Shown here one piece after another: positions 1 through 64,000 of a DNA stretch of 64,000 bases; the stretch's first letter is position 1; each line of letters opens with the position of its first letter. Below the pieces are notes generated by a model. The model saw only the letters and a list, made by a program, of their open reading frames with translations, had not been told where the DNA came from and made no database searches. The translations under genes and the position numbers were made by a program. Source of the stretch: a virus. The stretch covers positions 62,001 to 126,000 of the IMG/VR virus record IMGVR_UViG_3300032308_002010; one strand, written 5' to 3'.

Positions 1-382
1 CACCCGCGGCCGCCAGATTGAGCAGCGCGCCGCCAGAAGAGCCGTCTTGGCCCTTGGCGGCGGCAATTGCCGGCGGCGGATCAGTCTTGGTCAACAGCAT
101 GTTTTTTGCCGCCGTAGCGCCGAGACCGCCGATGCCGCCCATTAACGCATAATCGAGCATGGCGCGCCGTTTTTTCTTTCCCTGCAGCGCGCCAATTAAA
201 CCACCAGCGCCAGCACCCAGCGCGGCGTTCTGCAGATACGGGTTACCCAGAATTTGCGACAAGTCGGCCTGCTTGCCTAGCGCTTCGGTTACTGCCGCAA
301 CTTTTTCAATTGCGGGGTCTGGCATGCGCGTAGCAATCGCCGACAAACCGCGCGCAAGTTCTTGAATGTCTGTTGTTTTCAT
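1..382 (-). CDS. Glycine-zipper virion-like protein, C-terminus cut by window edge
   Basis: The reading frame starts with ATG at 382 (MKTTDIQELARG...) and is still open at base 1, so only the first ~127 residues are seen. Residues ~50-100 hold two Gly/Ala-rich hydrophobic stretches separated by a KKKRR patch, the pattern of a glycine-zipper membrane-inserting or virion protein that recurs in several genes here. The start lies 2 bases after the stop of the upstream gene, so it is translationally linked. Function is not recognised. No enzymatic motif is visible. Confidence 0.75.
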   Translation of the reverse strand, partial: MKTTDIQELARGLSAIATRMPDPAIEKVAAVTEALGKQADLSQILGNPYLQNAALGAGAGGLIGALQGKKKRRAMLDYALMGGIGGLGATAAKNMLLTKTDPPPAIAAAKGQDGSSGGALLNLAAAG

Positions 383-384
383 AA

Positions 385-1758
385 TTACAGTAACTCGCGG
401 GCCTTCTGCTGCGCTTCGAGATTACTCTTCAAACTCTCAGCGCGGATCTTCTCCATTTCAATCAGCTGTTTGATATCAAAATCAGCGAGCTGCCCGGCTT
501 CTAGCCGTTTGCGCAAAAGAGCCTGCATAGCTGCACCTGAACCAGTAAAATTAGGCGCAATTTCGGCAATTTGGTTATAAGCAGAAGCCACCTCGTACGG
601 GTCGTAACCGGAGATAACCGGATCGTTCAGAATAAGGTCGTTAAGCACACCACGAGATTTAATCTGCTGCAGTTTGTTTTCGTGTTCTGCGTCGGACATC
701 TGCGCAAACGCTTTTTGCTTTTGCTTAATCGGATCTGTTGAGCGCTCCTCGTTGGCGCCCAGCTCGTTGGTAAGACCGGATGGGCTCATAAGCTTACCGA
801 GATGACCCATTGTGCCGCTATAAGATGTCAGGGGCGGCGTTGTGTCTTGTTTTTTTTTAACAGCTGCCACTTTAAGCGCGAGTGGCGCAGTTTTTTCGTC
901 GTGAAGAATCGAGCCGGTAATCGGCGTGGGCGCAACCTTTGGCGACACTGCCGGTTGATTTAACGCAGCTAATTTACTGGCTGCGTTGTTATGTAGCTCT
1001 ACCGCTTTTATCACGTTTTCAACAAGCGTCACAACCGGAAGCGAACCAAAAAAGTTTTCGTTTTTGGCGGCCTGTTTTGCGAAGTGCGGGTATACGGCTG
1101 CAATCTTGTTTAAAGTCGACACGCCGATATTGCCGAGGCGCAAGCCAACTTCGCGCACAGCGTCAGGAAACGACATGTTGCCGGGAACGCGGAAATACTG
1201 CGCTAGCTCTTCCATTGCAGCAGCGGCTTTGTAGTGCGAAATAGTAGCAAGCCTGCGCGTTTCGTCGGCGGCGTGCTGCGCGGCTTGCTTTTCGCTGTGG
1301 GCGCGACGGGCGGCGGAATGATCGTCACGGGGAGCAGGTACGTATGTCGGGGCCGGGAGCACGCTCTTCGCTGCGGCTGCTTTATTCAGGGTCGCGTTAC
1401 GCCGGGCGATAAAGCCAGTCGGCGCTACGGCATACTCTGTTGAGATGACGCTGTTGTTTGTTAATTCAGCTGACGTTTTAACGTGCTTAGGATACAGCGC
1501 GTCCATAACAACATTTACGTCAGCAAGTTGAAAGTCTGCCGCTTTCTCCAACGTGTTTGCGCCGAGTTCGCGCTGCTTGTTGGTACGACCGGTGTTGTAC
1601 GCATGCACCATGAGGTTAATATGCCCGGCCGGAATACTCGCGTCGCTTGCGCTTTTAATAATCGCGTTGTTTGGAGTGGCGCCTTCGTTGACTAACGTGG
1701 CCGCGCGCTCAATTGCGCTCAGCAATTTTTGCTCAGCTTCTTTACTTAATGCCCGCAT
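385..1758 (-). CDS. Ala-rich hypothetical protein (probable virion or assembly protein)
   Basis: 457 residues, rich in Ala, Lys and Asn, mostly predicted helical, with long charged segments and no catalytic motif I can identify. The start at 1758 follows GGAGAAAACCG, a good ribosome binding site, and overlaps the upstream gene by 17 bases. It sits in a block of beta-rich and Ala-rich proteins next to the phage polymerase genes. A structural or scaffold-like role is inferred from context only. Confidence 0.8.
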   Translation of the reverse strand: MRALSKEAEQKLLSAIERAATLVNEGATPNNAIIKSASDASIPAGHINLMVHAYNTGRTNKQRELGANTLEKAADFQLADVNVVMDALYPKHVKTSAELTNNSVISTEYAVAPTGFIARRNATLNKAAAAKSVLPAPTYVPAPRDDHSAARRAHSEKQAAQHAADETRRLATISHYKAAAAMEELAQYFRVPGNMSFPDAVREVGLRLGNIGVSTLNKIAAVYPHFAKQAAKNENFFGSLPVVTLVENVIKAVELHNNAASKLAALNQPAVSPKVAPTPITGSILHDEKTAPLALKVAAVKKKQDTTPPLTSYSGTMGHLGKLMSPSGLTNELGANEERSTDPIKQKQKAFAQMSDAEHENKLQQIKSRGVLNDLILNDPVISGYDPYEVASAYNQIAEIAPNFTGSGAAMQALLRKRLEAGQLADFDIKQLIEMEKIRAESLKSNLEAQQKARELL

Positions 1759-2689
1759 CGGTTTTCTCCGGGTAGTGCAGTTCTTGGATCAGACCTTGAT
1801 TCTGTAAAGAACCGCCAGCCGCAATAATCATCATTTCGTCGTTACGTAACTCTGCAGCGCCGTCATCAAAGGGTAACATTTTTATGGCTGCGGAATCCAG
1901 TTTTGTTCCTACCTTAAACGGCAGAGTGGCCAACATTGCGCCAATATTTTCGACAATTGTGGCCTGCGATTTCGTGGCGTTGTCGCTGTTTTTCTCGATC
2001 TCTACATATTTTACAAAAGAATCGATCAGCGGTAACTGGGTATGGCTGTTGACGGGCACGGTAAGGCTGGCAATTGCCGCCTTGTACTTCATCGAGTGAA
2101 TTGCAAAATCTTGAAAAAACGTTGATACACCACCCGCTGCGTCCGGCTTGGGAATCTCTAGGCAGCGGTTAATTGCCGCATCTAGTACGTATTTCCCGCC
2201 GCGAAAACCAAGTAGTTTCCACAGCAGGTCGTAGTGCCGCTCTTGAAGCCCGCGCGTCACAGCGTCGGCCATAACAACATTAACGACATAATCCGTGTTG
2301 ACGAGCTTATCGCGCACGTCAAAAAACGTACTGGCGTAAGCTTCGATTGTCTCAACTTCTGTGCCTAGTTTGTTGGCAATTTCTTGATCGGACTCGCCGG
2401 CCAGAATGCGGGCTTCAATTGCCCAGCGCGTCGGTTGCTTATCGGCAGCCCAGAGCGAATGCGCCCAAAACATTGCGCCGTCGCGTAGCATGGCGCCGTA
2501 CGTCGCGGTTGGGTCGTTATTCGCCTGCTCGAAGTGCCGCTTAAGCCGCAAAGCCCGGCGTATCCACACAAAGCCGTCCGCGCCGTCGAGCGCGCGGGAA
2601 GCCTTTCGGCCGCCGCTGTCGATTTGTACAGCCCGCAGCCAACGCCAGTTTGGTGGGCGCAACGGGTTGGTGCGGAACGCGTTAAGCAT
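1742..2689 (-). CDS. Hypothetical protein with HTH-like segment ('FFDVRD' family)
   Basis: 315 residues from ATG 2689, which overlaps the upstream stop by 8 bases. The frame is open to 2737, so a 331-residue form is possible. Residues ~88-128 read like a helix-turn-helix (ILAGESDQEIANKL ... FFDVRDKL). I have the impression of this motif in uncharacterised phage and planctomycete proteins, where 'FFDVR' follows a Ga-type HTH. The remainder is helical without catalytic residues. It could bind DNA during packaging or act in assembly. Function is unassigned. Confidence 0.75.
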   Translation of the reverse strand: MLNAFRTNPLRPPNWRWLRAVQIDSGGRKASRALDGADGFVWIRRALRLKRHFEQANNDPTATYGAMLRDGAMFWAHSLWAADKQPTRWAIEARILAGESDQEIANKLGTEVETIEAYASTFFDVRDKLVNTDYVVNVVMADAVTRGLQERHYDLLWKLLGFRGGKYVLDAAINRCLEIPKPDAAGGVSTFFQDFAIHSMKYKAAIASLTVPVNSHTQLPLIDSFVKYVEIEKNSDNATKSQATIVENIGAMLATLPFKVGTKLDSAAIKMLPFDDGAAELRNDEMMIIAAGGSLQNQGLIQELHYPEKTDAGIK

Positions 2690-3341
2690 TTTGATCAACA
2701 AACCCGAAACAGACTGTGCAGTAATATTCGGCGGCACCGTAGTTAAACGTCACACTACTCATTGTTCCGTCGATTCGAATGATGTTAAAGCCCTCTTCAC
2801 CGACAAACTGCGTGTACTGGGTAGAGCTTACTTGATTTAGATACGTTGTTTGCGTGTTAGGAACGGTGTCGTTTGACGACCAAATCGGCGTAAACGGTTT
2901 TGGCGCGCCATTCTCGTCAAGCACTTGTACGGGAACTGTTCCATTCGCTTGACCAACACTCGCAAACGCAACTAAGGCGTTCGTGACGGGCGAACTAAAC
3001 ACCGCAGTAAATACCCCGGCCTGCGTGTTTGCGATTTGATTACCGCCGAGTGGTATGCCGTATTCTGCCGGGAACAGGGAACCTGCGACCATGCCAGTGT
3101 GCAAAAACATACCGCCGCCGCTCTGGGTAATCGCGACTGTGATATTGTTTTGCCCGATTCCAGCCGCCGCGGATTCAGTCACAGAATTCATCGTCATCCA
3201 CTGAAACCCGGAACTGCCGAAGTCCGATTCAAACACTAACGTATTGCCCAGAAACGCCTTGAACACATTACCGTAGCCGACCCTGAGCGCCGTTATGTTG
3301 AGCGAGCGAAAAAATATGTCGCTGTTTACTGTTGCGGGCAT
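2682..3341 (-). CDS. Beta-rich hypothetical protein, likely virion component
   Basis: 219 residues with short alternating hydrophobic strands, many Thr/Ser/Gly/Asn residues and few charged residues, typical of phage head-decoration or tail-appendage beta-sandwich proteins. There is no signal peptide and no enzyme motif. The gene is 5 bases from the appendage-like gene at 3347..4279 and overlaps the next gene, so all three are probably co-expressed. The virion role is inferred. Confidence 0.75.
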   Translation of the reverse strand: MPATVNSDIFFRSLNITALRVGYGNVFKAFLGNTLVFESDFGSSGFQWMTMNSVTESAAAGIGQNNITVAITQSGGGMFLHTGMVAGSLFPAEYGIPLGGNQIANTQAGVFTAVFSSPVTNALVAFASVGQANGTVPVQVLDENGAPKPFTPIWSSNDTVPNTQTTYLNQVSSTQYTQFVGEEGFNIIRIDGTMSSVTFNYGAAEYYCTVCFGFVDQNA

Positions 3342-3346
3342 AACAA

Positions 3347-4279
3347 TTACCCGTTAATGATATACAGCGTCGCGGCATCTTTGGTCGTCAACGCATCGTA
3401 AACGGCTTGACTAACAGCGACAATATTTGTGATAGCAACAGCGTCGGTAAGCCCGGTAACGTCGCTTTCGATGTAGTTGTTTGCGCCGCCACCACCGCCG
3501 CCGACAATTTCTACCGTTGTAGTGTCTTCAAGACCGGCGTACAGTTTGTTTTCTTCTACGTCGTACAGCATCTCGCCCGGCTGCACGTTGATCGGAGTCG
3601 GGTCTAATTCGCTAACAACCTCGCGTCGGCGGTTCGGGAAGTGCATGGCCCTGAAAACACGCGTAACAGCCTCAACCGGACCTTCGCTGATTTCGAGGTA
3701 CGTGAAGTAAGCCTTCTCGTTAGTCTCGGTATCAAGGTCGGCGTGGAAACCGATGCGGTAGGCGCCAGCCGGAAGAACCTCTTCTGCAATCGTAATCGTA
3801 TTAACAGGAGAGCCACTTGCGCTGCTGCCTTCAAACAATTCGTGCGTAACGGTTTCCTCGACCGGGTTATAGGTCACGCGCGCCGTATACGTATCTCCAA
3901 CTGTGAGGAAGTACTCCCCGTTAGTGCTGTTATTGTTTTGCCCGTTAATTTCTGGATTGCCGCAGTTGTATTGAACTGCAATGCGGGATGCGTTATCGCC
4001 CCAACTCCAGTATGGTTCAACGTCGGCTTTGAAAAAACAAATGCCGTGGTCGGGGCAGGCGTCCTCTCCGTCGAAGTCGACGCCGGCGTGCACAAACGTG
4101 TAAATAACTACGACAGTCGTATCGCCGTCGATGTCATAGTTCGTGCGGATAGGGTACGGCGCGTCGCTCGCGTCGCCGGAGAACCACATGCCGGTAGAGT
4201 CAAAGCCAAACGCTACGTCCGCGTCTGGAAACGTGTCGAGCCAAAACGGTTGTGTTTGCAGATTGCTAGAAACACTCAT
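3347..4279 (-). CDS. Probable virion appendage protein with jelly-roll-like N-terminus
   Basis: 310 residues. Residues ~1-205 are beta-rich with the look of a concanavalin-like sandwich (DTFPDADVAFGFDSTG, WSWGDNASRIAVQY, YRIGFHADLD). Residues ~235-310 contain 'MLYDVEENKLYAGL', a Gly7-like linker and end in 'DALTTKDAATLYIING', a C-terminal motif common in phage tail or capsid-fibre proteins. The start at 4279 follows GGGGAAATAGC. A carbohydrate-binding or adhesive function on the virion surface is likely but not shown. Confidence 0.7.
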   Translation of the reverse strand: MSVSSNLQTQPFWLDTFPDADVAFGFDSTGMWFSGDASDAPYPIRTNYDIDGDTTVVVIYTFVHAGVDFDGEDACPDHGICFFKADVEPYWSWGDNASRIAVQYNCGNPEINGQNNNSTNGEYFLTVGDTYTARVTYNPVEETVTHELFEGSSASGSPVNTITIAEEVLPAGAYRIGFHADLDTETNEKAYFTYLEISEGPVEAVTRVFRAMHFPNRRREVVSELDPTPINVQPGEMLYDVEENKLYAGLEDTTTVEIVGGGGGGANNYIESDVTGLTDAVAITNIVAVSQAVYDALTTKDAATLYIING

Positions 4280-4302
4280 GCTATTTCCCCAGTATGTGCC
4301 GC

Positions 4303-4722
4303 TTACCGAAGCGTTGGCGTTTCGACGGTGACGGTCAGCACGAAATTCTTGGCGCCGCTACCGTTCGGTTTGATTCGCAGATACAAAAACCGCTGCGGAT
4401 TTGACGGCGAACCATCGCGATTAAGATAGGCCACGTTTACGTCGCTGTTCTCGGCAATCGCTACGACGTCTTGATCGGATACGACGTCAGCAAAGTCCGC
4501 CAGACTAAGCACGTGAAATGCTTCAGCCGGCAAAGTATTATTCGGCGCTGTGTCCTGCTTGCTGGAATAAAGGTCAGCCTCAAACTTGTTGTCGGCGCCG
4601 GTTAGCTGAACGAGTGCGTACCCGCGCAAAATTGCCCGGTGCGGCATCTTTACCGGCACAGTTGTTTCAGTGCCGCTTGGCGCAGTAAACGTAGTGGTAC
4701 CCGACCAAATCGTGCTAGCCAT
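4303..4722 (-). CDS. Small beta-rich hypothetical protein, likely virion
   Basis: 139 residues, beta-rich, starting at ATG 4722 after AAGGTGAAAA. The sequence alternates Thr/Val-rich strands with polar turns and ends 'FVLTVTVETPTLR', like phage decoration or capsid-associated domains. It lies in line with the two other beta-rich genes downstream. No catalytic motif is present and function is not recognised. Confidence 0.7.
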   Translation of the reverse strand: MASTIWSGTTTFTAPSGTETTVPVKMPHRAILRGYALVQLTGADNKFEADLYSSKQDTAPNNTLPAEAFHVLSLADFADVVSDQDVVAIAENSDVNVAYLNRDGSPSNPQRFLYLRIKPNGSGAKNFVLTVTVETPTLR

Positions 4723-4731
4723 TTTTCACCT

Positions 4732-7113
4732 TTATGCGTTAGCGATAGCGCCAAGATCAATATCCTGCGCGGCTTCTTCGGGATACGGCTCGATGGTCTT
4801 TTGCTTGAGGAACAAGATCACGTCGCCGAGCATTTCAAACGCGTTGCGCAGCGAGTCTTCTAGTTCCGGCATGTCAGACTTGCCGTAACGTTCGGCAAAC
4901 CGGTCACCGTGCCAGTAGAACATGAATAGAATGCGGCCAAGCTTATCGAGACCCTTAGTGAGTTCGCCCATATACCTGTCGACGAGCGAGTCGTCGCGAA
5001 CGGCGCGCAACATGGCGCCGACCATGGCGGTGTCGAACACTTCGCGCTGGCCGCTCTGGGCGGCGTCGATGACAGAGCGAACGTCGCGCTGGTCGAGCAT
5101 CGTATTCGGGTTATAGACGCTGCGGTCGGTTTGGCTGGCGCTCATCCCCGGTACCTGCACGGCAGTATCGATACCGAGCTGCGTCGGAACGCTCGTGCCC
5201 ATGATGCTTTCGCCACCCATAACCGGGCCCGGATCTGTGGGCGCGGAAGGCGCGCCGTTAATCATCATTGGCGCGCCGTACGGATCGGCGTACTTGACGC
5301 GGCACTCAAACTTACGCTTGGCGGCTGCTTGCTTTAGGATTTCACGGGCAGCGTGCTCACGAAGGCCGTGGTGTTCTACCAGCGTAACAAGCGCTTTAAC
5401 GGGGCTCAGATTAGCTTCTTTGTTAATTGTTACCGACGAACCGTTGTGGTAAACAGTTAGCGCGGCAGTCTTCTGCAGCAGCGCCAGCTGGGCGTCTACA
5501 AGATTGCCGGGCATCAGAGCCGGCGGGTCGCTAGCGCCACAACCGCAGGCGCTTTGATCTTCTGCGTTTTCGGCGTCGTCTTCGCCCTTGGTGACTTTGA
5601 GCAGCTTGAATCCTTCCGGCACGTAAATGTCGCCCATGCTCGCGCGCAGGCTGGCGCCCTTCTTGCCGTTAAGATGCAAACGTACGCCGTCGCGGTACTT
5701 GTCGTAGTTCAGCGGGTCCGTGTAGCAGCAAGCGCCGATTGAACCCTTGGGCGGGTACTTTGAGTGGTCCTCAAGATGCACTTCGTAAACAGTGCTACCG
5801 TTGCTGTCGCCGTACTCTTTAATCACGCGAAACGGCGCTGTCGTATCGCCGCGCTTGCTGAGCGCGATGTATCGAGCATCTTTGCCCGATACGCTGTTGG
5901 CGTCAGGCAGGCCATCAAACCACTTGTCAAACTCTTCGCCTTCAATGCGGGCAAGAGCAAAGACTTGGTCGGCGCGGGTGTTGAGCCAGTTACGCGCACC
6001 CTCGACGCGCACTACCGTAATGAAGTTTTCACGCTTGGCTGCGCCTTGCGGATGTACAGCTACGTAGCAACGTTCAATGTTGCCCGGCTTGACTAGAATC
6101 TCGTACAAGCCACTTTCGGTCGGGTTAAACAGCTTTTTCTCGACCTGAATGTGGTACGGAATCGATACGTTATCTCGGTCGCGCTCGTCTTGGATCAGCA
6201 CTCCATCGCGCAGCAGCTTTTCCTGATCTTCTTCGCTGTGGCCGACTGGTGCCTTGGTCTGAATCGTAACGTCATATGTGATAACGGTTAGACCCTTAAC
6301 AGACGCCGGTTCTTTAGGCGCCTCAGACAAGACGCTGGCGATCTTAGTACTGGCCGCAACTTCACGTGCCGCAGCATCCGCAATGGCCTGCTTCACGATA
6401 TCTAAACCGTGAAACTCCTCAATTGCGGCAGCCATTTGCGGCGCGTGTTTGCAGGTGTTAATAAGAGTGCCGATCATTTCTCGGCCGGCCTGCTTCAGAA
6501 ACGACTGCAGATTTAACGCGTCGCCCATTTCTTTGAGCGCCTGCGCGGTATTTAACGTAGCGCTCTTGGCGAGAGCCGGCATTGCGGCCGTCATCATTTC
6601 CTTGAGCGTGGGCTGCGCCGAACCAAACTTGGCCGGGCTGCGCGAAAGCTGTGTGAAGTCGGGCTGGCGCTGGCCGAGACCCGAAAGATTCCGCTCGACG
6701 CCGCTGCCCAGAATGTTGGGCTTACGATTAACGAGATAGTTAATCCAGTTTTCCTTGAGCGGCACGAACATGTCCTGATTCTTGATATACAGGAGTTCGT
6801 GGCCCTTGAGGTCGCCGTTGAGGAAGAACACCGGCGCATACAGCCAGTTTGAGCCGACCTTGAACGCAAAGACGCCGACCGCCTTGGTGTTTTCGCGGTT
6901 ACGGTCAAGGAGCTGGAAACCGATTTCGTGGTCGAGTAGCTTCGGGGCTGAGTCGCGCAGATAGGCGTGGGCCAGATTGCTAAACGACTGCTCGAAGGAG
7001 GTGTCGTCGCCCTTGCCGCCTAAATCGGCGTATTTGGTCTGGGTGCGGTCATACGACTGCATCACCTTCAGCCAATGCTTAACAGACGACTCTTTCGCTT
7101 TTTTGTTATACAC
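4732..7113 (-). CDS. Large hypothetical structural-type protein (793 aa, GTG start)
   Basis: The best start is GTG at 7113, six bases after GGAGG. The frame is open upstream to a TTG at 7137. Residues ~70-150 contain the segment 'WLYAPVFFLNGDLKGHELLY' followed by 'KNQDMFVPLKENW', which I associate with an uncharacterised large-phage family. A Cys cluster (CGCGA) lies near residue ~530. The C-terminus is Pro/Met-rich and then acidic. Its size and position beside virion-like genes suggest a major structural or internal virion protein. It directly follows the beta' C-terminal gene in the transcript. Confidence 0.75.
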   Translation of the reverse strand: MYNKKAKESSVKHWLKVMQSYDRTQTKYADLGGKGDDTSFEQSFSNLAHAYLRDSAPKLLDHEIGFQLLDRNRENTKAVGVFAFKVGSNWLYAPVFFLNGDLKGHELLYIKNQDMFVPLKENWINYLVNRKPNILGSGVERNLSGLGQRQPDFTQLSRSPAKFGSAQPTLKEMMTAAMPALAKSATLNTAQALKEMGDALNLQSFLKQAGREMIGTLINTCKHAPQMAAAIEEFHGLDIVKQAIADAAAREVAASTKIASVLSEAPKEPASVKGLTVITYDVTIQTKAPVGHSEEDQEKLLRDGVLIQDERDRDNVSIPYHIQVEKKLFNPTESGLYEILVKPGNIERCYVAVHPQGAAKRENFITVVRVEGARNWLNTRADQVFALARIEGEEFDKWFDGLPDANSVSGKDARYIALSKRGDTTAPFRVIKEYGDSNGSTVYEVHLEDHSKYPPKGSIGACCYTDPLNYDKYRDGVRLHLNGKKGASLRASMGDIYVPEGFKLLKVTKGEDDAENAEDQSACGCGASDPPALMPGNLVDAQLALLQKTAALTVYHNGSSVTINKEANLSPVKALVTLVEHHGLREHAAREILKQAAAKRKFECRVKYADPYGAPMMINGAPSAPTDPGPVMGGESIMGTSVPTQLGIDTAVQVPGMSASQTDRSVYNPNTMLDQRDVRSVIDAAQSGQREVFDTAMVGAMLRAVRDDSLVDRYMGELTKGLDKLGRILFMFYWHGDRFAERYGKSDMPELEDSLRNAFEMLGDVILFLKQKTIEPYPEEAAQDIDLGAIANA

Positions 7114-7194
7114 GGCCAGCCTCCATGCTGCGCTCAAAATTAGACACAGTATTAATTTACTGCGTCGAAGTCTCTATATCCTACAAAAACGGGC

Positions 7195-9075
7195 TCACGG
7201 CTTCCACCCGCTTGTTGTGCCTGTTACGCCAAACTGCTCGCCCTGCGCTAATGCCGGCACATAACTGCTTCCCGCGGTATCGCTACTTAGCCCGCGCTGG
7301 ACGCTATTCATAAGTCCTTTTTCCTGATACGAACCCAACATGCGGGTCATCCAGTCCGGGTCGTTTGAGATATTCGCCATGCCGCGCACCATTTCAGGCT
7401 GGAACGGCGGCGGCTCTTTATGGGCTTGAATCGTTTTTACGCCGTATTTATTCAAATTGCTCAGCACGTTTTTACCGATCTTTGTGCCAATTGAATAGTG
7501 CAATACCGGTTTTTCAAGATAATGCCCGGTTAATGTGTTAGGCGCGGCAGAAACGCTGCCTTCGCGCGGCGTCCAATTACGCTCAATAGTTGAATACGGC
7601 ACAACGTCGTCGGGTACGTAATCGCCGTACTCGTCATTTAATCGAACGTGATTGACAAGACCGCGCGCCAGTAGCTCGATGTTGCGCCTGTGGGCTGTAA
7701 TACCGCTGTTACCCATGACCTGCCGCATTGCTTGTACAAAATAACGCCGGCCCTCGCCTACGCCTTTGTGCCGAACAATTTCTGCTGGATTTGGCATACC
7801 CTCTGATATAACGTCTCCAGCTTCAAGCTCATCGCCTTTTTTAACCGACAAATTTCTCTCTGTCGGCACGTAGTGGTCCTGACCGTTGATCTGCACATAG
7901 TGCCCGCCCTGCGGAGCCGGGCGAACTTCTTGTACCCGGCCGTCGAGCTGCGCGTGCACGGCGCCATCTGGATATTTCTTCGGGACCTGTACAAGCGCGT
8001 TGAGCGCTTTAAAACCCGAAATTGCACCTGCGCCGCCAACACCGCCAGAGTGCTTTGAGCTAATCTGGCTTTGCGTGACAGGTTCCGACAGCGCTTGTGC
8101 CGCGGTAATACCCACATAATCTCCAATAGGCGGCAAACGGCCTTTTTCCCTATAGCCAACGTCTTTTGCATAAACTCCGCCGTCTCCGGGCCCGCCAACA
8201 ATAGGACTGCGAACTAAGATATCTTTAGCGCCGCTCTCTTTCAGATCACGCAAGATCTTTGGCGTCAGCAGCGTATTGCGTTTGTACGGCCCAACCGCGC
8301 GCGCCAGCATTGCGCCCTCATTGTCTGGGTCGTCTACGTCTGTGGGATACCCGCGCTCTTCGGCCATTGCGCGGCGCTCTTCGTCGGTGTCGTCATCGTC
8401 GTCTGCCGTAACGAGCAGGCGGTGTGTCATCTGCGCCAACTGCTTACCGTAGAAGCCGGCATCGGCGGTAGCTGTCTTCAAGTCGATTACGCCCTTGCGG
8501 GTACCGAATGCGCCGGCAAAGTATTCAACGGGGCGTAAGCCTTGGCTATACCCGCGCAGCACAGGAATTGGAATCGGGTCGCCGCGGTGATCAAGGTACT
8601 GCATGTCAGCGCCGAGGATCGAGTTTAGCTGAAACTTATTGCCGACGCCTGCGCCCGCGATTTGATGCACCAGTGGATTGTCTTGACCTTCCGCTTCTTT
8701 GTACACCTTATCCAGCAGTTCTTGCTGTGCCGCCTGCGCGAGCTCAAGTAACTTGATGTTGCGCTGTTTTTCGTCCATCCGGCGGTCGTCAAAGATATCG
8801 CGCATTTGGTTTTGTACGCGCAATTGAACGTTGCGGGCGGCGAGCGTTGGCCGAATGTCTTTAAGCCCGAACGATAGCCCGTTTGTCGTATAGCCCGCGT
8901 CACGCCCAATGTCGTGAAGGCGCTTCATGACCTCGCGATATTTTTCTGGGTGTTTTTTCGCTAATTCGGTCGCAACGCCGGACATCGTCTTCTTGTTAAG
9001 CACGCGGTCGTAGTCGCGCATTTCGGGCGGCAACGCTTCATTAATCAGAAGTTGTCCAAGCGTTGTCTTCAACAT
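7195..9075 (-). CDS. RNA polymerase beta' subunit, C-terminal part (split subunit)
   Basis: 626 residues completing the beta' chain that begins in 10053..14456. Visible landmarks in order: the bridge-helix region (GLRPVEYFAGAFGTRKGVID then TATADAGFY, matching bacterial '[20 protein letters not shown] ... TADSGYL'). Then an acidic insertion (DDDDDTDEERR). Then the trigger-loop C-terminal region 'GDYVGITAAQALSEPVTQSQ' (bacterial '[20 protein letters not shown]'), and a C-terminal switch/clamp region. It has no DFDGD, which lies on the partner chain. It should assemble with the beta-beta' fusion into a phage RNAP. Two small genes separate the two halves. Confidence 0.93.
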   Translation of the reverse strand: MLKTTLGQLLINEALPPEMRDYDRVLNKKTMSGVATELAKKHPEKYREVMKRLHDIGRDAGYTTNGLSFGLKDIRPTLAARNVQLRVQNQMRDIFDDRRMDEKQRNIKLLELAQAAQQELLDKVYKEAEGQDNPLVHQIAGAGVGNKFQLNSILGADMQYLDHRGDPIPIPVLRGYSQGLRPVEYFAGAFGTRKGVIDLKTATADAGFYGKQLAQMTHRLLVTADDDDDTDEERRAMAEERGYPTDVDDPDNEGAMLARAVGPYKRNTLLTPKILRDLKESGAKDILVRSPIVGGPGDGGVYAKDVGYREKGRLPPIGDYVGITAAQALSEPVTQSQISSKHSGGVGGAGAISGFKALNALVQVPKKYPDGAVHAQLDGRVQEVRPAPQGGHYVQINGQDHYVPTERNLSVKKGDELEAGDVISEGMPNPAEIVRHKGVGEGRRYFVQAMRQVMGNSGITAHRRNIELLARGLVNHVRLNDEYGDYVPDDVVPYSTIERNWTPREGSVSAAPNTLTGHYLEKPVLHYSIGTKIGKNVLSNLNKYGVKTIQAHKEPPPFQPEMVRGMANISNDPDWMTRMLGSYQEKGLMNSVQRGLSSDTAGSSYVPALAQGEQFGVTGTTSGWKP

Positions 9076-9076
9076 G

Positions 9077-9316
9077 TCACGGCGTCCAAACTATGTTTTG
9101 CAACGACTTGGGCTGAAAGTCAGTTACAACAACTGTTTTATTGATACCTAGCGCCCGTAACATAGGATGAAAATCTTTTTCACCCACTGTCGAATACACA
9201 ACGGCTTCGTCGACCTGAATGGCGACAAATAACGGATTGCCTAGATCGTCTTCGACAACGACGCTGTGGGCTTTCTGTTCAGCGGGTTGAAGGCCGTGCT
9301 GCGTTTTAACCAGCAT
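9077..9316 (-). CDS. Small hypothetical protein between RNAP genes
   Basis: 79 residues (MLVKTQHGLQPAEQ...), a single predicted alpha/beta domain rich in Val with an acidic patch. Its stop lies one base before the beta' C-terminal start and its own start overlaps the preceding gene by 11 bases, so it is in the same transcript as both RNAP genes. It could be a small polymerase-associated factor, but nothing in the sequence proves that. No homolog recognised. Confidence 0.65.
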   Translation of the reverse strand: MLVKTQHGLQPAEQKAHSVVVEDDLGNPLFVAIQVDEAVVYSTVGEKDFHPMLRALGINKTVVVTDFQPKSLQNIVWTP

Positions 9317-10031
9317 TGTCCGCGATACTCCGAATCATGGCGGCGATAGCATTTGCTTTAATCTGCATTGCCGTAGGCGCGTTCGGATTCGCGTAGCTGG
9401 GGCCAAACGGCCGACCAATCGAAGACGCCGACTTCTCGGCGCGGTCCCACCAAGCAGCCTTAGCGGGGTCGCCTTCCGGGGGTGCTGCGTTCGGCGGCAT
9501 CGGGCCGCCCGGCGGTAGCGGACCGCCCGGGGGTTGCATACCAGCTTGCGCGTTCGGGTCTTGCGGCGGCGGGGCCATAGGGCCGCCGGGAAGCGCTGTT
9601 TCGGCCGGCGGGGCACCGGTCGTTCCGGGCGGAAGCACAAGAGACTCTGGCGGGACTTGCACGCCCATCGCGTTCATGATTGCGGTGAGCTGCTGCTGCA
9701 TGTTGTACAGTCTGTAGTCGAGCATTTGCATCATCTGCTCAGGTTTAAGCTTTTGCTGCGCGCCAGCTGGGGCTGCACCCGGGGCAGCGGGAGCGGCGGG
9801 CGCTGCAGGAGGAGCAGCTGGCGGCGCCATTCCCATGGCCGCAGGATCAGCCGGCGGCGCGGCGGCTGCAGCAACAGCAGACGGATCAGCCGGCGGGACG
9901 GCCCCCATGGCGGCGGGATCAACCGGCGCGGCACCGGCGGCAGCGGGATCCACTGCCGCTCCGGGCACTAATGCGGATTTTTCAAAGCGCGCCTTCGCCA
10001 GCGCAATGAGTTCGGGGTTTACCGTGAACAT
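9306..10031 (-). CDS. Pro/Ala-rich low-complexity protein
   Basis: 241 residues from ATG 10031 (ribosome site GGAGGTTGT). Residues ~22-95 and ~125-195 are repeats of PPADP(A)AMG-like and GGPMPP-like units, so mostly disordered. A short helical segment (~95-120) and a C-terminal helix (~215-241, NAIAAMIRSIADNAG) may be the folded parts. It lies between the two halves of the RNAP beta' chain. It may be a linker, scaffold or virion protein. The biased composition explains the high local GC. Confidence 0.65.
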   Translation of the reverse strand: MFTVNPELIALAKARFEKSALVPGAAVDPAAAGAAPVDPAAMGAVPPADPSAVAAAAAPPADPAAMGMAPPAAPPAAPAAPAAPGAAPAGAQQKLKPEQMMQMLDYRLYNMQQQLTAIMNAMGVQVPPESLVLPPGTTGAPPAETALPGGPMAPPPQDPNAQAGMQPPGGPLPPGGPMPPNAAPPEGDPAKAAWWDRAEKSASSIGRPFGPSYANPNAPTAMQIKANAIAAMIRSIADNAG

Positions 10032-10052
10032 ACAACCTCCATGTTTAACGAT

Positions 10053-13000
10053 TTACGTATTATCTTCCACAATATGCACTGGGGTGTCCACCTCTATTTC
10101 GCCGCGCCGGTACGCCTGTACGGCATCCTGTTTGCTACGAAATACGCGTGGTTTGGACTTCTTACTAATCCGACTAGACGCCAAGTATAGGCCAGTTTGA
10201 TAGTCTTTGTTAGGCACATAGTGCGCTTTGAAAGTCGACGCTGCAAACAAGTTCTTGCTCGGCAACATCTTTTCTACAGCTTCTTTTGCCGCATCTTCTG
10301 TGCTCGGGACGTGATACTGCATTGCGTCGCCGTCAAAATCGGCGCCAAACCCCTTTGTAATAACGGGGTTTACTTCCATGACTTTGTTCTTAGTTAACTT
10401 GGGGTAGAACGCCATCATGCCGTAACGGTGGAGCACCGGCGCGCGATTAATAACAATTGGACGCGAGGACATCTGCCGGTCTAACTCCGCCCCGGCTTCT
10501 TTGTTCTTGTCCTCGACAGCCTGTAGCGCCTGCATACGCGGTAGACCGCGGCGCACAAGACCCCGCACCACGAATGGCTTGTAAATATCCCACGCTTTCT
10601 CTTCCGGCAGCGCAACCTCGTCCATGTCCAAATCGGGGTTGGGTGTAATGACTGCGCGGCCAACAAGGTCGACTGTCGAGCTGAGCAGTTTGCGCTGGAC
10701 TGTGCCGTACTTGGGCGAGTTACCAAACACATGCCGCAGGAAACCCTTAACGTTGCGCTCGACGTTCTTGGGCTGCTGCGGTTCGCCAAGGCCGCTCACG
10801 GCTTTCATAGAGTCATAGACGCTCAGCCGCTCATCACCGTAATCAGCCAACGTGCCCGACGCTTCTTTCAGCGTGTCATTCGCGTCGAGTAGTTCTTTGT
10901 ACAAATAGTTAGCGTCAGCCACGAGCGGCAGTTTTTTACTGCCCATTGTGCTCACTGGGCGGAAGAGCGGCGGCAAGACGGGAACTTTATTGATCATCCA
11001 GTCTTTGGGGTGCACACCAGTTGTCTCGGCGCTTTTCAAAAAGCCAAGCCGGCGGACAGCAGCATCGCGTAGTGTTTTGCGGCCGGATTTAATATCTAAA
11101 CGCGCCTGCTCAATTGCCTTCGGTAAATTAATACGTTCTAGTGCGGCCTTAATCGCAACGGGTCCGGTTTTGTCGCCCAGCTGCTCACGCCCGGCTAGCA
11201 CGCTGCGGAACTGCTTTTCAGTCATGCCCAGCACGCGCCGAATTGGGTCTTCCATAACTGGGTTAGGAAGCGGCTCGTGCAGCGTAATCTTGCTCCATCG
11301 GTTACCGCCGTGACCGCCAGTCAACGTTTCATCGAAGAGGCCGCCCGCGATTGGCTTGAGCCGGCCCTTCCAGTCAACCGTCTCGGAACTCTTTAACTCA
11401 CGGGCGCCTGCTAGCTCGTCGACGTCTTTGTCGGTCATAGCCATCAGATTTGAGCGCGTACCCTTACGCACGACGTTAATACCAGACGCCTTGAGCTGCG
11501 TGACGAACTTCTCGTAGACATGGGGCACCTTGGGAAGCGGCGGAGTGTAGCCGGCCATGAACTGCGACCAATACTCTGGGTTCGCTTGTCCGCGCACCAT
11601 CTTGGCGTCGCGAATAACTTTACCGGCACCGTGAGAAAGTAACGCGCCAAGGTCGAGCATGCCGACGCGCTTGGCGCCTTCGCTGCCGCCTTTAGCCGGC
11701 GTGCCCTCAGCGGTGTACGCGCCCATCGACCGGCCCTGCGCTTTTGACTCGCTGGTGTGGTGCAACTTCATGAAAAACCGGCTACCAGTCAGTACGCCGC
11801 CGATTTTACGTCCTGTTTCAGGATCGATGACGTCTTCGGTATCTGACAACCCGTGCTTTGAGAGTTCTTTTTGCGCAAACTCAATCAGGTCTGTTTTGTT
11901 ATCAAAGTCTTTAAGCTTGTACGACGAACCGGTTTTAGCTGCGACCTTGCCTAGCGCGGCTTCGATAACCTGCGCGGGGTTAATACGGCTGATCAGGCCC
12001 AGCGGCGAGACGAGAACTTCAAAAGGATTGCCATCGCGGTCTTTGGGCATCTGGTCGTCCGGGACAATCTCAGCCACGACACCCTTGTCGCCAAAGCGCC
12101 CGGTGAGCTTGTCGCCAACGTCCATTGGCGCTTGGTTCTTCACCACAACGCTTACGCCTTTTTTGGTGTGCATAACGTCGGTCACAATACCCGGGGCGTG
12201 ATGCTCCCACGTGATTGTGTCGTTCGTGAAGTTGCCGGCACGACCACGATGCACTTTGCCGTACACGCTGTCTTTCTTCTTAGCCACGAGCACAAGCGGA
12301 TCGCCAAATTTAACTGCGGTGCCTTTTTTAATAGCGCCGTCGTCGTCAAAGTTGTCGAGATACTTTTTGTCGTACTCGGTCGGGAACAAACTCACGAACG
12401 CCTTCTTGCCAACGTGAGTGTTGTCGTCCCACTCGGCTTCGTGCTGATACATATGCTCAGACGTTAGCCGTTTGGATGCAGATTCAGAAATTACGACTGC
12501 GTCTTCGTAGTTCTTGCCGCGAAACGGTAGATATGCCGTACGCAGATTTAAACCGAGCGCTGCGCTACCTTTTTGATCGGTAAAGTTTGAGCGCGCAAGT
12601 AACTGCCCCGGCTCGACGGTATCGCCCGGTTTTACGAGCGGCGTTTGGTGTAAAAACGTCTTCCGGTTGTACGGCATCTCGTTGTATAAATCGATCGTCT
12701 TTTTGTTGCCGTCTTTGTCACGCAGCACTATGCCATCTGGCGTGACATCAACTACCTGCGCGCGCTCAGTGGCTCGTGTCGCCCCGAGCTTTTCGCCCAT
12801 CTCGTCTTCGTGCGACACACCCTCGTCGTCTGCCTTGGCGGATTGCAGCAGCGGCGCCTCGGCGTTTACGAGCGGAAGCGCCTGCGTAAACATACGACTA
12901 CCCATGATCACGCGATGGCCTTTGATCATGGACTTAATCGGTACCATGTTGGACAGTGTCGAGAACGTCGAGTCCATGTTTGGCAGGCTGAACTGCGCTT

Positions 13001-14456
13001 CTTTTCGCGGGACGTACTTGAGCTTGCCATTTACAAGCGCCGCAACTACGGGCAACCCATTGTCTTCTTCACCGGGAAATACCAACGGCGTATCAGCTAG
13101 TTCTTGCGGCGTCTTGTACACCTTGTCGCCGGTTTTCATATCTACAACCGGCGTATACACCTTGCCGTCTGAGCCTTTCATGGCGCCGCGGGCAAACCGC
13201 ATATCAACGCCCACTTTTCCAGACTCGGGCGTGCGCAGGTAGTCGATAAACCCAAGATGGCTGGGTTGAACTGAGCGCGACTCAGCTGGCACGGCGTCCA
13301 GTGAGCCGATGCCCCCTTCGCCCATTCGGGTCACGCGCGTTTGGTGGTCAAAGATCTCGGCCGGGTTGATTTCTTCTAGGCTCGACCCAAGTCCGCTACC
13401 AATGAGCGCGGCTGAGATCGCCTTGTCGAACACGCCGGACGGAATGTGATCGATCGACTTTTTAGCGGTGGCTTTCCAGAGCAGCTTATTAAGCGACTGA
13501 CGATCTTTAGTAAACCGCTCTGCAATAAGGTCTTCCGGGCCGACGACAGACTGGTACACCATGTTGTCGCGGTCGTCGCTCTCGGCCTCGCGGCGATTGA
13601 CGGCGATAAGTTTTTTGGTGATCGCCAGAATAGTTTCCGGCGTCATGTTTTTGTACTCAGACCCCAACGTTCGGCGTGTAACTTCTGGGTCGAGTTCCGT
13701 CTTTGCGAACTCGGCAGCTACGGCTTGAGCTTTAGCGCGCGCGTCGGCACCCGCAACTTGTTTGTTAACAAGCCGGGCGTAGATCTTGTCCATCGTGCCC
13801 GCGTCGCCCTTCTCCATGTTGACGGCGGTAATCTCGTTGCCCCATGCCTTGCGGATGTCCTGATCTGACACGCCCATGGACTTGAGCAACGGCATAAGCG
13901 GGATCTGAGCCTGCCCGATGCTGATCTTGAACACACCGGTTTTGGGGTCGAGGAAGTACCGATGCGAACGGCCTTTACCGGGCAACGTGTTTACGTGCGC
14001 CTCGATCTCGCCGTTGTCTTTCTCGCGGGTAAACACGCCGGGGCGCAAGCGCATCTGGTGGGCCAGTGTGTACTCAACACCACCGTTGACGAACGTGCCT
14101 GAGTCGGTGAGATACGGCACGTGTGCGATCGTGGCGCGGCGCTGGCCAACAGGCTGGCCGGTTTTGTTATCAGTAAGCGTCCACGTACCTTGTAGCCGCC
14201 GGGCAAGTGTCCCTCTGGAAAGGACAGCTTTCTTCTGATCTGACCTTGTAAAACGGTCAGGTCCCGAGTAACCGACATCTTGAAGCTGCAGCGTATAAAG
14301 ATCGTTCTGCAGCGGCTTAAGGCCCTGCGCGCTCGTAAGCGCCTGATTAAAAATGTTATCCCGCATCATGCCGACATCGCCAAACGTGCGCATCGTGGGC
14401 GCAACCGGCGCGGGCATCGTCGGTGATTTTAAATCAGGCAGTTCGGGGGTTGGCAT
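10053..14456 (-). CDS. RNA polymerase beta subunit fused to beta' N-terminal half
   Basis: 1467 residues. Beta landmarks in order: N-terminal lobe with 'TFVNGGVEYTLAHQMRLRPG' (cf. beta 'INGTERVIVSQLHRSPG'). Then 'GKNYEDAVVISE', then 'GDKLTGRFGDKGVV' followed by 'SPLGLISRINPAQVIEAALG', and 'HHTSESKAQGRSMGAYT' near the beta C-terminus. Without a stop, beta' follows: 'GLFDETLTGGHGGNRWSKI', 'VLPPLFRPV', 'VDLVGRAVITPNPDLDMDEV', 'NRAPVLHRYGMMAF' and the catalytic Mg site DFDGD at ~1373-1377. The chain ends ~90 residues later. The beta' Cys4 zinc-binding site is not visible. The remaining beta' is encoded by 7195..9075. Catalytic residues appear intact, so an active enzyme is expected. Confidence 0.95.
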   Translation of the reverse strand: MPTPELPDLKSPTMPAPVAPTMRTFGDVGMMRDNIFNQALTSAQGLKPLQNDLYTLQLQDVGYSGPDRFTRSDQKKAVLSRGTLARRLQGTWTLTDNKTGQPVGQRRATIAHVPYLTDSGTFVNGGVEYTLAHQMRLRPGVFTREKDNGEIEAHVNTLPGKGRSHRYFLDPKTGVFKISIGQAQIPLMPLLKSMGVSDQDIRKAWGNEITAVNMEKGDAGTMDKIYARLVNKQVAGADARAKAQAVAAEFAKTELDPEVTRRTLGSEYKNMTPETILAITKKLIAVNRREAESDDRDNMVYQSVVGPEDLIAERFTKDRQSLNKLLWKATAKKSIDHIPSGVFDKAISAALIGSGLGSSLEEINPAEIFDHQTRVTRMGEGGIGSLDAVPAESRSVQPSHLGFIDYLRTPESGKVGVDMRFARGAMKGSDGKVYTPVVDMKTGDKVYKTPQELADTPLVFPGEEDNGLPVVAALVNGKLKYVPRKEAQFSLPNMDSTFSTLSNMVPIKSMIKGHRVIMGSRMFTQALPLVNAEAPLLQSAKADDEGVSHEDEMGEKLGATRATERAQVVDVTPDGIVLRDKDGNKKTIDLYNEMPYNRKTFLHQTPLVKPGDTVEPGQLLARSNFTDQKGSAALGLNLRTAYLPFRGKNYEDAVVISESASKRLTSEHMYQHEAEWDDNTHVGKKAFVSLFPTEYDKKYLDNFDDDGAIKKGTAVKFGDPLVLVAKKKDSVYGKVHRGRAGNFTNDTITWEHHAPGIVTDVMHTKKGVSVVVKNQAPMDVGDKLTGRFGDKGVVAEIVPDDQMPKDRDGNPFEVLVSPLGLISRINPAQVIEAALGKVAAKTGSSYKLKDFDNKTDLIEFAQKELSKHGLSDTEDVIDPETGRKIGGVLTGSRFFMKLHHTSESKAQGRSMGAYTAEGTPAKGGSEGAKRVGMLDLGALLSHGAGKVIRDAKMVRGQANPEYWSQFMAGYTPPLPKVPHVYEKFVTQLKASGINVVRKGTRSNLMAMTDKDVDELAGARELKSSETVDWKGRLKPIAGGLFDETLTGGHGGNRWSKITLHEPLPNPVMEDPIRRVLGMTEKQFRSVLAGREQLGDKTGPVAIKAALERINLPKAIEQARLDIKSGRKTLRDAAVRRLGFLKSAETTGVHPKDWMINKVPVLPPLFRPVSTMGSKKLPLVADANYLYKELLDANDTLKEASGTLADYGDERLSVYDSMKAVSGLGEPQQPKNVERNVKGFLRHVFGNSPKYGTVQRKLLSSTVDLVGRAVITPNPDLDMDEVALPEEKAWDIYKPFVVRGLVRRGLPRMQALQAVEDKNKEAGAELDRQMSSRPIVINRAPVLHRYGMMAFYPKLTKNKVMEVNPVITKGFGADFDGDAMQYHVPSTEDAAKEAVEKMLPSKNLFAASTFKAHYVPNKDYQTGLYLASSRISKKSKPRVFRSKQDAVQAYRRGEIEVDTPVHIVEDNT

Positions 14457-14459
14457 GGA

Positions 14460-15314
14460 TCACCCCGCCTGCGACTGCTCAACTTGCTTCTTCAGCGCGA
14501 CGATCTCTTCGGGATCGACGTACGTCGGCAGAATACCGGCGATACGCGCTTTCGACTTTGCAGCCTCTTCAACCGCTTTTGCGCGGGAACGTTCGCGGGC
14601 GCGGTCGTACATAAGCTTCGCAGCTAAACCGCCAAGGCCCAGACCCCCGGCCACATATGTACCGCCGAGCGCCGCAGGTACACGCTTGGCTGTGTCGTAC
14701 GCGCTGGTGAGCCAGTCGAGCAACGCCTTTTTCTCGGCGGCTGCTTTTTCACTCGCCGCGTCATATGCGCTATCGAGCGCTTTGGCAGAGCCGCCCGTCA
14801 GCGCGTCGTAATATTCTTTTTCAGCGGCAGCAATTTGCTCCTGCTGATCGCGTTTCTTTTTACGCTTGTGCAGCGTTTCGATTAGTTTGTAGCCGCCGAG
14901 TCCGCCCAGTGCCGCTGCGCCAAACGTCGCGCCTGTACCGAATGACGAGCGAATGACGTTTGGGTCGTACGAGTTCTGGCCTTTGTTTGTCGCGGGCGTA
15001 AACGGCCGTAAAAAGCTGAGCACCGAGTCAGGCAGCATCTTGCCGACGCCCTCGGTGACGTTGTCGTAAATGCCGGCCGCTTTTGTCTCGGTAATCTTCG
15101 GCGTTTCTTCTTCGTTTTCTTCGTACTTGGGTTTGTTTAACGCCTGCGACAATCCGCGGGCCAGATAATACAAACTAGCAGCAGTAGCGCCAGCGCCAAG
15201 CCCGCCCAAACCAGTACGCACAATACGATCGCCCCAGAAGCGCTGGTAATCTTGGGCGGTAGGTTGGCCAACAGGGGCAGCTGGTGGGACGGCATTGTTT
15301 GCGAGTTTTTCCAT
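14460..15314 (-). CDS. Glycine-zipper membrane/virion-like protein
   Basis: 284 residues. Three Gly/Ala-rich hydrophobic segments (~35-52 'GLGGLGAGATAASLYYLA', ~127-143 'FGTGATFGAAALGGLGGYKL', ~213-233) are separated by charged helices with KRKKK clusters, suggesting a membrane-inserting or internal virion protein. The stop lies 3 bases before the RNAP fusion start, so it is co-transcribed with the polymerase. The ribosome binding site is weak. Function is not recognised. Confidence 0.75.
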   Translation of the reverse strand: MEKLANNAVPPAAPVGQPTAQDYQRFWGDRIVRTGLGGLGAGATAASLYYLARGLSQALNKPKYEENEEETPKITETKAAGIYDNVTEGVGKMLPDSVLSFLRPFTPATNKGQNSYDPNVIRSSFGTGATFGAAALGGLGGYKLIETLHKRKKKRDQQEQIAAAEKEYYDALTGGSAKALDSAYDAASEKAAAEKKALLDWLTSAYDTAKRVPAALGGTYVAGGLGLGGLAAKLMYDRARERSRAKAVEEAAKSKARIAGILPTYVDPEEIVALKKQVEQSQAG

Positions 15315-15326
15315 AAATGAGGCTCA

Positions 15327-15674
15327 CTAATTTTTGGGCGGAATCATGCCATAAACCTGCGCCCACTCTAACCAAACACGAAAATGTTTATTCTCGTCGT
15401 CCCAGTTGTCGTTGCGCTTCAGTAGCCGATACCAACCGTTCACTATTTTATCGTTTATGTCGTCAAATTCTGCTTTTTGCGTCACATCCCACAGTTCAAA
15501 CATCCGAGACTTAAAATCATACTGGATGTCGATGTTTTCCAGTTCTTCTTGTTTCAAGTCCGCGCGGTTACCGGAACCAATCACCGGAAAACCGTCGAGG
15601 GTGCCGGGCCAGTTCAAGCGGGCGTTGTTGTGCTGCTCGCCGCCGATTTCACCGTGATATTTGCGCAGGCTCAC
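15327..15674 (-). CDS. Hypothetical protein (GTG start)
   Basis: 115 residues, start GTG at 15674 after AAAGGTAATTT. Mixed alpha/beta with many Trp, Asn and Asp residues and no membrane segment ('ELWDVTQKAEFDDINDKIVNGWY'). It lies between two glycine-zipper genes in the same run. It might be a small virion assembly protein. No family is recognised. Confidence 0.65.
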   Translation of the reverse strand: MSLRKYHGEIGGEQHNNARLNWPGTLDGFPVIGSGNRADLKQEELENIDIQYDFKSRMFELWDVTQKAEFDDINDKIVNGWYRLLKRNDNWDDENKHFRVWLEWAQVYGMIPPKN

Positions 15675-15677
15675 AAA

Positions 15678-16037
15678 TTACCTTTCTGGCCTATAGAGAC
15701 GTAACTTCCTATTTGTCTTAGCGCGGGCTGCGTACGCTTTATAAGCGGCAGCGAGTTCGCGCGCTTTCAAGTCTTCTTCGTCAACGTCGGGCTCCGTCAT
15801 CTTGCCCGCGACGTGCCCGGCTAGTCCGCCACCAACCGTGGCCAGCATGAGCGGCGTATACGCAATGTTTCCAAGCGCCTGAAACGAGTCAGCCATTGTT
15901 GGCAGCTGCATAGCCGCGCTTTTTACAAACGCCTCGGCGGCTTTGATGCGCGTTTCAAGCGCAGCGCCTGTTAACTGCTCTTCGGCGCAGCGGCGAAGAA
16001 ACCCGAGTTTAAAAGCTTCTTTTTCATTGACATCCAT
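15678..16037 (-). CDS. Small virion-like protein with 'FKLGF' N-terminus and one membrane segment
   Basis: 119 residues, ribosome site GGAGAGTTTTGAC. The N-terminus 'EKEAFKLGFLRRCAEEQL' is a motif I associate with phage head-associated proteins. Residues ~53-75 (AYTPLMLATVGGGLAGHVAG) form a single glycine-zipper helix, followed by a basic tail. Probably a membrane or internal virion protein related in design to 14460..15314. Function inferred from composition only. Confidence 0.7.
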   Translation of the reverse strand: MDVNEKEAFKLGFLRRCAEEQLTGAALETRIKAAEAFVKSAAMQLPTMADSFQALGNIAYTPLMLATVGGGLAGHVAGKMTEPDVDEEDLKARELAAAYKAYAARAKTNRKLRLYRPER

Positions 16038-16038
16038 G

Positions 16039-16533
16039 TCAAAACTCTCCGGGCAAAATAAGTTTTTTGGTTGGCGCGCCGACAGTAAAGTCGGGCGCGG
16101 CGTACCGTCCGGTGTCTTTTCCTACCGGTAAGGCACCCGGCAACGCAGATGTAAAATTTGCGCTGCTGGCCAAAGATATCTTACTCTTTCTGCCCGGACG
16201 GTGTCGCATAAACCACGCATCAACGGCGGGATCATCGCGGTCGCCTTGTTCTTTTGCTTCTTTTGACACGGCGACCATGTTTTCAATAGCCTGCTGCAGT
16301 TCTGCTCGGTCGGCTGATAACCACGCGGCTTTTCCGGGGTTTTCAGCGGCCATATGCCGTAACCGCTTGGCCTCGTCGCTTAGAGCCTGCGCCCGCTGTA
16401 GGAACTCTTTGCGGGTAAGCACAAAAAACTCGCCGGTTTCCTCGTCATGCAGGCAGATGAAACCGTTTTGCGCGTAAAATTTAAGCCCGCGATACGAATA
16501 GCATTTGCCTGTTGAGCCGTGAACAGCGGTCAT
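16039..16533 (-). CDS. Hypothetical protein
   Basis: 164 residues from ATG 16533 after AAGGTGTTTA. The N-terminal ~45 residues are beta-like ('CYSYRGLKFYAQNGFICL'), followed by a long charged helix (~45-100) and a basic, Ser/Pro-rich C-terminus. It abuts the next gene by one base. No catalytic motif or homolog recognised. Confidence 0.65.
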   Translation of the reverse strand: MTAVHGSTGKCYSYRGLKFYAQNGFICLHDEETGEFFVLTRKEFLQRAQALSDEAKRLRHMAAENPGKAAWLSADRAELQQAIENMVAVSKEAKEQGDRDDPAVDAWFMRHRPGRKSKISLASSANFTSALPGALPVGKDTGRYAAPDFTVGAPTKKLILPGEF

Positions 16534-16541
16534 TAAACACC

Positions 16542-16946
16542 TTATTTACGTGACGTACCAGACCGTAGCGTACCGTTAGAGCCGGACACGGTCGTAGGAA
16601 TTGGACACCCGTCTTCGTCGCAATCTTCTTTCTTAACGGGCGGAAGCGGATTTGCCTGCAGACGCATCGACGGTCGCGGGCCGGTATTTTTCATCTCGCC
16701 GGACGTGTCGCCTGTATTTGGCTCGCAGTCGGGGCAGTCGGTCCACGGATGGTTGCTGTCGCCGGTCGGGATCTTACCGGTACCGTTACAGCGCTTGCAG
16801 TCTTTGGTGTCAACAATCGGCTTGGTTACCGGCGTATCAGGAAGCAGAGAAGCATAAGCAGCCTCTGTAGCGACCACCCCGACAAAGTCTTTTTTGGGCG
16901 GTTCTGCATGGGTCACCGGCAGTAGCGCTAAAAGCCATTCGATCAT
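16542..16946 (-). CDS. Small protein with DnaJ-type CxxCxGxG zinc motif
   Basis: 134 residues from ATG 16946 (AGGTGATCACG precedes it). The N-terminus is a short hydrophobic segment ending '...LLPVTHAE', perhaps a signal peptide. Residues ~48-75 contain 'DCKRCNGTGKIP' and 'WTDCPDCEP', a DnaJ zinc-finger-like Cys4 pair. The C-terminus has a second acidic Cys pair (DCDEDGCP). It precedes the papain-like protease in the genome but follows it in transcription. It may help fold or deliver exported phage proteins, which is inference. Confidence 0.65.
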   Translation of the reverse strand: MIEWLLALLPVTHAEPPKKDFVGVVATEAAYASLLPDTPVTKPIVDTKDCKRCNGTGKIPTGDSNHPWTDCPDCEPNTGDTSGEMKNTGPRPSMRLQANPLPPVKKEDCDEDGCPIPTTVSGSNGTLRSGTSRK

Positions 16947-16976
16947 CGTGATCACCTATTAAAGTTTACCAGTTCA

Positions 16977-18002
16977 CTAGATCCGACCGCGCGCGCCGTA
17001 ACTGCGCAGCTTTTTCGGGGGCCAGCCGTTCACGCCAGAAATCGCCACCATGTAACGATTTTTGATATCAGACCACTTAGCCCAGAAAGCGCCAACAGGA
17101 ATATCAACGACAGTCCCAAAAATACGGCGGCTTCCGGCATTCCACGCACCCCAGCTGTTTTGGACCAATACAAGCGGCTCGCCATAAAGTTTTTTAATCT
17201 CGTCGCGGTCGTCTACGCCAAGGTAGGCGAGCGCGTGCGCCCAAGAACCTTTACGTTTACTTACGCCGTTTAAATCACGCTCCGACGAAAATCCCTCGCT
17301 CCCGCAGCTACTCACGCAGTAACCATTGGCGAGAAGATCGCGTAGCGCCTCGTACTCTTCGATCTCGGTGATCGTCTGGACGAGGTGCAACTTACCAACC
17401 TCGCGCCACGCGTCCGGCGGCGTTTTTGAGCCGTATATGCCGGCGTTGCGCGATGAGTACTGCGTAAAATCAACGCCAATCTCGTCATACTTCTTGCGCA
17501 ACCACAAGCCGCTGTCGTTGAGCATAACTTGCGCGGCTTCGGCGCAGCTCCAGCCGTCCCCGCCGTGGCGGCGCCAATTGTAAATCGCTTCAGTACTCAG
17601 CACACCGTTGAGCCGCGCAGTGTCGCTTACTTCCGGGGCGCCCTCAAGCCGATTACTATTCGGGTCAGGGAGGCCGCTGGTAATCTCGCAGCACATTGTG
17701 CCGAGTGCCGCGTTTCGGCTCGACCAACTTACGCAATCACCGCGACCTTGGGCTCCACCCGGAAGGCAATCCGGGTAGAGCTTCAAGATCTCTAGCACTG
17801 GAAGACTTAACTTTCCTTTTCCTGTTTCTTCCAGTGAATATTCCGAGCACGCCATGGCGCCATCGGGGATGCCGCCAGCGGCTTTAATTTGATCGCGGAG
17901 CGCTTCAGCGGCTTCTGGGTTGCCATACGCCCCCACAAAACCCTTTTCATACGCTGCCACAACGTCATAGACGTTTTCAAAAAATTGCTCGGTGTCGGCC
18001 AT
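16977..18002 (-). CDS. Papain-like (C1-type) cysteine protease
   Basis: 341 residues, start after AGGAGAATACA. Catalytic pattern in order: oxyanion Gln 85 and Cys 90 in 'GGAQGRGDCVSWSSRNA', His 256 in 'GSWAHALAYLG', Asn 282 in 'VLVQNSWGAW'. This matches papain-fold Q..C..H..NSWG. There is no signal peptide or pro-region of the usual papain inhibitor type. Extra Cys residues (103-104, 229, 233) may form disulfides. Neighbours are exported or membrane proteins and a matrixin. A virion-maturation, host-wall or host-protein target is possible. The substrate is unknown. Confidence 0.8.
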   Translation of the reverse strand: MADTEQFFENVYDVVAAYEKGFVGAYGNPEAAEALRDQIKAAGGIPDGAMACSEYSLEETGKGKLSLPVLEILKLYPDCLPGGAQGRGDCVSWSSRNAALGTMCCEITSGLPDPNSNRLEGAPEVSDTARLNGVLSTEAIYNWRRHGGDGWSCAEAAQVMLNDSGLWLRKKYDEIGVDFTQYSSRNAGIYGSKTPPDAWREVGKLHLVQTITEIEEYEALRDLLANGYCVSSCGSEGFSSERDLNGVSKRKGSWAHALAYLGVDDRDEIKKLYGEPLVLVQNSWGAWNAGSRRIFGTVVDIPVGAFWAKWSDIKNRYMVAISGVNGWPPKKLRSYGARGRI

Positions 18003-18020
18003 TGTATTCTCCTGCTTAAA

Positions 18021-18347
18021 TCAAGCGGTCGGCTCTTCGCCCTTGGTTTCACTCACGAGTGTCACGCCCAGCGAACCGGGCTGCGCCGGCGGCAGCGTGT
18101 CTTCTGCAACAAACGTCAGCGCGGCAGGCTCGGAGCGGTTGCCGGCGTCGTCGATGTCGACCACACGTAGCTCCACAGACGAACCCTGCTCAACTAAAAC
18201 GTCACCTAACTCAGTTGCCGACGGCTCGTAAGCACGAACCTCGCGAGCAGCTTCGGCGCCGTTTACGTACACCGACAGCTCGCGTGTTACTACGTCAACG
18301 TCAACAACCGGACCAACCGAAACACGATACGTCAAAATATCAGCCAT
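18021..18347 (-). CDS. Fn3/Ig-like beta-sandwich protein
   Basis: 108 residues from ATG 18347, chosen for the strong TTAGGAG site 10 bases upstream. The frame is open to 18476. That longer 151-residue form would add a hydrophobic membrane segment (AVVLLCLVFWLLIVMAHFF). The core ('LRVVDIDDAGNRSEPAAL' then 'DTLPPAQPG') is a fibronectin-III/Ig-like domain of the kind seen in phage surface proteins. Likely displayed or bound to the virion or envelope. The start choice decides whether it is membrane anchored. Confidence 0.65.
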   Translation of the reverse strand: MADILTYRVSVGPVVDVDVVTRELSVYVNGAEAAREVRAYEPSATELGDVLVEQGSSVELRVVDIDDAGNRSEPAALTFVAEDTLPPAQPGSLGVTLVSETKGEEPTA

Positions 18348-18477
18348 AGTATTTAAACTCCTAATTTGAAACACTTTTAAACCTGTTGGCGACAGCGGCG
18401 GCGCAAAAAAATGCGCCATAACTATCAACAACCAAAAAACCAAGCACAGTAAAACAACAGCTGCTTCAGCGCCCATG

Positions 18478-18930
18478 TTATTTAGCCGCTACCACCGAAC
18501 TTGCAACGATGTCGCACGCCTCTCCGAGTTTTTTCAGCGTTTCCGGGTTACCGGGCATCACGTCATCGGTTCCAACTGCCGTCTGAAACACGCGCTCAAT
18601 TGCAACGTCCAGCCCGGGGTACTTGTTCACCTGCTCGATTGCCAAATCTAACGTGCGGCCGTGCAGCTCTTCCCACTTCTCTGTCGTCGTGATGCGGTCG
18701 GGCGCTGTCGGGCGTTGAAGTACTGTTTTCAAAGATGTGTATACGTCGTAGATCCGTGCGCGATCAGCAGCAGTGCCGCCGGTCAGCAGTTTGACGATCT
18801 CAGCGTCTGTTGCCGCGTCGGCGATAACGGGACGAACAGCCGGTTTATTAAACACCGGCAGCGTCGGACCGTTTGGAAAAACTAACGACGTTAAAAGCAG
18901 TAAACCGGCGACCCAAACAAGCTTTTTCAT
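18478..18930 (-). CDS. Exported hypothetical protein (signal peptide)
   Basis: 150 residues from ATG 18930, which overlaps the upstream stop as ATGA. The N-terminus 'MKKLVWVAGLLLLTSLVFPNG' is a clear signal peptide. The mature part is helical with two Cys absent except near the C-terminus ('GEACDIVASS'). A longer frame to 19008 lacks a ribosome site. Part of a run of small exported or membrane genes (18.0-20.9 kb) that looks like an envelope or lysis-associated cassette. No family recognised. Confidence 0.7.
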   Translation of the reverse strand: MKKLVWVAGLLLLTSLVFPNGPTLPVFNKPAVRPVIADAATDAEIVKLLTGGTAADRARIYDVYTSLKTVLQRPTAPDRITTTEKWEELHGRTLDLAIEQVNKYPGLDVAIERVFQTAVGTDDVMPGNPETLKKLGEACDIVASSVVAAK

Positions 18931-19205
18931 ACAACACCCTTTGACGGTTGTTCGTACTCCACGATCACGCGCAATAAAGACGTGCAAGCATCTACGCCAC
19001 TTTGGCAACCCTCAGCCGCCAATTTATCGCGCAGCTTGGTAACGGCAAGGATGTCGTCCACAAGCGGAACGGCAATAGACTCCTGCACAATCGGACCGCC
19101 GACAACAGCCGACGCGCCGCGAAGTCTGGCAAGAATTTCATTGCGATAAGTTACCGCAAGCAAAGCTACAAACAGCGCGCTGCTTACTAATTGAAATGTA
19201 GTCAT
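18927..19205 (-). CDS. Small membrane-anchored protein
   Basis: 92 residues after GGAGAACCT. One N-terminal membrane helix (LVSSALFVALLAVTY) followed by a basic stop-transfer and a helical domain with two Cys (GCQSGVDACTSLL). The topology resembles small phage accessory lysis proteins such as inner-membrane spanins, but the sequence is not diagnostic. Coupled by ATGA to the exported protein gene that follows. Confidence 0.65.
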   Translation of the reverse strand: MTTFQLVSSALFVALLAVTYRNEILARLRGASAVVGGPIVQESIAVPLVDDILAVTKLRDKLAAEGCQSGVDACTSLLRVIVEYEQPSKGVV

Positions 19206-19240
19206 AGGTTCTCCAGTTTGAGTCAGGAAAAGTTATTTTA

Positions 19241-20068
19241 TCACGTTTGCGGAACGAGCACATACGGGCGGCCGTTAATTATCAGTGTACCGCCGACGTT
19301 AATGCCGGCGTCTTTGGTGAGTGGATACGCTTTCGTGCGTTTGCCATACAGCTTGATAATTTCTGCGATGTCGCCTTCTTGCGGCTTTGTGACGTTTGGG
19401 TCGTAGTAAGGCGCCATCAGATTGCCGGCATTCAAATGCGGCAAACCCAGCGCGTGCCCTAGTTCATGGCAGATGACGGCCACCGCCATGTTGAAGCTCC
19501 AGTCCTCAGCTTCGTCAAACATCTGATCGAGCTGGACGTTTTCTGCAACACCGCACGGCAGCTCACTCCACGCTAGCGTACCGCCTTTGTTATCTAAACC
19601 GCTTTTTTTGCCGGCACCTGACCGCGCATAGATGTTTGCTTTTTTATGCGTTTCAACTCGCACCGGATCAATAGCGCAAACTTCGGCCCACTGAGAAAAC
19701 GCAATGTCGTAAGCCTCGGCGACTTGCGCGTTGGTTAAGCCGGGCAGATGCAGCTCGTGATAGTACGAGATGTTCGGCATCGGCCATTTGCACGGGTCGC
19801 CGTCAGGTGAGGTGATATTGAAGTCGGGCAGACCGCAGCGATGACGATTAATACGATGCGCTGTTTTTGGGCCGACTGTACCGGTCGGATTTAGGCCGTT
19901 GAACTCCTGAAACGTACGAACCGCTTTCTGCAGCTCGGCGCCTTTGATTTTCTTGACTTGCGCCAGCGTTTTGTCGCCGAAATACCCCAGCACGTGGAGC
20001 CGACGTAGAATCTCGCTAATTGGCAAGACATGGGCCGTACTTGGTTGTTTCGCTGGCTTCCGTGCCAT
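19241..20068 (-). CDS. Matrixin (MMP-like) metalloprotease with PG-binding prodomain
   Basis: 275 residues. Residues ~15-75 are a peptidoglycan-binding-like helical domain ('LRRLHVLGYFG ... AVRTFQEFNGLNPTGTVGPKTA'). Then comes 'HRCGLPDF' with Cys 78, matching the PRCGxPD cysteine switch that keeps matrix metalloproteinases latent. The catalytic domain has HELGH at 201-205, His 211 ('HELGHALGLPH', the HExxHxxGxxH zinc site) and a Met-turn (Met 218 in NLMAPYY). The C-terminal ~35 residues are a short extra strand region. No signal peptide is seen. It lies beside holin-like genes and may be a protease-type lysin or penetration enzyme. Confidence 0.88.
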   Translation of the reverse strand: MARKPAKQPSTAHVLPISEILRRLHVLGYFGDKTLAQVKKIKGAELQKAVRTFQEFNGLNPTGTVGPKTAHRINRHRCGLPDFNITSPDGDPCKWPMPNISYYHELHLPGLTNAQVAEAYDIAFSQWAEVCAIDPVRVETHKKANIYARSGAGKKSGLDNKGGTLAWSELPCGVAENVQLDQMFDEAEDWSFNMAVAVICHELGHALGLPHLNAGNLMAPYYDPNVTKPQEGDIAEIIKLYGKRTKAYPLTKDAGINVGGTLIINGRPYVLVPQT

Positions 20069-20088
20069 AATGCGCGTCCCTGCAAAGG

Positions 20089-20493
20089 CTATTGCGCGGC
20101 CGCCAACTCCATGAGCCCTGCTGCTGCCGCGTCGTCGATTGTATCACTTAGCGTGTAGACGGCGCCAACGACAGGGTTATCTCGCGTATATTCGACGCCT
20201 GTTTTTTCGCAGTGGTCGCGCCACACGTTATTTAAACGGCGCCGTAAACGCATCAATTTACGCGGCGGGAGTGTTCGTAACTCGCGCATGGCTTCTTGAA
20301 TTTTTTCTTCGCTGTTCTGTTCTCGGCAATGAATGATCACCTGCACAATGATCGAAATGATCATGACGATAGTGAGCGGATCAAATTGATACGAGTTGTT
20401 ACCCTGAGCGACAAGCTCATCCGTGAGCCTGTCTCTCAGGGCTGCCAGCGCAGGCGACTCGTTCACACGGCGCTGCAGTTCTTCGTTAGTCAT
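20089..20493 (-). CDS. Single-membrane-helix protein, possible lysis accessory
   Basis: 134 residues. Residues ~38-56 (LTIVMIISIIVQVIIHC) form one strong membrane helix, followed by a basic amphipathic region (PPRKLMRLRRRLNNVW) and an Ala-rich tail. Its start overlaps the upstream holin-like stop as TAATG, so the two are coupled. Between a metalloprotease and a holin-like gene it could be a spanin, antiholin or other lysis component, which is inference. Confidence 0.65.
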   Translation of the reverse strand: MTNEELQRRVNESPALAALRDRLTDELVAQGNNSYQFDPLTIVMIISIIVQVIIHCREQNSEEKIQEAMRELRTLPPRKLMRLRRRLNNVWRDHCEKTGVEYTRDNPVVGAVYTLSDTIDDAAAAGLMELAAAQ

Positions 20494-20864
20494 TAGTTTA
20501 CCGTCCGTTCAGCGCGCATTTTCTCGACGGCAACTGCTTCCATGTAGTGATAGCGTGACTCGATCATCTTCGCACGAATCTGCGTACGGCCGCTGAGATA
20601 CTTCCAGATGAGCGCGCTGTTGACAACAATAATCTGGGTCGCGCCAAGAACAGCAGTGATTGACTTTGTTAGCGTTTCGGCTTGCGAGTAATCAATCCAG
20701 CCAATGAGCGCGGCCACTGTCACAAGGTTCCCGACAGCGCCAAGCGCCATCGTCCAAAACTCGGGTGTCAGCCAGCTGTTGGGATCGACGGTGGTGTCGT
20801 CTACGGCAGAGTTTAAAACACGCAGCTCTTCTCGAACCGTATCAATGCTTTTTTTTGTAGCCAT
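20493..20864 (-). CDS. Holin-like protein with two membrane helices
   Basis: 123 residues from ATG 20864, seven bases after AAGGAG. A longer frame to 20921 has no ribosome site. Membrane helices lie at ~36-54 (TMALGAVGNLVTVAALIGW) and ~66-88 (ITAVLGATQIIVVNSALIW), with a charged C-terminus. Size, two helices and location next to the metalloprotease fit a class II holin. No sequence match is claimed. Confidence 0.6.
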   Translation of the reverse strand: MATKKSIDTVREELRVLNSAVDDTTVDPNSWLTPEFWTMALGAVGNLVTVAALIGWIDYSQAETLTKSITAVLGATQIIVVNSALIWKYLSGRTQIRAKMIESRYHYMEAVAVEKMRAERTVN

Positions 20865-20927
20865 TACGTTCTCCTTGTAACAAAGTGATTTGTATTTTAT
20901 CGCGCACCGTAAGACGCGCAAGACTGT

Positions 20928-21944
20928 TTAGCGCCCGAAAAGGCTCGGGACAACGGCGTGCATCATCCCGCCCCACAACCCCATGTCTTGTAATTTAGCC
21001 TGCCCGGCCGGGGTCAAACCAGCCATGGCCGACAACGCCTTACCAGCCACGGTAGCTGTAGCTAACCCGACACCAGCTGACGCAATCCCACGCACAACAT
21101 CAATTGGACGAATAATCGGCGAGCGCATGTTAGTGCTAATGCCGCTCATTAACCCGGTAGTCGCGGCCGCAAACTGCGGCGGCGTGTGGTTTTGAAAACC
21201 GCGATACATGCCCATATTCACGTCCTGCCACGCGGCGTTATTAAACTGCGGCACAAAAACAGTCGGCGCAAACATTGGGTTCGGCGCGCCAAACGAAGAC
21301 TTTTTACGCAGCTGCTCTTCATACGGATACACGACCGGCGTTTTGTTATTTGTCAGCAACCCGCGCAGCATGCTCGTGCGCAGCGCCTTCGAGTTGGCGT
21401 ACGAGTTTAAACCGGCCACACCGACTCCGCTTAGTGCGCCCATCAATCCAAGCGTGCGGCGCAGTTTGCCGCGCTCTAAATAGCGCTCGGGAAAAAACTG
21501 CTCAGCTAGCGTGCCGGCGCCGTAGCCCACCCCGCCAGCCAACAAACCAGTCATGATGCCGTTAGATAGCGGCGTCGGGCCGCCCAGCATTGCGTTGCCG
21601 GTGTTCCATACTGTCGGTAGGCCCGGCACCAAAGAACCGCGCTTTACCAAAATTTCTTCATTCCAGTCTGGCTGAACCTCGTCGTATAAAACGCTGGCTA
21701 AACCGCGTTCGCCGTCATAGATAGCCTGCTCGTAAACCGCGTACGCCTGCTTGTCGATCGGCCCAGCTGAATACAACGTAATTGCGTTGGTTTCGGGCCT
21801 CCACGTGGCGGCAGTGGTGGCCAAGATACCGGCTTTGAGCGCCGCTTGTTCATGCGCCACTTTTGTCCGTACTGCCGCCGGCAGAAGCGTTGTCACGCGT
21901 TCTGGAACAGTCTGCCACTCGTATAGTGTGGTCGCGGATTCCAT
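20928..21944 (-). CDS. Glycine-zipper hypothetical protein (virion/membrane)
   Basis: 338 residues. An N-terminal ~100-residue soluble region is followed by Gly-rich hydrophobic helices at ~130-148 ('GIMTGLLAGGVGYGAGTL'), ~165-180 and ~285-310. 'TGLMSGISTNMRSPIIRPIDV' near ~265 is a conserved-looking signature that I recall only from uncharacterised phage proteins. Likely an internal virion or membrane-penetration protein like others in this genome. The start overlaps nothing and has a weak GGTAAACA site. Confidence 0.7.
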   Translation of the reverse strand: MESATTLYEWQTVPERVTTLLPAAVRTKVAHEQAALKAGILATTAATWRPETNAITLYSAGPIDKQAYAVYEQAIYDGERGLASVLYDEVQPDWNEEILVKRGSLVPGLPTVWNTGNAMLGGPTPLSNGIMTGLLAGGVGYGAGTLAEQFFPERYLERGKLRRTLGLMGALSGVGVAGLNSYANSKALRTSMLRGLLTNNKTPVVYPYEEQLRKKSSFGAPNPMFAPTVFVPQFNNAAWQDVNMGMYRGFQNHTPPQFAAATTGLMSGISTNMRSPIIRPIDVVRGIASAGVGLATATVAGKALSAMAGLTPAGQAKLQDMGLWGGMMHAVVPSLFGR

Positions 21945-21947
21945 TGT

Positions 21948-22217
21948 TTACCGATTAAGCGCAAATAAGAATTTTACAAACACTAACAACCACGCCAAAA
22001 AACCGCTGATAGCAAAAAAAACAACAACCCCGCTGGCGCCGACAGCGCGACCCAGCTTTTCAATTGGAATGTCTTTCAGCAATCGCCACGCCTTGAGATA
22101 ATCAACGGCGGCCGGCGGACTTGTCGGCGTCGCTGGGGTCGGCGCCGGGTCTGGGTTAGTCGGCTTCTTTTTGCGCCATAAAAACGAATTCAAACTATCG
22201 AGGAGCGAGTTTGCCAT
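21948..22217 (-). CDS. Small tail-anchored membrane protein
   Basis: 89 residues from ATG 22217, overlapping the upstream gene by 23 bases. It has a basic WRKKKP patch, a Pro-rich linker (DPAPTPATPTSPPA) and one C-terminal membrane helix (GVVVFFAISGFLAWLLVFVKFLF). Topology suggests a tail-anchored protein. No family recognised. The frame is open to 22283 but the internal Met is preferred on composition. Confidence 0.6.
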   Translation of the reverse strand: MANSLLDSLNSFLWRKKKPTNPDPAPTPATPTSPPAAVDYLKAWRLLKDIPIEKLGRAVGASGVVVFFAISGFLAWLLVFVKFLFALNR

Positions 22218-23661
22218 TTGGTTTCCCCCAGTTTTGAATCGTGTCAAAGATATCATTGCCGTAAAGCTGCGTAGCTTTGTCAAACGTGTTCATTCGCGGT
22301 AGCGTTCCAAGCGCGGCAGCTTGCGCCATCTGATAGCGATAATTTGGATCAAGCGCTGTGCGGTAAATATGCGATTTTTGTCGCGCGGCCAGAATAAAGT
22401 CACCGCGCTGTTTGGCCTTCAACAAGTGATCAGTAACGTTTGCAAACACCGGCTTGTTGTGGTCGTAAACAAACGGCGTACGAAAATCGAGCAGGTTACG
22501 AAACTGCTGCGCGTATACGCTGCCGGTCGCCGCTTTGACCTGCGAGCTAATCACACCGCCGGGAGCATGAAACCGAAACTTTGTCGGCGCGTGTGTGATG
22601 CCTTTGTATTTTGGCTTTGGGTCATCTACGTGCCAGTCTTGCGGCGATTGCGCAATCAGTCGCCGCAGGATTTCGTGCTTGCGGTCATACTCGCGGCGAT
22701 CAGAGTGCGTTTTTGCCGCACGTAGCTCGTCGAGGATGTTGGGTTTCTTTGCCTTGGGCTGTGCTTCTGCGCCCTTCTCTATTTCTTTGATTTTTTCGTA
22801 GTACTGCGGATCTTCGGACAGGTGATCCTTGGCAATTTCTTTGGCAACTTGATCGTCTCTTGTGTGCTCGTGCTCATGTTTAGCTCCTTCGGCTAAAGCA
22901 GGTTCAGAAAAGTCCCGATCGGGTAAATTATCGCCCGCGCCACCCTGTAACAAGTCTTTTTTTACCGTGCGGGAAAGATTTTCGTCCCGGTCGGGTATAT
23001 TGCTGGCGGCTTTGAGTTCTCCCCTACTGACGGGGTTACTAAACCTATGCCCTTCGGCGCTTTCGGCAGGGGTTTCGTAACCCTTGGCTTTGCCGTTATC
23101 GAGCAGTACGCCTTTTCGGCGCGCAGCGACTGTGATGTGAAACGGATGGTCGTCGTTCTGGAGCGCCGATAAACCGTAACTCTTGCGCAGTGCTGATAGG
23201 GCCGGGCTACTTATTTGAATCGCCCAGACTTTGCTTACGCCGTCAACGTTTTTGACGTCAATCTCTTTCAGCCCGCCCAACGTGTAGCCAAACATGTGGC
23301 CGCGCTCATTGATCTTGTCGGCACCGATAGCTGCTACTTCATCGGCATTCATGACCGATATATGCGCATTAACGATGTGAGACTCGACGTTTGGGACGTT
23401 GAACACACCAGCTGTTGGAAGCTCTGCACCCGGCTCGACTAGCGCGTCAAATACGCCGCGCACAAGGGCGTTCGGTACAGATAACAAAAGCCAGCCGGAT
23501 TTGGCGAGGTAGAGGCGGCCGGCAAGGGGATAACTCGTCGCGGCTTGCTTGTTACCGCCGCGGTAAAGCCAACCGAGCGCGTTGCCGGCTGAATAGGCCG
23601 GATGCTCGCGGAAATACTGCGGGTCCCAAGCGAGCGGGTCGAGTGCTGAGAGGCTGTCCAT
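22195..23661 (-). CDS. 2H-phosphoesterase-like domain protein
   Basis: 488 residues. Two H-x-S/T-x motifs, 'AHISVMN' (His 100) and 'FHITVAA' (His 175), ~75 residues apart are the signature of the 2H superfamily (2'-5' RNA ligase, cyclic phosphodiesterases, phage NAD/2'-5'A enzymes). The remaining ~300 residues are charged and contain 'DRDENLSRTVKKDL' and 'PDRDF', then a helical C-terminus with 'RNLLDFRTPFVYDHNKPVF'. It could process RNA ends, repair tRNA or degrade host immune cyclic oligonucleotides. The gene ends next to tRNA-Asn. The function of the C-terminal part is unknown. Confidence 0.7.
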   Translation of the reverse strand: MDSLSALDPLAWDPQYFREHPAYSAGNALGWLYRGGNKQAATSYPLAGRLYLAKSGWLLLSVPNALVRGVFDALVEPGAELPTAGVFNVPNVESHIVNAHISVMNADEVAAIGADKINERGHMFGYTLGGLKEIDVKNVDGVSKVWAIQISSPALSALRKSYGLSALQNDDHPFHITVAARRKGVLLDNGKAKGYETPAESAEGHRFSNPVSRGELKAASNIPDRDENLSRTVKKDLLQGGAGDNLPDRDFSEPALAEGAKHEHEHTRDDQVAKEIAKDHLSEDPQYYEKIKEIEKGAEAQPKAKKPNILDELRAAKTHSDRREYDRKHEILRRLIAQSPQDWHVDDPKPKYKGITHAPTKFRFHAPGGVISSQVKAATGSVYAQQFRNLLDFRTPFVYDHNKPVFANVTDHLLKAKQRGDFILAARQKSHIYRTALDPNYRYQMAQAAALGTLPRMNTFDKATQLYGNDIFDTIQNWGKPNGKLAPR

Positions 23662-23675
23662 AGCGCGCTTTCAAA

Positions 23676-23747
23676 CTGCCTGAGTAGGACTCGAACCTAC
23701 AACCCCAGCATTAACAGTGCCGTGCACTACCATTGTGCTATCAGGCA
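23676..23747 (-). tRNA. tRNA-Asn (GTT)
   Basis: A 72-base cloverleaf reads on the minus strand. Acceptor TGCCTGA/TCAGGCA, 4-bp D stem, anticodon loop CTGTTAA (GTT, Asn), T arm GTAGG-TTCGAGT-CCTAC, discriminator G. The CCA end is not encoded. It is isolated from the main tRNA cluster and lies between the 2H-phosphoesterase gene and small membrane genes. Confidence 0.93.
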
Positions 23748-23754
23748 AATGATG

Positions 23755-23904
23755 TCACGGGGTCGCGCTAATATTTGGTGTCGGGATGCTTCCCACTGCG
23801 TGATGTGATACCGCAGCCGACGCAGACGCCAACAGCAGCAGGCAAAACACGGCGGAAGCGCCCCACGCGGCTACGCTCAATTGTTTACGGACGGTCATTG
23901 TCAT
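23755..23904 (-). CDS. Small exported/membrane peptide
   Basis: 49 residues from ATG 23904 preceded by CTGGAGCACGAAC. The product (MTMTVRKQLSVAAWG...) has a basic start, a hydrophobic core (AVFCLLLLASASAAV) and a short polar tail, so it is a signal-peptide-like or single-pass peptide. It overlaps the end of the holin-like gene by 20 bases in another frame, the arrangement often seen for spanin pairs. Real but function unknown. Confidence 0.5.
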   Translation of the reverse strand: MTMTVRKQLSVAAWGASAVFCLLLLASASAAVSHHAVGSIPTPNISATP

Positions 23905-24241
23905 GTTCGTGCTCCAGTTTTTGATCACGCTCGTGCACAATGGTTACTTTGATGCCGGCCCCTGCCAATAGCGATATTGCCAGATCCGTTAAAGTTGAAC
24001 CGCCCATACCTGCTAGCACGCAAATGCCGATCAGGCCGTGGACGTTTTCTGCTTTCCGATAGTTTTGATACCAAATCAGGGCAATGGCGAGGCCGAGAAA
24101 CCCGGCGTTCAGCATGGCACTGACCACAGCTAGTTTAGACAGTTTCTTGGCAAACCGCAAAAGCGTTGCCAGCCCGGCAAACGCCGCCGCACCAAATGCG
24201 CTAGAAAGCACCGACAACGAATGTAATGTTTCGTCGCCCAT
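23885..24241 (-). CDS. Putative holin-like membrane protein
   Basis: 118 residues with three hydrophobic segments (~12-28, ~38-58 'SAMLNAGFLGLAIALIWY', ~68-95 'LIGICVLAGMGGSTLTDLAISLLAGAGI') and a charged His/Asp/Glu C-terminal tail. Gly-rich helices with 'GMGGSTLTDL' resemble three-helix phage holins. A second holin-like candidate lies at 20493..20864, so at most one may be the true holin. Confidence 0.55.
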   Translation of the reverse strand: MGDETLHSLSVLSSAFGAAAFAGLATLLRFAKKLSKLAVVSAMLNAGFLGLAIALIWYQNYRKAENVHGLIGICVLAGMGGSTLTDLAISLLAGAGIKVTIVHERDQKLEHEHDNDRP

Positions 24242-24274
24242 GATTTATAACCGCCTGTCATTGTTAGTGTTATA

Positions 24275-24502
24275 AATTGTGTCAAAAGCCCCTGCGATCC
24301 CCTGTCCGCAGGACCTATCACAGCCGAAGCTGTGATTCTGCAGCAACTTTCAAGGACATATTTTCGTCCCGTGTGGCATTTGCTGCTCCTCCGCCCGTGA
24401 GCCCGACAAAATCTGACCACGGAACCTGTAACCCCCGCGGCATCCCTGCCTTAGAAGCTACGCCTAACCAGCCGACCACCACGGCTAACTTTTGACACAA
24501 TT
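24275..24502 (-). ncRNA. Hairpin-rich element closed by a 14-bp perfect inverted repeat
   Basis: AATTGTGTCAAAAG at 24275-24288 is perfectly complementary to 24489-24502, enclosing ~200 bases. Inside are an 8-bp stem with a TTCG tetraloop on the minus strand (24317-24336, ATCACAGC-TTCG-GCTGTGAT), a CCTG/CAGG hairpin just left of it and a GGAC/GTCC hairpin. The C(UUCG)G loop favours transcription from the minus strand. No convincing gene fits. A 60-codon frame starting at a non-ATG codon crosses it. Either a structured RNA or a small mobile-element remnant. Confidence 0.45.
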
Positions 24503-24578
24503 ACAGTTTAACATGTTCTACGCAGCACAAGAGCATGCCGAATAAAACCGCCGCGACAAATTGTCAAAGAACGCGCAG

Positions 24579-25031
24579 TTAAATGTAGCTCGCGGGAGAA
24601 TTACTGCACAGACCAGCTGGCTCAAATTTCTCGACCCAGCCCGGCAACGTTTCTGGGAGAAACGCAATTGCCCGCGGCGCCAACTCGTGCGGGGCGGGCG
24701 TCCAAATAAATTGCGCGCTTGTCAGTGTGGGAGTAGCGCTGTCAAAAAGCGCATGCGCGCCTACATTGCACAGCGCGTCGAGCGTTTCGCAGTCAAAGCA
24801 GCGCGACCAGACACGCTGCTTAGAGAAAAACCCCGGCGGAGCAATGTTGAACCCGCCGTCAAAAGGCAGTAAAAAACTACCCTGATGAAACACGACGTTT
24901 ACGCACACGTGCCAGCCGGCGTCTAACGTAGCTTTGAGATAAGCCAGCCGATTTTCTTTCTCTGGCTGCGACCCGTGAATGTTACCAAGATTGGCAATTA
25001 AAATACCGTCAAATCGAGTGTGCCGCGCCAT
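24579..25031 (-). CDS. Hypothetical protein of a viral/bacterial family
   Basis: 150 residues (MARHTRFDGILIANLGNIHG...). The pattern 'DGILIANLGNIHG ... YLKATLDAGWHVCVNVVFH ... LPFDGGF ... SKQRVWSRCFDCETLDALCN' looks like the beta-alpha repeats of a small TIM-barrel, somewhat like glycerophosphodiester phosphodiesterase-type domains, but catalytic residues cannot be assigned. I recall similar uncharacterised proteins in other large viruses. It stands alone with 87 bases before the actin-like gene. Function unassigned. Confidence 0.6.
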   Translation of the reverse strand: MARHTRFDGILIANLGNIHGSQPEKENRLAYLKATLDAGWHVCVNVVFHQGSFLLPFDGGFNIAPPGFFSKQRVWSRCFDCETLDALCNVGAHALFDSATPTLTSAQFIWTPAPHELAPRAIAFLPETLPGWVEKFEPAGLCSNSPASYI

Positions 25032-25118
25032 ACCTGCTTCCCTGACTTGTTAACAACTGCCACGTTTTTGTATGTGGCGTATCGTACCCGTGACCACGAT
25101 GTGTGTCCACGAGAAGCG

Positions 25119-26153
25119 TCAAAGAATTTTGGCGGCGATTAGGCAGCCACGCGCAACAGCGTGCAGCGGGTCTTTCGCGTGACGAACTTCCTTCACAGGT
25201 AGAGGAAAACCGTTCTCTTCCAACTTCTTGGTGAACATTTCAACGAAGCCTTTAGCGCGCGTAGTGCCGCCAGCTAAAGATATCAGAATCGGTTCTTTGA
25301 ACTTCGGCAGCGCTTTGTGGTCACGAAGCGCAGAGGCGAGCTGCTTTGTTGTGTAATCAATTAGACGCTCGTAATACACGCTCACGGCGGCCAGAATAGC
25401 GTTATCGCCACCGCCTTCGCCGATGACAAACGTGCCGTGCTCTTTCTCAGCTTGCACTACCGAATCCGGCTCATTCGTCGCTACAGCGGTCATGCGATCG
25501 ATCCAGTCACCGGACTTTGTCGTCGAGAATAGCACCGTAGGCTCGCCGTTGAGCATGACGCAGACGTTCACCATGCCGGCACCCCACGACAGGCCGATGC
25601 CGGTGTAATCATCGTGCTCTAGCTCTGAGTAGCACAGCGCCTCGGCTTCGTTAATAGCGCGGGCGGCGTATCCCTGCTCGGCTAACACAGTGCGCACGAC
25701 GTCTTCGTGATACGCCACGTCGAAATCGTCATCCTCTTGGTCGACGGGTTGCGCGGGTACGCAAAAGATAAGCTTTTCATTAGGTTGGCCAGCTGTTCCG
25801 ACCACTTCCTTGAGAATAAACGCCAGCACGCGCTTCGCTTCTTTCTCTTTGGGGCTGACCACGCCACGAAACATGGGGCGTTTGGCCGAGTCGTTGCGCT
25901 CGACAGCCTTCTCGATGGCGTCTTGGCCGAGAATGATAAAGCTCCCGTCAGCGTCCTTGACGAAGACTTTGCCCTGCAGCCCCTTCTCAATCATTTTTGT
26001 AGCTACAGGCGTCGTCGGCTTGATGACGTAAAAAGCGTCGCGAAAGTCTTTGTATTGCACATTGCCAACCACGTGCGGGTCGGTCGTGGAGTTTGCGGCG
26101 GCGTCTTGGGCCAGCACGATAAACGATGTTCCAACGTCGAGACCTTTAGCCAT
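25119..26153 (-). CDS. Actin-like ATPase (ParM/MreB-type)
   Basis: 344 residues. Five actin-fold motifs are visible. Phosphate-1 'GLDVGTSFIVLA' (residues 4-15). Connect-1 near 'INEAEALCYSEL'. Phosphate-2 'GIGLSWGAGMVNVCVM' (~192-207). Adenosine 'ISLAGGTTRAKGF' (~294-306). Connect-2 'ARGCLIAA' at the C-terminus. The length fits ParM/AlfA-type plasmid and phage actins. Such filaments position DNA or phage factories. The upstream membrane protein gene is separated by only 2 bases and may be a membrane partner. No ParR-like or parC repeat was seen. Confidence 0.85.
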   Translation of the reverse strand: MAKGLDVGTSFIVLAQDAAANSTTDPHVVGNVQYKDFRDAFYVIKPTTPVATKMIEKGLQGKVFVKDADGSFIILGQDAIEKAVERNDSAKRPMFRGVVSPKEKEAKRVLAFILKEVVGTAGQPNEKLIFCVPAQPVDQEDDDFDVAYHEDVVRTVLAEQGYAARAINEAEALCYSELEHDDYTGIGLSWGAGMVNVCVMLNGEPTVLFSTTKSGDWIDRMTAVATNEPDSVVQAEKEHGTFVIGEGGGDNAILAAVSVYYERLIDYTTKQLASALRDHKALPKFKEPILISLAGGTTRAKGFVEMFTKKLEENGFPLPVKEVRHAKDPLHAVARGCLIAAKIL

Positions 26154-26155
26154 GA

Positions 26156-26527
26156 TTACTTCCCTTTTAGTTGCGCGAGCTTGGACACAGACGAACTAAT
26201 ATCATCCTGTGTTTGGATCGTTTTGCCAAGTTCGAGTTGTTGCGTTTTTTGCAACTTGTCTGTGTTAATTTCGCCTACGTACTTACCCGTATCAATCTCG
26301 ATCTTTGCTTTACCTATTACGCTGTCTTTTTCTTTCATGGCTGCGCGCAACGTATTTGCCGCAGGAGCAACCGACGCCGGAGTATACTCGTGTTTCGTTG
26401 CGGGTCCGGCAAAACGCACAATCAGTAAATCTACGCGCCCAATCACGTAACCAAACGCAAAGCTGAAAAAAACACAGAGAAAAAGCGTAGAGTACGTCAG
26501 TGTCAGCATGTTTCGGGCTTGCGCCAT
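26156..26527 (-). CDS. Membrane-anchored partner encoded with the actin-like gene
   Basis: 123 residues. An N-terminal membrane helix (~10-35, YSTLFLCVFFSFAFGYVIG) is followed by a charged, coiled-coil-prone domain (~55-123, rich in Lys, Gln, Glu). An alternative start at residue 7 (26509) is possible. Only 2 bases separate its stop from the actin-like start, so the two are translationally coupled. A role as a membrane anchor or nucleator of the filament is inferred. Confidence 0.6.
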   Translation of the reverse strand: MAQARNMLTLTYSTLFLCVFFSFAFGYVIGRVDLLIVRFAGPATKHEYTPASVAPAANTLRAAMKEKDSVIGKAKIEIDTGKYVGEINTDKLQKTQQLELGKTIQTQDDISSSVSKLAQLKGK

Positions 26528-27207
26528 CCTCGGTGTGATTTAATACGCCCGGCGTTTACGCTACGCATGTGGCAGTCGCGCAGTCCGTTGTGCCGGCAAA
26601 AGTCCTTAAGATTGTGAATGATAACTAAATCGCCGTCGGGGTTGAGGAAGTTATACGTTTTGGAGTACTTCGCTCGAATGGCGTTGCGGCCGCGTGCGCG
26701 CAGCTCTTGCATGCGTTTTTCTGGAATAGCGTGCACGCCTGTTTTCATTTCTGCGGATTTTGTGCCGCCGATGCTTGCCCATTTCTGCCGCGTCGCCGGG
26801 TCCATACCAGCAAAGCCAGAACCACTATTTTGAGAGCGCTCTAGGGCTAGTTTGCGCTGGGCATCTGTGAGCAAAAATCGTCCGGCAGCGTTGCGATTGA
26901 GGCACATGTCCGGGCCTAGATACTTTGTGTCGGCATGTGCTGTTTTGATCAAAGCGGTTTCAGCTTTGGATAACTCCGTCGCGGCTTTTTTTGACTCTCT
27001 GCGATATTGCGCGTGCAACACGACTTTAATCGCGTCAGATTGATATTCAAGATGCGCGGAGTCGTTGTAATGCGCAAACGTAACCGGCGAGCCAAAATAC
27101 TGATGGTCGTCTTCCGGGCGGCGGTCCGTAATCCGCGAACCGTAATAAAATTTGTACCCCAGCGACGGGTACAAAATTACATACAGATAGTACCAGCGTT
27201 TACGCAT
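26503..27207 (-). CDS. GIY-YIG homing-type endonuclease with NUMOD-like domain
   Basis: 234 residues. The N-terminus 'YYLYVILYPSLGYKFYYGSR' then 'HQYFGS' fits a GIY-YIG nuclease (Y-x-Y ... YYGSR). The C-terminus (~185-234) 'NPDGDLVIIHNLKDFC ... MRSVNAGRIKSHRGW' matches NUMOD/IENR1 DNA-binding repeats of Seg-type phage homing enzymes. It is probably free-standing and mobile, as no intron boundary is seen nearby. It overlaps the end of the membrane-protein gene by 25 bases. Confidence 0.78.
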   Translation of the reverse strand: MRKRWYYLYVILYPSLGYKFYYGSRITDRRPEDDHQYFGSPVTFAHYNDSAHLEYQSDAIKVVLHAQYRRESKKAATELSKAETALIKTAHADTKYLGPDMCLNRNAAGRFLLTDAQRKLALERSQNSGSGFAGMDPATRQKWASIGGTKSAEMKTGVHAIPEKRMQELRARGRNAIRAKYSKTYNFLNPDGDLVIIHNLKDFCRHNGLRDCHMRSVNAGRIKSHRGWRKPETC

Positions 27208-27280
27208 ACACTGAATCCGTTCAGCGCGAGTTTTCAGCCAAATCCTTTTGACTGCCGGTGTTTTAATTCCCGGACTGGAA

Positions 27281-27505
27281 CTATTTTAACAATTTGTGCG
27301 CGATAGGCGGAACTACCATATATGTAAGCGCGATCGCAATTAACCACAAAATAGAGATTACAACGCGCCGAATACGCATGTTTGTATGCCAATAACGCGC
27401 CCTGATTTCGGCGGGGTCGTGCAGCTGCATAAGTCGCGCGTCGAAAGCAATCCGTTCTTCTTCAGTGCGGATTGGCCGCGGTTCCCAAGGCATATAGCGA
27501 CTCAC
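27281..27505 (-). CDS. Small membrane protein
   Basis: 74 residues. A charged N-terminal ~45 residues precede one membrane helix (VVISILWLIAIALTYMVVPPIA) near the C-terminus, giving a tail-anchor topology. The start overlaps the deaminase stop by 4 bases. Function unknown. Confidence 0.6.
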   Translation of the reverse strand: MSRYMPWEPRPIRTEEERIAFDARLMQLHDPAEIRARYWHTNMRIRRVVISILWLIAIALTYMVVPPIAHKLLK

Positions 27506-27990
27506 ACTTCAATTTGTTTTCCGTCGCGTAACACAAAGACGCCCAGCTTTTCTTCCAGCCGGCGATACACGACACCAGCCTCACGCAGCATCTCGTCGCC
27601 GCGGTCGCAGCTCTCTTGCCACGAACCGTGTGCTGGTACATGCGCGAGCCCGATCACTTCGGTAATCCCCGCGCAGATAATTGCGCGCGCACAATCAGCG
27701 CAGGCAAACCACGGGCAGTACAGCGTGGCGTGCTTTGTCGGCATTCCCATCTTAGCCGCGTGATAAATAACATTACGCTCGGCATGCTCGATGTAGGCGT
27801 ATTTCAGCGGACGCTGCAGCCGCGCATCATTCTTTTTGACGTTAGCTGGCAGGCAGTTGGCGGCAGAGATAATGTCGCCACGCGGCGTCACCAGCACAGC
27901 GCCATTCTGGGTATGAATATCGTCGGCCTGCGTGGTTGCGACGTGGCAGGCAATACGTAGATAAAACAACGGGTCGACAGCGTTTGGCAT
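27502..27990 (-). CDS. dCMP/cytidine deaminase-like enzyme
   Basis: 162 residues from ATG 27990. The frame runs on upstream to 28143 through a hairpin-rich leader and lacks a ribosome site there. The zinc deaminase signature is present: 'HAERNVIYHAAK' (His 69, catalytic Glu 71) and 'PWFACADCARAI' (Cys 97, Cys 100). This is the dCMP/cytidine deaminase family, which makes dUMP for thymidylate synthesis in many phages. Pairs functionally with the thymidine kinase at 58503..59111. Substrate (dCMP or other) is inferred. Confidence 0.85.
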   Translation of the reverse strand: MPNAVDPLFYLRIACHVATTQADDIHTQNGAVLVTPRGDIISAANCLPANVKKNDARLQRPLKYAYIEHAERNVIYHAAKMGMPTKHATLYCPWFACADCARAIICAGITEVIGLAHVPAHGSWQESCDRGDEMLREAGVVYRRLEEKLGVFVLRDGKQIEV

Positions 27991-28260
27991 AGTTGTAATA
28001 AGACGCGGGCTGAATACTGGCAGCAGGACCGCTCGTGTCCCGCTTATGCTCGTGTAACGTTGGGGCGAAGGAGGCGCTTGGAAACGTTTGAAACCCGACA
28101 ACCAGTATTCGGCACCACGGCTAACCAAGTGCAGTGCGAACACCGGGAGGACAACCGGTGTTCTGCGGCGTCACGTCCGGGCTGGCGCAGAACGGACGGG
28201 AGTGATCCGTTCGCAGCGCATTCCGGCCACCATGCCGCAACTCTCCCGCATGTATGTATC
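27991..28260 (-). promoter_or_regulatory. Structured 5' leader of the deaminase gene
   Basis: About 270 bases without a convincing gene between the ferritin-like and deaminase genes. A 9-bp perfect hairpin (28138-28146 with 28155-28163, GAACACCGG/CCGGTGTTC), an AACGGA/TCCGTT hairpin with flanking GCGC pairs (~28184-28225) and other GC-rich pairings give a folded leader. It could be a regulatory 5' UTR or a separate small RNA. No known riboswitch recognised. Confidence 0.4.
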
Positions 28261-28267
28261 TGTTGAC

Positions 28268-28708
28268 TTATAAGTCACCCATAATCCGGCGCATCTTTTC
28301 GCAGTCTTCGTAGCTGTCTTCCAGCTGATTTTCATAGAAGATCGTGAGGTACGCGGCCACAGTGGGATGTGCGCCAGCCAACGCGTCCAGCTCGTTAATA
28401 CGCTTGGCGTAGTTATCGGCCACGGCGGTTTCTAGCTGAATCGCGTGGGCCAAGATGTCACTGATATTCGTGTACTTCGGAAAACTGTGGCCGTCAGACG
28501 TGGGCATCTCATAGTTCAACCCAAACAAGCGATGCGTGAACTGCAGGACATGCTCTAACTCGCCCTTAGCCGCTTCGTGCAGAAACTCTCTGTACTCTTC
28601 GGCGTGCAGGCCCGTCACGGCACCAGCGTGATACAGGTAGAACTGCAGATGTGTCCACTCGTTGCGCAAATCGGCGTTCATCTTCTCAACGAATTCTGAC
28701 AGAGTCAT
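28268..28708 (-). CDS. Ferritin-like (bacterioferritin-type) protein
   Basis: 146 residues, four-helix pattern. Possible diiron ligands appear as 'LRNEWTHLQFY' (Glu 17), 'ELEHVLQF' (Glu 50/52, His 53), 'QLETAVADNY' (Glu 93) and 'ENQLEDSYED' (~126-130). Length is close to small bacterioferritin/Dps-type proteins. It could protect DNA from oxidation or store iron. The start overlaps the methyltransferase stop as ATGA. Strong ribosome site AAGGAGCAG. Confidence 0.75.
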   Translation of the reverse strand: MTLSEFVEKMNADLRNEWTHLQFYLYHAGAVTGLHAEEYREFLHEAAKGELEHVLQFTHRLFGLNYEMPTSDGHSFPKYTNISDILAHAIQLETAVADNYAKRINELDALAGAHPTVAAYLTIFYENQLEDSYEDCEKMRRIMGDL

Positions 28709-29232
28709 AACAACTGCTCCTTTAAGTATGCCGCCAACCGTTCGGCCTGCGGTATTTCTTCTTTGACAATCTGGTCGAAGCAGACCGCGCCGTACTGCCG
28801 AAAGATCTGCACGTTATTTACGAACCAGCCCATATGGTACCCCTGCCGCATAAAGTTGCAAAGGTGATTTGTCGCCTCTTCGTCGTACACGTAGTTGTGG
28901 CAGCCGAACTTGTGCGCCCAGTATTCACGCGGCTGGCAATTAATGTGTCCGTGCCCGCCCTGTCCGGGTTGCGCGGCGCTAAAAATAACTGTCGGCGCCG
29001 TGTTGACTAACTTCTGTACAAACGCGTCGGCAAGCTCTGGATTGATGTGCTCGGCAACTTCGAGACACAAGCAGATATCATAATTTCGATACATGTCGAA
29101 CTGCGCGTCGAATACGCTGAGTTTGTCGTGCGGGCAGCGCGGATCAGGGTCAACTCCATCTACGGTAAACCCGGCGGCGCGGAGGGCGTCGACATAGATA
29201 CCGGGGCCGCAACCGACGTCAAGAACGCGCAT
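28705..29232 (-). CDS. Class I SAM-dependent methyltransferase
   Basis: 175 residues from ATG 29232 (a GTG three codons earlier is possible). SAM-binding motif I 'VLDVGCGPGIYVDALRAAG' and acidic motif II 'VDGVDPDPRC' are clear. 'DICLCLEVAEHI' follows. It resembles Ubi/Coq or Methyltransf_11/23-type small-molecule methylases more than DNA methylases, as no NPPY/DPPY motif is visible. Target could be a cell-wall sugar, nucleotide or protein. It overlaps the PD-(D/E)XK-like gene by 14 bases. Confidence 0.8.
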   Translation of the reverse strand: MRVLDVGCGPGIYVDALRAAGFTVDGVDPDPRCPHDKLSVFDAQFDMYRNYDICLCLEVAEHINPELADAFVQKLVNTAPTVIFSAAQPGQGGHGHINCQPREYWAHKFGCHNYVYDEEATNHLCNFMRQGYHMGWFVNNVQIFRQYGAVCFDQIVKEEIPQAERLAAYLKEQLL

Positions 29233-29833
29233 TGAAGTCACCAGCAGCGAGAGCGTGTAATCCAGCTAAATCGGCGGGCGGGGCGCGCATCTTAGATACC
29301 GGCGCATTCCAACAATCCCACTTGTATTTCCAACCGTTTTGGCTCGTGGGATCGACGTCGCCTTTGCTGCCGAACGTAGCGATATCAAAAAACTTCGCCT
29401 TGGGCATGAAACCCAGCAGCCACGCCCGCTCGCAGTCTTTGTGAATGCGGGCGAAGCAGTACCAGTCGCAAAGCTGTCGGATGTTCGCGTCGCAGACCGT
29501 GCAGTTATAGAACCCGCGCGGCGTCTCAGCGTAATTCTGCAGCTTCGTTTTGACGTCTATGCGCCCCAAGATCTGGTCGCGCAGATCCCAGTGATATATG
29601 TCGTCGCCAAGCGAGCGTTCCCACTGTTGCGCGTAGAAGTCGTGCACAACTTCCTCGCCCAAGAGGCCCGTAAACACACCGTAGCCGGCGCGGATCGAGT
29701 CGTTTAAATGTGCGCGGCCATACTTTGACAGCAGCCGCTTTTCCATCTCATCCACCCGCGCGAGCGCCCGTTCTAGCTGCGCATCGGTAATGGGCACTTC
29801 AATAACATGCTGCGTTAATACAGCAGAAGTCAT
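29219..29833 (-). CDS. PD-(D/E)XK-like hypothetical nuclease
   Basis: 204 residues from ATG 29833 after AAAGGACGCGT. The frame extends upstream to 29890 without a ribosome site. 'GLLGEEVVHDFY' followed by 'YHWDLRDQILGRIDVKTK' fits the E...(P)D-x(n)-(D/E)xK core of restriction-like nucleases: Glu, Asp and 'DVKTK'. A 'CTVCDANIRQLCDWYC' Cys cluster may bind zinc. Adjacent to a methyltransferase gene, but they need not form a restriction system. The nuclease call is tentative. Confidence 0.6.
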   Translation of the reverse strand: MTSAVLTQHVIEVPITDAQLERALARVDEMEKRLLSKYGRAHLNDSIRAGYGVFTGLLGEEVVHDFYAQQWERSLGDDIYHWDLRDQILGRIDVKTKLQNYAETPRGFYNCTVCDANIRQLCDWYCFARIHKDCERAWLLGFMPKAKFFDIATFGSKGDVDPTSQNGWKYKWDCWNAPVSKMRAPPADLAGLHALAAGDFNARS

Positions 29834-29894
29834 ACGCGTCCTTTCACTTCGGGGTGGGCGAAGTGTAACGCGCATGTTCAATACACGCAATACG

Positions 29895-30602
29895 CTATAG
29901 CTTTTTTAAGATAGCGGCGACCAGCGGATGGCGCACGACATCACTGTGGGCAAACTGCACAACATCAATCCCCGACACGCCCTTGAGTTTATTCACTACT
30001 TCGTTCATGGGCGGCGGCGAAATCGGCAAGTCTGTCTGCTGGGGATCGCCCGTGACAATGATCTTTGAGTTCTGCCCAAAGCGCGAAAGAAACAGCTTGA
30101 ACTGCGTATACGTGGCGTTCTGGGCCTCGTCAAATACGCAGATACTGTCGTTGAACGTCCGGCCGCGTAGATAACATAACGGCGCCAGCACCACCGCTCT
30201 GTTGACAAACTCACGCTTGGGGCCAATTTTGCCCAAGAGCACATCCATGGTGTCGTACAGCGGCTGCATGTACGGATTGACCTTCTCGCCAAACGAACCG
30301 GGGAGATAACCAAGCTTTTCGCCGGCGTCTACGATCGGCCGGGTGAGCACGATAGATTCAGCGCGCTTGGCCAATATTTCATTGATAGCAAAAGCCATTG
30401 CCAGAAACGTCTTGCCCGAGCCAGCAGAGCCGAGCAGAAACGTGATGTCATTATCGTGCAGCGTTTTCCACGCCCGTCGCTGCGCTTCGGTGCGCCATTC
30501 GATTTCGCACGGCGTTAATAATGCTTTTGCTTTTTCCTGTTGGTCCTGTCGTTTCTTCGATTTCTTCTCGGCTCGCCGCACATTCCGTTGCTTGGGCGCC
30601 AT
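29895..30602 (-). CDS. phoH: PhoH-like P-loop ATPase
   Basis: 235 residues. Walker A 'GSAGSGKTFLAMAFA' (~58-72), Walker B 'DSICVFDEAQNAT', a downstream 'KIIVTGDPQQTDLP' (motif III-like) and 'VVRHPLVAAIL' at the end are the standard PhoH set. The N-terminus is Lys/Arg-rich. PhoH proteins are very common in phages. They are ATPases probably acting on RNA, but their role in infection is not settled. Confidence 0.92.
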   Translation of the reverse strand: MAPKQRNVRRAEKKSKKRQDQQEKAKALLTPCEIEWRTEAQRRAWKTLHDNDITFLLGSAGSGKTFLAMAFAINEILAKRAESIVLTRPIVDAGEKLGYLPGSFGEKVNPYMQPLYDTMDVLLGKIGPKREFVNRAVVLAPLCYLRGRTFNDSICVFDEAQNATYTQFKLFLSRFGQNSKIIVTGDPQQTDLPISPPPMNEVVNKLKGVSGIDVVQFAHSDVVRHPLVAAILKKL

Positions 30603-30643
30603 AAAGACTCGCTTTCAGGTTGTGTTACTCAGGTGCTCTTACC

Positions 30644-32581
30644 TCACAGACTCGCGGTCGGTGTTACGCGACCTGACTGCCGCGGCTTTGCGCGGTTCTG
30701 ATTCTGCACGATAGGCGACCGGAACTGCATCTGTACAGGTGATTGAAGCTGCGGTTGACCAGCGCCGTAGTACGCCGCAGCGCCGACGGCCGGCAGCGCT
30801 AACGCCGAATGTCGACCGGCGAGTTGACCCGCCTGACCTATAGCGCTTGTTGCCGCGCCAGCAGCTGCGCCAGCTGTGCCCATCATATTGCCAACAGCGT
30901 TCAACGTCGGCCGGTTGGGCGCGGCGTTAATAAGGCGCGTGCTCTGCTGCGCCACAGTGTCGCCCACAGTCGTAGCCGCGCGGCCCGCGCCGCCTACCAG
31001 TCCACGCGCACCAGCAGCCAGTCCGCGAGCGCCAGCAGCTAATCCGCGCGCAGCGAGGCCGCCAAACGCCTGTAACGCGTTTGCGTTTTTGCTGGCGCAC
31101 GCTGAGCCGGCAGCCGCAGCTAGCATTGGTAGTTTTTTCTTTACAACCGGTTTTGGCGCCGGCTTTGGCAGCGGCTGCTGAGCCTGAAACGGCACGGCCG
31201 CCGACTTTGCCACGGGTTGCTGCGCGTTGGTCGCGTCAGTTGCGACGGGCATCGCGGCTGGTCGCTGCTTGTCGTCGATCGGCTTACTTGTGCCACGAGA
31301 ACACGGCGTGCAACTCATCTCGGTCTTGCCGCGGGGCGCACTGGAGCCAGCTTTCTTTTCTTTCTTCTTCTTACTGCCAACGGGGCGGCACGAGTTGTTG
31401 CTGTACGGCTTCTTGCCCGGTACCGGTTCGTAGCCTTTCCAGCACCGACCAGCCATCTTACCGAACTCAAACGCCGAACCCTGCTTCACACCAGTCAGGC
31501 TCGCGTTCTGCAGCTGCGGCATGAGCTGTTCAATGATATTTTTATTGTGTGTTAGAAAGTCGTACATCTGTCTCCCCTGATCGCTAGACATATTGGGATC
31601 TCGGCCCATCAACATCGTGGTGCCGAACTCCGGGCTGAGCTGCCCGAGCGCATTAATTTGATCCATAGGGTTGCCGCCCTTGCCGCCGCCCATCATGCCG
31701 TAAAGAGCATTCGCGCCTTGGCCAACCATGCGGCGCGGGCCGTCGCCGAACATGCCGGCTCCAGCTGCCCCCAGACCAGCCGCACCCAAACCAAGCGCGC
31801 CCATTGCGCCGCCCATGCCATAATTTCCGCGGCCGCCCATAAACGCGCCAGCTAGCGCTAAGGGAACGCCGGCACCAATAGCGTAGCGAGCTTCAGTCGG
31901 CAGGCTGTTCCACATACCCATCAAGCCGCCATTCGCTGCGGCGGCCTGCGGATTTGCCTCGCCCTGCTGCTGCGCCATCGCCTGTGTCGCCGATTGTTGA
32001 TTCGCAAGCGTATCGGGTGTCGGCTCTGCGCCGCCGCCAACTAAACCCGTAGCCCGCGCACCGCCGTACATCGCACCGGCGCCAGTCGCGACGTTCAGCG
32101 GGTTGAGCTTGTCGCCCACAGGGCTTGTACCGAACATGCGGCCAGCTTCTGTCTGCACAGGACGCACAATACGGTCACCGAGCTTGCCGCCAGTAGCAGC
32201 AGCGCGGTTTGGGCCGTTCATAGCGTAGCGCGCGGCGTCGTCGGCGTAGTTCAGCCCTTGGCGCGTGGCGTCTTGCGCCACTTGGCCAACGCTCCCGACA
32301 AACTTAGTCGCATCAACAGCTTTGTTTGCGATCGTTTTGCCGGCACCGCTAATACGGTTTCCAACAGCGTCGTCCGCATTTTGTAAACCTTTTGCGGCGC
32401 CAGCGAGTACGGGTTTGGCCTTTTCAACGCCTTTTGTGACCAGCTGTTTGGCGGCAGGAAGCGCGCGCGTCGTGGCGTAATTGGCTGCTGCGCCGAGCAT
32501 ATTTTTAACGCCCGCGCCGACGTTGGCGTCTTTTTCAACTGTGTTTGCGATCAGAGCGCCAAACTGTTGTGTGTTATTCAT
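30644..32581 (-). CDS. Large Gly/Ala-rich virion protein with 'EFG' tags and CWKGYEPVPG motif
   Basis: 645 residues, very rich in Ala, Gly, Gln and Pro with several glycine-zipper helices. The N-terminus 'MNNTQQFGALIANTVEKDA' and an internal 'SAFEFGKMAGRC' (~369-380) share the EFG-type tag of neighbouring genes. Immediately after comes 'CWKGYEPVPGKKPYSNNSC' then KKKKEKK, a short motif I recall from virion proteins of large viruses. Likely an internal or capsid-associated virion protein. Low complexity limits any functional call. Confidence 0.7.
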   Translation of the reverse strand: MNNTQQFGALIANTVEKDANVGAGVKNMLGAAANYATTRALPAAKQLVTKGVEKAKPVLAGAAKGLQNADDAVGNRISGAGKTIANKAVDATKFVGSVGQVAQDATRQGLNYADDAARYAMNGPNRAAATGGKLGDRIVRPVQTEAGRMFGTSPVGDKLNPLNVATGAGAMYGGARATGLVGGGAEPTPDTLANQQSATQAMAQQQGEANPQAAAANGGLMGMWNSLPTEARYAIGAGVPLALAGAFMGGRGNYGMGGAMGALGLGAAGLGAAGAGMFGDGPRRMVGQGANALYGMMGGGKGGNPMDQINALGQLSPEFGTTMLMGRDPNMSSDQGRQMYDFLTHNKNIIEQLMPQLQNASLTGVKQGSAFEFGKMAGRCWKGYEPVPGKKPYSNNSCRPVGSKKKKEKKAGSSAPRGKTEMSCTPCSRGTSKPIDDKQRPAAMPVATDATNAQQPVAKSAAVPFQAQQPLPKPAPKPVVKKKLPMLAAAAGSACASKNANALQAFGGLAARGLAAGARGLAAGARGLVGGAGRAATTVGDTVAQQSTRLINAAPNRPTLNAVGNMMGTAGAAAGAATSAIGQAGQLAGRHSALALPAVGAAAYYGAGQPQLQSPVQMQFRSPIVQNQNRAKPRQSGRVTPTASL

Positions 32582-32636
32582 AGCCTGTAGTTCCTACCGT
32601 AAAAAGTGTGCGGAGACGGTTTGCGACGCGAGCGGA

Positions 32637-33218
32637 CTACCACTCCAGCTCCACCGGCCGACGTGTCCTGTAGTTAACATCAAAATCAATCGGCGACTGG
32701 AACTTCACGCCGGGCAGCGGCAGCTTCGGCGCGACAGAAGCCGTACCACCAAGTAACCCAGCTGCTACGAGTGACGGCACGCCATAAGAAGTTTCGGCCA
32801 GCTGCGATAGGCCGCGGCCGCCAGCCTGTAACGCTTTGCCCGCGAAGTCTGTGACTTGGCCGACACCACGCGTTGCCCGACCAGCCGCGCGGCCGCCAAA
32901 GCCCAGCGCGGACATCACGTCACCGTACATGCCGGTGTTCTTGGCGCCGTGATCGAGCACTGTTTTGCCGCCCTTCATGACTTCGCGGCCGAAGCCCTTG
33001 GCTAACCCAGCGGCGCCGCTTGTAGCTTGGCCAGCACCTTCAATTCCGCCGCCAAAACCACGTATGAGATGCTTAGCGCCCTGATTGATCGTCTTGGCGC
33101 CGGTCGCCACGCCGCGGCCAGCTTGCGCAAGCCGGGCAAAGATCGCGCCCATGTTGACGCTTGGCGCGGCAGATTTTTCCAGCTGCCCAACGCTGTATCC
33201 AAACTCAAATGGAGTCAT
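32637..33218 (-). CDS. Virion-like protein with N-terminal EFG tag
   Basis: 193 residues from ATG 33218, chosen for AAAGGA 7-8 bases upstream and because the N-terminus then reads 'MTPFEFGYSVGQLEKSA', almost the same as the next gene's. The rest is Gly/Ala-rich with amphipathic helices ('GRGVATGAKTINQGAKHLIRG') and ends 'KFQSPIDFDVNYRTRRPVEL'. Probably a virion protein of the same tagged set. The frame is open to 33320 without a ribosome site. Confidence 0.72.
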   Translation of the reverse strand: MTPFEFGYSVGQLEKSAAPSVNMGAIFARLAQAGRGVATGAKTINQGAKHLIRGFGGGIEGAGQATSGAAGLAKGFGREVMKGGKTVLDHGAKNTGMYGDVMSALGFGGRAAGRATRGVGQVTDFAGKALQAGGRGLSQLAETSYGVPSLVAAGLLGGTASVAPKLPLPGVKFQSPIDFDVNYRTRRPVELEW

Positions 33219-33249
33219 GTGCCAGTCCTTTGTTATGAAAATGCGTGTT

Positions 33250-33897
33250 TTACCACTTGAACGGTTGCACGCCGGGCGCTTGCAGCTGCTGCGCGCCAAT
33301 TTGCGCCGCGCTGCTTTCAACCGGTTGAGAGCCCATCGTCATGCCCACGGTGTTAATCGGATTGCGAATCATGGCGTTGCCAAGCGATTTTACAGGATTC
33401 ATTGGCACAGACATCGGGCCCATCTGTTTCCAGCTCGTTTGCATCTGCGGAATGTGCTTTTGAATGCCCTGCGACATCGTGGTGTTTATGTTATTTGCGG
33501 CGCGATTTGCGGCTACCATGCCGCGGCTTAACGCCTGCGCGCCATCGGCTGCGGCGCCCAGACCCTTGCCGACAGTCTGCGCTACGCGGCCACCACCGGC
33601 TAAGGCACGACTGCCGCGAAGCAGGCCCTTCGCGGCTCCCGTAGCCAGCGCAGCTCCCGGAATGAGGCCCAGCGCCATCATGCCGGCAGAGCCCAGCGAG
33701 CCAAGCACGTTGCCCTGACTAACGTTGTGGTACAGGTCTTGAGCGGATTGAACGGAGCCTAATCCCGGCACAAAGTAACCCAATCCGCGCGCGAGCGTGT
33801 TTTCTTGATTCAGCGGATTAAAACCGCCAAGGCTTGGGCCCAACGCCTGCTTTTCAATATGCGCCCCGACACTGTAGCCAAACTCGTATGGGCGCAT
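33250..33897 (-). CDS. Virion-like protein with N-terminal EFG tag (paralog)
   Basis: 215 residues from ATG 33897 after TCGGAG. The N-terminus 'MRPYEFGYSVGAHIEKQA' is a near copy of the tag in 32637..33218. Gly/Ala-rich helices follow, with 'GYFVPGLGSVQSAQDLYHN' and a glycine-zipper segment ~80-100. The C-terminus is Met/Gln/Pro-rich and ends 'QLQAPGVQPFKW', again like its neighbour. Likely duplicated virion genes. Confidence 0.72.
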   Translation of the reverse strand: MRPYEFGYSVGAHIEKQALGPSLGGFNPLNQENTLARGLGYFVPGLGSVQSAQDLYHNVSQGNVLGSLGSAGMMALGLIPGAALATGAAKGLLRGSRALAGGGRVAQTVGKGLGAAADGAQALSRGMVAANRAANNINTTMSQGIQKHIPQMQTSWKQMGPMSVPMNPVKSLGNAMIRNPINTVGMTMGSQPVESSAAQIGAQQLQAPGVQPFKW

Positions 33898-33926
33898 GTG
33901 TAACTCCGACAGCTGACGATAGTTTA

Positions 33927-34463
33927 TTATTTCGTGGCGCATTCCCGGCCGCAACGAAACACCAGCGAATAGCGGGTGCCCGTGACCGGAAGTATTTCAT
34001 GGTTCCAATTGTAGCGAATTTCGTCGCGCAGTTGTACAAGGCTTCGGGGCGGCAGCTCTACGGAAAACGCACGCTGCTCTAGTGTAAACACCATCGTGGC
34101 CGGCGTAAGCAGGCTTAATACGGTAATTACAGCGCCGCCTTCGGGGAGATCAACGTGGGGTTTGATCACCTGTTTTTCCAGATATTGATTGAGTGTGATC
34201 GAGTCCGGGCGCTGTTCCACCAGTTTTTGCGTCACAAGCCGGTCTAGCAAAAACTGAAAATGTTCTGGAATCTTGTCCGACAAAATATCATTGGGGTACG
34301 GAACTGAAGAACCCCAGCGCTGAATAACATTTCGCGTCTTGGCGTGTCGGCGGGCGTGGCCTGTTGGAATACCCGCTTCGATGTGGGCGAGTAGCGTGCG
34401 CTCTTCAACGGGCGATAAAAACTCATCCAATAGCGTAAGCGTACGGACATCAGGTGGAGTCAT
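33927..34463 (-). CDS. AlkB-like 2-oxoglutarate/Fe(II) dioxygenase
   Basis: 178 residues. Iron ligands fit HxD...H: His 103 and Asp 105 in 'LNQYLEKQVIKPHVDLP', His 155 in 'YNWNHEIL'. The 2-oxoglutarate-binding Arg is in 'TGTRYSLVFR' (Arg 164/170). The 'NQY....I..HvD' pattern is typical of AlkB/ALKBH DNA or RNA demethylases. It may repair methylated phage nucleic acid or edit bases. Adjacent genes are an HNH nuclease and an EFG-tagged protein. Confidence 0.83.
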   Translation of the reverse strand: MTPPDVRTLTLLDEFLSPVEERTLLAHIEAGIPTGHARRHAKTRNVIQRWGSSVPYPNDILSDKIPEHFQFLLDRLVTQKLVEQRPDSITLNQYLEKQVIKPHVDLPEGGAVITVLSLLTPATMVFTLEQRAFSVELPPRSLVQLRDEIRYNWNHEILPVTGTRYSLVFRCGRECATK

Positions 34464-34477
34464 GCCGGACGCTCATT

Positions 34478-34852
34478 TTATTTAGTGTAGTTTGTAGGGC
34501 ACCGCCGATTGTCGCGCATTTCTCGGCGAAACGCTGCCGCCATTTTGCGCACATTACGGTTGTAGCAATGATAGTTTAAAAAATGCCCGAACATGAAATG
34601 ACACGATGTTTCGCACAGCGTGATGAGATTACTTTCGGTGAGTTCGAGTTCTGGCGCGATGCTCACCGGAAAAATATGATGCACGGCTAGGTTTTGCGCG
34701 CGGCCGCAGACCTCACACGCCGGATGCTTGGCTAAGTGCGCGGCTCGGACTCGTCGCCACTCACTTGCGCGCTGCCGCTGGCCGAGGATGTAGCGCGGCC
34801 GGAGCCAGTATGGGAGATATTTTGTGATTGTTGCAACAAGCGTTGAAAGCAC
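34478..34852 (-). CDS. HNH endonuclease
   Basis: 124 residues. HNH core: 'CEVCGRAQNLAVHHIFPVS' then 'LTESNLITLCETSCHFMFGH', with two Cys pairs for the structural zinc and His-His for metal. The N-terminus has a hydrophobic/basic helix. It may be a homing nuclease or, as in many phages, a packaging-associated HNH. No terminase is nearby, so the first is favoured. Overlapped by the small Cys gene at its 5' end. Confidence 0.82.
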   Translation of the reverse strand: MLSTLVATITKYLPYWLRPRYILGQRQRASEWRRVRAAHLAKHPACEVCGRAQNLAVHHIFPVSIAPELELTESNLITLCETSCHFMFGHFLNYHCYNRNVRKMAAAFRREMRDNRRCPTNYTK

Positions 34853-34971
34853 GATTGCACCTCACGACTTCCGCACACATGTTTTGGCTCATAAGGACAG
34901 TTTTGGCAGCGACGCCCACAACACATTTCTTGCTGCAATAAAAATTGCCACGACAACGGCTGGCGGCTCAT
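34732..34971 (-). CDS. Small CCGxxCxxCPY protein overlapping the HNH gene
   Basis: 79 residues. The motif 'CCGRRCQNCPYEP' matches the short Cys-rich signature of DUF5522-type proteins (CCGxGCRHCPY), probably a metal site. The start overlaps the SprT-like stop as ATGA, which supports translation, and the last ~40 codons overlap the HNH start in another frame. The C-terminal half is low-complexity Ser/Gly. Function of the family is unknown. Confidence 0.6.
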   Translation of the reverse strand: MSRQPLSWQFLLQQEMCCGRRCQNCPYEPKHVCGSREVQSCFQRLLQQSQNISHTGSGRATSSASGSAQVSGDESEPRT

Positions 34972-35321
34972 AGCACAGCGGAGGCGTGTGTGAACTTCTT
35001 CTCGTAATGCGAGTAGATCTCAGCAAACGCCACACCCCACGCAGCGTCGTGGGCGAGCTTGTTAAACGCCTCGTCTGTCTTAGCTTCGTCCAGACGATGG
35101 TTCCACGCCCGCGCATGCGCCCACTCGTGGATTAAGACGTCCATAGCGCGCGATTCGTCCAGACCTTTGTCGATCTGGATGTGGAACTTCTTGCCCTGTT
35201 TCCAGCAGCGGCCCTCTAGTTTAGATAGCTTTACCCGGCGCGCGCTCACGGGAAAAGCCGCAGGACACTCGTCTTTGAGCATCCGCAGGAGGGCATGATA
35301 GTACTTAAAACGAGCCGCCAT
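34968..35321 (-). CDS. SprT-like zinc metallopeptidase-fold protein
   Basis: 117 residues from ATG 35321 after AGGAGGACTGAGC. 'AMDVLIHEWAHARAWNH' carries the HExxH zincin motif (residues 65-69). A later 'HDAAWGVAFAEIYSHY' may give the third ligand. The length fits a minimal SprT/WLM-type domain without a zinc ribbon. SprT-like proteases act on DNA-protein crosslinks. In phages the role is unknown. Co-translated with the CCGxxCxxCPY gene. Confidence 0.72.
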   Translation of the reverse strand: MAARFKYYHALLRMLKDECPAAFPVSARRVKLSKLEGRCWKQGKKFHIQIDKGLDESRAMDVLIHEWAHARAWNHRLDEAKTDEAFNKLAHDAAWGVAFAEIYSHYEKKFTHASAVL

Positions 35322-35396
35322 GCTCAGTCCTCCTGCCGGGCGTCCTTGCCACAACAGGGTGATTATACTTGAGCTGGCTAGTTTTGGCGGCAGTGA

Positions 35397-36185
35397 TTAT
35401 TCAGCGTTTTTCTGCAGCTGCGCTAATACCCGGGCAGCGCTTTCTTTCACTTCCTCGTCACCCGAGTCTTCCGACTTTTCTTCGGACTTCTCTTCTTTCT
35501 CTTCGCTTTCGGGCTTTTCTTTCTTCTTGCTAAAACTAGCGCCGATGTTCGCGCCGATGTTACCGCCCATGTGAGCGCCAGCGCCCAGACCAGCAGCGCC
35601 GCCAGCCAGTAAACCCAATCCAGCGCCCGGGCCGCCACCAAGGGCGCCGCCACCCAGCGCGCCCAGAATCCCGCCACCAGCGCCGCCAGCAAGGCCGCCG
35701 AGACCGCCGCCGGCCAAGCCGCCGAGCACAGAGAGCACAGAAGCTTTCTTACCTTCCCACGAGGGCTTGCCGAGAGCTGCGTCAGCTGCGGCATAGCCGC
35801 CGACGCCGCCCAACACCGCTCCGGGGACACCCCCGCGAACAACAGAATTACCGAAGTGACTCACTGCGTTTTGCACGCCGGCTCGCGTCGGGCCCATAAC
35901 GCGTGGCGGGCGGGGTCGAAACTTGCCGCGTGTCGCTAACATAGCGAGCAGCGTGCCAAGCATCATGCCGCCGGTCGAGCCAGCACCTGTGCTCAAGCCT
36001 TTTACAGCTCCGCGGCCAGTACTCTCCATGCGCATTTTGATATCGTCGGCGCCAGACACACTACCAGTTGGCGCTGTAACGGCGCCCAAGCCCGCGCCAA
36101 TACCGGCAGCTGCTGGTAGTGTAAAGAATGCTTTCTTCATTTGCTGGCCCATCTGCATCCCAAACTGCTGCGGCGTAATAGTCAT
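35397..36185 (-). CDS. Glycine-zipper virion-like protein with Q-F-G tag
   Basis: 262 residues from ATG 36185 (CAGGTGACCGA precedes it), giving the N-terminus 'MTITPQQFGMQMGQQMKKA', matching the EFG-tag set. The frame is open to 36311, which would overlap the helicase stop by 23 bases, so a 304-residue form cannot be excluded. It has many Gly-rich hydrophobic segments (e.g. 'GGLAGGGLGGLAGGAGGGIL') and a highly acidic/lysine tail (KKKEKPESEEKEEK). A membrane-active or internal virion protein is likely. Confidence 0.7.
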   Translation of the reverse strand: MTITPQQFGMQMGQQMKKAFFTLPAAAGIGAGLGAVTAPTGSVSGADDIKMRMESTGRGAVKGLSTGAGSTGGMMLGTLLAMLATRGKFRPRPPRVMGPTRAGVQNAVSHFGNSVVRGGVPGAVLGGVGGYAAADAALGKPSWEGKKASVLSVLGGLAGGGLGGLAGGAGGGILGALGGGALGGGPGAGLGLLAGGAAGLGAGAHMGGNIGANIGASFSKKKEKPESEEKEEKSEEKSEDSGDEEVKESAARVLAQLQKNAE

Positions 36186-36288
36186 TCGGTCACCTGTGGC
36201 TTGCATGGAGTTTTGAATCTTGCGGGTGGCAACGTGCTGCATGATCTTCTCAAACAGCTTGCGCCGCGACAACGCCAGTTCCGTGAGT

Positions 36289-38550
36289 TTACTTACTGGA
36301 ATCGGCGGCATTGTCTTCGTCCAGAATACTCTTGCTGGGTTGTTCTTTGGCGTCTGGATATTTTAACAGCCGGCGCTTCTTCTTTGAAAGCGGGCGTTTC
36401 GGCACGTCTGGCGTGAGTTTGAGCGAACGAAACACTGCGCTGGCTTTCTCTTCTTGCGGCGCCTCTTTTGTTAATAACCGGTTGCGGCGCTTGAGATACT
36501 TTTGTAACTCCTGCTCCTGATACGCCTCCAGCATCGTTTTCACTTTGTCTGCCTTGGTGGGGGCGACTAGTTTCGCGGGGTCAATCGCCCAGTTTCGCAG
36601 CGCCCAGCCTCTGCGCGGCGTGGGCTTCGTCGAGAACGGCCCGCCATGGCGCGCTTTGAAGCTCGCCCACCGCTTGATCTGCCGCGTATCTTCGTCGGGG
36701 ATTCTGCGGCCGGAGTTATAGTTCTGGTACCACTCCAGCCAGCCCTTGGGGTCATGCTCCGTGACCCATTCTGGTTTCCATTCTCCTAAACTAGCGAGCC
36801 GCGGGCCTTCTTTTTCGTACAGCGATTTATACACACCCATGCGATGTAACTGGCCGGGTGTGAAGTCCGGCTGGAAGTCTGGTAGCTCAGCCTCCGCGTG
36901 TTTAAAAAGCGCAGGCACAACGCACACCACCTGACCCGGTTCTGCTTCGGTGGTGTGTTTGGGGTCAGAAACCGGAAAAAGTACCCCTCGTTGTGCCTGC
37001 GCAGTTTTATTATTTGCTTGCTGTTCTTGCTCTTTTTGTTTGCGATACTTGTCGCCCTCGTCTTTCAAGATCTTACGGAAGATCTCGTTGAGCTGTTCTT
37101 TTTCGGCCGTGAGGTGTTCGAGCACTTCGTCGCCGGTGCGCTCGCGCTTGTACCCCATGAGCTTACCAATCATGCTCGGGTCTTGGCTGGCGCTTAGATA
37201 TCTTTGGACTTGGACGTTCTTGAGTTCTTCAGGGAGATCTCGATGCGAGTCAAAACGTAAGCCACGACCGCGAGCTTGCTGGCTACGCGACTCATGCCAG
37301 TGCGGGTCTAAGAGCTGAATAAGACTCGTGCCCTTCGTTGACAAGCCTTCGGCGCCAGCAGGGCCAATTAAGAGCGCCCGCAGCTTACCTGTGTTGTATG
37401 CGTCCACGGCAGCTTGGCGCGCTTTTGGTGTGACGCCGCCGTGAAAGAACGCATGCGGGATCTTGGCTTTCTCTAGGCCAGCTGCATAAGGCGCCAAGCC
37501 AGAGTCAATGAAGTTTGAGTAAATGATGGCTTTCTTGCGCTTGTCTTCACCCAGTGTCTTCTGCAAATTCTGGAACGCCGTCTGTAACTTGGCGCTCTGC
37601 TGAAACGCCTTGCCCGGGTCTTTGTCGGCCCGAAACGGCTGTGTACTAAGACTTACTTGGCGCAAGCCAGTTAAGAAGCTATTTAACTTCGCTAGCTCGT
37701 CTTTACTTAACGGAAACTCTTGATCCAGCTTCCACAAGAACCCCGGCGGAATCTTCGTACGAATAGCCTTCTGAATCTTGTCCTGCGCTGGCGATAACGG
37801 CACACGCACGACTTCTTCTTTGACGTCGACGCCTTCAGGAGTCTTGCTGGGCTGATAGTCAACTTTGCCCTGCAGCAACTGGCGTAGCTCTTGCTCGTTC
37901 TTGACGACTGGCTTGACGCCGGGCTTCACGCCACGCAGCCAGCCAAACAAGCCGGGCCGCACAGTCTTATAATCTATGTAGCGCTTCTCAAACTCTTCGG
38001 GTGAGATCTGTTTATTGTTCAGCATCGATAACAAACTCGCCAAGTCCGTGGGCGAGTTTGTGATCGGCGAGCCTGTTAATAACATCAGCCGTTTAGCTTG
38101 CGCGGCGGCTTCAGCAGCGCCCGCAGAACTGGCGCTTCCCGGATTACGAAGTCTGTGCGCCTCGTCCATGATCAGCGTGCCGGGCTGCTGCTGGAACTTC
38201 TTGCCCAGCGCCAGCCCCGTGTAGCTCATGATCTCAGGGTTCGAGTTGCGCGTGAACTTCTTGATCTCTTTGTCAAAGTTGCCGCGTAAGCTCGCCGGGA
38301 CTACCACGCCATACTCTTCGCCGTCTTGCTCTTTGGCAGCTTCGGCGGCAGCGAGCGACGAGAGCGACTTGCCCGACCCTAAGCCGTGATAGACCAGCAA
38401 TCTGGGGTCAGGGCCGGCAATGCGATCGGCGATGCGTTGCTGATGCTCTTGCAGCTGGATCTCAGGCAAAAGCTCAGCGATTTTGTGCCACAGCCCAGCC
38501 GGCAACGCAGATTTTTTCATCGGCTGGTCATCGTCGAGAATGCTGTTCAT
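36289..38550 (-). CDS. SF2 helicase resembling viral D6/D11-type helicases
   Basis: 753 residues. Motif I 'LVYHGLGSGKSLSSLAAAE' (~52-70), II 'LIMDEAHRLRN', III 'LMLLTGSPITNS', V 'ALLIGPAGAEGLS' and VI 'SQQARGRGLRFDSH' are intact. The context 'LDPHWHESRSQQARGRGLRF' resembles helicases D6/D11 of large eukaryotic DNA viruses, which act in transcription. The C-terminal ~150 residues contain 'HDPKGWLEWYQNYNSGRR' and basic tracts. With a phage RNAP in the same genome, a transcription role is plausible. Chromatin-style SNF2 remodelling or DNA repair are alternatives. Confidence 0.85.
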   Translation of the reverse strand: MNSILDDDQPMKKSALPAGLWHKIAELLPEIQLQEHQQRIADRIAGPDPRLLVYHGLGSGKSLSSLAAAEAAKEQDGEEYGVVVPASLRGNFDKEIKKFTRNSNPEIMSYTGLALGKKFQQQPGTLIMDEAHRLRNPGSASSAGAAEAAAQAKRLMLLTGSPITNSPTDLASLLSMLNNKQISPEEFEKRYIDYKTVRPGLFGWLRGVKPGVKPVVKNEQELRQLLQGKVDYQPSKTPEGVDVKEEVVRVPLSPAQDKIQKAIRTKIPPGFLWKLDQEFPLSKDELAKLNSFLTGLRQVSLSTQPFRADKDPGKAFQQSAKLQTAFQNLQKTLGEDKRKKAIIYSNFIDSGLAPYAAGLEKAKIPHAFFHGGVTPKARQAAVDAYNTGKLRALLIGPAGAEGLSTKGTSLIQLLDPHWHESRSQQARGRGLRFDSHRDLPEELKNVQVQRYLSASQDPSMIGKLMGYKRERTGDEVLEHLTAEKEQLNEIFRKILKDEGDKYRKQKEQEQQANNKTAQAQRGVLFPVSDPKHTTEAEPGQVVCVVPALFKHAEAELPDFQPDFTPGQLHRMGVYKSLYEKEGPRLASLGEWKPEWVTEHDPKGWLEWYQNYNSGRRIPDEDTRQIKRWASFKARHGGPFSTKPTPRRGWALRNWAIDPAKLVAPTKADKVKTMLEAYQEQELQKYLKRRNRLLTKEAPQEEKASAVFRSLKLTPDVPKRPLSKKKRRLLKYPDAKEQPSKSILDEDNAADSSK

Positions 38551-38564
38551 AGCGGACCGGTGAC

Positions 38565-39413
38565 CTATTTTGACGCATTAATATCTAAATCAGCCACGGG
38601 GTTCGGCCCCAATGTGGCCTGCGCCGCCAACTCACGCTCGTGCTTCTGAATTTCAGATTCTACCCAATCTTTGTACAAACTCACACGGGTAAACGCGCTG
38701 TCGTCGCCGTACGTGCCGTCTGGTTTCCCGTCGGCGTGCGCTAAAAATGAGTTAATTCCCGCTAATTGATTGCCAATGAACATTCCGCCGCCAGAATCTC
38801 CGGGGGCAATCATGAACTCTAGCGGAAACCGCCCTTCTTTTCTGGGCGAGCACAAAACTGTTGCCAGATGCGCGGACAAAAGCTTGTTGTGTCCCGCCCG
38901 GCGTTGATTATCTGTTTTTGTGGCGCCCGTAATAAAGTTTCCAGTTGAGCCCCAGCCCGCAATCGTCACGGCTTGGCCTATTTCATCTGTGTTGCTGTAC
39001 AGCGGCACATAGAACGCTAGTTTGAAGTCTTCGGCTACGTAGCACAGCGCAATATCGTGCAGCCCGATTTTGTCTGCGTTGTAATCTTTGTGGTGCACCT
39101 TATAGACAACGCGATGTTTCTTCTCGCCCACATGGATTACGTTGTTATTCGATCCATTGATGACGTGTGCGGCGGTTAACGCCCAGTGCGGCCGGATGAT
39201 CACAGCCGAGGCAAGCTGTTCGTGGTGTTCGTCGCACTTCGTGCAGTCAATGTCGTTGGTGATCCGCACGACAAAGGGAAACTGCTTGCCAAACTCGACA
39301 TACTTGGCGTCTGGTGTGCTGGGGTCGATCGTGCCGGCCATCGCAGCGCGCGAAGCCGCCAGAAGAATGATCACAAAGCGTAGCAGGCGGGCGCACAGTT
39401 CTTGCACGTTCAT
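38565..39413 (-). CDS. Secreted trypsin-like serine protease
   Basis: 282 residues. N-terminal signal peptide (~1-26, 'LLRFVIILLAASRAAMAG'). The catalytic triad is in place: His 83 in 'WALTAAHVI', Asp 120 in 'GLHDIALCYV', Ser 207 in 'APGDSGGGMF'. Cys 57/60 and 124/188 may form disulfides. This is a full S1 domain, which is rare in phage genomes. It could act on host envelope or extracellular proteins. Adjacent to the helicase by 14 bases. Confidence 0.85.
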   Translation of the reverse strand: MNVQELCARLLRFVIILLAASRAAMAGTIDPSTPDAKYVEFGKQFPFVVRITNDIDCTKCDEHHEQLASAVIIRPHWALTAAHVINGSNNNVIHVGEKKHRVVYKVHHKDYNADKIGLHDIALCYVAEDFKLAFYVPLYSNTDEIGQAVTIAGWGSTGNFITGATKTDNQRRAGHNKLLSAHLATVLCSPRKEGRFPLEFMIAPGDSGGGMFIGNQLAGINSFLAHADGKPDGTYGDDSAFTRVSLYKDWVESEIQKHERELAAQATLGPNPVADLDINASK

Positions 39414-39455
39414 GGCAAGCCCCCAGTCTTAGATATGTAAATGTGTCGTGCTATC

Positions 39456-41267
39456 TCATGCTCGTTGTTGTGGCTGTAAGAGTTTCATCGCGTTGGCAAA
39501 CATGTGCGGATCGAGTTTGGGCGGCAGTGGCTTGGCCGGCGGCGCTTTGAGTGCGTTCCCCAGTGCGCCGGCACCGTAGCCCGCCGCACCCATTAATCCC
39601 GTAGCCCCCAAACCCAGCAGCGTACGATTGCGGGCCATTAAGTTTAAGCCTTTTTGCACAATCGGCTTATTCGTAATGCCGAGTATTTTAACACCCGGCT
39701 GCGTCAGGAGCGTGCTGGGTAAGACATCCATGTGCGAAAGCTGCGGTTTGACAGCGCCGACATCGCTGAGCACGGCGGACGGCATCGAGCCGCAGTGATT
39801 GCCCCAGCAGCGCGTACCCTGACCCCGACCGCCAATAAATGGGAGCTTCTGCAGCCACGGAAACCGCCGCCGCAGCATGTTCAGCCCCATGACTTCTTTT
39901 GTTCCGGCGCCGATCGCGGCAGAACTTGCGTAGCCCTTATTTGTCTCGACGTTCAGCGACTTCGCGAGCTGGCTTTCATCAATATGGTCTGCGGCGCGAG
40001 CATAGATCGTGCCGCGGGGCTTTTTGTCGTAATAGCCTTCTGGAAAGAACTGCGAACGATCTTTCACGGCGTCGTCATAGACGTTGTCAATGCCTATGGA
40101 GTCGCTGGTATTAAACTTCCACGGACGTTTCTTGGCGTCAAGGCGGCCACGAGCAATTTCTTTGGCGTTCTCTCGTGACCGTTGCCGCAGAATGTTCAGG
40201 CTCACGCCATTGCGCTCAGCAATCTCGCGCTGCGCGGCTTCCGGCAGTGTCTCGAACAGCTGAAACAACGGATCATGCACTTTATCAAGCGCTGCGCCGC
40301 CGTGATGCAGCGTGGGAATTAAGCGCTCAAACGCCTTGGGTTTAAATAACTTTGAGCGCGCCAGCTGCCCCTGCGGCATACCCACGTCATCAATAGCTTT
40401 CGTGATTTCTTTCGCTAGCGCCGGGGAGGCTTTTGTACCGCGGCGCCGAAATAAGTCTGCGAGCGCTGTGAGCCGTTCTTTCTTAGCGAGGCTCGTGGGC
40501 GAGGCAGGATTATCAGCCAGCGCACGAACATCTGCCTCAAGACTGCGCATCTTGGCCTGCGGCGTGCCTTCAAAGAACTCACGCAGACCGCCTTTGGCTG
40601 CGTAGGTCCCGCCTGTAGGTGTCGTGCGCTCGGTCGTGAGGAAGTTCTTGAAGTTCTTGACTAACTTATCGCGCTGGGCAACAAGCTGGCTGGCGTCAGA
40701 ACCCGTGACTTTGGCCTGTTGAATCTGCCGAGACAAAGCATTTAAGCGCGCCTTCAGCAGGCCGTATTTATCGCCGCCGCCTTCAAACGCCATGTAGCGA
40801 GAAGCGTTTCGGGCGTTACGAATAAAACGTTTGCGGTTCGTCGCGAGTGCGGGGTTGTACACCTCTCCGGCGTCGTTCACTAAGAATGAAAGCGGCGGAG
40901 GTTTGCCGCCCGGGGGTGTGTTTGTGAGCTTGTGCGGCGCTTGGATATACGGCCCCACCATCTGGCCGTGCATGCCCGGGCCGCCTGATGCTGAGCCTGA
41001 GCCCTGAATAAGAAAATTAACAAGTGCGCCGTCCGGGCTGCGCTGCAAACCAGATACGCCGAGATCCCCCGGCTTGAGAGTTCTCAGCATCCGTGCCACA
41101 TCGACATTGCCGTTTGCCAGCGTCCAGTCCGGGGCGTCATTGACCAGCTTGCGATACTTGGGCAGCGTGACGAGGAGATATTCCAGTAAGCTCGCCGCCG
41201 GAAGAGCTGCGCCCGCGGTTGCGCCGATTGGGCGTAAATCTACGCCGTTGTCTTCAGGTGCGGGCAT
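39456..41267 (-). CDS. Large hypothetical protein (603 aa), possible virion component
   Basis: 603 residues. Helical, basic, with 'TRCWGNHCGSMPSAVLSD' (~488-505) near the C-terminus, a Cys/His cluster that might be catalytic or metal-binding, and a final glycine-zipper helix ('LLGLGATGLMGAAGYGAGAL') before the tail. The central region (~150-400) is rich in Arg/Lys helices. It lies downstream of a strong terminator and a weak promoter-like sequence (see rejected items). Function not recognised. Confidence 0.72.
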   Translation of the reverse strand: MPAPEDNGVDLRPIGATAGAALPAASLLEYLLVTLPKYRKLVNDAPDWTLANGNVDVARMLRTLKPGDLGVSGLQRSPDGALVNFLIQGSGSASGGPGMHGQMVGPYIQAPHKLTNTPPGGKPPPLSFLVNDAGEVYNPALATNRKRFIRNARNASRYMAFEGGGDKYGLLKARLNALSRQIQQAKVTGSDASQLVAQRDKLVKNFKNFLTTERTTPTGGTYAAKGGLREFFEGTPQAKMRSLEADVRALADNPASPTSLAKKERLTALADLFRRRGTKASPALAKEITKAIDDVGMPQGQLARSKLFKPKAFERLIPTLHHGGAALDKVHDPLFQLFETLPEAAQREIAERNGVSLNILRQRSRENAKEIARGRLDAKKRPWKFNTSDSIGIDNVYDDAVKDRSQFFPEGYYDKKPRGTIYARAADHIDESQLAKSLNVETNKGYASSAAIGAGTKEVMGLNMLRRRFPWLQKLPFIGGRGQGTRCWGNHCGSMPSAVLSDVGAVKPQLSHMDVLPSTLLTQPGVKILGITNKPIVQKGLNLMARNRTLLGLGATGLMGAAGYGAGALGNALKAPPAKPLPPKLDPHMFANAMKLLQPQQRA

Positions 41268-41341
41268 AGTGCGGCTGCCGGTTTTGCTAACAATATTTAG
41301 ATATTCTACTGAGCCTTATTGTATTACAAAAGCGCTGATAG

Positions 41342-41394
41342 CTAAACAAAAGCCTGCAGCCCCGGGGCTTGGGCAGCACCCGGGGATCTGCAGG
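41342..41394 (-). terminator. Intrinsic terminator after 41409..42119
   Basis: On the minus strand a CTGCAG/CCCCGGG-rich hairpin (outer stem 41353-41359 with 41388-41394) is followed by CTTTTGTTTAGC. It lies 15 bases after the stop of 41409..42119. The tail sequence TTTAGCTAT recurs after other terminators in this region. Confidence 0.75.
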
Positions 41395-41408
41395 ACTTTG
41401 TTACTGCA

Positions 41409-42119
41409 CTAGGCAGCGGCCACGGCGGCCGTACCGCCGCGCATCGCCTTCACCTTCGCCTCAACGGCGGGGAGGATCCGGGCCAGCGTGCTCTTCTCCA
41501 CACCGCCCTCGAACAGCGCGTAGAGCGCCGACGAGGTGCAGAGCGTCGTAGACGCGGCGAACAGCATGCCAGTGGCCTGAATGACAATGTTGGTAGCACC
41601 AAGCTTCGCGGCGACTGCCGCTGCCGTGATGCCAACCACACCGCCGACCGTGAAGCCCACGCCAATCGCAGCAGCAGCCGCGACCAGCTTGAGCATGCCG
41701 GCGTTGATGTCACTCACGTTCATGGAGCTGACCAGCTCGTGAACGGCGGTCAGCGCCTTCTTGGCCTGACCATAGGCAGCGGTCGCCGTCTCCTTCAGCC
41801 AGCCGACCAGCGCCGTGACAGCCTCCTCGAACGCGTTGTACACGCGGCCGAGGAACGACCAGACACCGCTGGCGATCCGCTTGATCGCATCAGCAATGGT
41901 CTCGATCACCGTCAGCACGCCCGACCCGAGGGCCGAGAGCGTGTCGACCACCAGCGAGTTGGTGCGACTTAGCAAGCTCTCATCGGCGAGAGCGCGCTGG
42001 ACAGCGGCGTCGATCTCAGCATCGGTCAGCTCAGGCTTCTTGGCCCGGTTGACCTTACCGACCTTGACCTTCGCCTTCACGCCACGGGTCTTTGCGGGGA
42101 TCTTCTTCGTTGCACTCAT
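41409..42119 (-). CDS. Lys-rich N-terminus plus membrane-segment protein
   Basis: 236 residues after AAGGAACTGTTCAG. Residues 1-30 are histone-like (KKIPAKTRGVKAKVKVGK...). Two long amphipathic/hydrophobic regions follow (~60-110 and ~135-200, 'AAAAAIGVGFTVGGVVGITA'), likely membrane-associated. Codon use is GC-richer than its neighbours. It has its own promoter-type element at 42212..42248 and terminator at 41342..41394, so it is a monocistronic unit and probably strongly expressed. Function unknown. Confidence 0.75.
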   Translation of the reverse strand: MSATKKIPAKTRGVKAKVKVGKVNRAKKPELTDAEIDAAVQRALADESLLSRTNSLVVDTLSALGSGVLTVIETIADAIKRIASGVWSFLGRVYNAFEEAVTALVGWLKETATAAYGQAKKALTAVHELVSSMNVSDINAGMLKLVAAAAAIGVGFTVGGVVGITAAAVAAKLGATNIVIQATGMLFAASTTLCTSSALYALFEGGVEKSTLARILPAVEAKVKAMRGGTAAVAAA

Positions 42120-42211
42120 CTGAACAGTTCCTTAAACATGAGGACACGATTACACCGAAACCCATGTAATCTATATGGGGGTACCGGCTACACACCGATA
42201 CCAAGGGGGGA

Positions 42212-42248
42212 TCATTAGATATACCCGGCTTTTTGGCTTTATTTAGCT
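42212..42248 (-). promoter_or_regulatory. Phage promoter-type element, copy 1
   Basis: Minus-strand AGCTAAATAA (42248-42239), exactly 10 bases, then CCGGGTATATCTAATGA (42228-42212). It shares sequence and spacing with three other copies upstream of minus-strand genes. It lies ~93 bases before the start of 41409..42119 and just after the stop of 42250..43335. Its promoter role is inferred from repetition, position and the ATATCTA -10-like core. Confidence 0.8.
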
Positions 42249-42249
42249 A

Positions 42250-43335
42250 TCAGCCATTTTGCCGGGTTTTCACCACCATCTGCGAGCGGCCGGGCCACAA
42301 TACCATCTGTTGCATTGTGTCCTCGTCCGTTACGTCTTTCAGTAACTGCAGAGCTGTTACTGGTCGCTGCGCAATACTATCTTTACGCTCGTCGGTCAGA
42401 CTGTTGCGCAGCACAGCCTGAAGCGCGGTATATCGGGGATACGTCACCCACTCATTCTCATCATCGTTCTCTGGGTTGTACTCAGCGTACGGCCCAGCCA
42501 CGTAATGATTCGTTTGCACAAGGCCATGCGGCTTGGTGCGAATGGTTGATTTCTCTCCAACATGCGTTACTACAGTGTGTTCACGGGCTTTGGTGCCAAC
42601 CACGTGCGCAAAGAACGGCACGATGGTTTCATAGCTCCGTAACCCAAGAATCAGACTGTTGTAACTTTTTGGAAATCGGTCGCAGACGGCTCGGACCCGC
42701 TGTAACACGGGCCACCTAAAGAGCAGCGCCGGCGCCGATAACCAGCCAAGCAAGCTATTCAGTTTGTTAACAACTGGAGCCTGATTGACAGTGACAGCCC
42801 ACGAATCACCCATAGCCGATATCACGCCCACCATGCCCGCCACGCCTACAGATGTATAAGCGCTGCGCCCACGGTGAAAGCGAAAGATCCGCGTGTGCCT
42901 GCCTGTACTGCGAGGCACAACCCAGTCCATGTTACGGACCAGCACGGGAGACTTCTCGACCTCAAAGCTGACGCTAGAGCAGCCACAACCATACATCTCA
43001 GAAAGAGAAGTAAAGTCGTAGATGAGGTTTCCCAACATGAGCTTACCCACAGGAACTTCGGCGTGCCGGGCTATGCACGCTAACTCCTGTGTGTAATCTT
43101 CGCCAAACATGCCGACCATTTGGCGAAGTAACCAGCCGCCACCGGACGCCATCGCATGCACAGCCGTGATAAGCGGACTGGGCAGGTGTGGCGCCAATGT
43201 CTCTTCGATCTCTTCTTCGACATCGGAGAGAATGGACTGAATGGCGTCTCCGTTTTGGATAGCAAAATCAGTCCAGCGTTCGTCAGCGGGTGCGTCCAGA
43301 TCAATGTCATGGACTTTCCCGGTGAAGAGCTTCAT
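42250..43335 (-). CDS. Acid ceramidase/NAAA-like amide hydrolase
   Basis: 361 residues. The signature 'YDFTSLSEMYGCGCSSVSFE' then 'RNMDWVVP' (134-141) matches the nucleophile segment of acid ceramidase/N-acylethanolamine amidase (CTSI...RNLDW), with Cys 119 the candidate nucleophile. 'AVTVNQAP' and 'GLVQTNHY' agree with the later conserved Asn-containing loops. In the usual family an N-terminal segment is cleaved before the Cys. Here ~118 residues precede it. Likely hydrolyses an amide bond in a lipid or small molecule. Cellular target unknown and unusual for a phage. Confidence 0.75.
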   Translation of the reverse strand: MKLFTGKVHDIDLDAPADERWTDFAIQNGDAIQSILSDVEEEIEETLAPHLPSPLITAVHAMASGGGWLLRQMVGMFGEDYTQELACIARHAEVPVGKLMLGNLIYDFTSLSEMYGCGCSSVSFEVEKSPVLVRNMDWVVPRSTGRHTRIFRFHRGRSAYTSVGVAGMVGVISAMGDSWAVTVNQAPVVNKLNSLLGWLSAPALLFRWPVLQRVRAVCDRFPKSYNSLILGLRSYETIVPFFAHVVGTKAREHTVVTHVGEKSTIRTKPHGLVQTNHYVAGPYAEYNPENDDENEWVTYPRYTALQAVLRNSLTDERKDSIAQRPVTALQLLKDVTDEDTMQQMVLWPGRSQMVVKTRQNG

Positions 43336-43601
43336 GACGTTTTCCTTTCCAGTCGCGAGTTTAGTCGCGAGACCTGTTCACGCAGCAGATCGAACGCCTG
43401 CGCTCTGACCTTGTCTCCCTCGACCATCTGCTCTATCAGGGTGAGGAGACGCAGCTGGTTTTCCTCCAGCGCCGTGATACGGGCGTTGGTGTCAGCAAAC
43501 ATGATCTGAACGCCGCGGTTTACGGAAAGATCGTTCTTGTCCGTCTGCGGGAGCGCGGCAGGAAACAGGGACCCGATATCGGTTTCAAACAGATTACTCA
43601 T
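43332..43601 (-). CDS. Small coiled-coil protein
   Basis: 89 residues after AAGGAGAATGACCG. Residues ~38-85 form a heptad-like helix (ITALEENQLRLLTLIEQMVE). Its stop and the hydrolase start overlap as ATGA, so it is the first gene of a two-gene unit starting at the promoter element 43671..43707. Oligomeric partner or regulator is possible. Function unknown. Confidence 0.7.
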   Translation of the reverse strand: MSNLFETDIGSLFPAALPQTDKNDLSVNRGVQIMFADTNARITALEENQLRLLTLIEQMVEGDKVRAQAFDLLREQVSRLNSRLERKTS

Positions 43602-43670
43602 CGGTCATTCTCCTTAGCCGCACAGCAGCGGCAGAAAGATATCAGAACAACCCAGTGCACTACTGGGGTA

Positions 43671-43707
43671 TCACTGAATATGACCGGAATCAGGCTTTTA
43701 TTTAGCT
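43671..43707 (-). promoter_or_regulatory. Phage promoter-type element, copy 2
   Basis: Minus-strand AGCTAAATAA (43707-43698), 10 bases, CCGGTCATATTCAGTGA (43687-43671). It lies 70 bases before the start of 43332..43601 and just after the stop of 43721..45373. Same motif and spacing as copies 1, 3 and 4. Confidence 0.8.
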
Positions 43708-43720
43708 ATCAGCGCTGGGC

Positions 43721-45373
43721 TTAATCTAGCGAGCTAAGATCGAGGCCGCCCTGCCATTGAGGAGGCTTAGCGGCAGGTGTAATACCCTGCAACTGCCCCC
43801 ATGTCCGCGCGTTCGTTGTCGGGCCGCCCCACGCGGTGAGCTGGGACCGAATCTTCTCGCCAGTCTGGGTATCACTCATGTTGCGGCGGCCCATGCCAGC
43901 CATCACGCGCTCGAATCTGGCTTGGGCATCAGACATGGCAACTCGCGCCTGTTGCGTATCGCCAAAGCGGGGAAAACCACCGGGAACGGCGCCGGGCATC
44001 CGCATGCGAGACTGCGGCGGCTGAGCTGGGCGCTTACTGGCACGCATGAGATAATTATTTACGTTTTCCATGATGTCTGGGTGGCGCATCAAGCTTTCGC
44101 CACGAGCTGCAGCGAGCGGGCCAGCCACAGACGGATGCACGTTGGCGATGTTTAACTTGGGGGCTACAGCCTTGGCCGCCGTATTAGCTACGGCCTTTGC
44201 GCCACCACCAAATAACCGACCAAGGCCGCCAAAATTGAGCCCGGCTTCTTTGCCAAACTCATACGCGCTGGAGCACTTGCAGTTCCATTTGCGCAAGGAT
44301 TTATTAATGCGTGAGTCAGGGTCTTTCTTTGTATCAGCGCCAGTGTTTACACGTTTCATACCGCACATCCTTGAGCAAAAAGAGTTCTGACGCTTGGCCC
44401 GGTCACCTTTGGGTTTGCTCTCAGTTACGGGAGCTTTTAAGTTTCCACCTGTCTCGCGTTCGTAGCTTTTGCGGCCCTTTTCATTGAGCCCGCCCTCTTC
44501 ATTTTTACCAGCAGAACGTTGCCACGCAGGAGTACCGGATTGCTTTTCGGCGCTAATACTGGTGACCTTTTTCCAGCTTTTGCTATCTGGATAGTCTTTG
44601 TCGCCGGGCTTAGCTTTTTTCCCGCCGCGTTCGCGCTTCATGCGAATTCGGTCCCATAACCCAAGCGCGCCGGCTATCTTTTCGCTGCCTACTGAGTTAG
44701 CCGTCCCAAAAGCCGCGTTCCCTGTGATGTCGCCAGATGAAGAGAGCGCGCCATAGGAGTTAATAGGGTTGGCATTGGGAGAGGAACCGCCGCCTACTGG
44801 GGGAAGCTGGCCAGACGGCGCGGGAGATCCCATATTCGCCGGTTGGGCTGCAGGAGCTTGCGGTTGGCCCTGTGGCGCCGCTGCCTGCATACCCATCGGT
44901 AGGGGCGTACCAGCCGCCGGCATGGCATAGTGCTTTAAATTAGCGTTTGCAGGCATGCGGGCGGCCTCTCGGGCCTCCATTTCAGCTCTTTCGTTCTCTA
45001 ACGCCTGCATGATGGGCTGCGACAAGACAGCAGAAAGCTTCGCCATGAGCGGGTTTACTGCACTTTTTGGCTTTATTTCTGAGTTACACCGTTCGCCCTT
45101 GGTTTTGACAACAGTAGGTGGGTTTTCGCCTGCTTCTGTTGGCTTATCACTGGCCGGCTGTTCGATATAGACCTCTTTTGTGTCCGCTTTCTTGGATAAT
45201 TTTCTGTAAATATCGACAGCGACTGTATTTACGGCAGATTGTTTATGAGTTGTTTTTTTATTGGCGTACATAGGGAGTTTCTTTTTGGTTGGATACTCGT
45301 GCGCCCAGCGTTTTGCGATGTCTGGATGCTCTGCCCAAAGAAATCTACGCTGTTTTTCGGACTTAAAGGGCAT
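43721..45373 (-). CDS. Modular virion-like protein (QRRFLW + DUF6321-like + EFG)
   Basis: 550 residues. N-terminal 'MPFKSEKQRRFLWAEHPDIA' is a short motif common in phage proteins. A Pro/Gln-rich linker covers ~150-230. Residues ~281-366 ('TPAWQRSAGKNEEGGLNEKG ... ERETGGNLKAPVT ... SFCSRMCGM ... RKWNC') fit the DUF6321-type phage domain, which carries Cys residues. 'SAYEFGKEAG' (369-378) repeats the EFG tag seen in other virion-like genes. The C-terminus is basic and Met/Pro-rich. Probably a virion or morphogenesis protein. Confidence 0.72.
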   Translation of the reverse strand: MPFKSEKQRRFLWAEHPDIAKRWAHEYPTKKKLPMYANKKTTHKQSAVNTVAVDIYRKLSKKADTKEVYIEQPASDKPTEAGENPPTVVKTKGERCNSEIKPKSAVNPLMAKLSAVLSQPIMQALENERAEMEAREAARMPANANLKHYAMPAAGTPLPMGMQAAAPQGQPQAPAAQPANMGSPAPSGQLPPVGGGSSPNANPINSYGALSSSGDITGNAAFGTANSVGSEKIAGALGLWDRIRMKRERGGKKAKPGDKDYPDSKSWKKVTSISAEKQSGTPAWQRSAGKNEEGGLNEKGRKSYERETGGNLKAPVTESKPKGDRAKRQNSFCSRMCGMKRVNTGADTKKDPDSRINKSLRKWNCKCSSAYEFGKEAGLNFGGLGRLFGGGAKAVANTAAKAVAPKLNIANVHPSVAGPLAAARGESLMRHPDIMENVNNYLMRASKRPAQPPQSRMRMPGAVPGGFPRFGDTQQARVAMSDAQARFERVMAGMGRRNMSDTQTGEKIRSQLTAWGGPTTNARTWGQLQGITPAAKPPQWQGGLDLSSLD

Positions 45374-45502
45374 CGCGTAGCTCGTGCGAAATGATGCGCG
45401 GCTGTTCCCAAGCTGAATACGCCCATTTTGTCATAAGCGGGTCAAGAAGAAAAGGAGCAATACATTTTGTTAGAATAATGTGAGGACGGCGGGAACAATA
45501 GT

Positions 45503-45589
45503 ATGTTAAAACCACCACATAACTTTTGGATATACGTGTTGCTGGCTGCGTGGAGTACATTCTTATTGTGGTACGGGCCGCATTTTTGA
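45503..45589 (+). CDS. 28-residue membrane peptide upstream of thioredoxin
   Basis: ATG 45503 encodes a 28-residue peptide (MLKPPHNFWIYVLLAAWSTF...GPHF) ending at TGA 45587-45589, 20 bases before the thioredoxin start on the same strand. It is one hydrophobic helix with a short polar N-terminus. The ribosome site (GGGAACAATAGT) is weak. It may be a leader or a small membrane partner of the oxidoreductase. Confidence 0.45.
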   Translation: MLKPPHNFWIYVLLAAWSTFLLWYGPHF

Positions 45590-45609
45590 AACACGAGGGG
45601 CGGACACAT

Positions 45610-45936
45610 ATGCGCACACTATTTTTAATCGTTGGAATGCTCTGCGTGATGGGTATGGGAAAAGCCTGCGCCGATACCGTGCTAATGTTCTCTGCAGACT
45701 GGTGTAAGTACTGCAAACTGGCCAAGAATGATTTACTGGCGAATAAAGACGAAGTGGCGGCGTGGGGCGTGACAGTTATTGATGCCGATGTGAGCAAAGA
45801 TCTGGTTCGCAACTATGGCGTGAAGACGCTGCCGACGTTTATCTATCTAAATGACGCCGGGGAAGAACTGGATAGAGTGGCAGGCTATAAGGGATATAAC
45901 CGGCTACGGCGTTGGGTTGAAAAGAGCGCGCGCTGA
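45610..45936 (+). CDS. Exported thioredoxin-fold protein
   Basis: 108 residues from ATG 45610 after GAGGGGCGGACACAT. Signal peptide (~1-22, 'LFLIVGMLCVMGMGKACAD'), active site 'SADWCKYCKLA' (CxxC) and cis-Pro loop 'VKTLPTFIYL'. This is a periplasmic thioredoxin/DsbA-like oxidoreductase. It is one of only two clear plus-strand protein genes and converges on minus-strand genes. Substrates could be the Cys-rich phage proteins such as 59744..64000, which is inference. Confidence 0.88.
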   Translation: MRTLFLIVGMLCVMGMGKACADTVLMFSADWCKYCKLAKNDLLANKDEVAAWGVTVIDADVSKDLVRNYGVKTLPTFIYLNDAGEELDRVAGYKGYNRLRRWVEKSAR

Positions 45937-45937
45937 T

Positions 45938-45962
45938 AGCTAAAGAAAAGACGCAGCTTTTC
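45938..45962 (-). terminator. Weak hairpin between converging genes
   Basis: GAAAAG-ACGCAG-CTTTTC (45945-45962) followed on the minus strand by TTTAGCTATC. Short and AT-rich, so at best a weak or bidirectional terminator. It lies between the ends of the thioredoxin (+) and 45966..46163 (-) genes. Confidence 0.4.
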
Positions 45963-45965
45963 CTG

Positions 45966-46163
45966 TTATAGGGTCTTTACGGCGCTGAACTGTTTTATCA
46001 TCTGCATCACATAACTGAGCAGCGCCGAGTTATCTCCCGGAAGCTCAGTTATGACGTGGTGCATGATTCCGAGCACGAGTACAAGAGCCTGTCGGTCATG
46101 CTCTTTTGACGCGTGCTGTACCGCTTGAAACATCATGACTGTGATGATATCCGCAGGGGTCAT
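45966..46163 (-). CDS. Small helical hypothetical protein
   Basis: 65 residues from ATG 46163 after AAAGGAACCTA. Three short hydrophobic helices (VMMFQAVQHAS, LVLVLGIMHHVI, LLSYVMQMIKQF) without a clear membrane span. A strong terminator ends only ~16 bases before its start, so its expression would need read-through or a separate promoter. Function unknown. Confidence 0.6.
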   Translation of the reverse strand: MTPADIITVMMFQAVQHASKEHDRQALVLVLGIMHHVITELPGDNSALLSYVMQMIKQFSAVKTL

Positions 46164-46178
46164 TAGGTTCCTTTAGTT

Positions 46179-46222
46179 AAAAAAAAGCGCATGCAGGGTC
46201 AGGGTGTGATACCTGCATGCGC
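46179..46222 (-). terminator. Strong intrinsic terminator after 46228..46449
   Basis: An 11-bp perfect stem (GCGCATGCAGG/CCTGCATGCGC, 46187-46197 with 46212-46222) followed on the minus strand by TTTTTTTT. It lies 6 bases after the stop of 46228..46449 and just before the ribosome site of 45966..46163. Confidence 0.85.
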
Positions 46223-46227
46223 TCCGC

Positions 46228-46449
46228 CTACTGGGCTGAGAGTGTTGTCCACTCGCCAATGTAGGTCTGTTCCAACGGATTGATGATCCGAGGCTTGGGC
46301 ACCGGGGCAGGGCGTGGAGCCGGGGGAGCTATACCGACGGGCTGTTGCCAGCGCGCCGTAAACTCGTCCCAGCCTTTCGGGGCCTTGGCTTGATCCGAAA
46401 CCCACCCAATGAGCGCCAGACTACCAAGGATCATAAGCAGCGTGGTCAT
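46228..46449 (-). CDS. Small membrane/Pro-rich protein
   Basis: 73 residues after GAAAGGAAATAGC. An N-terminal hydrophobic helix (LLMILGSLALIGWVS) and a Pro-rich C-terminal half (APPAPRPAPVPKPR). Single gene between promoter element 46510..46546 and terminator 46179..46222, so an autonomous, probably well-expressed unit. It could be a membrane-anchored small effector. No family recognised. Confidence 0.7.
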   Translation of the reverse strand: MTTLLMILGSLALIGWVSDQAKAPKGWDEFTARWQQPVGIAPPAPRPAPVPKPRIINPLEQTYIGEWTTLSAQ

Positions 46450-46509
46450 GCTATTTCCTTTCTTTCAATCGTGACGGGCAAGACGTAATTTTTGGCTTAC
46501 GCCTATCCG

Positions 46510-46546
46510 TCACTAAATATGACCGGAAATAGCAGGTTATTTAGCC
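46510..46546 (-). promoter_or_regulatory. Phage promoter-type element, copy 3
   Basis: Minus-strand GGCTAAATAA (46546-46537), 10 bases, CCGGTCATATTTAGTGA (46526-46510), 61 bases before the start of 46228..46449. Its upstream box overlaps the stop codon of the small gene 46537..46650. Same spacing as the other copies. Confidence 0.8.
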
Positions 46547-46650
46547 CGCAAGAAAACCACCAGATCGAGGTCGTCTTCTTCGTCATCGTCAAAGCTTTCG
46601 ATGTAGATCGGCTCAAAGCTGGGGCGCATATACGTACCTACCGACGACAT
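46537..46650 (-). CDS. 37-residue acidic peptide
   Basis: ATG 46650 encodes MSSVGTYMRPSFEPIYIE... ending '...VVFLRAK'. Residues ~19-30 are almost all Asp/Glu. Its stop (TAA 46537-46539) lies inside the promoter-type element for the next gene. A TATAAT sequence ~35 bases upstream (near 46675) could serve as a -10. Small and unproven, but the coding content is coherent. Confidence 0.4.
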   Translation of the reverse strand: MSSVGTYMRPSFEPIYIESFDDDEEDDLDLVVFLRAK

Positions 46651-46832
46651 GGGGCGTGTACCGTGTCGCAATTATACGGTTTTGATAACATGTCCCCTAT
46701 TCGGTAAGGATTAGGCACGCAAGTTTCTTACAACTAATCGACGTAACGTATTGATACGTAAGTACTTAGGACGCGCAGGTTTTTCCTGTTTGCCGTAAGT
46801 CTTTGCGCGCCAATATGTTACGTCTAATAGCT

Positions 46833-46865
46833 AAAAAAAAGCGCGCCGCGGCGGCTTCGCCGCGG
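46833..46865 (-). terminator. Strong GC-rich terminator
   Basis: 8-bp stem CCGCGGCG/CGCCGCGG (46846-46853 with 46858-46865), then on the minus strand CGCGCTTTTTTTTAGCTATTAG. It ends the hairpin-rich transcript coming from the 47197..47424 unit. Confidence 0.85.
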
Positions 46866-47190
46866 GCATTATGGGCGCGTGACAAGGCTCGCGTCTCCCA
46901 TAAGCAGCTGTATGGGTAGTTGCGTACCCACCCGGTCCGAACACACCAGCCGCAACGCCGGCGTGTTCAGACGCGCTTTTTTTCCGGGCTATTCGCAATT
47001 ACCCGGCGTTCAATACTCTCTTGCGATTGAGAGGAGGAGCATCGAAGACATCCTCAAAATGAAACACCTCGCTGGGAATTGCACCCAGCCTACTAGCTAC
47101 GTAACACCCGCTTTTAAGGCTTCGGTCCGTAGCGGCGATCCGTGATCAGCGGATTGCCGGCAGTGTCTCTAGTGAGGTGGTAGTCGCGAG
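46866..47190 (-). ncRNA. Hairpin-dense non-coding stretch
   Basis: About 325 bases with no convincing gene. It has many perfect stems on the minus strand: GTAGTCGC/GCGACTAC (near 47181-47201), GCTGGG/CCCAGC (near 47081-47099), CCGGG/CCCGG, CTCTC/GAGAG, CGCGTCT/AGACGCG and TGGGTA/TACCCA. It lies between a small gene and a strong terminator, so it is either a long structured 3' UTR or a separate RNA. No Rfam-type family recognised. Confidence 0.5.
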
Positions 47191-47196
47191 TTGCGA

Positions 47197-47424
47197 CTAC
47201 GAAACAGGCTCGAACTCGGCGTCGATCACCGTGTAGCTGTCGTAGTCGTCGTTCAGGATTGCTGCCTCTGCCGGGATGCACTCGCAGACGCCCAGCGAGT
47301 GGTGGCAGTAGCAGCAGCGCTCGGTGTCGGTATCGGGCACCGGCAGCACGAACACAACCATCACGTCCCGGTAGTCGTCCACGTTGACATTCACAGCCGG
47401 GTTGTTGCGCAATTGACTAATCAT
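47197..47424 (-). CDS. Small Cys-rich hypothetical protein
   Basis: 75 residues from ATG 47424, chosen because AAGGAGG lies just upstream. The frame is open to 47478. 'RCCYCHHSLGVCEC' is a likely zinc-binding cluster. The N-terminal part is acidic with beta strands (YRDVMVVFVLPV). It is expressed from the promoter element at 47607..47643 through a ~170-base hairpin leader. Function unknown. Confidence 0.65.
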   Translation of the reverse strand: MISQLRNNPAVNVNVDDYRDVMVVFVLPVPDTDTERCCYCHHSLGVCECIPAEAAILNDDYDSYTVIDAEFEPVS

Positions 47425-47477
47425 CTCATCGTCCTCCTTGAAGAGAGAAATAAAACTGCCGTCGTCTCGTGACGGCA

Positions 47478-47600
47478 CACGCTAATGGTCTCTCGCCATT
47501 AGACGGCCCTAACATGTCGCCGGTTAGGGGGTGCGGCTGAGGGTACGTATAACTTCACGCGTAAGGCCAGTGGCTATACCACTGCCGCGGCGAGAGCTAT
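47478..47600 (-). promoter_or_regulatory. Structured 5' leader with three hairpins
   Basis: Between the promoter element and the gene at 47197..47424 are stems CTAATGG/CCATTAG (47482-47488 with 47496-47502), CCCTAAC/GTTAGGG (47507-47513 with 47523-47529) and CAGTGG/CCACTG (47568-47573 with 47579-47584). These could stabilise the mRNA or control translation. Confidence 0.5.
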
Positions 47601-47606
47601 AGGTCC

Positions 47607-47643
47607 TCAATAGATATGCCCGGATTTTTGGGTTTATTTAGCT
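47607..47643 (-). promoter_or_regulatory. Phage promoter-type element, copy 4
   Basis: Minus-strand AGCTAAATAA (47643-47634), 10 bases, CCGGGCATATCTATTGA (47623-47607). It follows the terminator of the large structured RNA by only 14 bases, so transcription stops and restarts here. Confidence 0.82.
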
Positions 47644-47657
47644 GCGGGCCGATAGCT

Positions 47658-48127
47658 AAAAAAAAAGCCGGCAGGGGAGCGCACCCCTGCCGACTCTTGG
47701 CGAATTAACGAGTCGCCACCCGTGCCGAAGCGACCAATCGGTCGCCAAGAAAGCGTTAGCACAAGAAACGCTCGCGAGGACAGGTATCACTACCCGCCTA
47801 CGCCCTGCAGCCGTTTGTTAGGTTACAGACAAGTTCGCACTGTACGGGCGCAAACTTTGATTACTGAAAATCCGTCTGGCAGGTCTTTCACCTGCACCAC
47901 TCGCTCCCCTAGTCATATGTAGTGTAGTCGAGTGGAGCCACTTGGAATAGCCACGAGGCCCGGGCAGGGCTTGCCCGCTATTCCGCCATCTACCCTAACG
48001 GTTCCTGCAAAACATTTCACAAAAACCGCTCGTCACAGCCCTCTGCATGCACCTAGAGATAGGTTCATACACATGCTTCTCGCGAGCGCTTCTTGTGCCA
48101 ACGTCTGGATTCTAGCATCCATGTTGG
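47658..48127 (-). ncRNA. Large structured RNA (~470 nt) with 25-bp closing helix and terminator
   Basis: Bases 48079-48103 pair with 47754-47778 in an unbroken 25-bp helix. The two non-identical positions are G.U pairs on the minus strand (A.C on the plus strand), so the RNA is minus-strand. Inside are stems GGAATAGC/GCTATTCC, CCACTCG/CGAGTGG, GCAGG/CCTGC and AAGTTTGC/GCGAACTT (with a U.G pair). 3' of the helix come GCGACC/GGTCGC, GGCGA/TCGCC and a 9-bp terminator (47669-47692) with nine T. No open reading frame explains it. No known RNA family recognised. It may be a 3' extension of 48128..48415 or an independent RNA. Confidence 0.75.
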
Positions 48128-48415
48128 CTACGTCAACGTATCAATATAGTGCTGCGTCACGCACACATAACGCGTAACGATTTCTTCGGCTTCACTTCCG
48201 GGGCAGCGCTGGTCTAACTTTTGGGCCAGCGCGTCCATTGCCTTGCGGATATTTAACAGCGCACGGCGAAGTTGTTTCACTTCGATCTCCGCGTCTGTTT
48301 TATACCTCGTCCCGCTCTTCGTGTTCACCTGCGGTTCCAACGCTGTTTTCTCCTTGTGTACTACTTCCGTCCACCATTGGTTGTTCCAGTTCACTGCCGT
48401 CCTCGTCGCTGGCAT
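48128..48415 (-). CDS. Small hypothetical protein, helical C-terminus
   Basis: 95 residues if started at ATG 48415. A TTG at 48340, eight bases after AAGGAG, gives a 70-residue form with less overlap with the previous gene. Residues ~45-75 are an amphipathic helix (VKQLRRALLNIRKAMDALAQ). It overlaps 48300..48599 in another frame by up to 116 bases. Last protein gene before the structured RNA. Function unknown. Confidence 0.55.
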   Translation of the reverse strand: MPATRTAVNWNNQWWTEVVHKEKTALEPQVNTKSGTRYKTDAEIEVKQLRRALLNIRKAMDALAQKLDQRCPGSEAEEIVTRYVCVTQHYIDTLT

Positions 48416-48599
48416 CTTGATTCACTACTATTAGTAGCGCTTCCTTGAGGGTGTCGATCAGGGTGTTCGCACAATCATCCACGACTTTACGCAGATGCTC
48501 CATCCTGTCAATCGTCTGGCGCATCTCGTCTCTCGTTTTTACCAGCGTTTCGGCGAGCTTGAGCAACGCCTGCGCCATCGCTATCGACAAGTTATCCAC
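48300..48599 (-). CDS. Coiled-coil small protein (GTG start)
   Basis: 99 residues from GTG 48599 after AAAGGAGAACCGT. Residues ~1-60 are a long helix with heptad character (LLKLAETLVKTRDEMRQTID). The C-terminal ~35 residues are acidic, Ser/Gly/Glu-rich and probably disordered. Small early-type phage protein. No family recognised. Confidence 0.65.
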   Translation of the reverse strand: MDNLSIAMAQALLKLAETLVKTRDEMRQTIDRMEHLRKVVDDCANTLIDTLKEALLIVVNQDASDEDGSELEQPMVDGSSTQGENSVGTAGEHEERDEV

Positions 48600-48611
48600 A
48601 CGGTTCTCCTT

Positions 48612-49070
48612 TCACAAATGAGCTTTCTTTTGCCGCTGACACTTTCGCGCGTATGTCAGCGATTCTTCGTCCGTCGTCGCCACGATCAACCCACGCAGTT
48701 GATCGTCCGGTTTCGTGACAAGGATTTCTTCCTGCCATTCACCCGCCATCGTTGCTTTGACGTCTAATTCCGTCTTGTCAGGCCGCCAAAGCAATAGCGT
48801 ACAGGCAATGACGTAACCCGCCGGAACTTCGAGCAAAACCGGCTGCACGTCCTTCGACAGGTCTAAGGTTCCGCTTTTGTAGACTGGAATATCAAAACCA
48901 GCGGCGTCCTCGGCGTCTCCGTGGATGTACACCGTTACAAAACCAACACCGTCAGGCGGATTCACGAACTGCGCAGTTTTTCTGGCGCGAAAGTAAATCT
49001 TTTTATTGCCAGAATAAACTTCTGCAATCTGATTCTCTGTGTCGTGCCAATCGGGAATTACCGTCAGCAT
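48612..49070 (-). CDS. Hypothetical beta-rich protein
   Basis: 152 residues from ATG 49070 after AAGGAGTAGCGTA (frame open to 49097). Beta-rich ('KIYFRARKTAQFVNPPDGVG', 'PAGYVIACTLLLWRPDKTEL'), no Cys pair motif, basic C-terminus. It belongs to a run of six small genes with ATGA couplings (48.1-50.9 kb). Function unknown. Confidence 0.68.
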   Translation of the reverse strand: MLTVIPDWHDTENQIAEVYSGNKKIYFRARKTAQFVNPPDGVGFVTVYIHGDAEDAAGFDIPVYKSGTLDLSKDVQPVLLEVPAGYVIACTLLLWRPDKTELDVKATMAGEWQEEILVTKPDDQLRGLIVATTDEESLTYARKCQRQKKAHL

Positions 49071-49074
49071 TACG

Positions 49075-49413
49075 CTACTCCTTTTTACGAAGGTCATCGA
49101 ACGATTCTTTCAAACCCACGGCCCGGTCTGCCAAGTACTGAGCGATAAGCGTCATCACTTGGATAATGCCTTGGTCTTCGTACACCCGCCGGCATTCAGT
49201 TGGGCTGTACGCGCCCCAGCACGTCACTCGAAGCGAGATAGGGCGAACCTTTTCTAGCGCCTTTACATCTGTCAGATCTGCCGGCGAGAAACCAGCGTCG
49301 GTCACTTCAATTTTTTCGATGTGATCCGTCTGGTCACCAATCATGCCGTCTTCCAGCGCGTGATTACAGGCGTCACGCAGCGCCTCCACGAACCAGCGGC
49401 AGTTCTGGTTCAT
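49075..49413 (-). CDS. Hypothetical protein
   Basis: 112 residues, coupled to the upstream gene by ATGA overlap at 49413. N-terminal helix (CRWFVEALRDACNHALEDG) followed by a mixed alpha/beta domain and a charged C-terminal helix. No catalytic motif seen. Member of the small-gene run. Confidence 0.68.
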   Translation of the reverse strand: MNQNCRWFVEALRDACNHALEDGMIGDQTDHIEKIEVTDAGFSPADLTDVKALEKVRPISLRVTCWGAYSPTECRRVYEDQGIIQVMTLIAQYLADRAVGLKESFDDLRKKE

Positions 49414-49697
49414 GATGCCACCTTTTCAACGGGCTTGGCGCTATCAGCAATCTGGTCGCGAAGTTGGCCTTCAGCCTCAGCCCATTTGTCGAGGATGAGG
49501 TTCGCAAGCGGGGTGTTGACCTTCTGCAAAAACTCCTCGATCTCAGGGGCCAACGCCGCTAGCGCCAGCAGCTTCGGCTCACACTCACAGGTGTTGCCGA
49601 TCTCCAGCACGTAGTGTCCGACCTCGTCCGCAATGGAGCCGCGGACGTGGTGATGGCTGGGCATCGAACCCAGCGCGCGCAGTACAGCAAAAAGCAT
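49410..49697 (-). CDS. Small helical hypothetical protein
   Basis: 95 residues from ATG 49697 after AAAGGAGAACAGT (frame open to 49721). Contains 'MPSHHHVRGSIADEVGHYV' and 'NTCECEPKLLALAALAPEIE', possibly a metal-contacting His/Cys set. Otherwise helical. No family recognised. In the ATGA-coupled run. Confidence 0.66.
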   Translation of the reverse strand: MLFAVLRALGSMPSHHHVRGSIADEVGHYVLEIGNTCECEPKLLALAALAPEIEEFLQKVNTPLANLILDKWAEAEGQLRDQIADSAKPVEKVAS

Positions 49698-49711
49698 ACT
49701 GTTCTCCTTTG

Positions 49712-50326
49712 TTAATCCCACAGGGCTTGGTAGTACTTACCGAACAGAGTCGTTCCACGGCGGATACGCTCCTCGTGTGCGCTCAATCCATCGAAATCGC
49801 ACTTCACCCGCTTGATGTGCTCGGTGATGTTATCAATATCAGCGAGATCGTCCCGACCTTGCCAGAATTGGTCGTCATGATCGGGGTCGTTCAACTGCTC
49901 GAACGCCCAGATCATCTCGTTCATGATCCATTCCCAGCGCTTTTCATGAAACTGGTCAGGGGCGCTGCAGTTCTTTTCTTCTTCGGTCAACGCCGGCGCA
50001 GCGCTTGACCGAAGCTCTTCCGGTACATCCTCGTCATCAGTAAAAGGATACCCGTGCTGGGTCGCCTTTAGCTGCTTGAGCAAGGGCAGGATGATCGGCG
50101 CCAAGGTGCCATCGACGCTCCACGTGTCGTAGTCATGCACCTTGACGACAACCTTCCGCTCGCGAAACCGGCCGTGGAACCACTCACAAAACGGGCCAAA
50201 CCATGTTTTGTTCAGCCACTCGCCAATCTTTTGGCAGCGGTCTTCAGAGACACCAACCCGCTGAAGCAGGTCTGCGATCTGATATGGACCCCACCACTTG
50301 GGCGACTTACCGATGTAAACTTTCAT
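49712..50326 (-). CDS. Conserved phage protein ('KYIG..GPYQIA ... RWEWIMDEMIWAFE' family)
   Basis: 204 residues from ATG 50326, which overlaps the upstream stop as ATGA and follows AAGGAGG. 'MKVYIGKSPKWWGPYQIADLL', 'VHDYDTWSVDGTLAPIILPL', 'HGYPFTDDEDVPEEL', 'RWEWIMNEMIWAFEQL' and 'RRGTTLFGKYYQALWD' match a protein family I recall from many unrelated tailed phages, with no established function. Soluble, alpha/beta. The expanded central part is acidic. Confidence 0.8.
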   Translation of the reverse strand: MKVYIGKSPKWWGPYQIADLLQRVGVSEDRCQKIGEWLNKTWFGPFCEWFHGRFRERKVVVKVHDYDTWSVDGTLAPIILPLLKQLKATQHGYPFTDDEDVPEELRSSAAPALTEEEKNCSAPDQFHEKRWEWIMNEMIWAFEQLNDPDHDDQFWQGRDDLADIDNITEHIKRVKCDFDGLSAHEERIRRGTTLFGKYYQALWD

Positions 50327-50619
50327 CCTTCCTCCTTGAAACGGGACCACTGTCGTCTGCAATACGGACACTGCCAATAACTCACGCCGTCGTAGTGATT
50401 TGGGTGCGTATATGGCAACTGAACGCCGACGATATAACTAAACTTGTAGGGCGGCGAGTAATGTTGCCGCACATATTCGCGCAGTTCTTCGTCAGTCTTG
50501 TCTTTAGACCAGTCTTGCTTGCGCAAAACGGTAAAGATATCTCCGGCGTCCCAACTAGCGTTACACGTGGGGCACCTTCCATAGTGGTCAAGCTTTGCTG
50601 TTTCTTCATTCAGCAGCAC
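50323..50619 (-). CDS. Zinc-ribbon-like small protein (GTG start)
   Basis: 98 residues from GTG 50619 after GAGGAGGCGATCA. The frame is open to 50736 but lacks a better start. Two Cys pairs frame the domain: 'RCPTCNASWDAGDIF' and 'YWQCPYCRRQW', typical of a zinc ribbon found in phage and bacterial small proteins. Could bind nucleic acid. Overlaps both neighbours by a few bases. Confidence 0.7.
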   Translation of the reverse strand: MLLNEETAKLDHYGRCPTCNASWDAGDIFTVLRKQDWSKDKTDEELREYVRQHYSPPYKFSYIVGVQLPYTHPNHYDGVSYWQCPYCRRQWSRFKEEG

Positions 50620-50878
50620 TGATCGCCTCCTCTGGTTGGGGTAACAGCGCGTAAGAATCCACGTGCGGCAACAACGCGAGAGATCTGCCGTTATCCCAGC
50701 GGACATGAATCTGGTGCCAATCTTTAGGGCCGTCAAAGTTTACGAGGATAACAGTCCCCTCTAAACCAGCCGGCATACCCTCTTCCACCGGCATCCACTT
50801 TGAATCTGGATTTGTCATCGGCGCTGTCAGCCGTATACGCCGGCCAATTAGCGGATGATTTTCACCATCGAGTGTCAT
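50606..50878 (-). CDS. DUF4314-like small protein
   Basis: 90 residues from ATG 50878 after GAGGTGGCA (frame open to 50908). 'IGRRIRLTAPMTNPDSKW', 'GLEGTVILVNFDGPKDWHQI' and 'VRWDNGRSLALLPHVDSYAL' fit the DUF4314 pattern (GxRIxL...GxxGTV...WDNGxSL.L). A small SH3-like beta barrel common in phages and plasmids, function unknown. First gene of the small-gene run. Confidence 0.78.
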   Translation of the reverse strand: MTLDGENHPLIGRRIRLTAPMTNPDSKWMPVEEGMPAGLEGTVILVNFDGPKDWHQIHVRWDNGRSLALLPHVDSYALLPQPEEAISAAE

Positions 50879-50905
50879 TGCCACCTCACAAAAGTGTTTC
50901 CAAAG

Positions 50906-50960
50906 CAAAAAGAAAAGCGACGTACCGGGCTGGGTTACGGCACACCATAACCCAGCCCGG
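50906..50960 (-). terminator. Intrinsic terminator after 50981..51589
   Basis: A 13-bp perfect stem (CCGGGCTGGGTTA/TAACCCAGCCCGG, 50925-50937 with 50948-50960) followed on the minus strand by CTTTTCTTTTTG after an 8-base gap. It separates the basic-protein gene from the small-gene run. Confidence 0.75.
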
Positions 50961-50980
50961 CAGCGTCTTACAACACATTA

Positions 50981-51589
50981 CTAGCCAGCCATCAGTTCGG
51001 CCAGCCGCTTGATCCCGCCGTGACGAAGGACAAGCCGCGTCACCGGCGCACGCTTCCGCTTGGGGGCGCGACGCGTCACAATCGTCGTCACAACCTTGGC
51101 AGCCGCGCGCTTGCGCTTCCGTTTCTTACCGTTCGGCTCGGCCTCTTCACGCCAGCTGACCGGCATCGGGTGCAGCCGGTACAGGCCCGGCGGCAGCTTC
51201 CACCGCCCGTTCGGCTTGTCGAACACACGGATCTGGCTCTTCAGACAGCCGGGCGTCGCGAACCGCACCTCGATCTTCTTTTTGATATCAAAGATCTTGG
51301 TGATCCCAGCCCCAATCTGGTAGTCGAACATCCCACCCGTTGCGTCATCAAGCGCAAGCGCAACGACACAGTAGCGCGGATCGCCGGGCTCTGCCTTGGC
51401 AATATGCTTCGTGGAGATGTTGAACCAGAACGGCTCACGGGCCAACACGATCGTCCAGCTCGGGTCAGCCTCGTCCTTAAACGAGTCACCCATCGACTTC
51501 AGCGGCGAGGACTTATAGCAGTGCCTCTTGTGCACGCCGTCTTCGCTCTTCTTCTGTTTCACACACGAACCGGTCTTTTGACGAGACAT
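50981..51589 (-). CDS. Basic protein with Lys/Arg-rich C-terminus
   Basis: 202 residues from ATG 51589 (frame open to 51619). The N-terminal half is acidic/aromatic with beta strands ('WTIVLAREPFWFNISTK'). Residues ~150-190 are a strong basic tract (KKRKRKRAAAK, RRAPKRKRAP), suggesting nucleic-acid binding. Monocistronic between two terminators, so probably a strongly expressed unit. No family recognised. Confidence 0.72.
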   Translation of the reverse strand: MSRQKTGSCVKQKKSEDGVHKRHCYKSSPLKSMGDSFKDEADPSWTIVLAREPFWFNISTKHIAKAEPGDPRYCVVALALDDATGGMFDYQIGAGITKIFDIKKKIEVRFATPGCLKSQIRVFDKPNGRWKLPPGLYRLHPMPVSWREEAEPNGKKRKRKRAAAKVVTTIVTRRAPKRKRAPVTRLVLRHGGIKRLAELMAG

Positions 51590-51648
51590 CGTAAAACGAT
51601 TCCCTTCGTTACGAACCACTGAACAACCCGCGACAACGTGCCACGGGC

Positions 51649-51905
51649 AAAAAGAAAAAACCGGGCGGGTCGATTTACGCCCCCGACCCTATAATCCAAG
51701 ACGAGTTGCAACTCTTCTTGGAACCCCTCCACGTCGGCACTTGCTGCGAGATTCCCCGCAGCTGTTACCGCTAGTAAGGAGTACCCGGTTAGACAACGGT
51801 GCGCTCAGGTATGCTAGCTGGCGCTGGATATAGGACTTTGGGATCGGGCATACCAATCCACCCTAGTTTCCCAGCTATCCCTTTTGAGGCGCCTTCGTCC
51901 CCGTT
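51649..51905 (-). ncRNA. Structured spacer and terminator downstream of tmRNA
   Basis: About 255 bases without a gene. Stems on the minus strand include GGTATGC/GCATACC, GCTGCG/CGCAGC, TCCAAGA/TCTTGGA enclosing the palindrome GAGTTGCAACTC, and GGGTCG/CGACCC (51667-51672 with 51684-51689) followed by GCCCGGTTTTTTC. The last is a terminator for the tRNA-tmRNA transcript. The rest may be a separate small RNA or a 3' trailer. Confidence 0.5.
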
Positions 51906-51911
51906 GTTGTA

Positions 51912-52256
51912 TGGAGGCGGCGGGAATCGAACCCGCGTCCAGAGATATCTCCAGAAAGAACGTCTACGTGTGTAGGCAGTTGTTGTTTACACTCCTGCCA
52001 AAGTTAGCCGATTATCGGCGTCAGGTGGGCTACCACCATCTTGCCCTTTCTTACTGGGCCAGATCAGCCGATTATCGGCGTCAACCTGATTGGGCAATAA
52101 GGCTCAGGTCGCCTCACTCACTGGCCTATTAACTAGGCAGCGAGGGCCGGAGCATAAGCGCCAGCTAGAAACGTAATCGGCTTTTAACGTGGCCCACCGA
52201 TCAACCACGACACGCAGTCCTAACCTTCCTTATCCTGTCGAAACCAGTACGCCCCC
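51912..52256 (-). ncRNA. ssrA: tmRNA (phage-encoded ssrA)
   Basis: 345 bases. 5' end GGGGGCGTACTGGTTTCGACAGG is the canonical tmRNA start. The 3' end is a T arm (GCGGGTTCGATTCCCGC) plus CGCCTCC and discriminator A pairing with the 5' acceptor strand. The tag frame (52165-52133) encodes AGAYAPALAA and stops at TAG, ending in the usual ALAA degron. CCA is not encoded. It rescues stalled ribosomes by trans-translation and marks the product for degradation. Phage tmRNAs are known but uncommon. Confidence 0.93.
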
Positions 52257-52478
52257 GAAGTTGTTGGCTGTGTTCCCATTGTGAGCTTACGGCAGGTAGA
52301 CCTGCCTTCATTTACCGCTGGCTCTTTTGTACGTAATTTATCCAGCAGCACCAACAACAAATCAAAGCTCTCGCCGCAAGGATGTGGTGATCACACGTAG
52401 TTTATACGCTCCCACGCACATTAAGGCTCGTAACTTCCCCTAGCATTTCGCAGCGCTGTACACACGCTGCCGAGATAA
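52257..52478 (-). other. Structured spacer between tRNA-Leu and tmRNA
   Basis: No convincing gene. Stems on the minus strand: GTTGTTGG/CCAACAAC, GCTGG/CCAGC, GGCAGG/CCTGCC immediately 5' of the tmRNA, and GCAGCG/CGCTGC near the tRNA. Probably processed leader RNA or spacer within the tRNA-tmRNA transcript. Confidence 0.4.
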
Positions 52479-52552
52479 TAACCCGGGTGGGAATCGAACC
52501 CACAACAAGTAGATCCTAAGTCTACCGCCTCTGCCAATTGGGCTACCGAGTT
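52479..52552 (-). tRNA. tRNA-Leu (TAG), short variable arm
   Basis: 74 bases. Acceptor AACTCGG/CCGGGTT, 3-bp D stem, anticodon loop CTTAGGA (TAG, reads CUA), variable loop TTGTT (5 bases), T arm GTGGG-TTCGATT-CCCAC, discriminator A. Bacterial tRNA-Leu normally has a long variable arm, so this is atypical. No CCA encoded. Confidence 0.85.
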
Positions 52553-52642
52553 GAAACATGGTTTGTCGGGTTTAGTGCTGCTTCTCTATCCCGACACGGC
52601 TTAGTATGAAGTTATCTCTGGCACTTCACCGCCACGTTTTAT

Positions 52643-52714
52643 TGACCCCACGGGGATTCGAACCCCGGTTACAGCCTTGAAAGGGCCGTGTCCTAACCGC
52701 TAGACGATGGGGCC
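52643..52714 (-). tRNA. tRNA-Glu (TTC)
   Basis: 72 bases. Acceptor GGCCCCA/TGGGGTC, anticodon loop CTTTCAA (TTC), T arm CGGGG-TTCGAAT-CCCCG, discriminator A. Standard type I cloverleaf. Confidence 0.93.
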
Positions 52715-52722
52715 GCCGCGAC

Positions 52723-52863
52723 CTAAGTATTGTTCGCGCATTCTTTCTTTTCAAGCTGCCGTTCCTTCTTCCAGAAAAGGCGTTTGCCGAACGGCTTCAT
52801 GTGCTTATTGCAGTCCATCGTCTTTGGGCGTACGTGAAGCAGTCCGCGTTTCTTTGTGGTCAT
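52723..52863 (-). CDS. 46-residue basic peptide
   Basis: ATG 52863 after AAAGGAACAAC encodes MTTKKRGLLHVRPKTMDC... ending 'ECANNT'. Very Lys/Arg-rich with two Cys. Located between tRNA-Glu and the plus-strand HNH gene. Function unknown. Confidence 0.5.
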   Translation of the reverse strand: MTTKKRGLLHVRPKTMDCNKHMKPFGKRLFWKKERQLEKKECANNT

Positions 52864-52962
52864 GTTGTTCCTTTGATAACAAAACCAATGGGCCACCGGA
52901 GAGTCGAATCTTGCGTTTTTGTTGTCTTCCAACTACACTGCGTTATTCCAAACGGAGGTTTT

Positions 52963-53457
52963 ATGCGCTGCGTCAATTGCAACATAGAGACAACAAATCC
53001 GCGTTTTTGTGGCCGCTCGTGTTCGGTTAGTTACAACAATCGCCGCGCGCCAAAAAGAAAAAAACAAACACAAGCGTGTCCGAATTGTTTAACCCAATTT
53101 TTTAAACGCGTAAACAGCAATCAAACGTTCTGCAGCGTTCAATGCCGCAAAACAAATTACTGCGCAAAAATTACTGCGGCTGGTCGTTTTGATATTAACG
53201 GTCAACCCAGCAGCGTAACTGTGCGCAAGTTTTTAATTGTTACGTCCGGCAATATCTGCGCTGTTTGCGGTCAAACCGGTAACAACTGGCGCGGCCAACC
53301 ATTGACGCTAATTGTTGACCACATAGACGGAAACGCCCGCAACTGGAAAATTGAAAACATTCAACTTGTGTGTCCAAACTGCGACAGCCAGCTACCAACG
53401 TTTAAAGGTAGAAACAAAGGTAAAAGCACACGCAAATACACAATCATTCAACGCTAG
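52963..53457 (+). CDS. HNH homing endonuclease inserted in the tRNA cluster
   Basis: 164 residues from ATG 52963 after AACGGAGG. Two zinc-knuckle-like Cys motifs at the N-terminus (CVNCNIETTNPRFCGRSC; CPNCLTQFF...FCSVQC) and a C-terminal HNH core 'LTLIVDHIDGNARNW ... LVCPNCDSQLPTF'. It is the only plus-strand gene in a minus-strand tRNA cluster, is AT-richer and ends exactly one base before the unusual tRNA-Ile. All this fits a mobile homing gene. Confidence 0.88.
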   Translation: MRCVNCNIETTNPRFCGRSCSVSYNNRRAPKRKKQTQACPNCLTQFFKRVNSNQTFCSVQCRKTNYCAKITAAGRFDINGQPSSVTVRKFLIVTSGNICAVCGQTGNNWRGQPLTLIVDHIDGNARNWKIENIQLVCPNCDSQLPTFKGRNKGKSTRKYTIIQR

Positions 53458-53558
53458 TACGCCCGCAGGGAATCGAACCCCGACCTACAGGTAATCAGCC
53501 TGTATCCTTTCGGACCGAGAATATAAGTCTCGTGTGCTAACCGTTACACCACGGGCGC
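53458..53558 (-). tRNA. tRNA-Ile-like with two anticodon arms (TAT and GAT)
   Basis: 101 bases. Acceptor GCGCCCG/CGGGCGT, D arm GTGTAACGGTTAGCAC and T arm CGGGG-TTCGATT-CCCTG are normal. Position 27-43 is a perfect anticodon arm CGAGA-CTTATAT-TCTCG (TAT at 53523-53525). The expected short variable region is replaced by TCC-GAAA-GGA and a second perfect arm ACAGG-CTGATTA-CCTGT (GAT at 53494-53496). Both are isoleucine anticodons. Either a tRNA with a 30-base insertion, a fused or recombined tRNA pair, or a variable arm that mimics an anticodon arm. Confidence 0.75.
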
Positions 53559-53570
53559 ATATCTCGCGTG

Positions 53571-53611
53571 GGCGGGGCGCCAGCAGCTTGGGCTACTGCC
53601 AGCGCCCCGCC
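53571..53611. repeat. 10-bp perfect inverted repeat
   Basis: GGCGGGGCGC (53571-53580) and GCGCCCCGCC (53602-53611) form a strong GC hairpin between the exported protein gene and the tRNA-Ile-like gene. There is no T tract, so it may be a processing or stability element rather than a terminator. Confidence 0.6.
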
Positions 53612-53628
53612 GTCAGCGAGTCTACGCT

Positions 53629-53991
53629 TCAGCGGTAGCGCTTGCACGCATACCACCGGCCATCCCTGCCACGCGCGACCCCTTGGTCTACAACCGCTCT
53701 GCCGCTATTGCTATAGCAGCAGTTTCCCAGCGCCTGCTCGGGCGTTGAGCCCATGCCGACGCCTTCATAACCGGCGTTGCCACCGTGATGTCCCATGCGG
53801 CCATTGCTAGCCTGCAGCTCGGCTACGCCCTGTGCCGTGGACGTATGCCCGGCATAAGAACTAGCGTAGGAATAGGACTTCACTGGAACCTGCGCCTGAG
53901 ACGGCGTGTAAGACCGACGGTGCCGCGGGGCAGCATGCGCAACGCTGACCAGCGAAAGAGCGACGGCTACACACACGAGAAAACGGAACAT
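53629..53991 (-). CDS. Exported protein with 'GYEGVG...NCCYSNSG' domain
   Basis: 120 residues from ATG 53991 after GGAGGATCGTT (frame open to 54063). Signal peptide 'MFRFLVCVAVALSLVSVAHA'. The C-terminal ~60 residues 'MGHHGGNAGYEGVGMGSTPEQA', 'GNCCYSNSGRAVVDQGVARG' and 'DGRWYACKRY' form a small domain I recall from marine phage and bacterial secreted proteins. Possibly a cell-surface or wall-binding domain. Confidence 0.68.
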   Translation of the reverse strand: MFRFLVCVAVALSLVSVAHAAPRHRRSYTPSQAQVPVKSYSYASSYAGHTSTAQGVAELQASNGRMGHHGGNAGYEGVGMGSTPEQALGNCCYSNSGRAVVDQGVARGRDGRWYACKRYR

Positions 53992-54053
53992 AACGATCCT
54001 CCGTGACCATGCCGCGGGTGTGCGCGACATCAAAAAACCAACCCCACACCGGG

Positions 54054-54422
54054 TTATAAGCATTCGGCGTTTTTAGTCGCCAGAAAAACTGTGTCGGCAG
54101 TTTCTGTATCGTCGAGATATTCGACTATCTCGCGCATGTAGCTTACGGGCGGCATAGGCGACCAGCTTTTGGCGCGCTCGGCGTCGTACGGCTGCCAATG
54201 GGGCGCGTCGCAAGCGTCGACGAGGCCCCAATGATTGTTGTGAAAAAGGTGCGGACACAGCTCGATGTCTGGGTTGCCTTTTTCGCTTTTAATCGAGTTA
54301 GGCGTGAAGCTGTACTTGCCTATTCCAACGCCGATGTTGGGACCGAAGTAGTAAACTTCTTGTCCTTCCTGCGGCGGGTCTTTGTGAGACGACCGCCAAC
54401 CAAACCGATCTGGTTCTGACAT
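54054..54422 (-). CDS. Hypothetical small protein (DUF551-like)
   Basis: 122 residues after GGAGGTTATAT. 'GWRSSHKDPPQEGQEVYYF' and 'HWQPYDAERAKSWSPMP' resemble DUF551-type phage proteins (W...P..G..V...HW...P). Soluble. It is the gene just after tRNA-Val in the transcript. Function unknown. Confidence 0.6.
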   Translation of the reverse strand: MSEPDRFGWRSSHKDPPQEGQEVYYFGPNIGVGIGKYSFTPNSIKSEKGNPDIELCPHLFHNNHWGLVDACDAPHWQPYDAERAKSWSPMPPVSYMREIVEYLDDTETADTVFLATKNAECL

Positions 54423-54438
54423 ATAACCTCCGAGACAA

Positions 54439-54512
54439 TAGCCGCAAAGGGACTCGAACCCCTAACCCCCTGCGTGTAAAGCAGGTGCTCTAACCAATTG
54501 AGCTATGCGGCT
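54439..54512 (-). tRNA. tRNA-Val (TAC)
   Basis: 74 bases. Acceptor AGCCGCA/TGCGGCT, D arm GCTCAATTGGTTAGAGC, anticodon loop TTTACAC (TAC), T arm AGGGG-TTCGAGT-CCCTT, discriminator A. Confidence 0.93.
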
Positions 54513-54537
54513 ACTCGCAAAAGAAAACATGCAGAGC

Positions 54538-54611
54538 TAGGGCCGGTGGGACTCGAACCCACAACACAGGGATTTTAAGTCCCTTGACTCTGCCAATTGG
54601 TCTACGACCCC
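54538..54611 (-). tRNA. tRNA-Leu (TAA), short variable arm
   Basis: 74 bases. Acceptor GGGGTCG/CGGCCCT, 3-bp D stem with CAATTGGCAGA loop, anticodon loop CTTAAAA (TAA), variable loop GTGTT (5 bases), T arm GTGGG-TTCGAGT-CCCAC, discriminator A. As in the TAG tRNA, the long class II arm is missing. Confidence 0.85.
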
Positions 54612-54625
54612 GGGTGCGCCAATCG

Positions 54626-54931
54626 TCAGACTGGCGTTGGGGCGTTTACCTCCTCCAGCCCCGCGGGCTTCGGGTGCTTGTTGGGATGCGCGACCCAACG
54701 ATACAGCTCGCGCTCTGTCGCGCTGTGCGAGCCCATGGCGTCGCGCAGCACCATCGACTCCCGAAGCTGATCAAAAATTCGCTGAACGTCCAGAAACTCA
54801 CGATACGTAAGTCCCTGTTCCAGTTCACGTTTACGCGCGAGAAAAACGCGCAATTCTTCGAGATGCACGTTTATCCGCTTGTTGTAGTACCCGGCCAACC
54901 GGGCCAGTTCGTCATCGTATGCTGCTGCCAT
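54626..54931 (-). CDS. Small helical hypothetical protein
   Basis: 101 residues from ATG 54931 (AGAGGTACG precedes it; frame open to 55084). Helical, charged ('YNKRINVHLEELRVFLARKR', 'RIFDQLRESMVLRDAMG') with a His near the C-terminus. It overlaps the membrane-protein gene by 20 bases. Function unknown. Confidence 0.62.
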   Translation of the reverse strand: MAAAYDDELARLAGYYNKRINVHLEELRVFLARKRELEQGLTYREFLDVQRIFDQLRESMVLRDAMGSHSATERELYRWVAHPNKHPKPAGLEEVNAPTPV

Positions 54932-55142
54932 TCCAAACGTACCTCTTGTCTCCAATCTGGCACCACCAACGCTGCCCATCGTTCCAGTAGATGGGTGTAG
55001 CAGACGCAGATGGCGGTTGCAACGTCGTCGGCTGCGGATGGGCTTTTTGGTATTCGTCATAGCCTTGCCATGCGAGACCGGCAAGCATCAGCAGCGCCGT
55101 GATCAAGCCGATTACGTTACCTTTGATCTCAATCCCCGTCAT
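54912..55142 (-). CDS. Small membrane protein
   Basis: 76 residues after AAGGAGGTTTGAA. N-terminal membrane helix (GNVIGLITALLMLAGLAWQG), then a short external domain with 'RWWCQIGDKRYVWNG'. Similar small one-helix proteins recur along the right end. Function unknown. Confidence 0.65.
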   Translation of the reverse strand: MTGIEIKGNVIGLITALLMLAGLAWQGYDEYQKAHPQPTTLQPPSASATPIYWNDGQRWWCQIGDKRYVWNGSSIR

Positions 55143-55196
55143 TTCAAACCTCCTTGTTTAGAAATGAAACCTCCCCCCAACAAAACAAAACCCCAT

Positions 55197-55270
55197 TACC
55201 CCCTCTAGGATTCGAACCTAGGACCCACGGATTAAAAGTCCGATGCTCTAACCAGCTGAGCTAAGGGGGC
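55197..55270 (-). tRNA. tRNA-Lys (TTT)
   Basis: 74 bases. Acceptor GCCCCCT/AGGGGGT, D arm GCTCAGCTGGTTAGAGC, anticodon loop CTTTTAA (TTT), T arm CTAGG-TTCGAAT-CCTAG, discriminator A. Last tRNA of the cluster. Confidence 0.93.
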
Positions 55271-55302
55271 TCACGTTTAACCACTGTGAGTGTGGTGACC
55301 AC

Positions 55303-55992
55303 TTACTTCATCGTGGTCATGCGCGGACGCGCCAAGTTAGGCGTGTTCGGCCACTGACAGTTCCCGTTTGGGCAATCTTCTTCCGGCGGCGCGGCTTTAC
55401 GCTTTGCCGGCGAAGAGGATTTTGCTGGGCGGACCACAGCTTGCTCGCGTGCCGGCGCTTTGCCGTTGGGCCATATCGCCTCAGATGGCGGCCCGTTAAT
55501 CACGTGAGCTTTCCATTGGCCCTTCTCAACCCGCGCATACAACTGATATTCGCACAGCTCCCAGCGCGGCAGCAACCCAGACCGATGCCGATACTCCGTG
55601 TAGTCGACATCTTCGTCCTTGGGCATAGTCCACTGCGTTATCTGCACAGCGGCCCACAGACCCTTGGTATCGCGCCAGCTTGTGATCCACCGGCAATCCA
55701 CAAGCCTGATGTAGACGTCTGTGTCGTCAAACATCTGCTGGCACTCCTGCACGAAGTTCTCGCGGTCTGGACAGTTCGAGGTCATCGTGCTCATTAGCGT
55801 TTTGAGATCTTCCGCGGTGTGAGCTTGGAAGTTCTGCTCCATCACCTCACGAATCGCGGCAGTGGCCGCTTCGACGTATCGCGCCTCGCCGGGGTCGGAC
55901 ACGCTGTTCCACTTGCCTGTCTTTTTATTTGCTTGCGCAAAGACTGGCATACACAAAACAGAAAACATAAGAGCGTAAACAAACCTATTCAT
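55303..55992 (-). CDS. Exported protein, possibly NTF2-like
   Basis: 229 residues. Signal peptide 'MNRFVYALMFSVLCMPVFAQ'. Residues ~38-160 are a helix plus curved beta sheet pattern ('IREVMEQNFQAHTAEDLKTL ... VYIRLVDCRWI ... VQITQWTM ... YQLYARVEKGQW'), like an NTF2/SnoaL-type fold. The C-terminal ~60 residues are Pro/Lys-rich with 'DCPNGNCQW'. Overlaps the small membrane gene by 8 bases. Role unknown. Confidence 0.6.
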   Translation of the reverse strand: MNRFVYALMFSVLCMPVFAQANKKTGKWNSVSDPGEARYVEAATAAIREVMEQNFQAHTAEDLKTLMSTMTSNCPDRENFVQECQQMFDDTDVYIRLVDCRWITSWRDTKGLWAAVQITQWTMPKDEDVDYTEYRHRSGLLPRWELCEYQLYARVEKGQWKAHVINGPPSEAIWPNGKAPAREQAVVRPAKSSSPAKRKAAPPEEDCPNGNCQWPNTPNLARPRMTTMK

Positions 55993-56173
55993 CTCGCTGA
56001 CTCCTTGTTAAGCACACGTGGGCAAAGCCGCCTAAAAGCGCCCAGCCCGCACATGCACCTATTACGGTTACCTCTTCTCCTAGGTGGAGTGACTTCGCCG
56101 CTGAGAACCCAATAGCGGCGCCGGCCAAGGTACACATAACAATCAAGACTTCACGCACAATCGGGTATGGCAT
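55985..56173 (-). CDS. Small two-helix membrane protein
   Basis: 62 residues with two hydrophobic helices (~5-26 'IVREVLIVMCTLAGAAIGFS', ~34-55 'VTVIGACAGWALLGGFAHVC') and a charged end. Short, holin-like topology. A diverged promoter-type element lies ~60 bases upstream. Function unknown. Confidence 0.6.
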   Translation of the reverse strand: MPYPIVREVLIVMCTLAGAAIGFSAAKSLHLGEEVTVIGACAGWALLGGFAHVCLTRSQRDE

Positions 56174-56233
56174 GGTATCCTCCCTGCGTGTCCCGAAAGC
56201 GTGCCATGTTCCGCGAAAACATATTCGCGGGGC

Positions 56234-56270
56234 ACAAGGAATATGCCCGAATATTGCCCAAAATTTAGGC
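56234..56270 (-). promoter_or_regulatory. Diverged promoter-type element, copy 5
   Basis: Minus-strand GCCTAAATTT (56270-56261), exactly 10 bases, TCGGGCATATTCCTTGT (56250-56234). It matches the four clear copies at 6 of 10 and 12 of 17 positions, counting R, K, Y and N as matches, and keeps their spacing. It lies between the glycosyltransferase stop and the start of 55985..56173. Confidence 0.5.
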
Positions 56271-56272
56271 GG

Positions 56273-57412
56273 TTAGGCCGGGGCGCAAGCAGGCCCAAAA
56301 CAACGCTTTTCCGCGCCCAAATCTGGCGGCAGCGTGTACCAGCCTTTGTCGTACAGCTGGTAAATTTTTTGAAACGCTTCATCGTACATAGCCCCACACG
56401 CTTCGAGGCTGTAGGTTTGTCTAGCGGCTTTTGCAATTGCTGCGCGATTTAGGGAATGTACCTGTTTTAAGGCCAGCAGCCAGTCCGCCAGCGTCTTGCA
56501 GCGAAAACCGTTGAAACCGCGCTGCACTGTTTCTGTGAATGCGCCGTAATCAGTAGCGACAAGCGGCGTTCCACATAAAAGACCCTCAACACCAGACCCC
56601 CCGAAAGGCTCGATAAAATTGGTTGGCATTAAAGAGCAGATAGCGTTGCGTAAAAACTCACTTCGCGCCGTTCCGGTCAATGGCCCGTTGTAGATGATAT
56701 TTGGGTGAGTCCATTTCGTATGATCGCCTTGTCCGCTCAACACAATTTTCGGGCCGTCTGCTGGAAGATGTTTAGCGATTTCATGCAGCGTGTCCAAACC
56801 TTTGCAGCCGTCGATACGCCCGAGAAACGCGTAATATTTTCCCGGCTTGAAACTTGGTGTCCACTCTGTGATATCAAAATAGTTTGGAATCACGAACTCA
56901 TAGTGCGTACCGCCGCGACCGTCTTTACCCGCGTGGTAGTGTCGCCACGCGTAGCTTTCAAATATCTTTATCGTGCCGTCTACGAGCGTTGGATAACCTA
57001 TACCCGTTTCAACGTGAATGTTGTTTGGGAAATCTTGCAGCAGCCTAGAATGCGCGTGACCAAATGGGTGACAAATAATATCTCTTGGTTTGACACGTTG
57101 CTGAATAGCTGTAACAAGCCGCGTTTCAAACAAATTGTGCTGCGGTGTTCCTACCGCAGCGTCGTCGCCGTGAAATGATTTTTTGTCGCGCTTGCCAAGT
57201 ATGTTTTCAAATTCGTCTGCCGTGAGCATTTCGACCTGCTCGTCAGCTAGGCTTTCGCTGCCGGCGTTTGCATATTCAATTACGCGATAACCGCACATGC
57301 GCATCATTTTGGAAAAGCGCAGAGCCTTTCCAGTGAATGCGCAATGCGAGTAGGCCGCTGTGTGTTGCGTGTGAAAAATACCAACAAGATGTAGCGTCGG
57401 CTTTTCTGCCAC
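56273..57412 (-). CDS. GT4-type glycosyltransferase
   Basis: 379 residues from GTG 57412 after AAGGAG. The N-terminal half is a Rossmann-like domain with 'ICHPFGHAHSRLLQDFPNNI'. The C-terminal half has 'YAFLGRIDGCKGLDTLHEIA', 'KIVLSGQGDHTKW' and the donor-binding E-x7-E region 'NFIEPFGGSGVEGLLCGTPL', typical of GT4 retaining glycosyltransferases. It may decorate DNA, virion or host envelope. No sugar-nucleotide pathway genes are nearby. Confidence 0.85.
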   Translation of the reverse strand: MAEKPTLHLVGIFHTQHTAAYSHCAFTGKALRFSKMMRMCGYRVIEYANAGSESLADEQVEMLTADEFENILGKRDKKSFHGDDAAVGTPQHNLFETRLVTAIQQRVKPRDIICHPFGHAHSRLLQDFPNNIHVETGIGYPTLVDGTIKIFESYAWRHYHAGKDGRGGTHYEFVIPNYFDITEWTPSFKPGKYYAFLGRIDGCKGLDTLHEIAKHLPADGPKIVLSGQGDHTKWTHPNIIYNGPLTGTARSEFLRNAICSLMPTNFIEPFGGSGVEGLLCGTPLVATDYGAFTETVQRGFNGFRCKTLADWLLALKQVHSLNRAAIAKAARQTYSLEACGAMYDEAFQKIYQLYDKGWYTLPPDLGAEKRCFGPACAPA

Positions 57413-57428
57413 GGATGACTCCTTAAAA

Positions 57429-57866
57429 TTAAGCGCAGTCAGAAAACGGTAGCGATTTTTGTTCTGACCAATTAGGTTGAGTTTTTTTTAACGTTTCCGC
57501 TGCGTTTATAAGACTGTCAGCTAGCGCTGTCCGACTTTTTTGGGTCGGCGTGGCGATAAACAAACTGTATTCATTGCGCGGACCAAACCAAATAGTCATT
57601 CCTGTTTCGTCTGTTTTGGTTGTTGCGTCGTCGCCCAGCTTTAGCAAATTTTTAAGGTAGTTATTTTCATTCACAATAGCAGCGATGGTTGCGGCAAGTT
57701 CATTTACGTGATCGTTTTTGAAGCCGACAAAGCGAATGCCGTTCTTTGCAATTTCCAGCAGTTTTGTAATTGCCCACGAGCTTTCCTCCAGCGCCGCTAA
57801 TAACGTCGCCGAACTCGTCATCTCCTCTTTTGGCCGATCGCAGTTTTTTTTCCCGCAGCATCCCAT
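57429..57866 (-). CDS. Hypothetical protein with N-terminal CCGKKNC
   Basis: 145 residues after AAAAGGAAACACT. N-terminal 'MGCCGKKNCDRPKEE' has a Cys cluster. The rest is a helical domain and a strand region ('GMTIWFGPRNEYSLFIATPT'). Overlaps 57700..57969 by 167 bases in another frame. Function unknown. Confidence 0.65.
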   Translation of the reverse strand: MGCCGKKNCDRPKEEMTSSATLLAALEESSWAITKLLEIAKNGIRFVGFKNDHVNELAATIAAIVNENNYLKNLLKLGDDATTKTDETGMTIWFGPRNEYSLFIATPTQKSRTALADSLINAAETLKKTQPNWSEQKSLPFSDCA

Positions 57867-57969
57867 AGTGTTTCCTTTTGTAGTGGTAGGTGTCTCGGTA
57901 GGCGACGTAAAGAATCAATCCGCCCCATACCAGTATTACGCTGACAAAAATAAGCCATTTCGCAAGCAT
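57700..57969 (-). CDS. Small membrane protein overlapping 57429..57866
   Basis: 89 residues. N-terminal membrane helix (WLIFVSVILVWGGLILYVAY) followed by a strongly basic tail. Only the first ~35 codons are outside the overlap. The overlapping basic tail could be non-functional. Dual coding is possible but unproven. Confidence 0.5.
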   Translation of the reverse strand: MLAKWLIFVSVILVWGGLILYVAYRDTYHYKRKHYGMLREKKLRSAKRGDDEFGDVISGAGGKLVGNYKTAGNCKERHSLCRLQKRSRK

Positions 57970-57970
57970 G

Positions 57971-58180
57971 TCAATCTAATCGCATAAGTTTTCGCGCCGA
58001 ACGAAACTCAGTCTGGCAAATTGCGCGGTCTGTTAGACACTCGTCGGCGACGGGAATATACACGACTTTTGTTTTATACACGTAACGCCGCTCAGTTTCT
58101 TTGGGCGACCAGCCACGACGTATTTCAAGTGCTCGGGCTGCGATTTCTTCTGGGCTTGGCGGCGGTACACGAAGAGCCAT
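57971..58180 (-). CDS. Small hypothetical protein
   Basis: 69 residues after AAGGAGACAAC. Helix 'PEEIAARALEIRRGWSPKET' then a basic strand region with two Cys ('DECLTDRAICQ'). No family recognised. Confidence 0.62.
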   Translation of the reverse strand: MALRVPPPSPEEIAARALEIRRGWSPKETERRYVYKTKVVYIPVADECLTDRAICQTEFRSARKLMRLD

Positions 58181-58189
58181 GTTGTCTCC

Positions 58190-58543
58190 TTAGCCGTACA
58201 GTTTAAAAATTTTGCGCTTTTTTGGCGCGGCGTCTATCTGTGCTTGGGCGTCGGGCTGTGGTGTTTCTGGCGCGCGTATCCGCACAACATGGGTCGCCAA
58301 GCGTTCGCGCAAATTGATTGCCGCCAACTCTTCATGGCGGCGGCGGGCTTCTTGGCGAAAGTGATCCATGCGGCGTTTTCGTTCTGCGAACCACTGTCGC
58401 TCGCGCTGCAGATCGCGCCACAGCCAATATAAAAACAACCCAGCCACAGCTGTCGCCGATGTAACACCAGCGTAACCGGCAACAGGTACATTATGCGGCT
58501 GCTCAACGCGTTCGGCTGTTGTTGAGTCCGTGTTTGATTGCAT
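58190..58543 (-). CDS. Single-pass membrane protein with Arg-rich domain
   Basis: 117 residues. One membrane helix (GYAGVTSATAVAGLFLYWLW, ~23-42) followed by an Arg-rich helix (RERQWFAERKRRMDHFRQEA) and a Pro/Gln tail ending in KKRKIFKLYG. Overlaps the end of the thymidine kinase by 41 bases. Function unknown. Confidence 0.6.
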   Translation of the reverse strand: MQSNTDSTTAERVEQPHNVPVAGYAGVTSATAVAGLFLYWLWRDLQRERQWFAERKRRMDHFRQEARRRHEELAAINLRERLATHVVRIRAPETPQPDAQAQIDAAPKKRKIFKLYG

Positions 58544-59111
58544 AACACGCTGCGCACGCCGGCAAGTATTTTTCTTCGCAACCTAACTCTACGGACGGCC
58601 CGGCTAACGTGGGTTGACCGTCGCACAGCTTAAGGTTGAACACAGCTTTGCGCAAGCAGAATGTACAGATTGTTTTGATTTCTTCAATAGCGTCCGCCAA
58701 CTCTAATAGCCGCTGTGAAGCTGGGAAAAGTTGGCGGCGAAAATCGGTCCGCAACCCGTAGCAGATGACTGGAATTCCATCTCTGTTATATGGCGGATAC
58801 GTGCAGGCGTGCGCTACATTATGCAGCTGATCAACTGCTTCTACGGACAGGAACTGCGCCTCGTCGACGAGAAGGCACACAACGTCATTGAGATCTGGAA
58901 GCTGGCAGGCGCCTGTTGCTGGCACTAATACATCTGCGGGCGCTTCAAGGCCAGCCCGAGTTTTAATGATATCTTTACCGAATCGAACATCTAGCGCGGG
59001 CTTCAGCAACAATACCTTTTTGTTTTGCTGGCGGTAGTTGTGCGCCACCGCCAGCAAATTCATTGTTTTTGCGCTGCCGACCGTGCCGTAGCGAAAATAG
59101 AGTTTAGCCAT
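58503..59111 (-). CDS. tdk: Thymidine kinase (type II)
   Basis: 202 residues. P-loop 'GTVGSAKTMNLL' (9-20), DEAQFL (lid/Walker B), 'CYGLRTDFRRQLFPAS' (nucleoside-binding Arg/Phe loop) and a zinc site from 'TICTFCLRKAVF' and 'LPACAACYA'. Length is typical of type II thymidine kinases. It phosphorylates thymidine for phage DNA synthesis and fits with the deaminase at 27502..27990. Start codon overlaps the previous stop region. Confidence 0.9.
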   Translation of the reverse strand: MAKLYFRYGTVGSAKTMNLLAVAHNYRQQNKKVLLLKPALDVRFGKDIIKTRAGLEAPADVLVPATGACQLPDLNDVVCLLVDEAQFLSVEAVDQLHNVAHACTYPPYNRDGIPVICYGLRTDFRRQLFPASQRLLELADAIEEIKTICTFCLRKAVFNLKLCDGQPTLAGPSVELGCEEKYLPACAACYAIKHGLNNSRTR

Positions 59112-59640
59112 TTGCTGTTTTGGCTTTTTCCTTTTCCTTTTTCTTTTCAGCTTTTTCAGCGAGCGCTATGGCGCGTTTAACAAGCAACTTACCGGCCATA
59201 TCTACAAACGGCAAATTACGTTTTGTGGCTTCTTCGCGCAACCAGCCGACGATCATGTCAATATTTTCTTTGCACCACTGAATACCTTTATCGTCCATGA
59301 TGCGAGCGCGCGCGTTGCAGCTACATGTTGGCGAAGCTTTGATACCAATTTTTGACAACAACTTTTTAAGTTCCGCGCCGGCGCCTTCAGACGGGGGCGG
59401 CGGTGGCACATTGACGGCTTGCGCTTGTTCTTGGCGTTTGAGCAATTCTCTTTGTCGCTGGATTGCGATGGCGCGCATCTCTTCGTTAATAGATCTTTTT
59501 TTGGGGTATTTTGCGTGATCCGTGTCGATGGTCCATGTGGCGCCATTTTGATTTACGACGCACGGCATAACTTCGTGCAGCTTGTAACCGCGTTCGGTGC
59601 AACGATCTATTAGCGCTTTTTTATGGCATGTGATAAGCAT
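59104..59640 (-). CDS. Hypothetical protein ('CSCNARARIMD' family)
   Basis: 178 residues. Two small domains: 'VMPCVVNQNGATWTIDTDHA' near the N-terminus and 'AELKKLLSKIGIKASPTCSC' then 'NARARIMDDKGIQWCKENID' and 'WLREEATKRNLPF', with three Cys. I recall the second motif in planctomycete-associated proteins, often beside glycosyltransferases. Function unknown. A Pro-rich linker joins the domains and the C-terminus is Lys/Glu-rich. Confidence 0.65.
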   Translation of the reverse strand: MLITCHKKALIDRCTERGYKLHEVMPCVVNQNGATWTIDTDHAKYPKKRSINEEMRAIAIQRQRELLKRQEQAQAVNVPPPPPSEGAGAELKKLLSKIGIKASPTCSCNARARIMDDKGIQWCKENIDMIVGWLREEATKRNLPFVDMAGKLLVKRAIALAEKAEKKKEKEKAKTANG

Positions 59641-59743
59641 GACAAATTTTAATCCTTGTCAGTTGAACATGGTTATCAGACTTGTTTGCGAAACCGCGGC
59701 CGCAGTCAGACAATAACAATTTTGACTTTTTTTGCAAGGTTGT

Positions 59744-62700
59744 CTATGGCAGCGGATTTGTTTTCAGATCTTCAAGCAGCGTAAACGCTTCGGCGCACGT
59801 AACCGGAAGTTCGCCCGGCCAGTCTATGTTTGGAAGCGAACACACCGATTTTGTTGGGTTGCAGAAAGAACTCGGCCCATCAGTGCCGCCGTTTTTGAGC
59901 GCTTCAGCAGTTACGTCTTCAAATTTGTTATCTACGCACATGTACAATTTAATTTCTGATTGCCCGCCCTCGACGGGGCGATTGCCAAAAAGACTAGCGC
60001 AAAGACAGCAAGTATTGACGCAATATTTAATCCGCACGATATACGCATAGACCGCACCCGCAACCGGATGACAGTTTTTCCAGTTGTTGTTCCCTAAGGC
60101 CGCCACACCAAGTCTTATAGAAGTTATGCCAGCTATACCGCCCTCACGGCCACTGCTTCCGGGCGGGGTTGAAAAAGAACCGTCGGGACAATTTCCGGCG
60201 CACGGATGCGTAACAGAGCTTAAACAAGGATACGTGCCGTTTTCGCAACGCGCGGCGTCTGTCGCGCAGCCGTTACCTTCGCACGGGCACTCTCTGCAAC
60301 CGCCCGCACACACGTTTTTACAAGTCAGCCCAGTAACTTGGCAGTTTTGACACCCGTTATTGGTTGTGCAACTCGGATCGTTCGTGCAGGCGGCCCAACT
60401 ATGCGTTGGCGCCTGTGTCGGGCAGGTGCATTTAAAACCGTTTTTTCCGCAGCAGTCAGTTTTTGTTGCGCAAAAAGTATTACCAGTGGCGAGTTCTGTA
60501 CACACACCTTTGCACGGATCACATTTTGTATTAAACGGAACTAGCTCACACGCAGCCGTGTTGTTGTCTGCGTTCTCTTTACAGCACGGTTTATTGCCGC
60601 AATTGATTGAATCACACGTTTCAAACGGTTGCCAGCCCGTCTGACGATCTGGCGGATCTTGTGCTGCCGCTGCAAGACAATCTTCGTAGTTGGTGCCGAT
60701 GCACTCGCCGTTTATGATATTTCCGCCGCCATCAAAAGTAATCTGACAGCACGCGCCGCACTTAGTGCCGTCGCCGCACTGATCGCTCCACGAGTTTTTT
60801 CCCGGGCCACAATTGCTGCCGTCGTCGCCACAGCAGTTTTGTTTTGTATTGCAGAGTTTGGCGCCAGTTGTGTCTGTGCAGATTCCGTGGCAGTAGTTGC
60901 AGTCGTCATTAAAATCTATGTCGGCGCACGTCACACCGATGCACTGCGAATCTTGACAGCATTTTTTTGTCGCGCATTTAACGGTGTCGCATGTTTCAAA
61001 CGGATGCCACGTTGCAACAAAAAATGGCGGAGCATTTTGGGTTGTGCAATCTTCTTGAGTACCGTTAACGCAGTTTGCCGAAACTACGTTGCCGTCTTCA
61101 TACTCAACAACGCAGCAAACGCCACATTTAGACCCGTCTGCGCAATCGGGCGCCCACGAATGTGTTTGGTCTTGCCCGCACACGCCGCCGCATTTGCCCC
61201 CGTCAGAGCCGCAACAGCTCTCTTTTGACGAACATGATTTCTTGCCGGTTTCAATATCGGTGCAGATGCCTTTACACGGATCGCACTCTTTATTGAAATC
61301 AACATCGACGCATCCGACCTTTTTAGCGCAATCTTCTCCGCAACATTTTTTTGTTGCGCATTTAATAGATCCGCACGTTTCAAATTCGTGCCAAGACGTT
61401 ACTTTATCTGGCGGGTCAGACGCGGCGGTACATGATTTATTCGTGCCTTTTGCGCAACTCGTGCTTTTCAGTTCGCCGTCTTCATAATTAAGCGTGCAAC
61501 ATACGCCACATTTTGAGCCGTCACCGCAAGCGCCGCTCCAGCTGTGTGTCGCAACTTTTTCGCAGGCGCCGCAATTTTCGCCGTTAACTCCGCAGCAATC
61601 TTGTTTTGTTTTGCAAGACGTTTCACCGGTAGCGAGTTCTGTGCATATGCTGCTGCACGGATCACACGTCTCGTTAAAATCGATTTGTATGCAGGTAAAT
61701 ACTGTGCTGCCCGGACATTTTGGTCCGCAGCACGTTTTTGTCGCACATTTTACGGACGCGCATGTTTCAAACGGCCGCCAACTCGCGACGATGTCATCGC
61801 CATTGTCTAACGCTAGGCACGCGTCTTTTGCTATCTTTTGACAGTCTGCAGATTTTATTTCGCCGTCGTCGTCTAGCACTATTTTGCAACAGACGCCGCA
61901 CTCGTTCGCATCTGCGCACGCAGCTGACCATGACTTAGTGGCCACACCACCGCCGCAATCTGTCTGATCTTCGCAGGCTTTACCGTCACCGCCGCAACAC
62001 GATTGTTTTGTTTTGCACGTCTTTGCGCCGCTTGCGATATCCGTGCAAAGACCTTTGCACGGATCACACTCTTTATTGAAGTCAACCTCGACACACGCAT
62101 CTTCGCCGGCGCAGTTTTTATCGCAGCATGTTTTTGTTGCGCACTTTGCCGACTCGCATGTGGCGTTGTCAACCCAGCTGTGCGTAACATTCGGCGCCTG
62201 CCCGAGAGCCTGACATTCTTGTTTTGTTTTTTGTATGCACTCGGCCGCGGTTGTTTTAGTGCCGTCTGTGGTGACTTTACAGCAGACGCCACATTTTTCA
62301 TCGCTGCCGCACGGGCCAGCCCAGCCGGCTTTTTTGGGTATTTTTGTTCCGTCGCTTTTTGTGCATTCTTCGCAATTGTAATTATTGTCGCCGCAACACT
62401 CGGCTTTTGTTTTGCACGTAATTTCACCGGGATTGCCGGCAGCGTCATATGCCGTACATAACCCAGCGCATTCGTCGCAGTCTTTGTTGAAATCAACGTC
62501 AATGCAGGCGTTCTTCCCTGTGCACTCGTCTACATCACAGCACTTCTTTGTTGCACATCGCGCGTTTTCACAATTTGTAAACGGTTTCCACGTCCAAAAC
62601 ACATTTGCGTTTACATTGCCGGCTTCGTTAGCGCACTGATCTTGATCTAACTCTTTGCACTCAACTTTGATAGTTTTGCCGTTGGTATCCGTTGTCACGC

Positions 62701-64000
62701 CGCAACAGACGCCGCATTTCTTAGCATCAGCACACGAGGCGTCCCACGCGAATTTTGCGTGATCGCCGGGGTTGCACGGTTCACACTTTTTACCGTCGGC
62801 GCCGCAGCAATCGTCTTTTGTCTTGCATTTAACGTCTGTTTCATTTCCGTCTTCGTCGTATTCAGTACACAGACCTTTGCATTCGTCGCATTCTTCGTCG
62901 TAGTCGACGTCGATACACTGAGACTTGCCGCATGACGTTTCTTTGCAGCATTTTTTAGCTCGGCATATGACCGAGTCGCATGTTTCGTATTGATGCCATG
63001 TCCCAGTTTTGTTTGGATCTTCATTTATTTCGGCGCATTCTTTGTACGTAATTTCTTGGCACGAGGAATCTACAATTTCTCCATCTTCATAAGTAAGTTC
63101 GCAACATACACCGCATTTTTCGTTTTCGTCGCCAATGTTTGTGCAGATAGGCGACCAGCTGTGTGTCTTACAATCTGCCGGGCCGTTACATTTTTGTCCG
63201 TCGTCGCCGCAGCATGAAGTTTTTGTCGCGCACGATTCCTCGTCTGTTTCAAGCTCAACACACCGCCCTTCGCACTCATCGCAGTCGTCTTCGAAGTCGA
63301 CTGTTTTGCAACCTATTTTACCGGTCTCTTCGCAAATGACCCCGCAGCATTGTTTTGTCGCGCATTTTGTACTTTCGCACGTTTCGAATGCACGCCAACT
63401 TGCCACAATGTTGTCGCCGTTATCTTGAGCTTCGCATTCTGTTTTTGTGGTATCGGATTGGCATTCAGTATCCTCTACACCTGTCCCATCTTCTTTTAAA
63501 GTGATGATGCAACATACACCACATTTTTCTGGGTCAGCGCACGCAGAATTCCAAGAAAACTCTGCAGTGTTTCCTTCTTTGCACGGATCGCCTACACATT
63601 TTGTTCCGTCTTCTCCGCAGCAATCTGACTTTGTTGCGCACCGTTTTTCATTGTCTGCGTTTTTAACACAAAATCCGCGGCATTTATCCTCGCAGTTGTC
63701 TTTGCTAACTTTAACGCAAACAACCTGTTTTGATTCTTCGCATTCAACCTCACGACAACAATTTACGCCATCGCAAACAGAACAGGTCTCGAACGGAAAC
63801 CACGAGCCTTTGCTTTTGCCCATCGGGGTTTTTAAATCTTCACATTCGTCTCGTGTCTTCGGACCTTCGTCGCACTCTTTGCCTATTTCTTTGGTTTCAT
63901 CTTCGTTGTAAACGGTTACGCAGCAAATTCCGCACTCGTCTGGGTTACTTCCGCAGTTGGTTTCTTCCCACAAAAATTTTGCGCCTTCTGGGCACAAAAT
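59744..64000 (-). CDS. Giant Cys-rich repeat protein, 5' end cut by window
   Basis: More than 1,410 residues are seen and the frame is still open at base 64000. At least nine units of ~125-140 residues repeat, each marked by 'KCGVCC', 'W.PFETC.S..CATK.CC', 'VDFN..CD.CKG.CT' and 'C.TK..CCG.DG..C', with ~20 Cys per unit. Units vary at surface positions. The last ~250 residues are a different, still Cys-bearing domain (e.g. 'AYIVRIKYCVNTCCLCASLF'). Probably a long disulfide- or metal-stabilised fibre on the virion. No known family is assigned. Confidence 0.85.
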   Translation of the reverse strand: MLCPEGAKFLWEETNCGSNPDECGICCVTVYNEDETKEIGKECDEGPKTRDECEDLKTPMGKSKGSWFPFETCSVCDGVNCCREVECEESKQVVCVKVSKDNCEDKCRGFCVKNADNEKRCATKSDCCGEDGTKCVGDPCKEGNTAEFSWNSACADPEKCGVCCIITLKEDGTGVEDTECQSDTTKTECEAQDNGDNIVASWRAFETCESTKCATKQCCGVICEETGKIGCKTVDFEDDCDECEGRCVELETDEESCATKTSCCGDDGQKCNGPADCKTHSWSPICTNIGDENEKCGVCCELTYEDGEIVDSSCQEITYKECAEINEDPNKTGTWHQYETCDSVICRAKKCCKETSCGKSQCIDVDYDEECDECKGLCTEYDEDGNETDVKCKTKDDCCGADGKKCEPCNPGDHAKFAWDASCADAKKCGVCCGVTTDTNGKTIKVECKELDQDQCANEAGNVNANVFWTWKPFTNCENARCATKKCCDVDECTGKNACIDVDFNKDCDECAGLCTAYDAAGNPGEITCKTKAECCGDNNYNCEECTKSDGTKIPKKAGWAGPCGSDEKCGVCCKVTTDGTKTTAAECIQKTKQECQALGQAPNVTHSWVDNATCESAKCATKTCCDKNCAGEDACVEVDFNKECDPCKGLCTDIASGAKTCKTKQSCCGGDGKACEDQTDCGGGVATKSWSAACADANECGVCCKIVLDDDGEIKSADCQKIAKDACLALDNGDDIVASWRPFETCASVKCATKTCCGPKCPGSTVFTCIQIDFNETCDPCSSICTELATGETSCKTKQDCCGVNGENCGACEKVATHSWSGACGDGSKCGVCCTLNYEDGELKSTSCAKGTNKSCTAASDPPDKVTSWHEFETCGSIKCATKKCCGEDCAKKVGCVDVDFNKECDPCKGICTDIETGKKSCSSKESCCGSDGGKCGGVCGQDQTHSWAPDCADGSKCGVCCVVEYEDGNVVSANCVNGTQEDCTTQNAPPFFVATWHPFETCDTVKCATKKCCQDSQCIGVTCADIDFNDDCNYCHGICTDTTGAKLCNTKQNCCGDDGSNCGPGKNSWSDQCGDGTKCGACCQITFDGGGNIINGECIGTNYEDCLAAAAQDPPDRQTGWQPFETCDSINCGNKPCCKENADNNTAACELVPFNTKCDPCKGVCTELATGNTFCATKTDCCGKNGFKCTCPTQAPTHSWAACTNDPSCTTNNGCQNCQVTGLTCKNVCAGGCRECPCEGNGCATDAARCENGTYPCLSSVTHPCAGNCPDGSFSTPPGSSGREGGIAGITSIRLGVAALGNNNWKNCHPVAGAVYAYIVRIKYCVNTCCLCASLFGNRPVEGGQSEIKLYMCVDNKFEDVTAEALKNGGTDGPSSFCNPTKSVCSLPNIDWPGELPVTCAEAFTLLEDLKTNPLP

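Follow-up and report, generated by a model that had tools for sequence, protein, structure and literature searches.

A recurrent bipartite element in a phage genome

A 37-base element with two conserved boxes recurs upstream of genes in the stretch of viral DNA analyzed here (the window, 64,000 bp, corresponding to bases 62001-126000 in a virus record of 193,815 bp). This locus raises the question of whether the element is a promoter and, if so, which polymerase reads it. A first-pass annotation had listed four copies and interpreted them as a probable private phage promoter. All four are exact at the positions it gave on the minus strand, with none expected from 100 dinucleotide shuffles, and the 10-base gap between their boxes is identical in each. 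A search permitting up to three mismatches to that pattern found no site beyond these four. The pattern describes the four sites correctly but is incomplete, and it was ruled out as the full set because a position weight matrix recovers a second form in which TTT replaces AAA. One copy of this form lies in the window (56234-56270), and two further sites are found elsewhere in the record. The window sites and the open reading frames (ORFs) that follow them are listed below.

42212-42248, minus strand: proposed promoter site 1, with -35-like CTAAAT at 42241-42246 and -10-like TATATC at 42218-42223; inferred start at approximately 42211-42212, then a 5' hairpin and a 236-aa ORF
41409-42119, minus strand: 236-aa ORF after site 1, function unknown, kept with its proposed promoter in four genomes
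43671-43707, minus strand: proposed promoter site 2, with a -35-like box at 43700-43705 and -10-like CATATT at 43677-43682; then a hairpin and an 89-aa ORF
43332-43601, minus strand: 89-aa ORF after site 2
46510-46546, minus strand: proposed promoter site 3, with a -35-like box at 46539-46544 and -10-like CATATT at 46516-46521; then a hairpin and a 73-aa ORF
46228-46449, minus strand: 73-aa ORF after site 3, kept with its proposed promoter in three genomes
47607-47643, minus strand: proposed promoter site 4, with a -35-like box at 47636-47641 and -10-like CATATC at 47613-47618; then a 75-aa ORF
47197-47424, minus strand: 75-aa ORF after site 4, kept with its proposed promoter in three genomes
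47657-47694, minus strand: intrinsic terminator (GC hairpin and T run, with a TTAGCTAT tail) immediately upstream of site 4
56234-56270, minus strand: proposed promoter site 5, second variant (CCTAAATTTT..GGGCATATTCCTTGT), absent from the first-pass list; next come a hairpin and then a 62-aa ORF that is conserved across five of seven genomes
55985-56173, minus strand: 62-aa ORF after site 5

A motif search over the complete genome and its relatives, which the first-pass annotation had proposed as a check, yielded 7 sites in the 194-kb record and 57 in seven genomes of ∼200 kb scanned in full, including the window's own record. The 57 sites all score above 26 bits with an iterated matrix and the next score is 13.5, whereas reversed and column-permuted matrices return only zero to three sites. 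The same motif ranks first in an unguided count of dyads in intergenic upstream regions, and the first-pass pattern is present in 11 of 12 long relatives. The family consensus is aGCTAAAT-n17-[C/T]ATAT[T/C]-n3-TG, in which GG precedes the right box. Across the seven genomes, little or no variation is seen in CTAAA, in ATAT, or in the G at motif base 24. When the gap was scanned in these genomes, 56 matches were recovered at 10 bases and none at 4-9 or 11-14; three matches at a gap of 15 are sites already counted at 10. Variable box spacing was therefore rejected for the seven genomes. No convincing covariation supports an internal inverted repeat within the motif.

Placement of the sites and the predicted transcript

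Judged from the sequence, the sites are built like a sigma-type -35/-10 promoter, with a pair of boxes separated by ∼17 bp that precedes genes in the direction of transcription. A motif lying mainly inside genes would have refuted the promoter interpretation, but 50 of the 57 sites are intergenic in genomes that are ∼92% coding, and the remaining seven fall only within antisense ORF calls, most of them small. Every one of the 57 sites reads in the direction of the main gene strand. Downstream of them, the first ORF preceded by a ribosome-binding site begins in most cases after 30-180 nt. For window sites 1-4 the distances to the next gene start are 92, 69, 60, and 182 nt, compared with the 60-180 originally reported. 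The sites follow a stop or terminator as described: site 1 lies 1 nt past a 361-aa ORF, site 2 lies 13 nt past a 550-aa ORF, site 3 contains the stop codon of a 30-aa ORF, and site 4 sits directly behind the terminator. This acidic 30-aa ORF (46537-46629, minus strand) had not been listed, and similar endings occur in genomes G002 and G006. The ORF between sites 1 and 2 (42250-43335, minus strand) gives a weak match (E 3e-6) to NAAA-beta, the N-terminal domain of acid amidases, which is unusual in a phage.

Across six orthologous groups, motif identity is ∼0.75-1.0 (0.5 in the spacer) compared with 0.3-0.45 upstream, so that the motif stands as a conserved footprint amid diverged flanks. Terminator-like structures are found just upstream of 19 of the 57 sites, versus 37 of 658 control starts. 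The folding-energy z score reaches its minimum of -1.7 at the end of the motif and is near zero by +20, and the 5' hairpin mostly begins 0-3 nt past the motif. Orthologs preserve its stem by paired changes, as in CTGCTG/CAGCAG and CTACTG/CAGTAG.

The simplest explanation for this arrangement is that CTAAAT, the left box, would act as a -35 element, with the -10 function falling to [C/T]ATAT[T/C], the right box, exactly 17 bp away. Since the hairpin begins at the end of the motif, the inferred RNA start is close to motif base 37-38, the position also predicted by a -10 box at motif bases 26-31. The transcript would then open with the hairpin, and a short gene with its ribosome-binding site would follow. 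An order of terminator, promoter, hairpin, and gene would make each small gene an independent cassette, and both the hairpin and a turnover of cassettes are seen at the sites. T4-type phages reportedly carry mobile promoter-stem-loop cassettes, in which an early promoter and the stem-loop behind it are shuffled together with their gene. The order of elements described here, from terminator to small gene, may form an exchangeable unit of comparable design, with a different promoter sequence and different factors.

The sequence TTAGCTAT occurs directly after terminator T runs, often followed by CAGCGC (for example at 47652-47659, 46827-46834, and 45936-45943, minus strand). It is present in 28 upstream regions of the seven genomes, compared with 0.4 expected, and may mark the borders of gene cassettes.

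It could be argued that the element is not a promoter at all, but rather a 5' untranslated RNA element or another type of DNA-binding site, such as an operator, an origin repeat, or the end of a recombination cassette. In favor of this idea, the element is found where gene cassettes adjoin, in a part of the genome that changes rapidly, and has a hairpin after it; the TTAGCTAT tail suggests conservation of the cassette borders. However, because a third of the sites lie behind terminators, the upstream RNA would often not include the motif, and the hairpin begins after the motif and not inside it. The uniform orientation of the sites and their fixed 17-bp geometry also argue against such functions, which we regard as very unlikely. 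Thus, the promoter nature of the sites is well supported by their intergenic placement and, as described below, by their restriction to one phage group, with the transcription start being inferred.

Restriction to one phage group and comparison with host promoters

An 18-base version of the motif has 46 exact matches among 2.9 million viral contigs, and 43 of these are homologous to the seven genomes at the protein level. In a 257-Gb collection of genomes from bacteria and archaea there are seven matches, which is about the number expected by chance. The element therefore merits its earlier description as private, and a host promoter of such form is unlikely. It also had been judged not to be a plain sigma70 promoter, which is borne out by the boxes themselves, as they do not correspond to TTGACA and TATAAT and their spacing never varies.

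One could still imagine that the sites are read by host RNA polymerase (RNAP) with a host sigma factor, either sigma70 or a sigma28-like protein, perhaps aided by a phage activator bound to the left box, in the manner of T4 middle promoters. Host RNAP serves T4 middle and early promoters with sigma70 or MotA/AsiA. The arrangement TAAA-n15-(c/g)GGCATAT resembles the sigma28 (FliA) promoter TAAAGTTT-n11-GCCGATAA in geometry and in its -35 region, since TAAA and the 15 bp from it to the -10 octamer are shared, and the -10 box is partly like TATAAT. However, the octamer here, (c/g)GGCATAT(t), differs from GCCGATAA, so that TAAA-n15-GCCGATAA is not matched. Further points against host sigma recognition are the chance-level occurrence of the pattern in cellular genomes, the lack of any ±1 variation in spacing, and the presence of separate TATAAT-like sites elsewhere in these genomes. 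This explanation seems quite improbable to us, although an activator acting with host RNAP remains possible.

Each genome has only 5-11 sites, and most genes must therefore be served by promoters of other kinds. No second strong promoter class was found in the clade, where the other recurrent upstream elements are ribosome-binding sites, terminator tails, parts of tRNAs, and some TATAAT- or TATACT-like sites.

Phage RNA polymerase and sigma factor

The suggestion that a phage enzyme or factor reads the sites is strengthened by the finding that both an RNAP and a sigma factor are encoded by the phage; recognition itself is inferred. The relevant genes are as follows.

10053-14456, minus strand: beta-beta' fusion of 1467 aa, with Rpb2_6 and Rpb1_2 domains; the clamp-helix region and GADFDGD are kept in its beta' part
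7195-9075, minus strand: remainder of beta', 626 aa, with an Rpb1_5 domain
35593-36435 of the record, outside the window: sigma70-family protein of ∼280 aa

Each genome carries a single multisubunit RNAP set, which qualifies as bacterial in type by its beta and beta' domains and the catalytic DFDGD motif. The alpha subunit domain PF01000 is absent from the seven records searched, an absence shared with other phage RNAPs. With the window RNAP as query, 49 viral loci were retrieved, several of them on contigs of ∼200 kb, and no genome carrying this RNAP was found in GTDB when hosts were sought. Published moraphages were ruled out as the home of the clade, given that they lack an RNAP.

The sigma70-family protein is present in all seven genomes and in 37 viral loci. 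Sigma70_r3 is detected above the Pfam cut-off (E 2e-8), region 4 exceeds the cut-off in one member, and region 2 is weak in Pfam. A profile of the protein matches SigA (E 5e-7) and RpoD from region 2 through region 4, so that regions 2, 3, and 4 occur in order. The predicted structure matches bacterial sigma factor folds with modest model confidence (mean pLDDT 65). On the basis of these sequence and model comparisons, the protein appears to be a divergent sigma factor of bacterial type.

The phage sigma may redirect host RNAP to the sites while the phage RNAP serves other promoters. Jumbo phages with a sigma factor and no RNAP are thought to redirect host RNAP in this manner (reviews), and the sigma factor found here is bacterial in type. 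However, this phage has its own RNAP that retains the clamp-helix region where sigma docks, and the corresponding proteins of phage Arash occur in the same particle. Redirection of host RNAP is therefore unlikely in our estimation, although it cannot be dismissed. The most likely reader is instead a holoenzyme composed of the phage RNAP and the phage sigma, a match that is inferred and for which there are no binding data.

Related motifs in phages Arash and D69

Salmonella phage Arash, a distantly related isolate, and Vibrio phage D69 resemble the clade in having an orthologous RNAP, a gp10-type sigma, and the 17-bp frame. The window RNAP is orthologous to Arash gp206 and the sigma to Arash gp10. 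The Arash orthologs of the RNAP and sigma (gp206, gp216, and gp10) are abundant in virions; gp206 has the top spectral count among virion proteins, and gp216 and gp10 are also strong (PMC10585845). The virion list comprises 116 proteins with likely contaminants, and its authors allow for carry-over (PMC10585845).

The exact motif of the clade is absent from Arash and D69. Unguided counts reveal that each phage has a motif of its own, GGTATAAG in Arash and GTTATAAG in D69, accompanied by TCAATA or TAAATA as the -35-like box at the spacing seen in the clade. Their -10 boxes end in AAG, whereas those of the clade end in ATT or ATC, and each phage has ∼35-40 sites compared with the 5-11 per genome noted above. 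The bipartite motif is on the minus strand, the non-structural one, in 42 of 43 cases in Arash and 33 of 34 in D69. In Arash this strand carries replication, metabolism, and tRNA genes, while virion genes are on the other strand, which points to early or middle genes as the targets.

A second sigma factor is present in both phages (Arash gp196 and D69 VPHD69_0246, 42% identical) and was not found in the clade. Similarity to gp196 also was tried as a route to the sigma of the clade and was rejected, as there is no ortholog and a weak match near 153 kb of the record is a different protein. The gp196-type sigma could read the Arash and D69 motif, so the pairing of this motif with gp10 remains unproven in these phages.

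By extension from Arash, the holoenzyme probably would be packaged in the clade as well and injected along with the DNA. If so, its promoters would serve the genes needed first; both packaging in the clade and early timing are inferences. Only 4 of the 57 sites lie inside the sigma-to-RNAP block of virion genes, which is fewer than expected (P 0.004) but not zero. Without transcript data, our preferred interpretation, held with somewhat more confidence than doubt, is that the sites are private, probably early, promoters of a packaged phage sigma-RNAP holoenzyme.

Other candidate RNAs and a tmRNA in the window

Between positions 47657 and 48103 (minus strand) is a region of ∼450 nt with no ORF or Rfam match. 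It forms one large branched fold and ends in the terminator before site 4. The structure is found in the same place in genomes G002, G003, G005, G006, and G007, and among six sequences 32 of the 165 predicted pairs are changed on both sides, making it a candidate for a new large structured phage RNA. A second highly structured noncoding stretch (46837-47200, minus strand), poorly conserved in relatives and with a terminator at its end, lies upstream of site 3. A phage-encoded tmRNA with the tag GAYAPALAA is located at 51912-52256 (minus strand) near several tRNA genes.

Implications for phage transcription

Reviews describe jumbo phages with their own multisubunit RNAP as lacking sigma homologs, and sigma-encoding jumbo phages as lacking an RNAP. 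The lineage examined here has both, and thus departs from the known pattern. Early promoters of the phiKZ/AR9 type consist of one AT-rich element of ∼10 nt near -10. They resemble the system proposed here in combining a private AT-rich motif, placed ahead of early operons, with a packaged multisubunit phage RNAP, but they have a single box and no sigma homolog, whereas here a sigma70-family protein accompanies two boxes separated by 17 bp. The sites therefore do not conform to the phiKZ type.

A broader hypothesis, which we consider evenly balanced between being right and wrong, is that this whole lineage, comprising the freshwater clade together with Arash and Vibrio phage D69, injects an entire multisubunit RNAP holoenzyme that depends on sigma, with the sigma70-family protein as its packaged specificity subunit. 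Sigma and promoter would have diverged together into lineage-specific codes within the same 17-bp frame. The combination of an RNAP, a sigma factor, and a clean cognate promoter set could reveal sigma-dependent initiation in a viral enzyme, and specificity could be mapped by comparing the three sigma-promoter pairs that occur naturally within one frame. Such pairs could become orthogonal parts for gene expression, and the motif provides a simple predictor of operons and early genes for a group known mostly from metagenomes.

Follow-up and report, generated by a model that had tools for sequence, protein, structure and literature searches.

Positions 47658 to 48127 of an uncultured phage sequence can be folded into an elaborate set of hairpins. 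The locus raises the question of whether it encodes a structured RNA, on which strand, and whether such an RNA belongs to a known family. The stretch analysed (the window, 64,000 nt) corresponds to bases 62001-126000 of a 193.8-kb IMG/VR virus record. This record encodes a distant multisubunit RNA polymerase, whose closest known relative is about 32% identical, as well as tRNAs and a tmRNA.

Relatives were collected through the RNA polymerase gene (49 loci) and a neighbouring gene, and the complete records were then searched. The match to the polymerase gene spans about 5.4 kb rather than 4.4 kb in L032, L034, L035, L036 and L050, which suggests an insertion of about 1 kb in these five genes, either an intron, an intein or a homing gene. 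Elsewhere in the window, 42250-43335 on the minus strand encodes a phage protein with a weak match to the NAAA-beta (acid amidase) domain, and 59744-63997, also on the minus strand, encodes a cysteine-rich protein of 1417 aa built of many similar repeats.

Fold of the RNA and its closing helix

The closing helix, P1, was found by an inverted-repeat search as two 25-nt arms, 47754-47778 and 48079-48103, that are 300 nt apart and 92% complementary. The preliminary description had placed a 25-bp pairing here whose only two departures from Watson-Crick pairing are G.U on the minus strand, and both observations hold (alignment columns 29/379 and 39/369). The minus strand from 48127 to 47652 (476 nt) has a minimum free energy of -220.8 kcal/mol, against -167.4 +/- 7.4 for dinucleotide shuffles (z -7.2, with none of 100 shuffles as low), and the plus strand of the same segment reaches only -177.2 kcal/mol. 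The conserved structure on the minus strand contains 148 G.U cells and 5 A.C cells, P1 alone contributing 13 and 1. The count for the whole structure is partly biased because that structure was derived on the minus strand, in contrast to P1, which was detected simply as an inverted repeat. The preference for G.U over A.C fixes the minus strand, as had been proposed.

At least nine helices lie inside P1, with a hairpin, a pseudoknot and a terminator hairpin 3' of it, so that the earlier count of at least six further hairpins is met. The elements are as follows.

48079-48103, minus strand: 5' strand of P1, the closing helix of 25 bp; double changes at 9 of its 25 pairs
47754-47778, minus strand: 3' strand of P1, from the inverted repeat and the alignment
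48045-48076, minus strand: P2/P2b hairpin with the highly conserved sequence TGAACCTATCTCTAGGTGCA, a motif kept in the distant L068
48021-48043, minus strand: P3 hairpin, larger in G040; double changes at 4 of 8 pairs
47800-48015, minus strand: P4/P5, the multibranch domain of the interior, with 48015-48005/47810-47800 and 47999-47994/47822-47817 as closing pairings
47944-47984, minus strand: P6 arm; double changes at 3 of 9 pairs
47897-47935, minus strand: P7 arm (CCACUCG/CGAGUGG); a single doubly changed pair, with changes on only one side elsewhere
47879-47895, minus strand: P8, a T-arm-like hairpin of 5 bp with the 7-nt loop UGAAAGA
47826-47878, minus strand: P9/P9b apical stem, 10 bp; six or seven pairs doubly changed, depending on the count
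47779-47798, minus strand: P10 hairpin, GGCGGGUA-GUGA-UACCUGUC, kept in L068
47729-47746, minus strand: P11 hairpin of the 3' domain
47699-47722, minus strand: H-type pseudoknot in the 3' domain, in which CGGG:CUCG and GGCGA:UCGCC interleave

The loop of P8 is T-loop-like by sequence, and every homolog, L068 included, has kept the hairpin. Other phage elements also contain the T-arm-like hairpin GTGCAGGTGAAAGNCCTG. Wider kinship through this hairpin was considered and rejected, the remaining sequence being unmatched, which leaves a shared module or convergence. tRNA-like elements with the T-arm GCAGG-UGAAAGN-CCUGC are present in L081 (about 1585-1685), L091 (about 2290-2400), L084, L092, L093, L095 and L097. 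Two of these lie inside phage tRNA arrays, the one in L091 folds as a cloverleaf, and none is called by ARAGORN or Rfam. The L084-type elements have GGGATGGAGCTCGAAAAGC...CCATCCCACC in common.

Homologs and compensatory changes

The homologs lie in related phage contigs of ~200 kb. The RNA was found by DNA search at 84-96% identity in G001, G002, G003, G012, G015 and G035, and as fragments in G027 and G040. Motif scans add two further contigs, L064 and L065, which are identical over the 820 nt that surround the RNA. Scans of viral contigs for exact motifs gave only about nine or ten carriers, all apparently of this phage clade, and phage and plasmid collections yielded no carrier. Four matches in a scan of genome contigs look like chance occurrences of the motif, without support from the RNA model in the surrounding sequence. 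Most relatives in the wider clade are without the RNA.

The covariation alignment holds eight distinct sequences and a consensus structure of 146 pairs, with 99.0% of its cells paired. Compensatory changes, which the preliminary description had suggested looking for in related phages, are present: 27 pairs (57 cells) carry a change in both partners, where shuffles average 13 and none of 500 reaches as many, and sliding the partners as a control drops the number to 1-6. Besides P1, the apical stem P9b, P3 and P6 covary; P4/P5 could not be tested in this way because its pairing is nearly invariant. Independent events are fewer than the cell counts since the sequences are related, but changes occurred in at least two lineages as well as in G040. 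P1 has been rebuilt in separate lineages, G012/G015 (AUGGCAUGCCUGUAAG/CUUACAGGCAUGCCAU) and G040, and its nine doubly changed pairs are mainly the result of new sequence in the middle of both strands in G012/G015. Comparison of the sequences strongly supports selection on base pairing rather than on protein.

The locus might instead not encode an RNA at all, since two short ORFs (47722-47922 and 47932-48177) exist on the plus strand and the arms of P1 could be a DNA inverted repeat such as an origin or a recombination site. Single-base indels between homologs in this region exclude coding on either strand, however, and G.U is tolerated where A.C is not. With covariation in many interior helices, and a promoter and a terminator in register (see below), this explanation is already contradicted and scarcely credible.

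G040 (contig L068) carries the one distant homolog, 409 nt long, with a local alignment score of 129 against a shuffle maximum of 39 and a model match of E 2e-32, the G040 sequence itself being included in the model. Its overall topology is the same, with a 27-bp P1, but its 3' domain is different and longer. In G027 the core of about 300 nt is lost; what remains is P1, here a perfect 17-bp helix with a short loop, plus the 3' domain and the terminator.

Transcription signals and neighbouring genes

The features flanking the fold, all on the minus strand, are as follows.

48128-48415, minus strand: companion gene for a 95-aa helical protein, immediately upstream of the RNA
48109-48136, minus strand: sigma70-like promoter of the RNA, TTGACG (48136-48131), a 16-nt spacer with TG, and TAGAAT (48114-48109)
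47655-47698, minus strand: intrinsic terminator hairpin and U-run, the RNA 3' end by pattern
47608-47643, minus strand: phage-wide motif of about 35 nt, GCTAAATA-n-CAAAA-n-GGCATAT, directly after the terminator and outside the RNA
51912-52256, minus strand: phage-encoded tmRNA with the tag GAYAPALAA, accompanied by five tRNAs

The promoter and terminator were identified by pattern scan. The -35 element overlaps the last codons of the upstream gene and the promoter ends five bases before P1, which places the +1 at the first bases of P1. Homologs have a promoter-like pair with similar spacing despite a diverged flank (TTGACC-16-TAAACT in G035, for example). On these two patterns alone, the RNA probably runs from about 48103 to about 47655, or some 450 nt. 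The second stem of the 3' pseudoknot is GGCGA:UCGCC, GCGGA:UCCGU or GUGGG:CCCAC in the homologs. The strong terminator reported earlier is real by pattern (hairpin 47698-47663). The promoter-type element said to follow it is also present, but it is one copy of the phage-wide motif and is probably the promoter of the next gene rather than part of the RNA. Further copies of the motif are found at 42248-42212 on the minus strand of the window and in L102, L105, L110 and L116, often right after terminators ending TTTTTAGCTAT; it is probably the promoter used by the phage RNA polymerase.

A terminator directly after a fold is also the arrangement of an attenuator, and the downstream gene (47478) is present in several relatives, so the RNA could be a cis-acting leader for that gene. 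This seems very unlikely, as the terminator is followed by a promoter-like motif of the next gene's own and no antiterminator alternative was identified. In addition, G035 has a different sequence after the terminator, with the downstream cassette about 800 bp away, and no homolog of the downstream gene turned up in G040 or G027, both of which carry the RNA or its minimal form.

P1 could also be a processing stem for RNase III, as around rRNA, that releases a functional core of about 300 nt. The helix is near-perfect over 25-27 bp, longer than is required to hold the fold, and closes exactly on the core. Against this, there is no 5' precursor to remove because P1 begins at the transcription start, and G027 keeps a perfect 17-bp P1 hairpin although its core is gone. 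Processing of this kind is improbable, but it does not exclude the folded-scaffold reading favoured below.

Among 28 relative records, 8 have the 95-aa gene, and these are precisely the ones that carry the RNA or its minimal form; in each genome examined the RNA directly follows the gene. The protein has no informative match in Pfam, PHROG or the PDB, and its predicted structure (mean pLDDT 74.7) shows no informative fold. The association could be mere clade linkage. Every RNA-bearing genome examined has a conserved tRNA cluster 3-6 kb upstream of the RNA, and most have a tmRNA there: one is called in G012, G035, G002 and G027, and none in the examined stretches of G015, G003 and G040.

These neighbours bear on a further alternative, a trans-acting regulatory RNA or RNP that binds the 95-aa protein or pairs with RNAs of the host or the phage (as a sponge, decoy or antisense RNA) and so controls expression or translation. 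Strict adjacency to and co-occurrence with the 95-aa gene would fit this, as would the T-arm-like P8 and the position near tRNA and tmRNA genes, and the sigma70-type promoter suggests expression driven by the host RNA polymerase. The model of the protein, however, contains no known RNA-binding fold, and the size and ornateness of the RNA exceed what a base-pairing sRNA needs. A regulatory role is unlikely on balance, yet deserves to be kept in view.

In G022/G043 this locus, with the tRNA/tmRNA cluster on one side and the same downstream gene, MPFKSEKQRRF, on the other, has another candidate RNA (L110:7616-8069). It is a 454-nt fold with z -7.6 and, like the window RNA, is closed by a 25-bp helix, in this case perfect. 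It differs in having no 95-aa gene and no terminator directly after P1, and its sequence is not similar to that of the window RNA (score 23, against 24 for shuffles). The segment is identical in G043 and four contig loci, and it has no covariation support because all copies found are identical. Model R1 scores 17.5 bits inside it, which at first suggested remote homology, but homology is not claimed, because a match of the same model in L115 (17.7 bits) is only a terminator and promoter-like motif and the sequence test is null. Two other candidates were also set aside: a 31-bp inverted repeat in L115 falls in coding sequence, and the strong folding of L116 comes mostly from long terminator and leader hairpins. 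L110 also has, close to the tRNA/tmRNA cluster at about 2850-2945, a separate long hairpin of about 20 bp (ACGTAACTCCTTA.../...TAAGGAGTTACG) with a terminator after it.

Relation to known RNAs and possible function

With its own promoter and terminator, a conserved structure and no coding potential, the locus has the properties of an independent non-coding RNA gene, and from its sequence it is almost certainly a real, independent structured RNA. A cmscan search against the 4227 families of Rfam 15 gave no match in the region even at E<=5, save weak sub-threshold terminator-like ones. The covariance model of ROOL (RF03087) has no match in the region at its gathering score or at E<=5, nor has that of GOLLD (RF02032) any match there; neither RNA was found in the relatives (27 in the case of ROOL) by searches that lacked a positive control. 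There is likewise no Rfam match of the window RNA to OLE, HEARO, RNase P, group I/II introns or riboswitches, and neither ARAGORN nor Rfam finds a tRNA or tmRNA in the RNA region, where there is only the T-arm-like hairpin. The preliminary description, which had proposed this covariance-model search, likened the RNA to ROOL and GOLLD and recognised it as neither; the lack of Rfam matches and the tRNA-island context shared with ROOL agree with both statements. As the RNA belongs neither to ROOL or GOLLD nor to any of the other Rfam families tested, it is presented as a new family, though a description of it outside Rfam or in unpublished work cannot be excluded.

To our knowledge, large structured phage RNAs are few and unexplained. 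ROOL is marked by an octameric RNA-only nanocage, and GOLLD by homo-oligomers formed through conserved symmetric loops. Like GOLLD, the window RNA is large, ornate, associated with phages and linked to tRNAs, but it has no tRNA inside it and no match to the GOLLD model. OLE is also large and ornate, with a palindromic symmetric kissing loop (GGCC/GAUC/AGCU) and protein partners, whereas the window RNA occurs only in phages here, has no adjacent membrane-protein gene and has no match to OLE in Rfam. ROOL is a large non-coding phage or prophage RNA with an ornate multibranched fold, found near tRNA islands and non-essential (PMC12286853), and is similar in these respects. The window RNA is shorter than ROOL (659 nt for ROOL env-120; PMC12286853), has a different architecture and no covariance-model match, and lacks cage data, RNA-only cages having been solved for ROOL and GOLLD (PMC12286853). 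The phi29 pRNA is a phage RNA that forms homomeric complexes (cited in PMC12286853), but the window RNA is far larger, without a sequence match or data linking it to a packaging motor.

The P9b loop, CCGUACA (47847-47841), is invariant except in the distant L068, which has CUGAUCA. GUAC is thereby exchanged for GAUC, a self-complementary tetranucleotide at the same place in both. This resembles the palindrome-to-palindrome switches of the OLE and GOLLD kissing loops cited in PMC12286853. The GOLLD loops are proposed to dimerise. The change seen here is one event in one loop, with a chance of about 1 in 16, so self-association through the palindromic P9b loop is suggested, not shown, and the pointer is weak. 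No internal disordered linker was identified in the window RNA.

The overall interpretation, for which confidence falls just short of even, is a new family of standalone, accessory non-coding phage RNAs of about 450 nt, probably folded scaffolds like ROOL and GOLLD. The sequence shows or strongly supports a host-type (sigma70) promoter with the start at P1, then the ornate 300-nt interior, the 3' strand of P1, the 3' domain (hairpin and pseudoknot) and the intrinsic terminator. By inference, and without expression data, the product would be a trans-acting structural RNA made during infection. The sealed P1 and the terminator may protect the RNA ends, and the interior may act as a scaffold that binds itself through the palindromic apical loop, and/or binds a partner such as the 95-aa protein encoded next to it or the translation apparatus. 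The function is inferred from build, position and dispensability, which match the ROOL/GOLLD type, without transcript, abundance, oligomer or partner data, and a scaffold or oligomer role by itself remains tentative. The RNA appears dispensable, and could be regulatory, because most wider-clade relatives are without it and G027 has lost the interior.

More speculatively, and with doubt prevailing, one locus beside the tRNA/tmRNA cluster may dock unrelated large RNAs, each with a closing helix of 25-27 bp, the RNA in one clade being self-associating and having a dedicated small protein. The unrelated RNA at the same locus, together with the window RNA, allows function to be asked about, and whether self-assembly is general. 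The family is compact, and its covariation-supported structure, promoter, terminator, linked gene and core-less form in G027 make it a tractable system. With it, the few large viral RNAs that lack an explanation gain another member. If the docking locus is real, helix-closed ornate RNAs would be an exchangeable functional class in large phages that is broader than ROOL and GOLLD.
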